DNA of 26,952 nucleotides from a virus. The notes beneath the pieces were generated by a model that did no database searches, was not told where the DNA came from, and saw nothing but the letters and a program-made list of their open reading frames with translations. The stretch is taken from IMG/VR virus record IMGVR_UViG_3300046532_000866, positions 1-26,952 of that record. One strand, 5' to 3'. Every line of letters begins with the position of its first letter. Positions within the stretch are counted from its first letter, which is position 1. Both the position numbers and the translations under genes were made by a program. This document shows positions 1 to 26,952 of this stretch, one piece after another.

Positions 1-342
1 TCTAGGAACGAAGTCGAGATTGACCTTAATAAGTTCATGGCAATGGTAGCTGAGATTGGCGATTTAAAAGATCAGATCAGAACGCTAGAGAATGACAAAG
101 AGCCAGATAACCCATGGCAGAGATGGATATGGTTATCAAACATGGTAGACTCATGGAGAATATTCCCCAGAGCCTTCCTTAGTGTATATATCTTTTTACT
201 ATATTACTGTGTAATGTGGTTTATGGAGCTAGAAGATCCTACTATGGAACAATCGGGACTAATCTCTATTGTTGTAGGTGCAGGAGCAGCTTGGTTCGGT
301 CTTTACGCTGGCACAGCTAAAGATAAGATAAACGGCAAGTAA
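1..342 (+). CDS. membrane protein, 5' end cut by window (holin-like topology)
   Basis: The frame is open from base 1 with no stop before the ATG at 37, so the gene probably begins upstream. The visible N-terminus is polar and partly helical (VAEIGDLKDQIRTLEND). It is followed by two hydrophobic segments: FLSVYIFLLYYCVMWFMEL and a small-residue segment around ISIVVGAGAAWFGLYAG. The C-terminus is lysine-rich. A short coiled-coil head with two membrane helices fits phage holin or inner-membrane proteins, and holins of marine phages often look like this. No diagnostic motif was seen, so function is unassigned. It ends just before the promoter at 369-397 and so belongs to an upstream transcription unit. 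Confident as a gene, weak on role. Confidence 0.75.
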   Translation, partial: SRNEVEIDLNKFMAMVAEIGDLKDQIRTLENDKEPDNPWQRWIWLSNMVDSWRIFPRAFLSVYIFLLYYCVMWFMELEDPTMEQSGLISIVVGAGAAWFGLYAGTAKDKINGK

Positions 343-368
343 TACCTATACGAATGGAAAAACAGTTC

Positions 369-397
369 TTGACAGAACCTTAAATTTCTAGTATAAT
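369..397 (+). promoter_or_regulatory. sigma70-type promoter P1
   Basis: TTGACA at 369-374, 17 bp spacer, TATAAT at 392-397, preceded by CAGTTC. The predicted +1 is A404. It is near-identical to the promoters at 5021 and 26047, including the bases after the -10 (TATAATATACTCAT, as at 5044). It drives the block of small genes that starts at 634. Confidence 0.93.
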
Positions 398-403
398 ATA
401 CTC

Positions 404-633
404 ATATTAAAATATAAAACCAAAGATTTACGAATCGGCGGTTAAGCAGATTAGAGCCCCTCTCAGGAAAAGTGAACAGAGGACTAGAGAATACGAAACC
501 TTATATATTAAAGATAGTGTGAACGCTATAGAAGTAAATAACACAACAAATATAAACAAAGGTTAACGACTCAGTATTATGTACCTGCCCAATGGGATTG
601 AGAGGGTGTCTCTTTCTTTTTAGGAGAAAGATT
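404..633 (+). other. long 5' leader without a clear gene
   Basis: This is the roughly 230-nt untranslated leader predicted from promoter P1. A short hairpin is possible between CCTCT (459-463) and AGAGG (478-482). A second can form around the ribosome binding site, with CTTTC (615-619) and GAAAG (626-630) pairing and AGGA in the loop. A 14-codon frame (ATG 579, stop TAG 621-623 overlapping the AGGAG) is present but has no good ribosome binding site. I see no tRNA or known riboswitch fold. Confidence 0.4.
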
Positions 634-873
634 ATGGCAAGGAAAGAGGTCATAAAAGAAAATATAGTAGAAGCAGAAGGTGTACGGACATACGAAATTG
701 ATGGACATAGAGTCACATTACCAGTAGATTGGGATGACGATAGAATACAAGCATGGGTGGAGAAGTCCCGAAACGATATGCATTTACGCAGAAATTTAAA
801 AATGATTAAGAAAAATGGTAGTGCTGCTTTACTACGAGCCTTTAGACAGAATGGATCGAGGCACGGAGAATGA
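634..873 (+). CDS. small conserved phage protein, unknown function
   Basis: 79 residues. The ATG at 634 is chosen because TTTAGGAGA at 619-627 is a strong ribosome binding site. An in-frame ATG at 592 would add 14 unlikely residues (MGLRGCLFLF...) and has no such site. The protein has a short beta-type segment (RTYEIDGHRVTLPVDWDDDRIQAWV) followed by a very basic C-terminal half (MHLRRNLKMIKKN, LLRAFRQNGSRHGE), which suggests nucleic-acid contact. It is first in the P1 operon and ends in an ATGA overlap with the next frame. I do not recognise the family. Confidence 0.7.
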   Translation: MARKEVIKENIVEAEGVRTYEIDGHRVTLPVDWDDDRIQAWVEKSRNDMHLRRNLKMIKKNGSAALLRAFRQNGSRHGE

Positions 874-893
874 TTGGAGTACTAGGAGATAAT

Positions 894-1061
894 ATGAAGA
901 CTATGGAACATTCTGCAGTTTTGAGGAATAACCTACAACAGCAGCAGATAGAAATTGAAAAACAGATATCTGTGCTAGAAGGTCAACTTCAGAAACAGAA
1001 AGAGTATCTTGCCAAAATAGAGGGCGGATTGGATGTACTTGATGAATTAGCTAAAAGCTAG
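894..1061 (+). CDS. small coiled-coil protein
   Basis: 55 residues. The ATG at 894 is preceded by AGGAG at 884-888. An alternative ATG at 870 overlaps the upstream stop as ATGA and would add MIGVLGDN. The body is one amphipathic helix with heptad-like spacing and many Gln/Glu/Lys (NNLQQQQIEIEKQISVLE and GQLQKQKEYLAKIEGGL). Short helical proteins of this kind, ending in a G-x-hydrophobic-x-x-L turn, are common in tailed phages and remain uncharacterised. The stop TAG shares its G with the GTG start of the following oxygenase-like gene, so the two are translationally coupled. Confidence 0.7.
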   Translation: MKTMEHSAVLRNNLQQQQIEIEKQISVLEGQLQKQKEYLAKIEGGLDVLDELAKS

Positions 1062-1726
1062 TGATTTGGGTTATTGACGATTTTTATCCAAATCCTGACG
1101 AAGTGCGGGAAAAAGCTCTACAGCTAGAGTACACAAGTGGTATAAGTAAAGATAAGAAGCAACTGGGTAGAGTATTTCACCCAGGCCATCGGAAGCTGAC
1201 ATCAAACTCACCAGACCCTTTTTGGATAAAGAATAACATTTACCTTAGAAATAGATGGTCACAAATAGCGCAAGCTAAAGTTCTTAAATGGACTTCTATT
1301 AACAGTAATTGTGCGTTCAACCTGGGGTATATTGATAAAGTAAACAGATTTAGTTGGATTCATTCTGATGACCCATTAGAAGATCCTACTCACTATAGAA
1401 TGTATGCTTGTGTTGTATACTTAACACCAAATCCACCTCCGAACACAGGTACTCTAATGTTTGCTAGTAAAGGCAACATTAGAGATGTACAGATGAAAGG
1501 AGGACAGAAGTCAAAGTTCTACCCACCCATTAGAGGAAGTTATCTCGATAATCCAGTCAGCGTTGATAGAGACTGGACAGTTCATATGAGTGTAGCAAAT
1601 AGATATAATCGTTGTATAATGTACGAAGCTGATATGCTTCACGCTCCTGAGGACGCAGGCTTTGGCGAAACAAAGCAAACTGCTCGATTAACACAAATAG
1701 GATTTTGGCATGGCGAACAACGATAA
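1061..1726 (+). CDS. DUF6445-like 2OG-Fe(II) oxygenase-fold protein
   Basis: 221 residues from GTG 1061, coupled to the upstream stop. The N-terminus VIDDFYPNPDEVREKALQL is typical of the DUF6445 group of 2-oxoglutarate/Fe(II) oxygenase-like proteins. A plausible facial triad is visible: H101 and D103 in WIHSDD, H194 in LHAPED, and a possible 2OG-binding R209 in TARLTQIGFW. Between them lie the expected core strands (YACVVYLT, GTLMF). Such proteins are frequent in cyanophages and other marine phages, but their substrates are unknown. Family membership is inferred from motif pattern. The catalytic residues look intact, in contrast to the protein at 19938. The end overlaps the DUF3310 gene by 17 bp. 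Confidence 0.72.
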   Translation: MIWVIDDFYPNPDEVREKALQLEYTSGISKDKKQLGRVFHPGHRKLTSNSPDPFWIKNNIYLRNRWSQIAQAKVLKWTSINSNCAFNLGYIDKVNRFSWIHSDDPLEDPTHYRMYACVVYLTPNPPPNTGTLMFASKGNIRDVQMKGGQKSKFYPPIRGSYLDNPVSVDRDWTVHMSVANRYNRCIMYEADMLHAPEDAGFGETKQTARLTQIGFWHGEQR

Positions 1727-2018
1727 AATAGAATACAAATTTAATGAAGATGTAGTGCTAAATACACTAAAAAGCTACATTGATACAACTTACAACCAAC
1801 ACTACGCTAGTGGAAAGATTCAGGCTACTGAGTTCATATTCGATAGTGAGCATGGTGAAGGTTTTTGTATGGGTAATATTATGAAGTATGCCCAGCGGTA
1901 TGGTAAGAAAGAAGGGCATAACCCTGCTGACTTACTTAAAGTTATTCATTATGCTATAATGCTTTATGGCAAGAAACACACATTAGTATTAGACGGAGAG
2001 GATTATGGCAACAGTTAA
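1710..2018 (+). CDS. DUF3310 family protein
   Basis: 102 residues. The region FIFDSEHGEGFCMGNIMKYA followed by QRYGKKEGHNPADLLKVIHYAI matches the DUF3310 signature, in which a G-N-x-x-KY-x-x-R-x-x-K core is followed by an acidic/Ala helix. This fold is carried by many tailed phages, sometimes fused to nucleotide kinase domains, and its biochemical role is unknown. The start at ATG 1710 lies inside the preceding gene and the end overlaps the HTH gene by 14 bp, so it is part of one polycistronic message. Family call is good; function is open. Confidence 0.8.
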   Translation: MANNDKIEYKFNEDVVLNTLKSYIDTTYNQHYASGKIQATEFIFDSEHGEGFCMGNIMKYAQRYGKKEGHNPADLLKVIHYAIMLYGKKHTLVLDGEDYGNS

Positions 2019-2706
2019 GAAAAAAGCACACGAAAATTTAACTACAGAAAGTATTAACGAAGTAATTGCACAACTTGCTAGCGATTCCCCAATAACAAAG
2101 AAAGAAGCTTGCGACTTTCTGAATATAAGGTATAACACGACCAGACTTCAGAAAATCATTGATGAGCACAACGAAGTTTGGGAATTTAGAGAGAAGCGTA
2201 AAAGCCAAAATAGAGGAAAGGGCGCAACGAGAGAAGAGATTAAGTCAGTAATTAAGATGTATTTGGAAGGCGATAATGTCTCCGAAATATCTACTGGACT
2301 GTATCGTTCTAACGCATTTGTAAAAGCTATTATAGAGCGCGTCGGTATTCCTGAAAAGTTACCCGCAGGCTTTAGTAGAACTACAGATATTATGTTGCCC
2401 GAACCATGTGTTGCCGAATCCTTTGAGGAAGGCGAAAAGGTATGGAGCGCTAGGGACAATGGGATTGCTACTATTAAGAAAGAGCATAGCCTAGAGTACC
2501 AAGCAAGCAGACCTGGACTAACACACATGGATTACGAAGCAAAGTACGGAGCAAAAGGATACGCAATATATGTCCACACTCCCTGCGATACTTCAAAGAC
2601 TTTATTTCCTTGGCTAGAGGGTAAGAATATGGGGCACAACTCCTTTTCTATTGCCTACGATCTTGGGAGCTTAAAGCATTTGGAGCAGTATGGAGTCAAC
2701 ATATAG
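2005..2706 (+). CDS. HTH-containing phage DNA-binding protein
   Basis: 233 residues from ATG 2005, with GGAGAGG just upstream. The N-terminal third carries a helix-turn-helix-like stretch (ITKKEACDFLNIRYNTTRLQ). A basic hinge follows (REKRKSQNRGKGATREE), then a second helical unit (IKSVIKMYLEGDNVSEIS, GLYRSNAFVKAIIERVGIP). The C-terminal half is a mixed alpha/beta domain rich in aromatic residues (KYGAKGYAIYVHTP, LFPWLEGK) without a motif I can name. The overall form, two HTH units plus a C-terminal domain, is known from uncharacterised marine phage proteins. A transcription-regulatory role is inference. It overlaps the next gene by 17 bp. Confidence 0.7.
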   Translation: MATVKKKAHENLTTESINEVIAQLASDSPITKKEACDFLNIRYNTTRLQKIIDEHNEVWEFREKRKSQNRGKGATREEIKSVIKMYLEGDNVSEISTGLYRSNAFVKAIIERVGIPEKLPAGFSRTTDIMLPEPCVAESFEEGEKVWSARDNGIATIKKEHSLEYQASRPGLTHMDYEAKYGAKGYAIYVHTPCDTSKTLFPWLEGKNMGHNSFSIAYDLGSLKHLEQYGVNI

Positions 2707-2956
2707 TATAGTCGCAGCATTGTGGGCAACCACATGGTTACTTGCGCAATGGAGGATCTTTTACCCTAGTTTAATGATTCTTCATGAGATGGAGCCCACC
2801 AATATTACGATAAGATGGTGGCCGGCTGCATGGATCATATTTGGAATAGGTAGCTTTATTTTTGTACCTGTTTTACTTTTTCCTGTAATTATTGACAAGT
2901 ACAGGGATGCCTTCGTAGAGAATTATGTACGAAGTCTGTTAACGGAGAGAGACTAA
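2690..2956 (+). CDS. small two-helix membrane protein
   Basis: 88 residues. Two hydrophobic segments are evident: STYSIVAALWATTWLLAQW near the N-terminus and AAWIIFGIGSFIFVPVLLF in the centre. The hydrophilic tail is charged (DKYRDAFVENYVRSLLTERD). No signal cleavage site or lipobox is visible. The stop codon shares its last A with the ATG of the next small gene (TAATG). Inner-membrane localisation is likely. Whether it serves lysis, superinfection exclusion or host takeover cannot be told from sequence. Confidence 0.7.
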   Translation: MESTYSIVAALWATTWLLAQWRIFYPSLMILHEMEPTNITIRWWPAAWIIFGIGSFIFVPVLLFPVIIDKYRDAFVENYVRSLLTERD

Positions 2957-3120
2957 TGAATTATCGAATGAGAATATACGGAGTAGTAATGAAATTCAGA
3001 AAGACTGTTACTAAAACAGCAACTAATGAGATACTATGGAAAGCTACTCAAGCGGTAGCTATGTGGTGCATTATACTAAATGCCGTAGCTAACCATGGGT
3101 GGGGGTTATTAGGGATATGA
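2956..3120 (+). CDS. 54-residue small protein, possible membrane anchor
   Basis: It starts at the ATG of TAATG (2956-2958) and ends with TGA 3118-3120, itself inside an ATGA overlap with the next gene. Both junctions are typical of real phage genes. The N-terminal half is basic (MNYRMRIYGVVMKFRKTVTK). The C-terminal half has a hydrophobic helix (AVAMWCIILNAVAN) followed by a glycine-rich end. With its position next to another membrane protein, this suggests a short single-pass inner-membrane protein. No homology is claimed. Confidence 0.55.
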   Translation: MNYRMRIYGVVMKFRKTVTKTATNEILWKATQAVAMWCIILNAVANHGWGLLGI

Positions 3121-3302
3121 TAGACAATGCTCAACATTCCCTCCTAGAATGTAATAAAAAGCTAGTAGCCCTACTAGACAAGCTAAATAAAATAGATACA
3201 AGAGCAACGCCTCATCAGGTTAATAACCAGATAGATGATGCAAAAGCTTTGGCTCGGGAGCTTAGTCATGAGACAAAGTATTTACATAGAACTTGGCGAT
3301 AA
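3117..3302 (+). CDS. small helical protein, unknown
   Basis: 61 residues from ATG 3117, which forms ATGA with the upstream stop. A GTG at 3099 in the same frame is an alternative but would overlap the upstream gene more. The protein is all-helical and coiled-coil-like (IDNAQHSLLECNKKLVALLD, LNKIDTRATPHQVNNQID, AKALARELSHETKYLH). Its last 35 bases overlap the start of the sulfotransferase-like gene. No recognisable family. Confidence 0.6.
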   Translation: MIDNAQHSLLECNKKLVALLDKLNKIDTRATPHQVNNQIDDAKALARELSHETKYLHRTWR

Positions 3303-3627
3303 GAAGATTGGCGTAGTTCGTAACCCTTATGAAAGGGTTGTAAATCTGTACCGCGAAAGTTGGAATTGGTGTGGTTTTGAGAAGTGGTTAGCAAAAGCTG
3401 AAATACTATCTCAGACCGAAGTATACAGAGATTGTATCTTTGTAGTGACTTTAGAGTCGTGGGAATCAGACTTTAAAGCGTTAGGTATAACCCCTGACAA
3501 AAAGAGTATGGAATTGCTCTACAAAAAGTATTCTAGCGATTATAGAAGGTGGTATGACACTTCATTGAAAGATATGATAACCCCCATAGCACAGACAGAC
3601 CTAGACACCTACGGGTATAGGTTTTAA
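3268..3627 (+). CDS. short sulfotransferase-like protein lacking the N-terminal PAPS loop
   Basis: 119 residues. ATG 3268 is chosen because CGGGAG at 3255-3260 is a good ribosome binding site. An upstream ATG at 3235 lacks one. IGVVRNPYERVVNLYRESW resembles the 3'-phosphosulfate-binding region of carbohydrate sulfotransferases (R-x-P-x-x-R-x-x-S-x-Y), with Asn in place of Ser. The C-terminus (YDTSLKDMITPIAQTDLDTY, ending GYRF) resembles the usual end of that family (acidic residue, then a Y/F-G-Y-x-F). The usual N-terminal P-K-x-G-x-T/S loop is missing and the protein is about half family length. It could be a degenerate or minimal enzyme or a PAPS-binding protein. It is the last gene before promoter P2. 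Confidence 0.55.
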   Translation: MRQSIYIELGDKKIGVVRNPYERVVNLYRESWNWCGFEKWLAKAEILSQTEVYRDCIFVVTLESWESDFKALGITPDKKSMELLYKKYSSDYRRWYDTSLKDMITPIAQTDLDTYGYRF

Positions 3628-3637
3628 AAAATAGTTC

Positions 3638-3666
3638 TTGACGTCGCTCTCAATTTCTTATATAAT
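3638..3666 (+). promoter_or_regulatory. sigma70-type promoter P2
   Basis: TTGACG at 3638-3643, 17 bp spacer, TATAAT at 3661-3666, with AAAATAGTTC directly upstream of the -35 as at 5011-5020. The predicted +1 is A3673, 26 nt before the first candidate start of the HTH gene. Confidence 0.93.
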
Positions 3667-3698
3667 ATACTTAGAAATTGGAACAAAAAGAGGGGCAT

Positions 3699-4151
3699 AT
3701 GGGCGATAGATACTATCAGCAGATGAGAGATTCAACTGGATGGTGCCCAGGAATGCCAGAATATTTAAAACATAAACGGAGAAAGAAAATGGCTTGGACA
3801 GACGAAGCTAAAGAAAAAGCAGTTGAAATGTATACTGCAGAAAATGCAACCCCAGAAAATTCTATGGAGATTGTCAAAGAAATTGCTGCCGAATTAGGCG
3901 AGAGCCCAAATGGTGTCAGAATGATTTTGACCAGAGCTGGTGTTTACGTTAAGAAAACTCCTGCAACTAAGTCCACTACTGGTGGAACTGGTGGCGGCGG
4001 AGGCGGCAGAGTTTCTGTTGCTGATGCTCAACAAGCAGTCAAAGATGCAATCTCTGACGCAGGCTTGGAAGCAGACGACGCTATCATAAGTAAGTTAACA
4101 GGTAAGGCTGCTAACTACTTTGCAGAGATTATAGGTAAAGTAAACAAATAG
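3699..4151 (+). CDS. HTH/SANT-like DNA-binding protein with Gly-rich linker (two candidate starts)
   Basis: 150 residues from ATG 3699 (AGAGGGG upstream), or 120 from the in-frame ATG 3789 (GGAGAAAG upstream); both sites look usable. The first 30 residues (MGDRYYQQMRDSTGWCPG...) are basic and tryptophan-containing. The core AWTDEAKEKAVEMYTAEN, then MEIVKEIAAELGESPNGVR and MILTRAGVYVKK, looks like a small helix-turn-helix domain and matches the repeats of the protein at 10510. A GGTGGGGGG linker joins it to a C-terminal helical domain (ADAQQAVKDAISDAGLEA). It is alone between P2 and a strong terminator, suggesting high dedicated expression. A DNA-binding, possibly regulatory or nucleoid-type role is inferred. 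Confidence 0.78.
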   Translation: MGDRYYQQMRDSTGWCPGMPEYLKHKRRKKMAWTDEAKEKAVEMYTAENATPENSMEIVKEIAAELGESPNGVRMILTRAGVYVKKTPATKSTTGGTGGGGGGRVSVADAQQAVKDAISDAGLEADDAIISKLTGKAANYFAEIIGKVNK

Positions 4152-4160
4152 GTAGTTCAA

Positions 4161-4197
4161 ATACCGCTAGGTAGCTTAAGTTATCTAGCGTATTTTT
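4161..4197 (+). terminator. rho-independent terminator
   Basis: ATACCGCTAGGTA (4161-4173) pairs with TATCTAGCGTAT (4182-4193) with one bulged C and one G-U pair, closed by a short loop and followed by TTTTT. It lies 10 nt after the HTH gene and ends the P2 transcription unit. Confidence 0.9.
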
Positions 4198-4272
4198 GTA
4201 CCCATAGAAACCACCTCACAGATTTAACCATTGGGTTCTTGGTAGAATGCAATTTTAACCTCAAAGGAACTC

Positions 4273-4545
4273 ATGAAGAAAGATGAATTTATCCAGCAAG
4301 TCGACAGATGCGGCGATGCGATAATCACTTACCGAAGCCAAAACAGTCATAGATTAAAATATAATGTCTGTACGCTTGACTTCGATAACAAATATATACA
4401 ATCTAAAAGAAACCGAGCAAAACCCACGGGTAACCAAGTATTACTCTTTTGCTGGGACACAGACTCTTATAGATTACTCTCCCCCGACAATGTAACTTCC
4501 ATTGTGCCTTTATCAGCGATACTAAAAAATGATAGAACTACATGA
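4273..4545 (+). CDS. small conserved marine-phage protein, unknown
   Basis: 90 residues from ATG 4273, with AAAGGAA just upstream. It is beta-rich. The pattern YNVCTLDFDNKYIQSK, a flexible basic linker, then VLLFCWDTDSYRLL and VPLSAILKN resembles an uncharacterised protein I associate with T4-like marine phages. No catalytic motif is visible. It follows a strong terminator and no clear promoter is visible in 4198-4272 (only a weak TTCTTGG at about 4236), so its transcription source is unclear. It overlaps the PC4-like gene by 17 bp. Confidence 0.65.
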   Translation: MKKDEFIQQVDRCGDAIITYRSQNSHRLKYNVCTLDFDNKYIQSKRNRAKPTGNQVLLFCWDTDSYRLLSPDNVTSIVPLSAILKNDRTT

Positions 4546-4831
4546 AGCACCTGCTCTCTATGAGAAGCTGATACACTACAACGAGGCGAAAGAAGACAAA
4601 GTATACCTCTCTATAAATACATTTAGAGACGTGGAATACTTATCACTCAGAAAATACTATCTTGACTTTGACGAGACATGGAAACCTACTAGGGAAGGGA
4701 TCAGTATGCCCCTGGACTTCACTAATAGTAAAGCCCTGTTTGAAGGACTAGTCGAAATATTATCTCTATCAGAAGTAAAAGGAATACTAGAGACTCACTT
4801 TAAAGAAACTCTTGATGAACTTTACCAATAA
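4529..4831 (+). CDS. PC4-like ssDNA-binding / transcription cofactor domain protein
   Basis: 100 residues. The segment YLSLRKYYLDFDETWKPTRE followed by GISMPLDFTNSKALFEGLVEIL fits the PC4/p15 fold. There, a strand containing [VI]R-x-[FYW]Y is followed by the W-K-P-T-K-x-G-I-S-L turn and a long dimerisation helix. PC4-type proteins bind single-stranded or melted DNA as dimers, and phages encode versions. The N-terminal 35 residues (HEAPALYEKLIHYNEA) and the C-terminal tail (LETHFKETLDELYQ) are helical additions. The domain call comes from pattern, not alignment. It would fit a role in transcription or replication fork processes alongside the SSB at 26477. Confidence 0.62.
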   Translation: MIELHEAPALYEKLIHYNEAKEDKVYLSINTFRDVEYLSLRKYYLDFDETWKPTREGISMPLDFTNSKALFEGLVEILSLSEVKGILETHFKETLDELYQ

Positions 4832-4859
4832 GACTTTTGTAACTCACCTTAAAGAATCC

Positions 4860-4888
4860 TTGACATTTCCTTAAAATCTTAGTATAAT
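4860..4888 (+). promoter_or_regulatory. sigma70-type promoter P3 (tRNA promoter)
   Basis: TTGACA at 4860-4865, 17 bp spacer, TATAAT at 4883-4888. It lacks the AGTTC element before the -35 that most of the other promoters carry. The predicted +1 near 4895 lies about 37 nt before the tRNA, so it appears dedicated to the tRNA. Confidence 0.88.
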
Positions 4889-4931
4889 AGTGTCTTGTAA
4901 ATACATTTATATAGAAAGTTTTTTCTAAAAT

Positions 4932-5008
4932 GTCCTGCTAGCTTAAATGGATAGAGCAACGGCCTTCTAAGCCGTAGGTTGCAAGTTCAAGTCTTGCGTG
5001 GGACACCA
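4932..5008 (+). tRNA. tRNA-Arg (anticodon UCU)
   Basis: Full cloverleaf. The acceptor GTCCTGC (4932-4938) pairs with GTGGGAC (4998-5004) with two G-U pairs. D stem is GCTT/GAGC. The anticodon stem ACGGC/GCCGT encloses loop CTTCTAA, giving anticodon TCT. The T stem GCAAG/CTTGC encloses TTCAAGT. The discriminator is A and CCA is encoded (5006-5008). It reads AGA, a codon used heavily in this window, so it probably supplements the host pool. It has its own promoter and abuts promoter P4 on the 3' side. Confidence 0.97.
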
Positions 5009-5020
5009 GAAAAATAGTTC

Positions 5021-5049
5021 TTGACAAAAACCTAAAAACGAAGTATAAT
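5021..5049 (+). promoter_or_regulatory. sigma70-type promoter P4 (leaderless)
   Basis: AAAATAGTTC then TTGACA at 5021-5026, 17 bp spacer, TATAAT at 5044-5049. Placing the -10 at -12 to -7 puts +1 on A5056, the first base of the ligase ATG, so the message would have no leader. Confidence 0.94.
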
Positions 5050-5055
5050 ATACTC

Positions 5056-6006
5056 ATGAATAAAGATATAAGAACATTTTTAGGCAAGTGCCGCGATGCT
5101 TACTTCAATGGACGCCCTTTGGTGCCCGATGATGTGTATGACCGCCTTGTAGATAATATAAATACGGATGAAGTGGGTTCAGCTATTAACAGTCGTTATA
5201 AGCACCCCTTTCCTATGTATTCCCTCCAAAAAGTCTTCGCTAATGAAGATACCCCTCCTGATTACGCTGGTGAAGCTATAGTAACTACTACAAAGCTTGA
5301 CGGCGCAGCCGTGTCCTTGACATATATAAATGGTATCTTTCACCAAGCACTGACTAGAGGAGATGGCAAAGCGGGACTAGACATTAGTGATAAAATGATG
5401 CACATTATTCCTCCTACGCTAGAAACATCAATTAAAGAGCTATTCTCAGGTGTGAGACAAATCACAGGAGAAGTAGTAGCCCCCAAAGAGATTCCTAACT
5501 CTAGGAACTATGCGGCAGGTGCACTTAATTTGAAAGATGTTAACGAATTTAAAAAAAGAGACTTAACCTTTATTGCATACGGATTACAGAATCCTGTGGG
5601 CAGACGTTGGCTAGAAGATATGAACTTATTGAGCAATTGGTTCAATGTTATATCTGAATCTGATTGGTCGCAGTTCCCAAACGATGGAATTGTATTTCGC
5701 GTAGATAGATACGCTAGTTTTGAGAAGCTAGGTTACACTGCACACCACCCTCGCGGAGCATACGCTTACAAGACCAGGGCTGCAGGAGTAGTAACTAAAT
5801 TGCTAGGTGTGGAATGGAATACAGGTAAGAGTGGAGTTATTGCTCCTATTGCTCACCTAGAACCTATAAACATTGGAGGAGCTACAGTATCCAGGGCTAC
5901 ATTACATAATCTCGCATTTATTGATGAGATGATGCTAGAGATTGGATGTGATGTAGAAGTTATTAGAAGTGGGGAAATTATCCCCAAAATAGTGAGGAGA
6001 GTATGA
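5056..6006 (+). CDS. ligA: NAD+-dependent DNA ligase, adenylation + OB half (subunit A)
   Basis: 316 residues. Residues 10-30 keep a minimal NAD-binding Ia-like helix (DAYFNGRPLVPDDVYDRL). The nucleotidyltransferase domain follows, with catalytic K80 in TTKLDG, TRGDGKAGLDIS, GEVVAPKE, PNSRNYAAGALNLKD, DGIVFRVDR and AYKTRAAG. The OB fold comes next (TGKSGVIAPIAHLEPINI, TVSRATLHN, SGEIIPKI). The zinc finger, HhH and BRCT domains of full LigA (about 670 residues) are absent here and are encoded at 9752. Phage T5 also encodes NAD+ ligase as two subunits. It would seal nicks during replication. No ribosome binding site precedes the ATG and promoter P4 predicts a leaderless transcript. The end overlaps the next gene as ATGA. 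Confidence 0.95.
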   Translation: MNKDIRTFLGKCRDAYFNGRPLVPDDVYDRLVDNINTDEVGSAINSRYKHPFPMYSLQKVFANEDTPPDYAGEAIVTTTKLDGAAVSLTYINGIFHQALTRGDGKAGLDISDKMMHIIPPTLETSIKELFSGVRQITGEVVAPKEIPNSRNYAAGALNLKDVNEFKKRDLTFIAYGLQNPVGRRWLEDMNLLSNWFNVISESDWSQFPNDGIVFRVDRYASFEKLGYTAHHPRGAYAYKTRAAGVVTKLLGVEWNTGKSGVIAPIAHLEPINIGGATVSRATLHNLAFIDEMMLEIGCDVEVIRSGEIIPKIVRRV

Positions 6007-6191
6007 TTTTATACTTAGAAGAACAATTGATTAAGGCATACCGAGCGTATGTCACACACATTCCGCTAGGATCCACCATACCAGATATCGAATTCTTTAG
6101 GAAGATGATTGAGGAGGAGGATAACGCAGATTTTTTTGAGGAGTTATTGTATGAGTGGGAAACCCTTAGATCTCAACGAGAAACCCACTAA
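6003..6191 (+). CDS. small acidic helical protein
   Basis: 62 residues, starting in an ATGA overlap with the ligase stop. The sequence is helical and acidic (FRKMIEEEDNADFFEELLYE), with N-terminal YLEEQLIKAYRAYV. No family is recognised. It follows the ligase half directly and could be a partner, but nothing in the sequence proves this. Its 3' part overlaps a further small frame at 6151-6249. Confidence 0.6.
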   Translation: MILYLEEQLIKAYRAYVTHIPLGSTIPDIEFFRKMIEEEDNADFFEELLYEWETLRSQRETH

Positions 6192-6249
6192 ACCTAACAA
6201 CTGGGTTTACCAAAACCCTTGCGGGAGGCTAACCCATTGCCCTCTGTAG
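6151..6249 (+). CDS. 32-residue overlapping small protein
   Basis: ATG 6151 is preceded by GAGGAG at 6138-6143 with 7-nt spacing, one of the best ribosome binding sites in the region. The frame reads MSGKPLDLNEKPTKPNNWVY then QNPCGRLTHCPL, ending with TAG 6247-6249. Proline, asparagine and two cysteines suggest a small structured or metal-binding peptide. It overlaps the end of the 6003 gene and the start of the GIY-YIG-like gene. It is supported by start signal and position only. Confidence 0.5.
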   Translation: MSGKPLDLNEKPTKPNNWVYQNPCGRLTHCPL

Positions 6250-6611
6250 GAAAATATAACGAAACCTTCTTTAAAAATCATCCCGAAGTAGCAGAGCGCG
6301 AAGGTGTTCTGTATGGTGTCGTCTTAGTAAATAAGGAGACATACGAAAGGGAAGTGATTAAAGTTGGAATCGCTAGTGGGAAGGACTGGCGACACGTTTT
6401 AAAGCGTAGCCGAGGGTTCAAAGGTTATGACTTAAGAATTCAGCGAACCTGGAGTAGTACTCTATACGAAGTATTTTGTATGGAACAAATGCTTCACGCT
6501 AAGTACATAAGTGATAAATTAGAGCCTGCTCACAAGTTTGGAGGACATACAGAATGTTTCCAGATCACGAGCAAAATATTGGAGGATTTCCCAAAAAAAT
6601 GGAAACAGTAG
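6237..6611 (+). CDS. GIY-YIG-like nuclease-fold protein
   Basis: 124 residues from TTG 6237, which lies 9 nt after GGGAGG (6223-6228). TTG 6219 is an alternative, and the frame is closed by a stop at 6195-6197. The pattern GVLYGVVLVNKETYEREVIK, VGIASGK, then an R and a C-terminal EVFCMEQMLHAKYI and FGGHTECFQ resembles divergent GIY-YIG domains of the phage T5orf172/MUG113 type. There the G-x-Y, K-[IV]-G and downstream E-x-x-x-H make the nuclease core. It may be a free-standing nuclease or homing-type enzyme, and it sits between the two ligase halves. The match is by pattern, so medium confidence. Confidence 0.55.
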   Translation: MPSVGKYNETFFKNHPEVAEREGVLYGVVLVNKETYEREVIKVGIASGKDWRHVLKRSRGFKGYDLRIQRTWSSTLYEVFCMEQMLHAKYISDKLEPAHKFGGHTECFQITSKILEDFPKKWKQ

Positions 6612-6742
6612 TGATAGACAAGGAAAGGTATGTAGAGTCTCAAAAAGAATCATACAAACACAAATTCGAGGGCTGGTACTGGCATAGTGAGCTTAAAAAA
6701 TTTTATAGATGGGACGACTTGCCAAAATATGCACATAAATAA
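6599..6742 (+). CDS. 47-residue small protein
   Basis: ATG 6599 lies within the end of the GIY-YIG-like gene. GTG 6611 in a TAGTG overlap is an alternative. The nearest ribosome binding site is GGAGG at 6581-6585, a long spacing. The sequence is basic and aromatic (VESQKESYKHKFEGWYWHSE, FYRWDDLPKYAHK). No family is recognised. The reading frame ends 14 bp inside the oxygenase gene, consistent with coupled translation. Confidence 0.5.
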   Translation: METVVIDKERYVESQKESYKHKFEGWYWHSELKKFYRWDDLPKYAHK

Positions 6743-7286
6743 AGTTGGATGGACATACTTTTCAGTAGTTGAGAACTTCTTGACCGCTGAAGAGTGTAAG
6801 TGTATAATTGACTCAATTAAAGAATGGCAGTTGACTCAAATCCCAGCGGGTAAATACTCGGGTAGGGACTTCGGAGATGTAAGAAGAAAGCTCGGAGTAC
6901 CCCCAAAATTACTATACAAGGACAAATTTGACTGGATTTTTGGCAAATTTAACCACAATTCGTACAAATTTAACCTAATTGATAAGCATTCACATATGGT
7001 GAATCAGTATCACAAAGGAGATATTCTTGAATACCACACGGATGAGCACGAAACTGTCGAAGACTTATTCAAGGGAACTCCCGCTAATAGACTTAGCTGC
7101 TGTATCTACTTGAATGATAATTTTGAGGGTGGAGAGTTTGAACTTGAAGGTATAGATAAGTGGAAGCCGCAGATAGGAACAGCAATTATATTCCCAAGTG
7201 CACAGAGCCACAGAAGTAATTATGTTCGTAGTGGCACTAAGTTTAATTATACAGTTTGGAAGAAAGGGGTAAGAGGTGCTTATTAA
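6729..7286 (+). CDS. 2OG-Fe(II) dioxygenase (prolyl-4-hydroxylase / PKHD type)
   Basis: 185 residues from ATG 6729. An in-frame start at 6687 would add 14 residues. The N-terminus YFSVVENFLTAEECKCIIDS is typical of P4H-like enzymes. The Fe(II) triad is visible as H103 and D105 (EYHTDEH) and H161 (QSHRSNYV), with 2OG likely bound by K171 in GTKFNYTVW instead of the usual Arg. Core strands RLSCCIYLND, FEGGEFEL and GTAIIFPS are present, so the enzyme looks active. Substrate unknown: protein, nucleotide or small molecule are all possible. Its last 11 bp overlap the carbamoyltransferase start, a tight coupling that hints at hydroxylation followed by O-carbamoylation. Confidence 0.87.
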   Translation: MHINKVGWTYFSVVENFLTAEECKCIIDSIKEWQLTQIPAGKYSGRDFGDVRRKLGVPPKLLYKDKFDWIFGKFNHNSYKFNLIDKHSHMVNQYHKGDILEYHTDEHETVEDLFKGTPANRLSCCIYLNDNFEGGEFELEGIDKWKPQIGTAIIFPSAQSHRSNYVRSGTKFNYTVWKKGVRGAY

Positions 7287-8631
7287 AGGGATATCTGAGG
7301 GGTTTCATGATGCCTCAGTAGCATTAGTTCAAGATAACCAGATTCTATGGGCTAAACATGCCGAGAGGACTACAAGGAAGAAGAACGACAGAACCAACCC
7401 AGCGTCTTTACGAAATGTAGACGCAGATGCATCAGTTTTCTATGAAAACGTACCGATGAAAAACTTAAGACGTGCCAAGTTTGGTCAATCTCTTCTTTCG
7501 ACAAAAATATTTGATGAATGTGATTATAGCTTATTTCATCACGAAAGCCACGCAGCAGGAGCGTTCTATACCTCACCTTTTGATAAGGATGTTGTATGTC
7601 TCGTGATCGATGCGATTGGAGAGTGGACAACCAGCAGTATTTGGATATATCAGAATAAAAAATTGAAGAAAGTATATGAAGATTCATATCCACATAGTAT
7701 TGGCCTGTTCTATAGTGCTATAACGAAGCGTATTGGTTTGAAACCAAACGAAGATGAATATATAACTATGGGAATGGCGGCATACGGAGAGCCTTGTATT
7801 GATATGAGATATTGTTTCAATAAGTGGGCAAATTGGCATAAAGGATTTTCCCTAGATGACTTCAAAGGACACAGACCTGAAGATATAGCCGCAAGTGCCC
7901 AGTTACACGTCGAGGATGCAATACACAAGTTAGTAAGTGCAGCCTCCCATTGGGGAAAGAATTTATGTTATGCAGGTGGGGTTGCCCTCAACTGTGTAGC
8001 GAACAGCAAATTATTACACCAGTACTTTGACAATGTTTGGATTTATCCTAACCCTGGCGATGCTGGTAGTAGTTTAGGTGCGGCGTTAGGCTATAACAAT
8101 AAGAAAGTAGAATATAGTCCGTACTTAGGAACTAACATTGATAACGAGGTTAACCCCCGAGAAGTGGTTGACTATATATTAAAAAAGAAAGTAGTTGGAG
8201 TAGCAAATGGGAAAGCGGAATTCGGACCAAGAGCCTTGGGGAATCGATCTCTACTTGGTGATGTACGCTTTGATATTAAGCGTACTGTTAATAGAATTAA
8301 AAGACGCCAGAACTTCAGACCCTTTGCCCCAGCAATCCTGTCAGAGTTCGCAGACGAATACTTTGAAGGACAAATGAACGAGTACATGCAGTATACTGCT
8401 CAAGCAAAGCACGATTACTCTAGCGTAACTCATGTAGATGGCAGTGCCAGAGTGCAGATTGTAACCCCAGAGTGCACAAGCATACTCAGACCTATATTAG
8501 AAGAATATTATGAAAAGACTAAAGTACCTATGTTACTAAATACAAGTTTAAATATCAAAGGGCAACCAATGGTAGACACTTGGCAGGATGCTTTAGACTT
8601 CCAGAAGATGTACGGAGTTAAAGTATTTTGA
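7276..8631 (+). CDS. O-carbamoyltransferase, NodU/CmcH/TobZ family
   Basis: 451 residues from GTG 7276, with AAAGGGG at 7263-7269 as ribosome binding site. The Kae1-like N-domain shows GISEGFHDASVALV, the metal-binding H88-x3-H92 (HHESHAAG), YSAITKRIGLKPNEDE, ITMGMAAYGEP and GGVALNCVAN. The YrdC-like C-domain shows FGPRALGNRSLLGD, RQNFRPFAPAIL and MLLNTSLNIKGQPMVD. The family transfers the carbamoyl group of carbamoyl phosphate, via carbamoyl-AMP, onto a hydroxyl. It is shorter than the usual 550-600 residues but keeps all core blocks. Metavirome work has linked phage members to carbamoylation of 5-hydroxymethylcytosine. No hydroxymethylase is visible here, so the acceptor is open. Confidence 0.93.
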   Translation: MLIKGISEGFHDASVALVQDNQILWAKHAERTTRKKNDRTNPASLRNVDADASVFYENVPMKNLRRAKFGQSLLSTKIFDECDYSLFHHESHAAGAFYTSPFDKDVVCLVIDAIGEWTTSSIWIYQNKKLKKVYEDSYPHSIGLFYSAITKRIGLKPNEDEYITMGMAAYGEPCIDMRYCFNKWANWHKGFSLDDFKGHRPEDIAASAQLHVEDAIHKLVSAASHWGKNLCYAGGVALNCVANSKLLHQYFDNVWIYPNPGDAGSSLGAALGYNNKKVEYSPYLGTNIDNEVNPREVVDYILKKKVVGVANGKAEFGPRALGNRSLLGDVRFDIKRTVNRIKRRQNFRPFAPAILSEFADEYFEGQMNEYMQYTAQAKHDYSSVTHVDGSARVQIVTPECTSILRPILEEYYEKTKVPMLLNTSLNIKGQPMVDTWQDALDFQKMYGVKVF

Positions 8632-9563
8632 GTATCTTATTCGCAGGTTGTAGCTTCACAAATGGCATGGAGCTAAAGGACAAGAAAGTAGACAGGTTCA
8701 GTCAGATAGTTGCTAGAGAGTTTGGAATGCTTGAGTGGAACGAAGGAAAGATTGGGGCAGGTAACGACTACATACAGCGAAGTGTATTCAATGCAGTCCT
8801 AGGAAATAAGAAACATTATAGTACCGCAATTAAGAATATAAAAGTAATAAAACATACTTATGACTCAAGTCCTACAGATACTAGACCCACCTATCCTCTG
8901 GTAGAGGGTGCAATGAAAGACGGATACTATGAACAAGTAATCCAGTCTAGTAGGGATTCTAATGGGGCAGGTACCCCTGATCTTGTAGTATGTATGTGGT
9001 CTGGCATAAACAGACACGAACTACTTAGACTTTCTAGTATTACTAATAATTGGAGTTGGGTTGTTAATACTTGGGCATCCTTCGGCTTAGATCTAAAGAC
9101 TCTGAGGGCTACACCAGATAGTCTACCCTATATAGACAAACAATTCGCAGAGAGTGGTGATGGTCTAATCGTAGCAGGATATCTAAAGCGTATTAGAAAT
9201 GCACACATGAATCTTAGACTAACTATTGGACATATGCTCTCAGTAAAGTACCTTTTAGAAGCTAAAGGAATTCCTCAGCTTCACTATTTATTCTCGCAAG
9301 GGCAGTACAGACCCCTTCTTCCAGTACTTGACTGGGACACTTTCGAGAATACTAATGTATGGTGGGATTCACTAGACTTAAGCAAGGATCAGTTAGTTGC
9401 AGAATTGCCTGTTTTAAAATCAGAAGGTTTTTATGATCTGACTAAAAGACTAAAATTACCTATAGGTCCAAAGGATCACCCCCTAGAACAAGCCCACGCG
9501 CATATGGCGAGGCGCATCATAACGGATATAAAAAATAATGAATTTAATACAGCGTTTGATTAA
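8628..9563 (+). CDS. SGNH/GDSL-like hydrolase
   Basis: 311 residues from TTG 8628, overlapping the upstream stop as TTGA. Block I is FAGCSFTNGMEL with the putative nucleophile Ser (GDS replaced by GCS). The GAGNDYI segment fits block II (conserved Gly) and DLVVCMWSGINRHELL fits block III (Asn). The C-terminal GPKDHPLEQAHAHMA supplies the D-x-x-H catalytic pair (D-H-P). This architecture is common in cyanophage and other marine phage proteins annotated as GDSL-like lipases or esterases. Substrate is unknown, possibly host polysaccharide or lipid esters or deacylation of a modified metabolite. It follows the carbamoyltransferase without a gap. Confidence 0.75.
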   Translation: MSILFAGCSFTNGMELKDKKVDRFSQIVAREFGMLEWNEGKIGAGNDYIQRSVFNAVLGNKKHYSTAIKNIKVIKHTYDSSPTDTRPTYPLVEGAMKDGYYEQVIQSSRDSNGAGTPDLVVCMWSGINRHELLRLSSITNNWSWVVNTWASFGLDLKTLRATPDSLPYIDKQFAESGDGLIVAGYLKRIRNAHMNLRLTIGHMLSVKYLLEAKGIPQLHYLFSQGQYRPLLPVLDWDTFENTNVWWDSLDLSKDQLVAELPVLKSEGFYDLTKRLKLPIGPKDHPLEQAHAHMARRIITDIKNNEFNTAFD

Positions 9564-9675
9564 GAAAATCAAAATACTATACTTCGAGTGGCAGTTGCGT
9601 AGAAACTACACACCAGACACCTATGTCTATGAAGATGACGAAATTTTCGAACCCGAAGAAGAAAGTCAGGAATAA
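9538..9675 (+). CDS. 45-residue small protein
   Basis: ATG 9538 overlaps the end of the hydrolase gene and the stop TAA is at 9673-9675. The N-terminal half is amphipathic and basic (MNLIQRLIKKIKILYFEWQL), while the C-terminal half is strongly acidic (YVYEDDEIFEPEEESQE). The polarised charge distribution is unusual for random sequence and fits a small binding protein or host-factor inhibitor. The frame fills an otherwise empty 110-bp gap before promoter P5. The ribosome binding site is weak. Confidence 0.5.
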   Translation: MNLIQRLIKKIKILYFEWQLRRNYTPDTYVYEDDEIFEPEEESQE

Positions 9676-9686
9676 AAATATAGTTC

Positions 9687-9715
9687 TTGACAAGAGGTTA
9701 AATTTCCTCTATAAT
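9687..9715 (+). promoter_or_regulatory. sigma70-type promoter P5
   Basis: ATAGTTC then TTGACA at 9687-9692, 17 bp spacer, TATAAT at 9710-9715. The predicted +1 is near 9722, about 30 nt before the ligase B ATG, with an AAGAGAAAAG purine tract as ribosome binding site. Confidence 0.93.
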
Positions 9716-9751
9716 ATACAATATAAATAAGAAAAGAGAAAAGAAATCTAA

Positions 9752-10507
9752 ATGAGTCAAATTTTACCACCAACTACCTGTCCTTCCTGTGAAGAAGAAG
9801 TATCTTGGGTCGGAGACCTAATTTACTGTCTTAACAAGATATGTCCAGCACAATGGAGTAAAAAACTCGAACATTTCGGAAAAAATCTTAAAATCAAAGG
9901 ATTCGGTCCTGCTTGCATTAGTAAGTTAGGAATCGAAGACTACCCAGAGCTGTACAAGCTTACAGTTGAGGATATTTCCTCAAGACTAGGTTCAGAGAAG
10001 TTGGCTAGTAATCTAATCGCTGAGATTGAGAAATCAAAATCAGTTGACTTACAGACCTTACTGCCAGCTTTTTCTATACCACTTTTCGGTCGGTCAGCCT
10101 CTCAAAAGTTATGCGAGACAATATCTTCACTAGATGATGTCTCTGAGAAAAGTTGTGCCGAAGCCGGTATCGGTCCGAAAGCGACAGCAAACCTTCTGCA
10201 ATGGTTAGAAGACGAATTTAAACCTAATAGTTATAAAACGACCCTTCCCTTTACTTTCTCGGCAACGAGATTCGTTAAAAGAGAGATTATAGGGACAGTT
10301 TGTATTAGTGGTAGACTCAATTCATATCCCAGCAAAGCTCGTGCCGCAGAGGCTCTGGAAAAATACGGCTTTGCCGTAAAAAACAGTCTGACAAAGGACT
10401 GCACTCACCTTATAAATGAGTCAGGAATTGAATCAGCCAAAACTAAGGCAGCGCAAGATCGCGGTGTCATAATCATAACAAACATTTTAAACTTAATTGG
10501 AGAATAA
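9752..10507 (+). CDS. ligB: NAD+-dependent DNA ligase, zinc finger/HhH/BRCT half (subunit B)
   Basis: 251 residues. The Cys4 zinc finger uses C10, C13, C26 and C31 (TTCPSCEEE, YCLNKICPAQ) and matches the LigA C-x-N-x-x-CPAQ block. Helix-hairpin-helix repeats follow from about 45 to 160 (KIKGFGPACISKLGIEDYPE, GIGPKATANLLQWLE). A BRCT domain occupies about 178-250 (GTVCISGRLNSYPSKARAAE, GFAVKNSLTKDCTHLI). It contains no nucleotidyltransferase domain and would act with the half at 5056. It has its own promoter of the same class, so the two halves could be co-expressed although about 3.7 kb apart. T5 is the precedent for a two-subunit ligase. Confidence 0.93.
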   Translation: MSQILPPTTCPSCEEEVSWVGDLIYCLNKICPAQWSKKLEHFGKNLKIKGFGPACISKLGIEDYPELYKLTVEDISSRLGSEKLASNLIAEIEKSKSVDLQTLLPAFSIPLFGRSASQKLCETISSLDDVSEKSCAEAGIGPKATANLLQWLEDEFKPNSYKTTLPFTFSATRFVKREIIGTVCISGRLNSYPSKARAAEALEKYGFAVKNSLTKDCTHLINESGIESAKTKAAQDRGVIIITNILNLIGE

Positions 10508-10509
10508 AA

Positions 10510-11232
10510 ATGGCATTACCAAAATGGACAGATGAACGAACTTCATCTCTAGAGAGCTTCGTCGGCTCTGAAAGCCCCGTATCACAAGTTACTGTAGCTA
10601 GCGCTGCAACTGAACTAGAAACTTCTGTAAGAAGCATCAGTTCTAAACTTAGAAAAATGGGCTACGACGTAGAACTTGCTTCATCTAGCAACACTAAATC
10701 TTTTAGTGACGCACAAGAAGCTACCCTATCTGCATTCGTTACTGATAACTCAGGATCGTACACATATGCAGAAATCGCAGCAAACTTTGAAGGCGCAGCT
10801 TTTTCAGCTAAGTCAATTCAAGGAAAAATCCTTTCAATGCAACTTACCGAGCACGTTAAACCTGCCCCTAAAGTTGAATCTGTAAAGACTTATAACGAGT
10901 CTGAAGAAGGTACTTTCGTAACTATGGTTAACGATGGTGCATTCATTGAAGAGATTGCTGAAAGCCTAGGTAAGAGTGTAAACTCTATCCGAGGAAAAGC
11001 ACTTTCATTGTTAAGAGCTGGCGAAATTAACGCTATCCCTAAGCAGAAAGAAACTAAAGGTTCAGGCAAAGCAGACCCTTTAGCTGACATCCAAATTGAC
11101 GGCATGACTGTAGACGCTATTGCTGACTCGATTGGCAAAACTGTAAGGGGTGTTAAAACCATGCTTACGAGACGTGGCTTAGTATGCGCAGACTATGACG
11201 GATCAGCTAGAAAAGAAAGAGTTACATCTTAA
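10510..11232 (+). CDS. four-repeat HTH (SANT/Myb-like) DNA-binding protein
   Basis: 240 residues from ATG 10510, with GGAGAA just upstream. Four helical repeats are visible, starting at about KWTDERTSSLESFVG, KSFSDAQEATLSAFVTD, KTYNESEEGTFVTMV and near ADIQIDGMTVDAIADS. Each ends in a putative recognition helix of the form S-[VI]-[RK]-x-[IK]-x-x-[KM]-L (TSVRSISSKLRKMG; NSIRGKALSLL; RGVKTMLTRRGL). Repeat 4 closely resembles the domain of the protein at 3789 (MILTRAGVYV against TMLTRRGLVC), so the two are paralogues. Multiple tandem units suggest cooperative or bipartite DNA binding. It lies between ligB (2-bp gap) and a strong terminator. Regulator or DNA-coating role is inference. Confidence 0.78.
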   Translation: MALPKWTDERTSSLESFVGSESPVSQVTVASAATELETSVRSISSKLRKMGYDVELASSSNTKSFSDAQEATLSAFVTDNSGSYTYAEIAANFEGAAFSAKSIQGKILSMQLTEHVKPAPKVESVKTYNESEEGTFVTMVNDGAFIEEIAESLGKSVNSIRGKALSLLRAGEINAIPKQKETKGSGKADPLADIQIDGMTVDAIADSIGKTVRGVKTMLTRRGLVCADYDGSARKERVTS

Positions 11233-11254
11233 CTAACTTTTAATTGTCAAGATC

Positions 11255-11285
11255 GCAAGGGGGGTTCGCTCCTCTTGCTTTTTCT
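11255..11285 (+). terminator. rho-independent terminator
   Basis: A 10-bp stem, GCAAGGGGGG (11255-11264) paired with CTCCTCTTGC (11269-11278) with two G-U pairs, closed by TTCG and followed by TTTTTCTT. It ends the P5 unit (ligB and the HTH-repeat gene). Confidence 0.95.
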
Positions 11286-11296
11286 TGGGAGAGATT

Positions 11297-12658
11297 ATGA
11301 CAGTAGAAAGTGCACTTATAAAACAACTTTTATCGCAAGGAGATTTCGAGACTTGGAACAAATTACAAGTCCATTATTTCCCTGAAGGCGAATACCAAAA
11401 GATTTGGAAGGTCGTGGACAAGCACGTCCATAAATTTCATGCTTTACCTACCTTTGAGGATTTAAAGTATGAGATTCGTTCAAGAGAACTTCAAGAGAAA
11501 ATCTTTGCGATAGAAGCTGTGGAGACAGATACTCCAGCGCACGAACTATTAGAATATCTTAAGGATTCATTCACACAGAATGAAATCCTAGCCAAGATAG
11601 AACATTATTTAGACGAAACAATCTCCGTAGCAGATGCTAAGGAGAACATAGACTATCTTCAAGAGATGGTCGTACAAGTTCAAGATCGAGTTAATACTGC
11701 CGATGATTCCGACACAATGGATCAGGTAGAATTATTCGATTCTGAAGAAGATTTAGCAAAGTATCTAGGTCTAGGCTTAAACCAAGACTACGATATAAGC
11801 TATCAATTCTCTCCCAAAGACCTGGTCATTGTGGGGGCGCAACGAGGTCACGGAAAATCTTTTGCTTGCTGTAATATGGCTGTCAATGCCCAGCAATCAG
11901 GACGTTCCGTGCTTTACTTTACAATCGAGATGGATCAACGACCTATTCTGCAAAGAATGTGTAGTATGTCCACAGGTGTTCCACTAGGCAGACTTATAAA
12001 GAGAAATCTATATGAGAAAGAGTGGAAGAAAATTGGTAATTGGTGGGCGGATAGGTTTGACGGAGGCACAGAAGTCCTAGCGGACTGGAATGTCGCTGAA
12101 GACTTTGATAAGTTCCATTATGCACTAACTCGAAAATGTAAACTAAAGAAAACGGCTCAGTTAGATGTATTCTATGATCCTTCTCTTACACTTGCTAAGA
12201 TTATTAGTACAGTTAGACAGAAGAAGATAGAATACCCCGATCTGGGTATGGTAATTGTAGATTATCTAAACCAAGTGCGTCGCCACAATGCTCCTAGTCG
12301 CTCTGGTCAGTACGAGTGGACTGAACAAATAGAGATTTCTAAGGGATTGAAGTCACTCGCCCAGGACCAAGAAGTACTAGTCATATCAGCGTTCCAAACT
12401 GACCCTAAAGGTCAAGTAAGATTCTCGAAAGGTATCGAAGATGCCGTAGATGCATCGTTTTTACTTGAACATTGGGGCAAAGAGGAGAACGCTATCAAAT
12501 TCAAATGTAATAAAATGCGTAGTGGAGAGATGCAATCGTTCGTCTCTGAGATTGATTGGGAAACCCTCAAGATCGGACCACACTCTGCATTAGACCCCGA
12601 TGAAAGAGCTGCAATGAAAGAGTCCATGAATACGGGGGAAGATTATAGTGATCTATAA
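11297..12658 (+). CDS. replicative DNA helicase, DnaB-like (RecA-fold)
   Basis: 453 residues. ATG 11297 follows GGGAGAG at 11287-11293. A TTG at 11285 in the same frame lies upstream of that site and is less likely. The helical N-domain (ALIKQLLSQGDFETWNKL) is followed by a linker and the RecA-like motor. Its motifs are Walker A GAQRGHGKS, H1a-type FTIEMDQRP, Walker B GMVIVDYLNQ, a Q-containing VISAFQTDPKG and C-terminal FKCNKMRSGE. DnaB enzymes unwind DNA 5' to 3' as hexamers and recruit primase. The separate primase at 14726 is the obvious partner. The end overlaps the next gene by 11 bp. No promoter is visible in the 12-bp gap after the terminator, so expression may rely on read-through. 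Confidence 0.92.
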   Translation: MTVESALIKQLLSQGDFETWNKLQVHYFPEGEYQKIWKVVDKHVHKFHALPTFEDLKYEIRSRELQEKIFAIEAVETDTPAHELLEYLKDSFTQNEILAKIEHYLDETISVADAKENIDYLQEMVVQVQDRVNTADDSDTMDQVELFDSEEDLAKYLGLGLNQDYDISYQFSPKDLVIVGAQRGHGKSFACCNMAVNAQQSGRSVLYFTIEMDQRPILQRMCSMSTGVPLGRLIKRNLYEKEWKKIGNWWADRFDGGTEVLADWNVAEDFDKFHYALTRKCKLKKTAQLDVFYDPSLTLAKIISTVRQKKIEYPDLGMVIVDYLNQVRRHNAPSRSGQYEWTEQIEISKGLKSLAQDQEVLVISAFQTDPKGQVRFSKGIEDAVDASFLLEHWGKEENAIKFKCNKMRSGEMQSFVSEIDWETLKIGPHSALDPDERAAMKESMNTGEDYSDL

Positions 12659-13379
12659 TAATAATTACCGTGATTTCCAAGTAGGCATATTTGCCATAGA
12701 CATAGATGAAAAGTTCTTTAGTTACTTCCCTAAGAAGTGGCAACATGCTAAAGCCGCTGAAAGTTGGCTTAGGCACAATGAACACAGAATTTACTTACGA
12801 CTATGGACGTTCATAGATTCAGTTCTAGAACGACATAATAATGGGAAAATGGGCTTCCGTGACCCCATAATTGTATGGAGCAATATAGAAACTAAAGAAT
12901 TTAACATTCACCCAGGAGCAAATAGAATATTATTAAAAATGCTTTTACCAGAGGTTAGGCAAGTAGGTTGGGTAATAGACTCAACGTGCGCTAGTAGAGA
13001 CCAGTACAAAGGTATTTTTAATAACATTAAAGAAATTCAGAGAGATAATCAAGGCAATAACTTAATTCTCTGGAATGCTCATCATAGAACAGGCAGGGGA
13101 GGTACAGATCAGTATGATTTCTCCCTAGTCTCAGATAAGTATTTAGGTAACTCTACCTACGATACCCACGAACGCAGAGATAGATGGCTAAAAATAAGAC
13201 GCAGAAAGGGATTTGCTTGTTATGTAAACGATAAATTTATATATAATATAGGCGAACCCAAGTTTGATGATAAGTATAATATAACTACCCCTATGGGTAT
13301 CTATCAGTTGTTTTTACACTACTTTTTCGGGTACTCTTTAGATAGGTGGAAAACTAAGTATTTCAGGAGAAAATTATGA
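12648..13379 (+). CDS. conserved marine-phage protein, unknown function
   Basis: 243 residues from GTG 12648, with GGGGGAA at 12634-12640. It is very rich in aromatic and basic residues (YRDFQVGIFAIDIDEKFFSY, KAAESWLRHNEHRIYLRLWT, DRWLKIRRRKGFACYV). The order of motifs (DPIIVWSN, KEFNIHPGANR, VGWVIDSTCASRDQY) recalls an uncharacterised protein encoded near replication genes in marine phages. Recurrent histidines and arginines (HHRTGRGG) suggest nucleic-acid or phosphate contact, but no catalytic signature was found. It overlaps the helicase gene and ends as ATGA with the cupin gene. Confidence 0.68.
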   Translation: MIYNNNYRDFQVGIFAIDIDEKFFSYFPKKWQHAKAAESWLRHNEHRIYLRLWTFIDSVLERHNNGKMGFRDPIIVWSNIETKEFNIHPGANRILLKMLLPEVRQVGWVIDSTCASRDQYKGIFNNIKEIQRDNQGNNLILWNAHHRTGRGGTDQYDFSLVSDKYLGNSTYDTHERRDRWLKIRRRKGFACYVNDKFIYNIGEPKFDDKYNITTPMGIYQLFLHYFFGYSLDRWKTKYFRRKL

Positions 13380-13720
13380 AATCAGGGAAAGTATGGGGAC
13401 AAACGGAACTAATACATGCCAATGGTGTGCTAGAGTTCCATAGAGTAGAGTTTAAAGCTGGTTTTAAGTGTTCAGAACACGAACATCAGTTTAAGTGGAA
13501 CGGCTTCTTTGTGGAGTCAGGAAAGATGATTGTAAGATGCTGGCAGAATGATTACGAGTTAGTAGATGAGACTATCTTAGGCCCCGGCGACTTTACACAA
13601 GTTAAGCCAGGCGTAGTCCACCAGTTTGAAGGACTAGAGGGTGGAGTTGCCTTTGAGCTCTACTGGGCAGAATTTAACCATAATGATATTAGAAGGAGAA
13701 CAGTAGGTGGAAAAAAGTAA
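13376..13720 (+). CDS. cupin-domain protein
   Basis: 114 residues, with AGGAGA at 13365-13370. A single small beta-barrel is evident. The first cupin motif has metal-binding histidines in SEHEHQFKWNGFFVESGK, and the second has GPGDFTQVKPGVVHQFEG. Between and after them lie regular short strands (MIVRCWQND, VAFELYWAEF). Single-domain cupins bind a divalent metal and may be isomerases, dioxygenases or sugar-binding proteins. The length and motif order resemble mannose-6-phosphate isomerase-type small cupins. Substrate is unknown. It shares the replication operon, with ATGA coupling upstream. Confidence 0.78.
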   Translation: MKSGKVWGQTELIHANGVLEFHRVEFKAGFKCSEHEHQFKWNGFFVESGKMIVRCWQNDYELVDETILGPGDFTQVKPGVVHQFEGLEGGVAFELYWAEFNHNDIRRRTVGGKK

Positions 13721-13976
13721 CTCCAATATGCAGTTTATAGACTACCAATTTACTAGAATTGGTAGTGACATTCGTTTCGATGAAGGGTTAGACCCAGAGT
13801 TATTAGGATGGAAAGACGGAACAACACTTAAAGTCCACATCAGGGAGGGACAAATCTGGCTTAAAGTCCAAAATGTTTCAGGAGCCAGATCTGATCGAAT
13901 AGATTGGAAGAACCTTACAAGAGTAATAGAAGATGAAGAAAAAGCACGTAATTACAAACCCAGTAGCGAAATTTAG
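13707..13976 (+). CDS. small protein, AbrB-like pattern
   Basis: 89 residues from GTG 13707, with AAGGAGAA at 13692-13699. The central segment LDPELLGWKDGTTLKVHIRE then GQIWLKV has the form of an AbrB/MazE-like swapped-hairpin (G-W-x-x-G-x-x-L-x-V ... G-x-I-x-L), though the evidence is pattern only. The tail is charged (DEEKARNYKPSSEI). It overlaps the cupin gene by 14 bp and the next gene by 44 bp. Unknown function; a DNA-binding role is possible. Confidence 0.6.
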   Translation: MEKSNSNMQFIDYQFTRIGSDIRFDEGLDPELLGWKDGTTLKVHIREGQIWLKVQNVSGARSDRIDWKNLTRVIEDEEKARNYKPSSEI

Positions 13977-14151
13977 CAGAAATAAGTCTGGGGCAGGTGC
14001 ACATGCGCTGAAAAAAGCATACGATAAAAAGAATAAAGAGTACAAAGAGGATTATATGACATATGAAGCATTAGAAGATCGTTACGCAATCTACCTAGCA
14101 TGCACAGAGGATGAACATCCACTGACATTCGACGATTGGCTTAACCGCTAA
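13933..14151 (+). CDS. small basic protein, unknown
   Basis: 72 residues from ATG 13933, inside the previous gene in another frame. The N-terminal half is highly basic (MKKKHVITNPVAKFSRNKSG, HALKKAYDKKNKEYKE). The C-terminal half is acidic with aromatics (YEALEDRYAIYLACTEDEHP, LTFDDWLNR). The stop shares its A with the next ATG (TAATG). No family is recognised. Confidence 0.6.
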   Translation: MKKKHVITNPVAKFSRNKSGAGAHALKKAYDKKNKEYKEDYMTYEALEDRYAIYLACTEDEHPLTFDDWLNR

Positions 14152-14690
14152 TGGCTAACGACAGAGTAAGTAGGGAAACTGCCGAGTTAGTCCCAATGCC
14201 CCCACACACTTGGTATATGCGGTCAATAAATTGGTTACTAGAGCAACCCAAAGTAAAAGAAAATATAGAAGCGGTACCCCTGAACCAGCCCCTTATGGAC
14301 TCCCTGATGAGTCACGGAATGAAAGCTCCTATCCTAACTATGCCAAACTGGTATCCTATAGCGGGTAGTCAGCGATTAAGAGCGTACGCTGAGATAGTTA
14401 AAGATTTTCCCGAGCTAGGAGAACAAGAAATAAGGGTATGTCGTATAGATAAAGAATATTGGTTAGTATGGTATCTATGGGGAGACAAGGACTTTAGGGA
14501 TAAAGCAGTTGCAGTTTATTTCCAGATGGTAGAATTAGTATGGAAGTCGAGGTACTACGAAGATGTTGAAGATCCAAGTGGTGTGAAAATGACAGATTTT
14601 GAGAAATTGGGGGATCAATTAGACTGGAAACATAAAAGTGTCCTTGGAAGTGAGAGAATTAAATCCATGCAAAAGAAAAATAAAACTTGA
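14151..14690 (+). CDS. ParB-like (ParB/Srx fold) protein
   Basis: 179 residues from ATG 14151 in a TAATG overlap. The segment QPLMDSLMSHGMKAPILTMP, a short strand, then YPIAGSQRLRAYAEI matches the ParB/Srx nucleotide-binding core, where an I-x-x-x-G-x-x-x-P-[IV] element precedes G-x-x-R-x-x-A. Strand EIRVCRID follows. The C-terminal half (KYWLVWYLWGDKDFRDKAVA and beyond) is not a normal ParB HTH. Phages use this fold in nucleases and in small-molecule or DNA-processing proteins, so partitioning is not implied. The stop codon overlaps the -35 of promoter P6. Confidence 0.62.
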   Translation: MANDRVSRETAELVPMPPHTWYMRSINWLLEQPKVKENIEAVPLNQPLMDSLMSHGMKAPILTMPNWYPIAGSQRLRAYAEIVKDFPELGEQEIRVCRIDKEYWLVWYLWGDKDFRDKAVAVYFQMVELVWKSRYYEDVEDPSGVKMTDFEKLGDQLDWKHKSVLGSERIKSMQKKNKT

Positions 14691-14715
14691 CACCAAGTGA
14701 AAATTCCTGTATAAT
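14687..14715 (+). promoter_or_regulatory. sigma70-type promoter P6 (near-leaderless)
   Basis: TTGACA at 14687-14692 (overlapping the upstream stop TGA), 17 bp spacer, TATAAT at 14710-14715. It has AAAAC rather than AGTTC before the -35. The predicted +1 is A14722, only 4 nt before the primase ATG. Confidence 0.9.
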
Positions 14716-14725
14716 ATACTTATAA

Positions 14726-15568
14726 ATGATAGCAATAGACTTATTACAAGAAAAACAAATGCCGTTTACTGTCAAAGGACAGGACGCACTAATAGCATGC
14801 CTAAATCCTGAGCATGATGATAGTAACCCAAGCCTTCGAGTAGATAGAGTAACAGGCGTAATGCACTGTTTCGCTTGTGGTTATAAAGGTAACTTATTTA
14901 CATACTTCGGTGCACCTGAGAGTCCACTAGAAGTAAAATTACATAGAATTAAAGAAAAGATTGCAAAAACCCGTTCTGAAACTGTAGGTATTCAACTCCC
15001 AGAAGACCGAATCGATTGGAAAGGTGGTCCGTACAGGAACATCAGTGAGGAAACTCTTAAGATATGGCAGGCTTTCACTTGGAATGTTCCAAAGTTTGAA
15101 GGCAGGATCATCTTTCCCATTCGAGACTTAACAGGTAAAACCATTGCACTCTTAGGGAGAACCATTGCTGGCGGTGTTGGGAATGAGAAGTACTATATTT
15201 ACCCACATGGGGTAAAGATGCCGTTTACACCAGCCAAGGTAAAAACAATCCAGAACAGAGTGATTCTGGTAGAAGGAATTTTTGATTGTCTCAATCTATG
15301 GGACAATGGCTTGAAGAATACAGTTTGCTGTTTCGGAACACAGCAAATGGATTGGTACAAGTTATCTCTGCTCAAACTACAAGGAGTGCAGGGAATAGAT
15401 ATTATATTTGACGGAGACGAAGCTGGAGTAAAGGCTTCGGAACAAATAAAAACGCTGGCACTAGAGATGGAATTGTCAGTACAAATCATTAAACTAAGAG
15501 ATGGACAAGACCCTGGCGGGTTCAGTCCAGATCAAGTTAGAAAGTTGAAAGCAAAATTATATGGATAG
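14726..15568 (+). CDS. DNA primase, DnaG-type (CHC2 zinc finger + TOPRIM)
   Basis: 280 residues. The N-terminal zinc finger uses C25, H30, C48 and C51 (ACLNPEHDDSNPSLR, MHCFACGYKGN). The TOPRIM core follows, with the catalytic Glu in RVILVEGIFDCLN and the D-x-D in IIFDGDEAGVKASEQ. It lacks a helicase domain, so it must work with the DnaB-like helicase at 11297. It is compact relative to bacterial DnaG (about 580 residues) because the C-terminal helicase-binding domain is absent. It is transcribed from P6 with almost no leader and no ribosome binding site, so initiation is probably leaderless or by read-through. It overlaps the nuclease gene by 8 bp. Confidence 0.93.
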   Translation: MIAIDLLQEKQMPFTVKGQDALIACLNPEHDDSNPSLRVDRVTGVMHCFACGYKGNLFTYFGAPESPLEVKLHRIKEKIAKTRSETVGIQLPEDRIDWKGGPYRNISEETLKIWQAFTWNVPKFEGRIIFPIRDLTGKTIALLGRTIAGGVGNEKYYIYPHGVKMPFTPAKVKTIQNRVILVEGIFDCLNLWDNGLKNTVCCFGTQQMDWYKLSLLKLQGVQGIDIIFDGDEAGVKASEQIKTLALEMELSVQIIKLRDGQDPGGFSPDQVRKLKAKLYG

Positions 15569-16094
15569 TTTAGAACTTCAGAAAGCAGTCTTTGGATTAC
15601 ATACTCGTAGATTCGGCACAGTCGCCGAGATTATGATTAAAAAGATTATAAAATCAGATACAAGTACAAAGTTGAATTACGATCTATTTGAAACTTCTTC
15701 TTCTTCTAGGATAGAGTGTAAATTTTCACGAGTTCAAAAGAAAGCAGAGCTGAAGATAACCGAGAATAATATTTTCCAAGCCATACAATGCGAAGCCAAT
15801 CGCGATATTCAGTATCACCAATGGCAAGACTACGACTGGGATTGTAATATCCAGCAAGTCAAGAAAGAAGAATTTGATATACTCTTTTACGGAGTATTCT
15901 TTAAAGATATGGTGTTGATCTTTAAGGTGGATAGTCGTAATATCGGCAAAGATATGAAGTATTCAAACAAACAACACAGAGGTAATACAGGAGAAGGACA
16001 GTTCCATTTAAACCGAGCTACTTTCAAATACCACCTAGATTACCATTTATTTAAAACATTAACTTATGGAGAATTATTAGAATGGCTAAAATAG
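15561..16094 (+). CDS. PD-(D/E)XK nuclease-like protein
   Basis: 177 residues from ATG 15561. A PD-(D/E)XK core is visible: D41 in NYDLFETSSSS, a turn, then E52-C-K54 in RIECKFSRVQ, preceded by helix GTVAEIMIKKIIKSD. Later strands (DILFYGVFFKDMVLIFKVD) complete the fold. Restriction-endonuclease-like phage proteins of this size are common. It sits between primase and polymerase, which favours a role in recombination, repair or host DNA degradation. Pattern evidence only. Its 3' end overlaps the polymerase start by 13 bp. Confidence 0.62.
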   Translation: MDSLELQKAVFGLHTRRFGTVAEIMIKKIIKSDTSTKLNYDLFETSSSSRIECKFSRVQKKAELKITENNIFQAIQCEANRDIQYHQWQDYDWDCNIQQVKKEEFDILFYGVFFKDMVLIFKVDSRNIGKDMKYSNKQHRGNTGEGQFHLNRATFKYHLDYHLFKTLTYGELLEWLK

Positions 16095-18364
16095 CACTTA
16101 TAGAAACCAAGCCAACAAGTACAAACTTCGATAAATATTTCGAGTTTGAATTTGACCGCTTTGCCCTATGTTCTGATAGTTCAGTAGCGAAAGTTCTCAA
16201 GAAAGATGTTGACCTAGAACTCAATCCAGATGATTACGATTGGCTAATCTTAGTGGGTGCAGAAGCATTCAAACAGTTTACTAGAAAGACATCGGTAACC
16301 GAATACAATGGCAAGATAATAGATGAGAAGTTTTTAGCTCTCATGAATCCTGCGATTATTAAGTTCAAACCTGAAGCTAAGAAAGCCTTTGAGGATGCTA
16401 TTCAAAGTATCTCAGGCTATGTTAGTGGGGAACTTAAGATTGAAAAACTATCAGAAGATAAATGTTACGGCATAGACGATAAAGAAACAGCACTCAAGTT
16501 TGTACAGGCAGCAATAGATGCGCCACTTCCGTACATAGCACTTGATTCCGAGACCTCTGCATTATATTGTAGAGATGGATATATGCTTGGTTTCTCTATG
16601 TCTTATGAAGCCGATCACGGCATATATTGTGACTGTGATGTAATTGATGAAGAAGTAGAAGCAAAAATGCAGGAACTCTTCAACAAGAAAATTGTAGTAT
16701 TTCACAATGCGAAATTTGATTTACAATGGTTTATTTACCATTTTAACTTCGAGTTTCCAAACTTCGAGGATACAATGCTTATGCATTATATGTTCGATGA
16801 AAACCCTGGCACACATGGTCTTAAACAGCTAGCGATGAAGCATACTCCTTTCGGGGACTATGAAAAACCATTAGAAGATTTTATAGCCCAGTACAGGAGA
16901 TCTCATGGCATACTAAAAGAAGCGTTTAGTTATGACCTGATTCCTTTTGAAATAATGAAAGACTACGCTGCTATGGACGCAGTTGTAACTTTTGCCTTAT
17001 ATCAAAAGATGAAGCCAGCAATCCTGAAGAACAAGAGACTCTTATGGGTCTACGAGAATATTCTACTAGAAGGCTGTAACTTTTTAGTACAAGTCGAAAG
17101 TAATGGAGTTCCTTTCGATAAAGAAAGACTAACCTTTGCCCAAGGTATAATGACGGAAGATATAGCAAAAGCAGTTGCAGAACTATACGAATTTCCTGAA
17201 GTTAGACAATTTGAAGTAGCAAAAGGTAAAGACTTTAACCCAAACTCCACAGTACAACTTCGATCCCTGTTATTTGACTTTATTGGTCTAAATCCGACAG
17301 GTAAGAAGACTGGCACAGGTGCGCACAGTACAGATGCAGAAGTCTTAGGACAACTCGCTGAAGACCATGCAGTACCTAAGCATATCCTAGAGATACGGCA
17401 GAAGAATAAGATAAAGACTACTTATCTTGATAAGATTATTCCTAATCTTGACATGGATAGTAGACTCCGCACAGGTTTTAACTTGCACGGCACTACTTCT
17501 GGTCGATTATCCTCTAGTGGTAAATTGAATATGCAACAGCTTCCTAGGGATAACCCTACGGTTAAAGGTTGTATCAAAGCAAGACCAGGACACAAAATCG
17601 TCTCTATGGACTTAACAACGGCAGAAATGTATGTGGCCGCTGTTTTGGCGAAAGACGTAGGACTGCAGAACGTATTTAAAGAAGGAGGCAACTTCCATTC
17701 TAATATCGCTAAGCAAGTCTTTAATCTGCCCTGTGAGGCTGAGCAAGTCGATGAATTTTACAAAGACAAAAGGCAACAAGCTAAAGCCGTTTCTTTCGGC
17801 ATTATGTATGGTGCTGGCCCAGCTAAGATATCTTGGCAGGTATCGAAGGACTCAGGTACAGAGTTCTCAATGCATGACGCACAGTCAGTTATCAAAGACT
17901 ACTTCCAGTCATTCCCTAACCTGAAAAAATGGTTGGATGATTGTGGTTCGTTCATTCGTTCCAATGCGTATATCTATTCCGAGTTTGGCAGGAAGCGTCG
18001 TCTTCCCAATGCCAGGAGCAAGGACAAAGGTATCGCTTCTCATGAAGTACGAAGTGGAATTAACTTTCTAGTGCAATCCGTCGCATCGGACATAAACCTA
18101 TTGGGTGCGATAGATATGCAACATTACATCAATAGAAAAGGAATGAAATCCAAAATCTTCGCACTTGTGCATGACTCAGTTCTAGCAGAAGTTCCAGAAG
18201 ATGAAATGGAAATCTATTGTGATAACCTGAAAACATTCGTTCAAAAAGACCGAGGTTTTTCAATACCCAACTGCCCTGTAGGATGTGACTTTGAAATAGG
18301 TGAAGACTACAGTTTCAGCAAATGGGGGAAATTTTATAATGAAATATTTAAAAGCGACAACTAA
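16082..18364 (+). CDS. polA: DNA polymerase, family A, with 3'-5' exonuclease
   Basis: 760 residues. Exonuclease motifs are D155/E157 in ALDSETSA, VFHNAKFDLQW and Y295-x3-D299 in YAAMDAV. Polymerase motifs are GRLSSSGKLNMQQLP, motif A with D510 (VSMDLTTAEMYV, Glu kept), motif B R564-x3-K568-x3-F572 (RQQAKAVSFGIMYG) and motif C H697-D698-S699 (LVHDSVLAEV). Motif C has Ser where E. coli Pol I has Glu (HDE). F572 aligns with E. coli Phe762, as in the Phe-type viral polymerases. An N-terminal domain (1-145) precedes the exonuclease and is not a flap nuclease. It is the phage replicative polymerase. GGAGAA precedes the ATG. Confidence 0.97.
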   Translation: MAKIALIETKPTSTNFDKYFEFEFDRFALCSDSSVAKVLKKDVDLELNPDDYDWLILVGAEAFKQFTRKTSVTEYNGKIIDEKFLALMNPAIIKFKPEAKKAFEDAIQSISGYVSGELKIEKLSEDKCYGIDDKETALKFVQAAIDAPLPYIALDSETSALYCRDGYMLGFSMSYEADHGIYCDCDVIDEEVEAKMQELFNKKIVVFHNAKFDLQWFIYHFNFEFPNFEDTMLMHYMFDENPGTHGLKQLAMKHTPFGDYEKPLEDFIAQYRRSHGILKEAFSYDLIPFEIMKDYAAMDAVVTFALYQKMKPAILKNKRLLWVYENILLEGCNFLVQVESNGVPFDKERLTFAQGIMTEDIAKAVAELYEFPEVRQFEVAKGKDFNPNSTVQLRSLLFDFIGLNPTGKKTGTGAHSTDAEVLGQLAEDHAVPKHILEIRQKNKIKTTYLDKIIPNLDMDSRLRTGFNLHGTTSGRLSSSGKLNMQQLPRDNPTVKGCIKARPGHKIVSMDLTTAEMYVAAVLAKDVGLQNVFKEGGNFHSNIAKQVFNLPCEAEQVDEFYKDKRQQAKAVSFGIMYGAGPAKISWQVSKDSGTEFSMHDAQSVIKDYFQSFPNLKKWLDDCGSFIRSNAYIYSEFGRKRRLPNARSKDKGIASHEVRSGINFLVQSVASDINLLGAIDMQHYINRKGMKSKIFALVHDSVLAEVPEDEMEIYCDNLKTFVQKDRGFSIPNCPVGCDFEIGEDYSFSKWGKFYNEIFKSDN

Positions 18365-18491
18365 TTGTATGTACCAGAAAATGTTTAGAATAAATCGTCA
18401 TGCATTTGACGGAAGAAGCGATGATGTCGCTGGCTTTGTTCTAGCTATTTTCGTATTTGGTACTATGTACATTAGTTTAATACAACTGTAG
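18339..18491 (+). CDS. 50-residue single-pass membrane protein
   Basis: ATG 18339 is preceded by GGGGGAA at 18324-18330 and overlaps the polymerase end. An upstream in-frame ATG at 18300 is less likely. The N-terminus is basic (MKYLKATTNCMYQKMFRINR) and is followed by a hydrophobic segment (VAGFVLAIFVFGTMYISLIQ) at the very C-terminus. The topology suggests a cytoplasmic basic head and one inner-membrane helix. No family is recognised. The stop precedes AGGAGA, the ribosome binding site of the SDR gene. Confidence 0.6.
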   Translation: MKYLKATTNCMYQKMFRINRHAFDGRSDDVAGFVLAIFVFGTMYISLIQL

Positions 18492-18503
18492 GAGATAAGG
18501 ATA

Positions 18504-19151
18504 ATGGAAATGTTCAAAGGAAAACGTGTAGCAATAACAGGACATACAAGCGGAATTGGTAAAGAAATTTACGAGTACTGTCAATTTCATGGTGCAGAGG
18601 TCAAGGGCTTCTCACGTACTAGTGGCTTCGATTTAAGAGATGGAGGTGATGATATCATCAATGAAATTCTTAGATGGGATGCTGATATAGTATTTAATCA
18701 TGCGTGGACTCCGAGAACACAGAACAAGATTCTTAAAATATTACACACACAATGGGAAAAGTATAATAACAAAGTAATTATCAATACAGGCTCGGCTACC
18801 TGTTATTACTCTATAGGTGCAGACATCTATGAGAAGGACAAGTCAGAGCTTCGAGATTATTGTATTCAATCCGCACAGCTTTATCCTCATTCTAACAAGT
18901 GTAGAGTACACAATGTTAGTATGGGTTGGACTAACTCTGCAATTTTAACGGGGGTAGAAGATGGGGAGTATTTTATTGACCCATACGAAGCCGCACTTGT
19001 TTTAATTAACTTATGTCAGCCCCAGAATTATGTCATGTCTGAAGTAGTAGTGAATTCTAAATTCAAGCCTATGTCAGAAATGGTGTACTTACGAGATAAA
19101 GCATCGCAGAATGTAATTACGTCACTTGGAGAGCCGCGTGCCAACGATTGA
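18504..19151 (+). CDS. short-chain dehydrogenase/reductase (SDR) family
   Basis: 215 residues, with AGGAGA at 18490-18495. The Rossmann NAD(P)-binding motif is RVAITGHTSGIGKEI (T-G-x3-G-I-G), followed by DLRDG and the DADIVFNHA strand in place of the usual N-N-A-G. A catalytic-type S in NTGSATCYY and Y-x3-K in YEKDKSEL are present. The enzyme lacks a long C-terminal substrate domain, so it is compact. It likely reduces or oxidises a small carbonyl or sugar substrate. It starts the accessory block and overlaps the QueC-like gene by 14 bp. Confidence 0.85.
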   Translation: MEMFKGKRVAITGHTSGIGKEIYEYCQFHGAEVKGFSRTSGFDLRDGGDDIINEILRWDADIVFNHAWTPRTQNKILKILHTQWEKYNNKVIINTGSATCYYSIGADIYEKDKSELRDYCIQSAQLYPHSNKCRVHNVSMGWTNSAILTGVEDGEYFIDPYEAALVLINLCQPQNYVMSEVVVNSKFKPMSEMVYLRDKASQNVITSLGEPRAND

Positions 19152-19938
19152 AGTTAGTTCAAAAGAAAACAGTACCTTAAAAAGCACCGCTGAAATGAGA
19201 AAGGCTATAGAACAGGCTGATCCTAGAACTAATACTTATATGCCACTTAGTGCAGGAGTAGAGTCCACCGCGGCTTTACTTTATGCAGTACGTGACCCAG
19301 ATTTGCATCCCTTTTGTGTATACTGGTATGAACAACGCTATGGTATGTTTTCGGACGCTATGGCGTTTTATACACAGAAACAAGCAGAGTATTTTAATCT
19401 ACCTTATGGTAATGATAAATCTATGCTATCACTTTTGCAACATACGAGGGAAGTCCCGATCATAGTATCGGGACTATCTTCTTTTATGTCTGTAGTGTTG
19501 GGGCAGCCCAACGGAATTAAATTTAAATGGTTTATGATGGGAGCTAACGCAGAAGATGATATGCGTATGCGTTTACAGTTTAGGGAGTACCGTAAGATTA
19601 TGGCTCTCTTCGCTAGTGATGTCCTAGATGGATCAGGAGTTGCCTTATGGGCAGCTAGAGAAACGCCCCAAGTTATGAATCCATTGGATTTCTTGACAAA
19701 ATCGGAAATGTACGCTTTAATAATTAGAGAAGAGCCGAAACTTGCAGAAATGATGTGGACTTGTATAGTACCTAAGGGCGAGATTAGAAAAAATGGAAAG
19801 ATAGTAGGATATGAGGCTTGTAATACCTGCTATAAATGTTTAGAACTAAACCAAGCTAAAAAGACTGCTGCTGACGCAGTATTCAGATACCAAGAAGGTA
19901 TAAAATATCTTAGTAGTATTCGGAAGGACATGATGTAA
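19138..19938 (+). CDS. QueC-like PP-loop ATPase
   Basis: 266 residues from GTG 19138, with GGAGAG at 19128-19133. TTG 19126 is an alternative. The ATP-pyrophosphatase loop is LSAGVEST (residues 37-44), a variant of S-G-G-x-D-S-T with Ala and Glu substitutions. Features of QueC/ExsB are M-G-A-N-A-E-D-D and a terminal Cys cluster MWTCIVPKGE and EACNTCYKCLELNQA (a four-Cys zinc site). QueC makes preQ0 from CDG, and phages use this pathway for 7-deazaguanine DNA modification. The other pathway enzymes (QueD, QueE, FolE, a transglycosylase) are not in this window, so a PP-loop enzyme of a different specificity is also possible. Confidence 0.75.
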   Translation: MPTIEVSSKENSTLKSTAEMRKAIEQADPRTNTYMPLSAGVESTAALLYAVRDPDLHPFCVYWYEQRYGMFSDAMAFYTQKQAEYFNLPYGNDKSMLSLLQHTREVPIIVSGLSSFMSVVLGQPNGIKFKWFMMGANAEDDMRMRLQFREYRKIMALFASDVLDGSGVALWAARETPQVMNPLDFLTKSEMYALIIREEPKLAEMMWTCIVPKGEIRKNGKIVGYEACNTCYKCLELNQAKKTAADAVFRYQEGIKYLSSIRKDMM

Positions 19939-20531
19939 TGAGACCATTTCTTCATAAATCCTTTATGAGTATACAAGAATGCTCAATAGTACAACAGTAT
20001 GTAAACTTGTTAGTACTAAATAAACGGATTAAGAAGATTAGTCAAGAGAACGGAGAGTTCTGGCAGCTTAATGGCGATCCACTAACCGACTCAATAGGAC
20101 TTGTGTATCAAGAGACAGTTATAGCACATATAAAGAAAAAAGTAAACCTAAGCTACAGTATGCTTAGACGATGGAATGCAGGAGCCTCTATGCCTTGGCA
20201 TAGAAATAGATGGGAAGCGGAATGGACTGTACTAATACAGATTAGTGATAACAACTGGCCTATTGGTTTTACTGGAGGACAACAAGAATCTCCTTATATA
20301 GAAGGACAGCAATCTTCAAGTATGATTTTGACTCCTTCACGGGGAGACGCTGTTATATTTAATGCTTCAGAGAACTTTCATAGCAGACACAAATTAAAAG
20401 GGTCAGAGTGTACTACTCTCTGTCTCTACTACACAGAAGTAGATGGCTATTTAGATTGTAAAGATAACCGAGACAACTATGGCGATAACTACAAAACAAA
20501 GCAATTAGCAGAGGTTAAATATGGAAAATAA
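19938..20531 (+). CDS. 2OG-Fe(II) oxygenase-like protein with altered metal motif
   Basis: 197 residues, TAATG start at 19938. The pattern of an N-terminal FLHKSFMSIQECSIVQQYVN, a metal region YSMLRRWNAGASMPWHRN, and a distal NASENFHSRHKLKG then CTTLCLYYTEVD is that of 2OG-Fe(II) oxygenases. The H-x-D/E metal motif reads H88-R-N90, so the acidic ligand seems lost. H148 is kept and K152/K154 could bind 2OG. Either the ligand is supplied elsewhere (E93 or E95 in RWEAEW are near) or the protein is non-catalytic. It is coupled to the QueC-like gene and overlaps the next by 11 bp. Confidence 0.65.
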   Translation: MRPFLHKSFMSIQECSIVQQYVNLLVLNKRIKKISQENGEFWQLNGDPLTDSIGLVYQETVIAHIKKKVNLSYSMLRRWNAGASMPWHRNRWEAEWTVLIQISDNNWPIGFTGGQQESPYIEGQQSSSMILTPSRGDAVIFNASENFHSRHKLKGSECTTLCLYYTEVDGYLDCKDNRDNYGDNYKTKQLAEVKYGK

Positions 20532-21138
20532 AGACTATGAGGATACCTGGTATGACTCTGAAATATACCCCGATAGTCGAGTAGTGGGCAGAGAACTATA
20601 CGCTAACGGATATATTAAAGAGTGCCTGCATTATAGCGCAATTACAAAAGAAGAATACGCAGTAATCTGCCGAGAAAGGGTAGAGATGTTTGTAGTTGGA
20701 AATAAACGAATTATGAATCCAATTGATAAATTGGATCAAGAATCCTACTTTTTATGGATTAAGAACAAAGAAAAAGAAATAGTAGCTTGTGTGAGGATTA
20801 TACCCCCTCATCTAGCTAGTGAATTTGAAGGAAGGCAGTACTCTACTTGGGATAAGGGTTGGATAATCGATTCTAAGTGTGCCCTATTTCCTGTCGAAAG
20901 TAATAAGCATGCTCCCTGTCTTTGGACACCAGAGTGGGGAACACGAGTAACTGGAGTGGAGAATGCTATTATGGACTTATATGAAGCAGGCCACATGTAT
21001 GTAACTTATTTTAGTAAAGAGATGCCAGGATTAGTTTTCCTAGGCAGCGAAAAAGATAAGTATGGATATGAAGGTTGGAAGTGGGTATGGGAACCAATCC
21101 CGAATGAGGAGGCACAACTTATAATGGAGGCGTATTGA
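20521..21138 (+). CDS. GNAT/autoinducer-synthase-fold-like protein
   Basis: 205 residues. The stretch RERVEMFVV, DKLDQESYFLWIKNK, EIVACVRIIPPH, then WTPEWGTRV and AGHMYVTYFSKEMPGLVFLG follows the order of the LuxI-type N-acyl-homoserine lactone synthase fold (R-x-x-x-F, D-x-x-D, G/A-x-x-R-[LI]-[LI]-P, E-[LW]-x-R-x, Y-V-T). The fold is GNAT-related. Residue identity is low, so enzymatic activity is uncertain and another acyltransferase substrate is possible. GCAGAGG precedes the ATG. It lies inside the accessory block and overlaps the next gene by 4 bp. Confidence 0.42.
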   Translation: MENKDYEDTWYDSEIYPDSRVVGRELYANGYIKECLHYSAITKEEYAVICRERVEMFVVGNKRIMNPIDKLDQESYFLWIKNKEKEIVACVRIIPPHLASEFEGRQYSTWDKGWIIDSKCALFPVESNKHAPCLWTPEWGTRVTGVENAIMDLYEAGHMYVTYFSKEMPGLVFLGSEKDKYGYEGWKWVWEPIPNEEAQLIMEAY

Positions 21139-21707
21139 AACGTAACTCCATTAAAAGTATAAGAAATAGACAACGCTCTCAAAAAAGAGTTTGGCTAATG
21201 AGACAGAGAAAGATGCAAGATAGAGTTACTCGTAGGGAAGATTTAGTCTTCCCAATTTACGTTATTCATAATGACAATGTAGAGTTATTAGATGGTATCT
21301 TGTGGCTGGAAGATCAAGTCTTAGACGATAAGAACATGGATGGACACACTCTAGGAATGAGAAGAATTCAAACTCCTATGAAAAGTATATACCCATTAAG
21401 GTATATGATTGAAGATGAAACTGGACTCATGCGGCATAGAGGTAAAACCTTTGTAGATAATGAGGGTAGAGTTTTTGCGTATGAGAAAACAGAAATTTGT
21501 AAAGTACACTATCACAAGATAAAGAAGAGAGAGAAAAAGACCGTAGCTACTGTTCTATGGCTAAAAGGTTGTCCCTTTCCTTTCGCAGAGAAGAGCCCAC
21601 CCCCAGTTGAATTAACTTGGGCGGGGGTACTGTATAGACGAGACATTCCATGGAAAATATGGGACTTCTCAGATAAGAGAGAGAAGAGTACGTGGAGAAA
21701 GATATGA
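21135..21707 (+). CDS. basic protein, unknown
   Basis: 190 residues from TTG 21135 (TTGA overlap with the upstream stop). The N-terminus is strongly basic (RNSIKSIRNRQRSQKRVWLM, RQRKMQDRVTRRED). The central region has beta strands (LVFPIYVIHNDNVELLDGIL, GRVFAYEKTEICKVHYHKIK). The C-terminus has WKIWDFSDKREKSTWRKI. Prolines and aromatics are frequent (PFPFAEKSPPPVELTW). No catalytic motif was found. RNA or DNA binding is plausible from charge but not shown. It overlaps the methyltransferase gene by 4 bp. Confidence 0.62.
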   Translation: MKRNSIKSIRNRQRSQKRVWLMRQRKMQDRVTRREDLVFPIYVIHNDNVELLDGILWLEDQVLDDKNMDGHTLGMRRIQTPMKSIYPLRYMIEDETGLMRHRGKTFVDNEGRVFAYEKTEICKVHYHKIKKREKKTVATVLWLKGCPFPFAEKSPPPVELTWAGVLYRRDIPWKIWDFSDKREKSTWRKI

Positions 21708-22237
21708 GTAAGTTAATAACTGAAGAGTATAGGGACATACTGAAAAAGACACATGCAGAAGGCAAATGGGGCAATACAGGTGCCCAAGGCGGATTCTTCA
21801 GAAATATTCTATTCTTAGCAAATAGATTTAAAGCTAAAGAGATTTTAGACTATGGAGCAGGATGGGGTGGAGTTAAAATCCGGATGGCAAAGGAACGCCC
21901 AGATATAGCAGTATACGAATATGAGCCTGCGAGGGACGAAGTATCTGCACTTGCTACACCACGAAAGTTCGTAATATGTATAGATGTACTAGAACATATA
22001 GAACCCGATTGCTTAGAAGCAGTTTTAGAAGATATAGCACGATTAACAATATTTAGAGGATACCTTTCTATAGCTACTGAACCTGCACACAGAATACTAA
22101 CAGATGGTAGAAATGCACATTTAATTGTAGAAGAACCAGAATGGTGGGCAAAAAAGTTAAAAAATCACTTTAACTTAGTACAACAACGACCAGAGAAAGG
22201 GTCTTGCTCTTTCGTTATAAAGCCGAAAATTGTATGA
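21704..22237 (+). CDS. SAM-dependent methyltransferase (class I)
   Basis: 177 residues from ATG 21704 (ATGA overlap; GGAGAAA upstream). Motif I is KEILDYGAGWGGVKIRMAKE, the acidic end of strand 2 is YEYEPARDE, and motif IV-V is FVICIDVLEHIEPDCLEAVL. The later LTDGRNAHLIVEEPEWWAKK is a family feature I have seen in phage methyltransferases of unknown target. The D-P-P-Y-type motif of N6-adenine or N4-cytosine DNA methyltransferases and the P-C motif of 5-cytosine enzymes are absent, so a nucleic acid base is not the obvious target. It ends as ATGA with the glutaredoxin gene. Confidence 0.85.
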   Translation: MSKLITEEYRDILKKTHAEGKWGNTGAQGGFFRNILFLANRFKAKEILDYGAGWGGVKIRMAKERPDIAVYEYEPARDEVSALATPRKFVICIDVLEHIEPDCLEAVLEDIARLTIFRGYLSIATEPAHRILTDGRNAHLIVEEPEWWAKKLKNHFNLVQQRPEKGSCSFVIKPKIV

Positions 22238-22545
22238 GTAAGGGAAGTAAACAAAGACCTACAAATTATAGCAAATATTCCGAGAATTGGGATAAGATAT
22301 TTAGGAGAAAAATGAAAGTAATTATATATGGAAAGGACAGTTGTCCTTATTGCGACATGGCTAAAAAGCTATGCGAGCAAAAAGAATTGGAGTTCCAGTA
22401 CAAAAAACTAGGTAGAGATTATGACGCACTTGAAATGGCACTAGAATTTCCTACAGCAAGAACATTCCCACAGATTATAGTGGACGGAGACAAGATTGGT
22501 GGGTATAACGAATTTAAGTCAGTACTAGTGAGGGCACAGGTATGA
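22234..22545 (+). CDS. glutaredoxin with N-terminal small-protein fusion (two candidate starts)
   Basis: 103 residues from ATG 22234 (ATGA overlap), or 77 from in-frame ATG 22312 with AGGAG at 22303-22307. The first 26 residues (MSKGSKQRPTNYSKYSENWD...) resemble a short conserved phage protein usually encoded on its own. The rest is glutaredoxin: VIIYGKDSCPYC with the C-P-Y-C active site, FPTARTFPQIIVDGDKIGGY with the cis-Pro and G-G-Y glutathione/thiol site. It would supply electrons for disulfide reduction such as ribonucleotide reductase. No reductase gene is in view. It is ATGA-coupled to the next gene. Confidence 0.9.
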   Translation: MSKGSKQRPTNYSKYSENWDKIFRRKMKVIIYGKDSCPYCDMAKKLCEQKELEFQYKKLGRDYDALEMALEFPTARTFPQIIVDGDKIGGYNEFKSVLVRAQV

Positions 22546-22811
22546 ATGTAGATAAAATTATAGAAAATATGAATAAAGGCATAGTGCTGCTAGAGTATAC
22601 AAGTCTTATTTCTGGTAATAAGAAGCATAGGGAGATGACTCTAAATGAGAAGTATATTCCAGAGACACAACGAGTCTTTAGCCCTGGCTTTAGCTTTAAA
22701 AACAAAATAAGCGATAAATTGATTTGCTTTGATATAGAATTTGGTAAGTGGGACGATATAGATAAAGATACCATTCTTAGTCATAAAATGTTAACAAAAG
22801 AAGAAAAATAA
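22542..22811 (+). CDS. DUF2693-like small protein
   Basis: 89 residues in an ATGA overlap. The first strand pair IVLLEYTSLISGNKKHREMT and LNEKYIPE, followed by KLICFDIEFGKWDDIDKDTI, follows the order of phage DUF2693-type proteins (G-V-V-x-V-x-F-T-K-x-x-G-x-x-R-x-M-x-x-T-L, then V-x-D-x-E-x-x-x-W-R-x-F). The family has an SH3-like fold and unknown function. The stop TAA directly precedes the asparagine synthase ATG without spacer. Confidence 0.6.
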   Translation: MNVDKIIENMNKGIVLLEYTSLISGNKKHREMTLNEKYIPETQRVFSPGFSFKNKISDKLICFDIEFGKWDDIDKDTILSHKMLTKEEK

Positions 22812-24320
22812 ATGTGCGGATTCGTAGGGACTACTAACAAACATCTTTGTGAGCTAATGTTGAAGAAACAGGAGCATCGAGGACCTGATGCTCTTTCTTT
22901 TTGGTCTGACGATAGGCTGTCGCTTGGACATGCCTTGTTAGACATATCAGGTAGTAAACAAACCCAACCTATAAGAACTAAGTATGGAAGTTACGTTCTA
23001 TTTAATGGCGAGATGTACGATAGTAGAGATCAGAATGATACCGTATGGCTGGGAAAGATGCTAGACAAGTACGGAACCGCAGTTCTAGAATGGTCTGATT
23101 GGCATGGTAGTATAGCTTACTATAAGCCCCAAGAAAACAAACTTCTTTTAATTAGAGACCAGTTCGGAACTAAGCCTTTATGGTGGGGATTTGATGGTGA
23201 GACTTTTCAATTTAGTACAAGTTGTAAATCTTTTCTACACAAGGAGTTGCAAACTAAAGAACGAAAGTTTGGCTCTATGGGAGACGAGTGTATCTGGAAA
23301 GGTTTTCATAAGGTAGAGCCAGGCGGTATGCTAGAGTTTGATTTAAATGATAATTTTAAGCTTCGTAGAAGTAATTTATGGAATTGGTTTACCTTAAATA
23401 AGACAAAATTTAACCCCGAAGAATTTATTGAGAAAACCAAAGCATCTATCTTGAAGGTAGCAGACCACGGAAACTCTAGTAATAAACATGCTATTTTCCT
23501 AAGTGGCGGGTTCGACAGCACACTAGTAGCATCTATATGCCGTGAAAGTACTAAGGATATCACGCTTTTCACTTGCGGTTATAGTAACGAAAAGGGGAAC
23601 AACCATGAACACATGGGTTTCCAAGAAGAAAGTCGTATGGCTAAAAAGACTGCTGAATTATTTGGCAGGGAGTTAGTTCATGTAGATTTAGGGAGAGATC
23701 AGAGAATCGCACTAGGTAAGACCTGGTTGTCGGGAACTCATTATGCTTGGTCTGACCACAATAGGCAAGCACCTCGTTATTTACTAGCGAGAACAGCGGC
23801 AGAACATGGATGTAAAGTAGTATTAACTGGTGATAGCGGGGATGAGTTATACTCAGGCTATATGCACCATGATAAAAGATTTAATGAAGAGTACTGCTTA
23901 GCTATGATAGAGCAGTACAGAAAAGAACGATGGTTCCCTTCTGATATACTTGATCAGACAGATCCTATGGCAGCCAGTCTCTTTATTGACCTGTTGACAA
24001 CATCAGAACAGAATATTCTAGCTACTGATCAAACCTGTGGGTTGTTTGGTATGGAGTCAAGGATTCCACTACTTACACAGAGGTATGTTCACTATAACAT
24101 GACTATACCTACAGTAACAAGATTTAAACAGATGAAAGAGTATGAATTAGGTACAACAAAATATCTAATGAGAGAAGTAATGAAAGACTATTTACCCGAC
24201 CACGTAGTAAAACGAAAACAAAAGACTGGTTGGAGTAGCCCATGGGATAATAATCACCGCGAACAAAGTCTTCGTTGGAGAGATGAAGACCTTGAATTAT
24301 TGAAAAGGCTAGGTGCATGA
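22812..24320 (+). CDS. asnB: asparagine synthase (glutamine-hydrolysing)
   Basis: 502 residues. The glutaminase domain starts MCGFVG (Cys2 nucleophile after Met removal) with HRGPDALSFW, HALLDISGSKQTQ, VLFNGEMYD and RDQFGTKPLWWG. The synthetase domain has the PP-loop AIFLSGGFDSTLVASI, SDHNRQAPRY, LTGDSGDELYSGY and FGMESRIPLL. It is slightly shorter than E. coli AsnB (554). The reaction gives asparagine from aspartate, glutamine and ATP, but paralogues amidate other acids, so a modification role is possible given its neighbours. It follows immediately on the previous stop codon. Start choice is secure because of the N-terminal Cys. Confidence 0.95.
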   Translation: MCGFVGTTNKHLCELMLKKQEHRGPDALSFWSDDRLSLGHALLDISGSKQTQPIRTKYGSYVLFNGEMYDSRDQNDTVWLGKMLDKYGTAVLEWSDWHGSIAYYKPQENKLLLIRDQFGTKPLWWGFDGETFQFSTSCKSFLHKELQTKERKFGSMGDECIWKGFHKVEPGGMLEFDLNDNFKLRRSNLWNWFTLNKTKFNPEEFIEKTKASILKVADHGNSSNKHAIFLSGGFDSTLVASICRESTKDITLFTCGYSNEKGNNHEHMGFQEESRMAKKTAELFGRELVHVDLGRDQRIALGKTWLSGTHYAWSDHNRQAPRYLLARTAAEHGCKVVLTGDSGDELYSGYMHHDKRFNEEYCLAMIEQYRKERWFPSDILDQTDPMAASLFIDLLTTSEQNILATDQTCGLFGMESRIPLLTQRYVHYNMTIPTVTRFKQMKEYELGTTKYLMREVMKDYLPDHVVKRKQKTGWSSPWDNNHREQSLRWRDEDLELLKRLGA

Positions 24321-24727
24321 TGGATTTAAAGACAGAAGAAATAGAGGCGAGTTTAGCACCTGAGATCACGGAGCACTACAAGAATAGTACAATGGGTCGT
24401 GGAGCCAAACTTGCTATGGAGTTGAATGCTGAACGCAAACGTCTCAAACAAGAGATGGAAGAACTGCAATTAGAAGTTGATGACCTCAAACCTTCTACAC
24501 CAACTGGAACAGTTGATAGCTACGTTAAATGGGTAGCAACGATTCTTGGTGTTGTAGGTGTATTTATAATGAGTGCAGGGTTTGGCACAGCAGGACAAGT
24601 ATGTTATGCCTTAGCAGCATGTTCATGGGTGTATGTAGGACATTGCTGGAATGACAAAGCAATTATGATTGGTAGTGCTATAAGTGGCACTGCAGTACTT
24701 ATGAGCCTAGTAGAGCTTCTGGCATGA
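24317..24727 (+). CDS. coiled-coil membrane protein
   Basis: 136 residues from ATG 24317 (overlaps the TGA; a second ATG follows at 24320). The first half is a coiled coil (ELNAERKRLKQEMEELQLEV). Three hydrophobic segments follow: WVATILGVVGVFIMSAGFG, VCYALAACSWVYVGHCW and MIGSAISGTAVLMSLVELLA. Small phage proteins with a coiled coil and membrane helices can be holins or membrane anchors for replication. No motif was seen. It ends in an ATGA overlap with the helicase gene. Confidence 0.7.
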   Translation: MMDLKTEEIEASLAPEITEHYKNSTMGRGAKLAMELNAERKRLKQEMEELQLEVDDLKPSTPTGTVDSYVKWVATILGVVGVFIMSAGFGTAGQVCYALAACSWVYVGHCWNDKAIMIGSAISGTAVLMSLVELLA

Positions 24728-26004
24728 AGGCAGTCATAAGTAACAGAATACAGTTACAAGGTGATGCTAGATTCCTTGGACTTCTTGAACAGGAGCTAAC
24801 TTATACTTTACCTCCACGTATGCCCCAAGATCCACCTATGATCATTAAAACAATTCGCCCATTAAAAGAGGGTTTGGTTTCCATACCTGTAGGGAGAATT
24901 GATTTAATCCCAGAGGACTACGAGATTGTTGACAAACGCGTACAAGCGCCGGCAGTCTTTCCCGAGTTTAAGTTCAAATTACGTGGGTCTCAACAAGATG
25001 TTTATGACGCAGTGGAAGACAACAGTATAATCAACGCTTGGGTTAGTTGGGGGAAGACTTTTACGGGTCTTTCCATAGCCGCAAAGCTTGGTCAGAAAAC
25101 ACTTGTAGTAACACATACTACCAACCTACGTAATCAGTGGGAGAAGGAAGTTCAGAAGTGCTTTGGTATCCAAGCAGGCAGAATCGGGTCAGGAGTCTTC
25201 GATGTTGAGTCTCCAATAGTTGTGGGGAACATTCAGAGTTTATACCGCAGGATAGACGAGATAAAGCATATATTCGGGACAGTAATTTTAGACGAAATGC
25301 ATCACGTTTCATCCCCAACCTTTACTAGAATTGTAGATGAAATGCCTGCGAGATTCAAAATAGGACTCACAGGTACACTAGAAAGAAAAGACGGACGTCA
25401 TGTTGTCTTTAGAGACTACTTTGGGAATAACGTATTCAAGCCACCCAAAGAAAACTATATGACTCCAGAGATAGACTGCATCAAAAGTGAAGTAAGATTC
25501 CTAGACGGATCTTTTACTCCTTGGGCAGAGAGAATAAACCATCTAACACAGAATGAAGAGTACATACATAGTGTTGCAATGATTGCAGCTACGTATGCAG
25601 CAGAGGGGCACAAGGTACTAGTAGTATCTGATCGAGTTGCCTTTCTAAAGATATGTCAACGACTCGTAGGAGATAATGCAGTATGCATAACAGGAGACAT
25701 GGGATTTGAAGATAGAGATACCACTATGAGATTGATAGGTGGGTCAAAGAATATTTTATTTGGTACACAGTCTATATTCTCAGAAGGAATTTCCCTAGAC
25801 CACCTAAGTTGTTTAGTACTTGCTACACCAGTTAATAATGAACCACTGCTTACGCAGTTAATTGGTAGGGTTATACGAAAGAAAGAGGGAAAGATACAGC
25901 CAAAAATAGTAGATATCCATTTGAAAGGCAAAACTGCAACTAGACAGGCCAACGCGCGGATGGGATATTATGTTAAACAAGATTACAAGATTAACATTAA
26001 GTAA
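24724..26004 (+). CDS. SF2 DNA/RNA helicase, UvsW-like
   Basis: 426 residues. The N-terminal substrate domain (1-90, ISNRIQLQGDARFLGLLEQE) precedes the RecA-like domains. Motifs are Q-like RGSQQDVYDAV, I INAWVSWGKTF, Ia LVVTHTTNLRNQWEKEV, II VILDEMHH, III GLTGTLERKDG, IV VLVVSDRVAFL, V GTQSIFSEGISL and VI LLTQLIGRVIRK. UvsW in T4 unwinds D-loops and R-loops and remodels stalled forks, moving the phage from origin- to recombination-dependent replication. It shares its operon with the upstream accessory block. It ends 42 bp before promoter P7. Confidence 0.93.
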   Translation: MKAVISNRIQLQGDARFLGLLEQELTYTLPPRMPQDPPMIIKTIRPLKEGLVSIPVGRIDLIPEDYEIVDKRVQAPAVFPEFKFKLRGSQQDVYDAVEDNSIINAWVSWGKTFTGLSIAAKLGQKTLVVTHTTNLRNQWEKEVQKCFGIQAGRIGSGVFDVESPIVVGNIQSLYRRIDEIKHIFGTVILDEMHHVSSPTFTRIVDEMPARFKIGLTGTLERKDGRHVVFRDYFGNNVFKPPKENYMTPEIDCIKSEVRFLDGSFTPWAERINHLTQNEEYIHSVAMIAATYAAEGHKVLVVSDRVAFLKICQRLVGDNAVCITGDMGFEDRDTTMRLIGGSKNILFGTQSIFSEGISLDHLSCLVLATPVNNEPLLTQLIGRVIRKKEGKIQPKIVDIHLKGKTATRQANARMGYYVKQDYKINIK

Positions 26005-26046
26005 TCCTAAACTTTATTTGAATTAAATACATGAAAAAAATAGTTC

Positions 26047-26075
26047 TTGACAAATCCTCATGAAATTGGTATAAT
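26047..26075 (+). promoter_or_regulatory. sigma70-type promoter P7
   Basis: AAAATAGTTC then TTGACA at 26047-26052, 17 bp spacer, TATAAT at 26070-26075. The predicted +1 (about 26081-26082) lies inside the next reading frame, after its ATG at 26078, so P7 can serve the SSB gene at 26477 but not a start at 26078. Confidence 0.93.
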
Positions 26076-26077
26076 AT

Positions 26078-26464
26078 ATGATATATTTTAATTGGAAGAA
26101 GATTTGGGGCACGACTCAAGGGGATGTTGGAGACATCATCACCATACTGAGAATGATTACTCTAAAATTGTATCCAAAAAATTATTACGATAAGACCATT
26201 AGGTTTTATGGGAAAAACTTTCATGGTAGTTCGTTCCTGGTTAATCCAGTAGCGCTACTTGAAAAAGGGCGTGCCTTTAGCGATAAAGAGGTTGCGGAGT
26301 ATGTAGGTGTTGCTTCATTCCGTAACTATCACGAGTACGTAAAAACAAAAGACACCACACTAGATCTTATTTACTGTGCAGTAAGTGAGAACACTATTAA
26401 CCAAAACAGACTGCTCGAACTAAGGGATGGAATAATCCATTTCAAGTACGAGGAGACATTATAA
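26078..26464 (+). CDS. conserved phage protein, unknown function
   Basis: 128 residues from ATG 26078. It has the pattern of a recurring marine-phage protein: an N-terminal IYFNWKKIWGTTQGDVGDII, then LYPKNYYDKTIRFYGKNFHG, a SSFLVNPVALLE strand and a helical C-terminus (EVAEYVGVASFRNYHEYVKT, LDLIYCAVSENTI). It is often found next to SSB or recombination genes, which fits its position directly before the ssDNA-binding gene. No catalytic motif is seen. Its ATG lies only 2 nt after the -10 of P7, so it must be translated from longer transcripts or from a downstream start. Confidence 0.65.
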   Translation: MIYFNWKKIWGTTQGDVGDIITILRMITLKLYPKNYYDKTIRFYGKNFHGSSFLVNPVALLEKGRAFSDKEVAEYVGVASFRNYHEYVKTKDTTLDLIYCAVSENTINQNRLLELRDGIIHFKYEETL

Positions 26465-26476
26465 AGGAGAACTATT

Positions 26477-26952
26477 ATGGCTATTGGCTTTAATACAACA
26501 AAGGGCTCAGCCCAGAAGTCCAAAATCGAAACTTACAATTTTGGCAACAAGGAAGACCATCACATACGACTAGTAGGTGATTTACTACCTAGATACGTTT
26601 ATTGGATCAAAGGAGAGAACAACAAGAACATCCCTATGGAGTGCTTGTCTTTCGATAGAAATTCAGAAACATTCAACAATGTCGAGCATGACCATGTTCG
26701 AGATTTTTACCCAGACCTTAAATGTGGTTGGGCTTATGCAGTCCAAGGAATCGACTACTCTGATAAAAGTATCAAAGTTGTTAACTTGAAAAGAAAATTG
26801 TTTGATCAAATCTTGCTAGCTATGGAAGAAATTGGTAACCCTACCGATTACACTACTGGTTGGGATATTTTCTTCAAGAGATTGAAGACTGGACCTCAAG
26901 TGTTTAATGTTGAATATCAACTGCAAATGCTTAAATGCAAACCTAGAGCTTT
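26477..26952 (+). CDS. single-stranded DNA-binding protein (gp32-like OB fold), 3' end cut by window
   Basis: The ATG at 26477 is preceded by AAAGGAGA at 26463-26470, the strongest ribosome binding site of the region. 158 codons are visible without a stop to the window end. The N-terminus MAIGFNTTKGSAQKSKIETY is followed by strands LVGDLLPRYVYWIKGENNK, GWAYAVQGIDYSDKSIKVVN and LKRKLFDQILLAMEEIGNPT. The order matches phage SSBs of the gp32 type with an OB fold, in which a hydrophobic LK[KR]-x-[LV]-x-x-x-I helix follows the core. The acidic C-terminal tail lies outside. Strong signals fit an abundant protein. Confidence 0.72.
   Translation, partial: MAIGFNTTKGSAQKSKIETYNFGNKEDHHIRLVGDLLPRYVYWIKGENNKNIPMECLSFDRNSETFNNVEHDHVRDFYPDLKCGWAYAVQGIDYSDKSIKVVNLKRKLFDQILLAMEEIGNPTDYTTGWDIFFKRLKTGPQVFNVEYQLQMLKCKPRA

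Follow-up and report, generated by a model that had tools for sequence, protein, structure and literature searches.

Described two-gene ligases

The two-gene NAD+-dependent ligase of the T5 type is already known; what is new at the locus described here is an accessory island between the two genes and a predicted leaderless start of ligA. The split of the T5 ligase is cited in a passage of PMC1684257, after Wang et al. 2005. In T5, ligA (T5.116) and ligB (T5.117) are followed by D5, the D6 helicase, primase and pol, and a promoter is annotated ahead of each ligase gene. The two genes lie 202 bp apart with no gene in the gap. VspSw_1 and Ceto share the T5 gene order and have gaps of 683 bp and 1,134 bp, respectively; the gap is ∼190 bp in Akh-2 and 192 bp in Providencia phage vB_PreS_PR1. 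In PR1, the ligA–ligB–helicase stretch is as in T5, with ligB followed by one further ORF and then by the DNA helicase. A relative of each half is present in more than 900 phage records, and in hundreds of Demerecviridae the two ligase genes occupy this same place, beside D5, helicase, primase and polymerase. The PR1 ligase has been solved as a heterodimer on nicked DNA (9HU3, 9I5I). Our literature searches on split or heterodimeric phage ligases found little, and no paper for 9HU3.

We analysed a stretch of 26,952 bases, a whole virus record that we refer to as the window. Its LigA subunit (316 aa; 5056..6006, + strand) comprises domain Ia, the nucleotidyltransferase domain with K80 of the KLDG motif, and the OB fold. 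The LigB subunit (251 aa; 9752..10507, + strand) comprises the C4 zinc finger (C10, C13, C26 and C31), HhH and BRCT parts. As in T5, there are two genes with their own promoters, the split falls between the OB fold and the zinc finger, and the neighbours are of the D5–helicase–primase–pol type. The order in the window is ligA, insert, ligB, D5-like protein, DnaB-like helicase, primase and polymerase; the D5-like regulator (10510..11232, + strand; PHROG 323) is a conserved T5-type neighbour of ligB, and the polymerase (16082-18364) was named by sequence and place. The parallel with T5 that a first, sequence-only reading of this DNA had drawn holds. Unlike the 202 bp gap of T5, however, the gap of the window measures 3.7 kb and contains genes for a GIY-YIG protein, an oxygenase, a carbamoyltransferase and an SGNH hydrolase. 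The PR1 ligase, the best solved match of both halves, is likewise encoded by two genes, but it lacks the insert and is clearly diverged in sequence. E. coli LigA (2OWO) and the fused LigA of Citromicrobium phage RXM have the domain order and catalytic residues seen in the window, but each is one polypeptide with a longer domain Ia.

The ligase halves of the window

The sequence-only reading had proposed that the two genes hold complementary LigA domains, and profile searches bore this out. The ligA half matched PF01653 (3.5e-29), PF03120 (3.8e-23) and PHROG 3359 (1.2e-94), and the ligB half matched PHROG 3498 (2.9e-57) and had a BRCT match; its zinc finger and HhH parts were visible through alignment and model, not through Pfam. 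On the TIGR00575 profile the ligA half stops at position 377 and the ligB half begins at 389, so the two are complementary and non-overlapping. The split falls after E. coli residue 391, and in T5, VspSw_1, Ceto and Akh-2 it corresponds to E. coli residue 391–401.

In the alignment with E. coli LigA, whose numbering is used here, the ligA half retains Y22, D32, Y35, D36, K115, D117, G118 and R136, and also E173, R200, D285 and K314; the KxDG catalytic lysine motif and the NMN-site residues of domain Ia are present. All four zinc cysteines are retained in the ligB half. H23 is replaced in the window as it is in T5. R208, R277, K290 and R333 are substituted in the window halves; the same holds for T5, VspSw_1 and Ceto at all four positions and for Akh-2 at most of them. 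A sequence search of the PDB gave 9HU3/9I5I as the top match for both halves (4.2e-62 for ligA and 3.7e-27 for ligB). An AlphaFold model of the ligB half (mean pLDDT 82.5) returned 9HU3 as the first match in a fold search, followed by LigA structures. In 13 long relatives, each contig has a single adenylation gene of the LigA type, and we found no ATP-dependent ligase.

These comparisons strongly suggest that ligA and ligB of the window encode a heterodimeric NAD+-dependent ligase of the T5 (Demerecviridae) type, which was very probably split already in the common ancestor with T5. From the homology to 9HU3/9I5I, the two products are expected to form a heterodimer and to seal nicks. By analogy with T5 ligA/ligB and the PR1 heterodimer, subunit A would bind NAD+ and form the AMP-lysine at K80, while subunit B, with its zinc finger, HhH and BRCT parts, would clamp the nick; sealing would then need both subunits.

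Genes between the ligase halves

The insert contents named by the sequence-only reading, a GIY-YIG-like protein, an oxygenase, a carbamoyltransferase and a hydrolase within the ∼3.7 kb between the halves, were all recovered by Pfam, PHROG or model. All features of the interval are on the + strand. A 62-aa ORF (6003..6191) overlaps the ligA stop and is present in the window's own subclade; its homology to the small genes at the same place in VspSw_1 and Ceto was unsupported (best E 0.57). It is followed by the T5orf172/GIY-YIG-type protein (6219..6611, TTG start; PF10544, PHROG 681), whose T5orf172 match is barely above the cut-off and in which the fold's LYG...KVG, R and E positions are conserved. 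A second 62-aa ORF (6554..6742) is conserved in close relatives. Next come a 2OG-Fe(II) oxygenase (6687..7286; PF13640), the true start of which is likely the ATG at 6729, a NolO/TobZ-type O-carbamoyltransferase (7276..8631, GTG start; PF02543/PF16861, PHROG 1601) and an SGNH/GDSL-fold hydrolase (8628..9563, TTG start) with GCSF, GAGN and DHP motifs. The model of the hydrolase (mean pLDDT 86.6, pTM 0.85) matches SGNH/GDSL esterases; the structure matches are individually weak (best 7e-4), and nearly all of the top ones have the SGNH fold. A 45-aa ORF (9538..9675), read from the sequence, follows the hydrolase and precedes the ligB promoter. Profiles of the GIY-YIG protein, carbamoyltransferase, SGNH hydrolase and oxygenase had no match in the searched stretches of T5, Ceto, VspSw_1 and Akh-2.

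The carbamoyltransferase is nearest to phage Nol-like enzymes, including those of cyanophages and pelagiphages, and these phage relatives suggest a marine habitat for the clade. By sequence it belongs to the same family as the TobZ, NodU and novobiocin O-carbamoyltransferases and as a phage carbamoyltransferase that was shown to modify 5-hydroxymethylcytosine (5hmC) in DNA (PMC8670742). The island would most likely act on a small molecule, sugar or glycan by carbamoylating one of its hydroxyls, with the SGNH protein as a putative partner esterase.

The phage enzyme shown to act on 5hmC, which has the same fold, together with the location of the island in the replication gene block, would fit a different role, in which the island makes a hypermodified base: an oxygenase or hydroxymethylase would give a hydroxylated pyrimidine and the carbamoyltransferase would cap it, comparable with 5-carbamoyloxymethylcytosine (PMC8670742). 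We consider this improbable. Thymidylate synthase/dCMP hydroxymethylase (PF00303) was absent from 13 long relatives, two of them longer than 100 kb; ThyX was not found in seven relatives, and many island-bearing relatives lack the oxygenase. The window enzyme has the canonical ALGNR where the 5hmC enzyme has ALCNT. Across the clade, the motif reads FGPRALGNRS in all 44 carbamoyltransferases where it is readable, against FGPRALCNTT in the 5hmC enzyme, and substituted GxR positions did not occur among them. The missing PF00303 and the ALGNR motif disfavour carbamoylation of 5hmC, and a small-molecule, sugar or glycan substrate is the more likely of the two.

History of the ligA–ligB interval

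We compared 74 non-redundant relatives with both halves, among the matches listed from four IMG/VR scans; these scans used proteins of the window itself as queries, and the sample is hence non-random. Among these listed matches, all 74 have separate halves with the GIY-YIG gene in the interval, and the carbamoyltransferase–SGNH hydrolase pair is present in 47. The ligA–ligB gap, again among the matches listed, is 431–1,562 bp in relatives without the island (one case of 2,697 bp) and 2,624–5,877 bp in those with it.

On a tree of ligA, ligB and D5 (72 rows, quick search, SH-aLRT only, with several long branches joining at the root), the island requires a single gain (branch support 95) and a single loss (L072), two changes in all. 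The GIY-YIG gene and the island arrive at different nodes of this tree. In 24 of 27 island-less relatives (for example L222 and L207), the TGA stop of the GIY-YIG gene sits in the TTGACA −35 box of the ligB promoter, and in island-bearing relatives this promoter is found 110–137 nt past the hydrolase, with one exception. The point at which the island was inserted therefore lies after the GIY-YIG gene but ahead of the ligB promoter, so that the ligB expression unit was left whole.

From these observations we propose the following order of events. The ligA–ligB split came first, because the two genes are already separate in cultured relatives that lack the insert. The GIY-YIG/T5orf172 gene then became fixed in the interval in the window's clade, and one sublineage later gained the carbamoyltransferase–SGNH island, often with the 2OG oxygenase, between this gene and the ligB promoter. 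The interval would be a permissive site because ligB has its own promoter, which explains how the gap could grow without severing ligB. What was suspected to be a gene break thus becomes an ordered history of split, GIY-YIG gene and metabolic island, and the locus clearly illustrates a cargo site flanked by the genes for the two subunits of an enzyme.

The sequence-only reading had suggested an insertion into or between ancestral ligase genes, possibly helped by a homing-type nuclease. Its accessory insert stands; the splitting of an ancestral ligase by that insert does not. In one version, the insert would have broken an intact ligase gene in the window's own lineage, carried in by the GIY-YIG nuclease as a homing element. 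A T5orf172/GIY-YIG gene with its fold positions kept is truly in the interval, and HNH homing-type genes, hegI and hegJ, are annotated near the same region in T5. However, the gene-order comparison shows the split with neither GIY-YIG gene nor island in T5, PR1, VspSw_1, Ceto and Akh-2, which contradicts a split caused by the insert, and the GIY-YIG gene and the island did not arrive together. Pairwise distances among ligA, ligB, D5, the GIY-YIG protein and the carbamoyltransferase correlate at 0.80–0.87; those of the latter two against ligA, ligB and D5 give r of 0.80–0.85, and those of the GIY-YIG protein against the ligase r of 0.80–0.84. This co-divergence, together with the presence of the gene in every one of the relatives (among the matches listed), argues against active or recent homing, for which a sporadic, mobile distribution is expected. 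We regard an insert-driven split as very unlikely; an ancient role of the GIY-YIG nuclease in opening the site may nevertheless have existed. A decaying ligase with neither half functional, which might be read from a ligA half shorter than residues 1–391 of bacterial LigA and from the differing conserved arginines, is scarcely credible, as the frames are open, the catalytic and zinc residues are intact, ligA and ligB diverge similarly and in correlation across relatives, and the homologous heterodimer was solved on nicked DNA.

One relative of 102,910 bases (L041) has ligA at one end of its contig and ligB at the other. This order is sensible only if the genome is circularly permuted, and the contig may therefore be near complete.

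Promoters and the predicted leaderless start of ligA

Each half was also said to have its own promoter of the same class, and we found TTGACA-N17-TATAAT, a 12/12 match, at both. The ligA promoter (5021..5049, + strand) has its −10 element ending 6 nt before the ATG. The ligB promoter (9687..9715, + strand) lies downstream of the island and is followed by a 36-nt leader; leaders of ligB in the relatives are mostly 25–36 nt. A third sigma-70-type promoter of this sequence (4860..4888, + strand; 12/12) is located upstream of a tRNA-Arg (TCT; 4932..5008, + strand; ARAGORN). This tRNA precedes ligA in some close relatives only, and we therefore rejected it as a clade feature.

The promoter before ligB was present at 11/12 or better in 74 of 78 relatives. 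For ligA, 72 loci were examined (68 from IMG/VR and 4 cultured), and 62 of the 68 IMG/VR relatives have the promoter. The distance from TATAAT to the ATG is exactly 6 nt in 58 of these 62 and 7 nt in three, with 14 different 6-mers filling this space across the relatives. In those 58, TATAAT thus begins 12 bp ahead of the ATG, and bacterial leaderless genes are recognised by a −10 signal placed ∼12 bp before the start codon (PMC3160421). The next ATG of the ligA half is M54, and a misplaced start can therefore be discounted. Under the same test, ligA of T5 is not leaderless.

Among 296 promoters from 78 non-redundant loci, an ATG with an open frame stands exactly 6 nt after the promoter in 88, at 5 nt in one and at 7 nt in 13. 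The main groups with the 6-nt spacing are ligA (54) and a second gene family (18). The scanned stretches of T5 and Ceto had no case of it. The second family (MNIFILDKDIDKCAEAHVDKHVVKM..., L209:3403 and ∼20 relatives) shows the spacing in 18 of 21 cases.

From the promoter spacing, transcription of ligA is predicted to start so as to give a leaderless mRNA, and ligB would be translated from a leadered one. We tentatively extend this, with confidence a little short of even, to a large uncultured T5-like clade in which ligA and several replication/repair genes would be strictly leaderless under perfect sigma-70-type promoters, with ligB leadered. If so, the subunits of one enzyme would be set by two modes of translation initiation, and their ratio could track the state of the ribosomes during infection. 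A clade-wide predicted leaderless start of a replication gene is testable, and it was not seen in the examined cultured relatives T5 and Ceto.

Two further perfect promoters of the window are near-leaderless. In the first (14687-14726), the ATG of the primase is 10 nt after the −10 element, and in the second (26047-26078), the ATG of a 128-aa ORF is 2 nt after it. The window also contains other auxiliary genes: a cupin (13376-13720), a weak SDR match (18504-19151), a possible PP-loop-type protein read from the sequence (19126-19938), a glutaredoxin (22204-22545) and an asparagine synthase-like protein (22812-24320).

Follow-up and report, generated by a model that had tools for sequence, protein, structure and literature searches.

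The stretch of DNA considered here, called the window, is an entire IMG/VR virus record of 26,952 bases. Its DNA polymerase shares about 45% identity with the polymerases of T5-type enterobacterial phages, and this enzyme, together with the split NAD-dependent DNA ligase, the DnaB-like helicase, and the primase found among its replication genes, marks the source by sequence as a T5-like marine phage. Three genes sit between the two halves of the ligase, all on the plus strand like the halves themselves. The upstream border is ligA, which codes for the adenylation part of the ligase (5056-6006; phrog_3359, E 1e-94), and the downstream border is ligB, which codes for the C-terminal part (9752-10507; phrog_3498, E 3e-57). 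The first gene of the trio, OX, codes for a prolyl 4-hydroxylase (P4H)-type 2OG-Fe(II) oxygenase of 185 amino acids (6729-7286, from an ATG at 6729 to a TAA ending at 7286). The second, CT, codes for a NodU/TobZ-type O-carbamoyltransferase of 451 amino acids (7276-8631, from a GTG at 7276 to a TGA ending at 8631). The third, SG, starts at a TTG and codes for an SGNH-fold protein of 311 amino acids, a distant relative of DUF6071 (PF19547), at 8628-9563.

OX and CT overlap by 11 bp, as the initial annotation had reported, and CT and SG overlap by 4 bp. SG and this second overlap were missed in that annotation, and it is SG that proves to be the constant partner. Since the frames of OX and CT are open and conserved among relatives, the gene pair lies far beyond chance.

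The window holds six exact TTGACA-17-TATAAT promoters, compared to 0.03 expected. One of these perfect sigma-70 consensus promoters stands before ligA, with the trio downstream of it (5021-5049, plus strand), and another lies between SG and ligB (9687-9715, plus strand), so the trio would most likely be carried on the ligA transcript. The full set lies at 369, 4860, 5021, 9687, 14687, and 26047, with spacers that are also partly alike, and likely marks the transcription units of this T5-like phage.

Identity of the three proteins

The oxygenase matches PF13640 with 45.9 bits (cut-off 27), and its metal-binding triad, H103, D105, and H161, is invariant in 53 homologues. The basic 2OG-binding residue is K171 in the window protein. 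An AF2 model (pLDDT 92.6) predicts a P4H-like double-stranded beta-helix fold. The top Foldseek matches of this model are the collagen prolyl hydroxylase of PBCV-1 (vCPH) and bacterial and algal P4H; the match to vCPH (5c5t) has an E-value of 5e-10 and a TM score of 0.61, and P4H matches reach a TM score of 0.70. The Pseudomonas putida P4H that was solved with EF-Tu is also among the matches. The description of OX as an intact P4H-type oxygenase thus stands.

Annotations usually treat phage carbamoyltransferases as auxiliary genes with no known use, and since 2021 these enzymes have been suspected of cytosine modification. The window CT scores 162 bits against the N-terminal domain PF02543 (cut-off 24) and 158 bits against the C-terminal domain PF16861 (cut-off 27), and NovN, GdmN, and TobZ are its relatives in the PDB. 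The Fe ligands H88, H92, D112, and D262 (the H-xxx-H, D, D set) are intact. So is the YrdC-like block EFGPRALGNRS, including R319, G322, and R324, which bears out the initial annotation on both the HxxxH and the YrdC-like blocks. By these sequence features CT is a NodU/TobZ-type O-carbamoyltransferase.

SG itself has no Pfam or PHROG match. A tblastn search of SG against phages also gave no match, so structure and profiles were used for this protein. Across 24 homologues, the residues of the SGNH blocks are kept: S9, G43, and H284 without exception, and N128 almost without. Its AF2 model (pLDDT 89.9) finds SGNH/CE2 esterases and GDSL lipases in Foldseek, with weak E-values (best 9e-4). The window copy does not match PF19547, but a homologue at locus L026 passes it (31.2 bits, cut-off 27), the proteins paired with bacterial CTs clearly belong to DUF6071, and hhalign gives 99.6% between the SG profile and a profile holding clear DUF6071 members. 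SGNH hydrolases usually have an Asp at position -3 from the catalytic His (D-x-x-H), and SG lacks it: the window sequence reads G-P-K-D-H-P, with an Asp at -1. SG is described as an SGNH-fold protein with uncertain hydrolase activity because of this missing Asp at -3.

A fixed partner and a variable upstream slot

The neighbors of CT were counted in 68 loci, phage and bacterial, made non-redundant at 80%. A strict SGNH motif missed obvious members, so it was replaced by a simpler motif that was chosen after the neighbors had been read. By this motif, an SGNH-like gene follows CT directly in 35 of 64 loci, compared to about 2% of distant genes. SGNH-like genes make up 53 of the 255 genes within two positions of CT and 15 of the 672 genes further off (odds ratio 11.5), with a p-value of 2e-19 that is indicative only, since the loci are related by descent and it overstates their independence. 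A Pfam scan of the CT neighbors served as an independent check on this count. Among the 129 immediate neighbors, DUF6071 ranks first with 19 matches and 2OG-FeII_Oxy_3 second with 10, followed by GDSL with 7 and 2OG-FeII_Oxy_5 with 4; in the distant-gene control, all four fall outside the 25 commonest families. Each of the 43 distinct loci examined from marine T5-like phages has CT and SG upstream of ligB, and 19 of these loci had been picked up via ligB alone. SG is therefore the steady partner of CT, and the conserved unit is CT-SG. In some T5-like relatives, the two are separated by an inserted peptide deformylase gene (L099, 3366-3806; L242, 5540-5995).

The slot between ligA and CT is another matter. 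OX adjoins CT in 17 of the 43 T5-like loci, and it is absent from L206 although the CT of that locus is close to the window CT. In other T5-like phages the slot holds a radical SAM/SPASM gene, a QueC-like gene, a cytidylyltransferase gene, or a sulfotransferase-looking gene. The PF13640 oxygenases beside CT lie upstream of it in T5-like phages and fall into two distinct groups in the OX tree, a split that is weakened by long branches. In the group that includes the window gene, OX adjoins CT wherever downstream sequence is available, and an overlap of a few bases between the two genes is also present in several relatives.

Oxygenases of a second family recur near CT. One of the PF13759 type is found upstream near CT at L248, and others lie directly downstream of CT in C48C1-like myophages, where several of the matches fall below the curated cut-off. 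On the upstream side of CT, these myophages (L065, L069, L072, L080, and L082) have a HAD/NT5C-like gene. In other marine myophages, the neighbors of CT include radical SAM/SPASM proteins.

The initial annotation had proposed that the oxygenase makes the hydroxyl on which the transferase acts. Since oxygenases of different subfamilies recur beside CT, it is plausible that an oxygenase helps to make the acceptor, and on these gene neighborhoods the recurrence favors a shared OX-CT pathway over accident, though it falls short of proof. The proposal does not extend to the family as a whole: most relatives carry CT without a window-type oxygenase, so OX is no general requirement. The pairing of OX with CT is a plausible one, secondary to the CT-SG core.

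Elsewhere in the window, a PP-loop ATPase at 19126-19938 has a C-terminal Cys cluster and is QueC-like by its match to phrog_1550. In sister phages, QueC-like genes that look related adjoin the radical SAM/SPASM genes found upstream of CT. These QueC-like proteins raised 7-deazaguanine DNA modification as a candidate, which was set aside since a search for TGT came back empty for the window and for 14 other T5-like records of up to 105 kb. A DUF6445 protein (1061-1726) and a weak 2OG/WelO5-like protein (19938-20531) are possibly further non-heme iron oxygenases. At 22812-24320 there is a complete asparagine-synthase-like protein (GATase and Asn_synthase), and a similar gene is present in a 102.9-kb relative.

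What the carbamoyltransferase may act on

The reading preferred here, to which we give about an even chance, is that OX, CT, and SG form a tailoring cassette with a fixed CT-SG core and a swappable upstream enzyme, and that its acceptor is most likely a glycan-type or peptidyl hydroxyl. By homology, the YrdC-like domain of CT would convert carbamoyl phosphate and ATP to a carbamoyl-adenylate, and the Fe-bearing Kae1-like site would then pass the carbamoyl group to the acceptor hydroxyl. SG, which is esterase-like, may work on the same substrate, for example by removing an O-acyl group to free the hydroxyl or by clearing wrong esters or carbamates as an editing step. OX, from the swappable slot, could add a hydroxyl to that substrate or to its precursor. 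The acceptor would most likely be a glycan-linked or a peptidyl or amino-acid hydroxyl, and the trio probably decorates a sugar, a peptide, or a small molecule rather than the phage DNA.

A glycan-type acceptor seems somewhat likelier than a peptidyl one. Sugar genes are found beside related and distant phage CTs, including those for epimerases, UDP-glucose dehydrogenase, GT10, GT11, and cytidylyltransferase, and genes that look by sequence like UDP-sugar dehydrogenases lie beside other phage CTs. The 102.9-kb T5-like record, which has OX, CT, and SG, also has a GT29 (sialyltransferase-like) gene (L282, 11561-12229) and a GT8-like gene (L279, 9542-10312). Of course, some observations speak against the tailoring cassette. 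It is in other phages that the glycan-type context is clearest, the window proteins scanned include no recognized glycosyltransferase, and the unit lies among replication genes. SG has neither the usual Asp nor strong Foldseek E-values, and OX and CT could adjoin without a common substrate.

The P4H fold predicted for OX points instead to a hydroxyl on a peptide or amino acid, and one alternative takes this further: OX would hydroxylate a residue in some protein of the phage or its host, and CT would cap the new hydroxyl with a carbamoyl group, a double modification that would be new. The fold of OX is closest to peptide-modifying prolyl hydroxylases, including vCPH and the P4H that was solved with EF-Tu, the window's OX group keeps to the side of CT, and the radical SAM/SPASM proteins of the other marine myophages also fit such a target. 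However, CT mostly occurs without OX and would thus need another acceptor in most phages. The known members of the CT family act on sugars, antibiotics, and 5-hydroxymethylcytosine (5hmC), and no collagen-like or Ser-Pro-rich protein is evident in the 102.9-kb relative. We consider this alternative unlikely. The single Gly-X-Y match in that relative is a glycine-rich large tail protein and is uninformative.

A second alternative, judged no better, is that CT and SG cooperate and OX is an unrelated passenger that landed in the hypervariable slot between ligA and CT. The slot is indeed variable in sister phages, OX has been lost at L206 despite the closely related CT, and 2OG oxygenases are numerous in marine phages in general (PMC3037559). 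A chance arrival is harder to reconcile with the recurrence of different oxygenase subfamilies beside CT, with the second rank of 2OG-FeII_Oxy_3 among the CT neighbors as against the distant control, or with the short OX/CT overlaps in several relatives.

The tailoring cassette also has a bolder form, which is doubtful at present. Here the invariant CT-DUF6071/SGNH pair would belong to a modular system, housed in the replication region of marine T5-like phages, in which an exchangeable upstream enzyme (a P4H, a radical SAM/QueC-like enzyme, or a cytidylyltransferase) sets the acceptor. The product would be an undescribed hydroxylated and carbamoylated peptide or glycan, and the P4H version would possibly yield a carbamoylated hydroxy-amino acid.

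DNA was the other acceptor put forward in the initial annotation, with OX making a hydroxylated base and CT carbamoylating it. A phage-type CT is known to carbamoylate 5hmC (MetaGPA, eLife 2021, PMC8670742), the cassette sits in a replication region, and an OX homologue weakly matches Tet_JBP (15.7-16.4 bits, with 16.4 bits at L099, below the cut-off of 34.9). In the tree, however, four CTs of the 5hmC type, namely the characterized enzyme and relatives from Xp15, Acinetobacter, and Bacteroides phages, form one separate clade (support 100/100) with the window CT outside it. At three positions where R, K, and R stand in the window CT and in the other CTs inspected, these four carry T, N, and M. 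At the published positions G421 and R423, all 67 aligned CTs of the non-hmC type, the window CT included, have G and R; in the hmC-type enzymes, position 423 is T and position 421 is mostly C. R324 of the window would correspond to R423 of TobZ. The three genomic CTs of the 5hmC type adjoin a thymidylate synthase or dCMP hydroxymethylase gene.

The initial annotation had seen no dCMP hydroxymethylase or TET-like enzyme in the window, and this result was reproduced when the homologue search was extended to other T5-like records. PF00303, the thymidylate synthase/dCMP hydroxymethylase family, has no match in the window, in 14 other T5-like records (29-105 kb), or in 46 of 49 CT records, though any of these records may be incomplete. 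Its matches are in three CT records (L043, L061, and L083), and the CTs of these lie outside the T5-like clade. Tet_JBP (PF12851) has no match in the window and is never above its cut-off in 16 records. Given the separate clade, the residue signature, the P4H-like rather than TET-like fold of OX in Foldseek, and the lack of any hydroxymethylase, TET, or TGT match above cut-off in the T5-like records tested, DNA as the acceptor is not supported, and hypermodification by this trio is very improbable.

Relation to known systems

All of the enzyme families of the trio are already known, and what is new is the linkage of CT to DUF6071/SGNH, of which no description was found in the literature searched. 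Searches on DUF6071, on a carbamoyltransferase of T5-like marine phages, and on polyoxin precedents found nothing. The linkage gives DUF6071, a family of unknown function, a partner that can be tested in phages as well as in bacteria, and it gives a large group of marine T5-like phages a conserved module that is wedged into the ligase locus.

Each of the three proteins can be set beside better-known relatives. OX shares the HxD...H triad, the basic residue at H+10, and PF13640 with vCPH, the bacterial and algal P4H, and the PKHD/PiuC type, but it is only about 20% identical to P4H-type oxygenases in structural alignments. SG resembles the SGNH/GDSL esterases and the partners in polysaccharide O-acyl transfer (CE2, PatB, and AlgJ/AlgX) in its fold and in the block residues S, G, N, and H, and it differs from them in the missing Asp at -3 and in an identity of about 10%. 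The partner also differs, since SG is paired with a carbamoyltransferase rather than an MBOAT.

CT has both Pfam domains, the Fe ligands, and the YrdC-like block in common with TobZ, NodU, NovN, and GdmN, but it is shorter (451 amino acids compared to PDB chains of 576-702), is encoded by a phage, and has an SGNH-like partner. The Nol-like carbamoyltransferases of cyanophages and pelagiphages belong to the same PHROG as CT (phrog_1601, E 8e-87). Some of these lie in a sugar-gene context, and the CT of S-TIM4 adjoins a 2OG oxygenase. They are 27-30% identical to the window CT and lie outside the ligA-ligB site, and a DUF6071-type partner is generally not evident in the regions read. The 5hmC carbamoyltransferase (PMC8670742) is of the same superfamily and is also phage-encoded. 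The contrast with it provides a diagnostic: a DNA-type CT falls in its own clade, has T/N/M in place of the R/K/R of the window CT, and has a hydroxymethylase neighbor, whereas a window-type CT has a DUF6071/SGNH partner.

Follow-up and report, generated by a model that had tools for sequence, protein, structure and literature searches.

Analysis of the window, the whole 26,952-nucleotide stretch of viral DNA considered here, and of its relatives indicated that genes encoding a QueC-like PP-loop enzyme, a GNAT acyltransferase and an AsnB-like amidotransferase form a linked module with a near all-or-none pattern of occurrence. Among approximately 44 non-redundant contig groups spanning the interval between the DNA polymerase (pol) and UvsW genes, 28 carried all three genes, 8 carried AsnB with one of the two partners and 8 lacked the trio entirely, while AsnB was never found without either partner. 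The trio probably builds or attaches an amide-type decoration, and its presence in ocean phages appears to be new; no description of this gene set was found in the literature searched, which offered partial coverage. It looks like auxiliary metabolism rather than a known phage DNA modification route and, as the preliminary description had stated for the enzyme genes at large, it matches no complete known pathway.

All the enzyme genes listed in the preliminary description were recovered on the plus strand at unchanged coordinates (Table 1), and the coupling by overlaps that it had reported was borne out, with adjacent genes abutting or overlapping by 1-14 nt from the SDR through UvsW. Since this coupling runs on into DUF6552 and UvsW, it characterizes a single run of phage genes that extends beyond the enzymes. 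The pN/pS values of 0.18-0.45 in the genes compared place the enzyme genes tested under purifying selection and indicate that the block genes compared are real genes. No RNA elements were detected with Rfam in positions 15000-26952. A small protein at 22542-22811 had been omitted from the earlier listing.

Table 1. Genes of the run between the polymerase and the UvsW-like helicase, with positions in the window.
Feature	Position	Strand	Remarks
DNA polymerase A, T5/Demerecviridae-like	16082..18364	+	Left border of the hot spot; 45-46% identity to T5-like phages
SDR, 215 aa, GHTSGIG nucleotide-binding motif	18504..19151	+	Satellite; occurs also without the trio
QueC-like PP-loop ATP-pyrophosphatase (predicted)	19138..19938	+	Module core; GTG 19138 likely start
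2OG-Fe(II) oxygenase-like protein	19938..20531	+	Satellite; some relatives have another oxygenase or a different gene instead
GNAT acyltransferase, ElaA/PA0115-like (predicted)	20521..21138	+	Module core
phrog_4386 protein	21135..21707	+	Phage backbone, between pol and UvsW; retained where the cassette is missing
Methyltransferase (Methyltransf_23), ATG 21704	21704..22237	+	Satellite
Glutaredoxin, CPYC active site, ATG 22234	22234..22545	+	Satellite; position varies
Small conserved protein adjoining AsnB	22542..22811	+	phrog_16296 at E 0.034 only
AsnB-type glutamine-dependent amidotransferase (predicted)	22812..24320	+	Module core; Cys2 glutaminase and SGGxDS synthetase domain
DUF6552 protein	24317..24727	+	Coupled to AsnB and UvsW; varies among relatives
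UvsW-like helicase	24724..26004	+	Right border of the hot spot

The QueC-like reading frame is open from TTG 19126, and an upstream GGAG makes GTG 19138 the likelier start. The protein matches phrog_1550 (1.4e-7), similarity to PF06508 was detected at E values up to 1 in 17 of the 28 family members, and one copy (L203) passes the PF06508 cut-off. A profile search of the clade-I alignment against the PDB matched nothing, and thus structure was needed for the fold assignment. The AF2 model (pLDDT 87.5) matches QueC from 3bl5 (Z 15.6, 187 residues aligned), Cap9 (Z 15.5), 2pg3 (Z 15.1) and QatC (Z 12.4), with ThiI as the next family after QueC/Cap9 (Z 12.5), which points to a PP-loop fold of the QueC/Cap9 type. 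The phage protein shares with the preQ0 synthase QueC (PF06508) the fold, the PP-loop and a four-cysteine cluster, and its P..K.E motif aligns with that of E. coli QueC, but the SGGxDS of QueC is of [GA]Gx[ED] type in the phage protein. The P-loop and the CxxCxKCxE motif were present in 28 of 28 family members, the first cysteine of the cluster lying 8-19 residues upstream and not at the fixed 8 of C(x)8CxxCxxC. The motifs that QueC uses for its deazaguanine substrate, namely YxQxHxxE, VPxRN and YPDC (PMC13329287), were each absent from all 28. The family was met only in the uncultured marine phage lineage of the window; isolated phages gave no match, and pattern scans of GTDB species genomes, which could miss distant relatives, returned no cellular ones.

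Profile searches gave an assignment to both proteins that had been left unassigned: the protein at 21135 belongs to phrog_4386, and that at 20521 is predicted to be a GNAT of the ElaA/PA0115 type. The latter matches 1xeb at 3.5e-4 by profile, and its AF2 model (pLDDT 89.7) gave 1xeb (2.8e-6) and 5z6n (7.9e-6) as best Foldseek hits. ElaA/PA0115 acetyltransferases are thus its best match in structure and sequence, but the phage GNAT shares approximately 16% identity with them and is about 50 residues longer. Its model also resembles protein N-acetyltransferases (NatD), and isolated phages contained no match to it. The product of 22812-24320 appears from its sequence to be a class II (Ntn) glutamine amidotransferase with an AsnB synthetase domain, given the match to Pfam Asn_synthase (7e-40) and the Cys2 nucleophile and SGGxDS ATP loop, which were invariant in alignments. 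Although it retains these features of asparagine synthase (TIGR01536) and matches it at full length over both domains, it scores 190 bits against that model, below the NCBIfam cut-off of 267, has 20% identity to E. coli AsnB and, like all aligned phage proteins, carries Asp for the Glu of the SGEGSDE motif. Isolated phages yielded matches of 22-26% identity only.

The expectation that the block would move as a unit was upheld by synteny in relatives for the QueC-like, GNAT and AsnB-like genes and not for the SDR, oxygenase, methyltransferase, glutaredoxin or 21135 genes. A single cassette comprising the entire block was rejected, because these satellites appear, vanish or move and 21135 is a backbone gene. 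The SDR, whose profile matches are weak (8e-6), has a nearly invariant TGHTSGIG, with YxxxK in the window copy, and was found without the trio in unrelated phages. The oxygenase-like protein matches phrog_2954, a family labelled ferrochelatase, at 7e-13, its Pfam 2OG matches being weak, while the methyltransferase and the glutaredoxin match their families at 8e-8 and 3e-10, respectively; all three are exchanged or absent in relatives. The methyltransferase occupies this position only in the window, with distant relatives located elsewhere in other genomes (L026/L028/L032 and others). The 21135 protein (phrog_4386 at 8e-8) has 176 relatives, none of them in isolated phages, and its membership in the enzyme set was discarded because it is kept in clade V, which has no trio.

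In one 60-kb relative (G011) the pol-UvsW hot spot holds GNAT and AsnB without the QueC-like gene, which is located at the ligase hot spot beside GIY-YIG and carbamoyltransferase genes. This was the sole genome with a trio member missing from pol-UvsW that was long enough to check; in a few contigs the QueC-like or the GNAT gene is missing from this interval, and most of them are too short to show a location elsewhere. In addition, a second linked GNAT and QueC-like pair, accompanied by a radical-SAM/SPASM gene, was found inside the split ligase region. As the QueC-like family occurs in one phage lineage, the linkage of the trio rests on few independent events.

It is somewhat unlikely that these are independent auxiliary metabolic genes collected in an insertion hot spot and linked by shared ancestry only, with the AsnB-like enzyme making asparagine or sparing nitrogen and the others acting separately. 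The highly variable enzyme genes of the pol-UvsW and ligA_N-ligA_C intervals and the independent behavior of the SDR, methyltransferase, glutaredoxin and oxygenase are in agreement with such a collection; however, the QueC-like, GNAT and AsnB-like genes are present or missing together, the QueC-like gene of G011 was moved and not lost, and the low TIGR01536 score and the Asp substitution of the AsnB-like protein also count against it. A new DNA hypermodification cassette, which the preliminary description had offered as one possibility, would install an amide- or acyl-bearing base. Its location among replication genes, a set of enzymes suited to acylation, methylation, oxidation and ATP-dependent amide chemistry, and the use of QueC for deazaguanine DNA modification in other phages (PMC6884629) would all fit such a cassette, but we regard this reading as very improbable, and it gained no positive evidence. 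Searches with positive controls detected neither FolE (PF01227) nor QueD (PF01242) in 11 relatives, some of which are fragments, and no TGT family member (PF01702) in 10, although a distant DpdA could be missed; these relatives included two contigs of 103-104 kb. The known deazaguanine DNA route is thus unlikely and, considering also the missing QueC substrate motifs, it was rejected: the phage lineage shares a QueC-fold enzyme with phage 9g-type 7-deazaguanine cassettes but not their FolE, QueD and TGT/DpdA-type genes. Moreover, inspection of a 102.9-kb relative by eye revealed neither a nucleotide hydroxymethylase nor a thymidylate-synthase-like gene, and trio-less phages with the same backbone exist.

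Cap9, from type IV CBASS, modifies a protein N-terminus, and QatC, from qatABCD, is thought to do likewise. A similar activity of the QueC-like enzyme, whose target the GNAT and AsnB would share, could serve phage counter-defence or host takeover, and we consider it quite improbable. The structural match to Cap9 is as close as that to QueC, the GNAT model resembles NatD, and the second QueC-like copy is found together with the SPASM radical SAM gene. Besides, the family resembles QatC in lacking the deazaguanine-recognition residues and in having CxxCxxC and the P(x)4TK motif (PMC13329287, PMC13279940), the latter in 23 of 28 members, with C-x18/19-C spacing in many. However, Cap9 retains the deazaguanine motifs, and QatC is lower in structure and weak in sequence alignment (E 1), so that its candidacy as closest sequence relative is suggestive only. 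The phage gene adjoins GNAT and AsnB-like genes and not CD-NTase, QatA, QatB or QatD; no MG[GT]S-starting partner (QatB or CD-NTase) occurred among the window ORF starts, and a clear substrate motif of MGGS/MGTS type was absent from the N-termini of the window proteins. Membership in a defence system was set aside, as PADLOC returned weak QueC matches and no QatC for six QueC-like and four block proteins. It also seems unlikely that the family forms a biochemically new branch of the QueC fold, whose members would be ATP-dependent ligases that couple a carboxylated compound to the amine of a protein N-terminus, nucleobase or sugar, as part of an undescribed kind of phage pathway shared with a GNAT and an AsnB-type amidotransferase.

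The reading that we prefer, tentatively and at a little less than an even chance, is that a module specific to this lineage, set in an enzyme hot spot, adds amide and N-acyl groups to a small molecule that may be a glycan precursor. The reaction order, substrate and role that we infer are those of a three-enzyme auxiliary module placed in the pol-UvsW hot spot of an uncultured marine phage lineage. Both PP-loop enzymes would use ATP to activate a carboxylate (or amide) of their own, the AsnB-like enzyme combining the activated group with ammonia from glutamine and the QueC-like one with another nucleophile, while the GNAT would transfer an acyl group from CoA to an amine. The product would be a small molecule bearing amide and N-acyl groups, for which a sugar or another surface-glycan precursor is the most plausible candidate, and the satellites (SDR, 2OG oxygenase, methyltransferase and glutaredoxin), exchanged between lineages, may tailor it. 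Carbamoyltransferase, sulfotransferase-like, CTP-transferase and nucleotide-sugar-transferase-like genes were found among the contents of the two hot spots, which fits sugar decoration, and it is the company of these genes that suggests a glycan link for the trio.

If the trio constitutes one pathway, these ocean phages would supply the host with amide- and acyl-forming chemistry of their own, encoded beside the replication genes, and this chemistry would use a QueC-fold enzyme stripped of the deazaguanine-recognition residues. Unlike scattered auxiliary genes, the conserved trio provides a defined three-gene set for expression. QueC-fold enzymes have recently been shown to label proteins in anti-phage immunity, and a phage-borne branch of this fold would make it possible to test directly whether chemistry related to such protein labelling is used by phages.

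The lineage-specific enzyme module formed by the QueC-like, GNAT and AsnB-like genes is real and, as far as the literature surveyed shows, has not been previously described. Scanning with the QueC-like, GNAT, 21135, AsnB-like, SDR and oxygenase proteins returned several hundred overlapping loci on far fewer contigs, and merging near-identical loci left about 44 contig groups spanning the interval between polymerase and UvsW, which share phylogeny and hence are not independent. All three genes occur in 28 groups, GNAT and AsnB-like in six, QueC-like and AsnB-like in two, and none in eight. The closest relatives keep a constant order (polymerase, SDR, QueC-like, oxygenase, GNAT, 21135, (glutaredoxin), 22542 gene, AsnB-like, UvsW), with rare exceptions such as locus L012, where another oxygenase replaces the usual one. 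Distant members retain the three genes, lack SDR and oxygenase, and show sulfotransferase-like, CTP-transferase-like, cupin and other 2OG oxygenase genes as newcomers. In the clade L121-L135, the 21135 gene and an oxygenase or other genes lie between polymerase and UvsW without the trio, and profile searches of these contigs found neither QueC-like nor AsnB-like proteins. The preliminary description had considered that the whole block might form one cassette; the three genes are indeed kept together, but SDR and oxygenase drop out, and SDR without any trio gene is common in other phage contigs.

The genes named in that description are all present on the plus strand, and from SDR through UvsW each gene either abuts the next or shares 1-14 bases with it. 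For the QueC-like gene the probable start is GTG 19138, which has GGAG upstream, and not TTG 19126. The pN/pS values against relatives (0.18-0.45) indicate purifying selection. The 21135 gene has a conserved 3' end (TWRKI-stop), at which an apparent ribosome-binding site and an ATGA overlap appear to provide a start to any gene inserted downstream, and the gene directly following varies among relatives (methyltransferase, glutaredoxin, lipoprotein-like, others). Terminator-like sites within 16000-26952 numbered 20 against 6.1 expected.

Features of the window and related loci
Feature	Position	Strand	Remark
tRNA-Arg	4932-5008		anticodon TCT; one copy
DNA ligase, adenylation/OB part	5056-6006		NAD-dependent
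DNA ligase, C-terminal part	9752-10507		NAD-dependent
Cupin	13376-13720		upstream of primase; 81-93% identity in near relatives
Polymerase	16082-18364
SDR	18504-19151	+
QueC-like	19138-19938	+
Hairpin, T-rich tail	19452-19475		terminator-like, within QueC-like
2OG-oxygenase-like	19938-20531	+
GNAT	20521-21138	+
21135 gene	21135-21707	+
Ribosome-binding site, ATGA	21692-21707		apparent
Methyltransferase	21704-22237	+
Glutaredoxin	22234-22545	+
Small gene	22542-22811	+	same coupled run
AsnB-like	22812-24320	+
Hairpin, T-rich tail	22870-22895		terminator-like, within AsnB-like
DUF6552 gene	24317-24727	+	same coupled run
UvsW	24724-26004
Sigma-70 promoter	26047-26075		perfect consensus (TTGACA, 17 nt, TATAAT), TG before second hexamer; upstream of 26078 gene
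GNAT, radical SAM/SPASM, QueC-like	L203:645-2519		distant relative, split ligase region
Same set	L226:6684-8669		distant relative, split ligase region
Same set	L232:6780-8693		distant relative, split ligase region

The 26,952-base IMG/VR contig encodes a DNA polymerase that shares 45-46% identity with its counterparts in T5-like (Demerecviridae) phages, and its UvsW-like helicase shares about 42% with that of Vibrio T5-like phages. The relatives recovered are uncultured phage contigs, and the QueC-like, GNAT and 21135 proteins had no match among isolated phages.

Assignments were clear for the AsnB-like protein, methyltransferase and glutaredoxin, and that of the QueC-like protein is backed by a PHROG profile. 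Evidence for the oxygenase consists of a PHROG profile whose name is unhelpful, weak Pfam 2OG matches and a conserved H/R/H pattern; the SDR gave a weak profile match, but has TGHTSGIG and YxxxK. Regarding the proteins previously left unassigned, 20521 is a GNAT nearest ElaA/PA0115, and 21135 falls in phrog_4386, a family with no named function.

An alignment of 28 QueC-like members covering every clade was the basis of an AF2 model (mean pLDDT 87.5), with which Foldseek retrieved PP-loop enzymes. The best VIA-align 2 match was QueC 3bl5 (Z 15.6, rmsd 3.1, 187 aligned), followed by Cap9 9nto (15.5), QueC 2pg3 (15.1), ThiI (12.5) and QatC (12.4). All 28 members carry the CxxCxKCxE cluster as well as the ATP loop, and none carries YxQxHxxE, VPxRN or YPDC, shown or proposed as required for preQ0 synthesis (PMC13329287), which sets the family outside QueC proper. 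The QatC motif P(x)4TK (PMC13329287) is shared by 23 of the 28, and QatC, whose reaction is unresolved, likewise lacks the deazaguanine-recognition residues (PMC13279940). By sequence and model, the fold match together with the absent motifs indicates that the phage family is its own branch of the QueC fold.

In the AsnB-like protein, invariant Cys2 and SGGxDS make glutamine-driven, ATP-dependent amidation likely, judging by the family. It scores below the asparagine synthase cut-off and differs from E. coli AsnB (20% identity) in having Asp for Glu of SGEGSDE; asparagine is a possible product, although not a supported one.

Two separate genes encode the parts of the split NAD-dependent DNA ligase, and between them the window carries GIY-YIG/T5orf172, 2OG oxygenase, carbamoyltransferase and SGNH-like genes; relatives have a second enzyme hot spot in this interval. 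In a 60-kb contig with GNAT and AsnB-like genes at the polymerase-UvsW site (G011), the QueC-like gene lies between the ligase halves, adjoining GIY-YIG and carbamoyltransferase genes, and other members hold there an extra set of GNAT, radical SAM/SPASM and QueC-like genes. This relocation and these sets indicate that the QueC-like and GNAT genes form a travelling pair, present at two sites and accompanied by AsnB-like. The highly conserved cupin may also belong to the module, since in the clade L069/L099/L101 it lies between polymerase and the QueC-like gene.

DNA hypermodification, as previously raised, finds no support in these contigs by the known deazaguanine route: searches of 10-11 relatives, among them the 102.9-kb contig and, for PTPS/QueD and GTP cyclohydrolase I, that of 104.1 kb, detected no TGT, PTPS/QueD or GTP cyclohydrolase I, with positive control genomes. 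Reading the 102.9-kb contig by eye revealed ribonucleotide reductase and replication genes and no nucleotide hydroxymethylase; a DNA-modification route other than the known one may nevertheless operate. The same contig (G001, loci L195-L200), likewise read by eye, also encodes curlin-repeat-like, CHASE2-like, IscU-like, IscA-like, polyphosphate-kinase-2-like and glycosyltransferase-like proteins. Labelling of a protein N-terminus by the QueC-like enzyme, in Cap9 fashion, has structural support from the match to 9nto (Z 15.5), but no partner protein is evident. The joint retention of two ATP-pyrophosphatases and a CoA acyltransferase suggests consecutive steps on one substrate, which would comprise amide formation, ligation and N-acylation. 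Because carbamoyltransferase, sulfotransferase-like, CTP-transferase and nucleotide-sugar-transferase-like genes occur in both hot spots, our favoured substrate, by gene company only, would be a sugar or surface-glycan precursor. The module is ordinary as phage auxiliary metabolism within a hot spot, and unusual in its QueC-fold branch and in the strict company kept by its genes.
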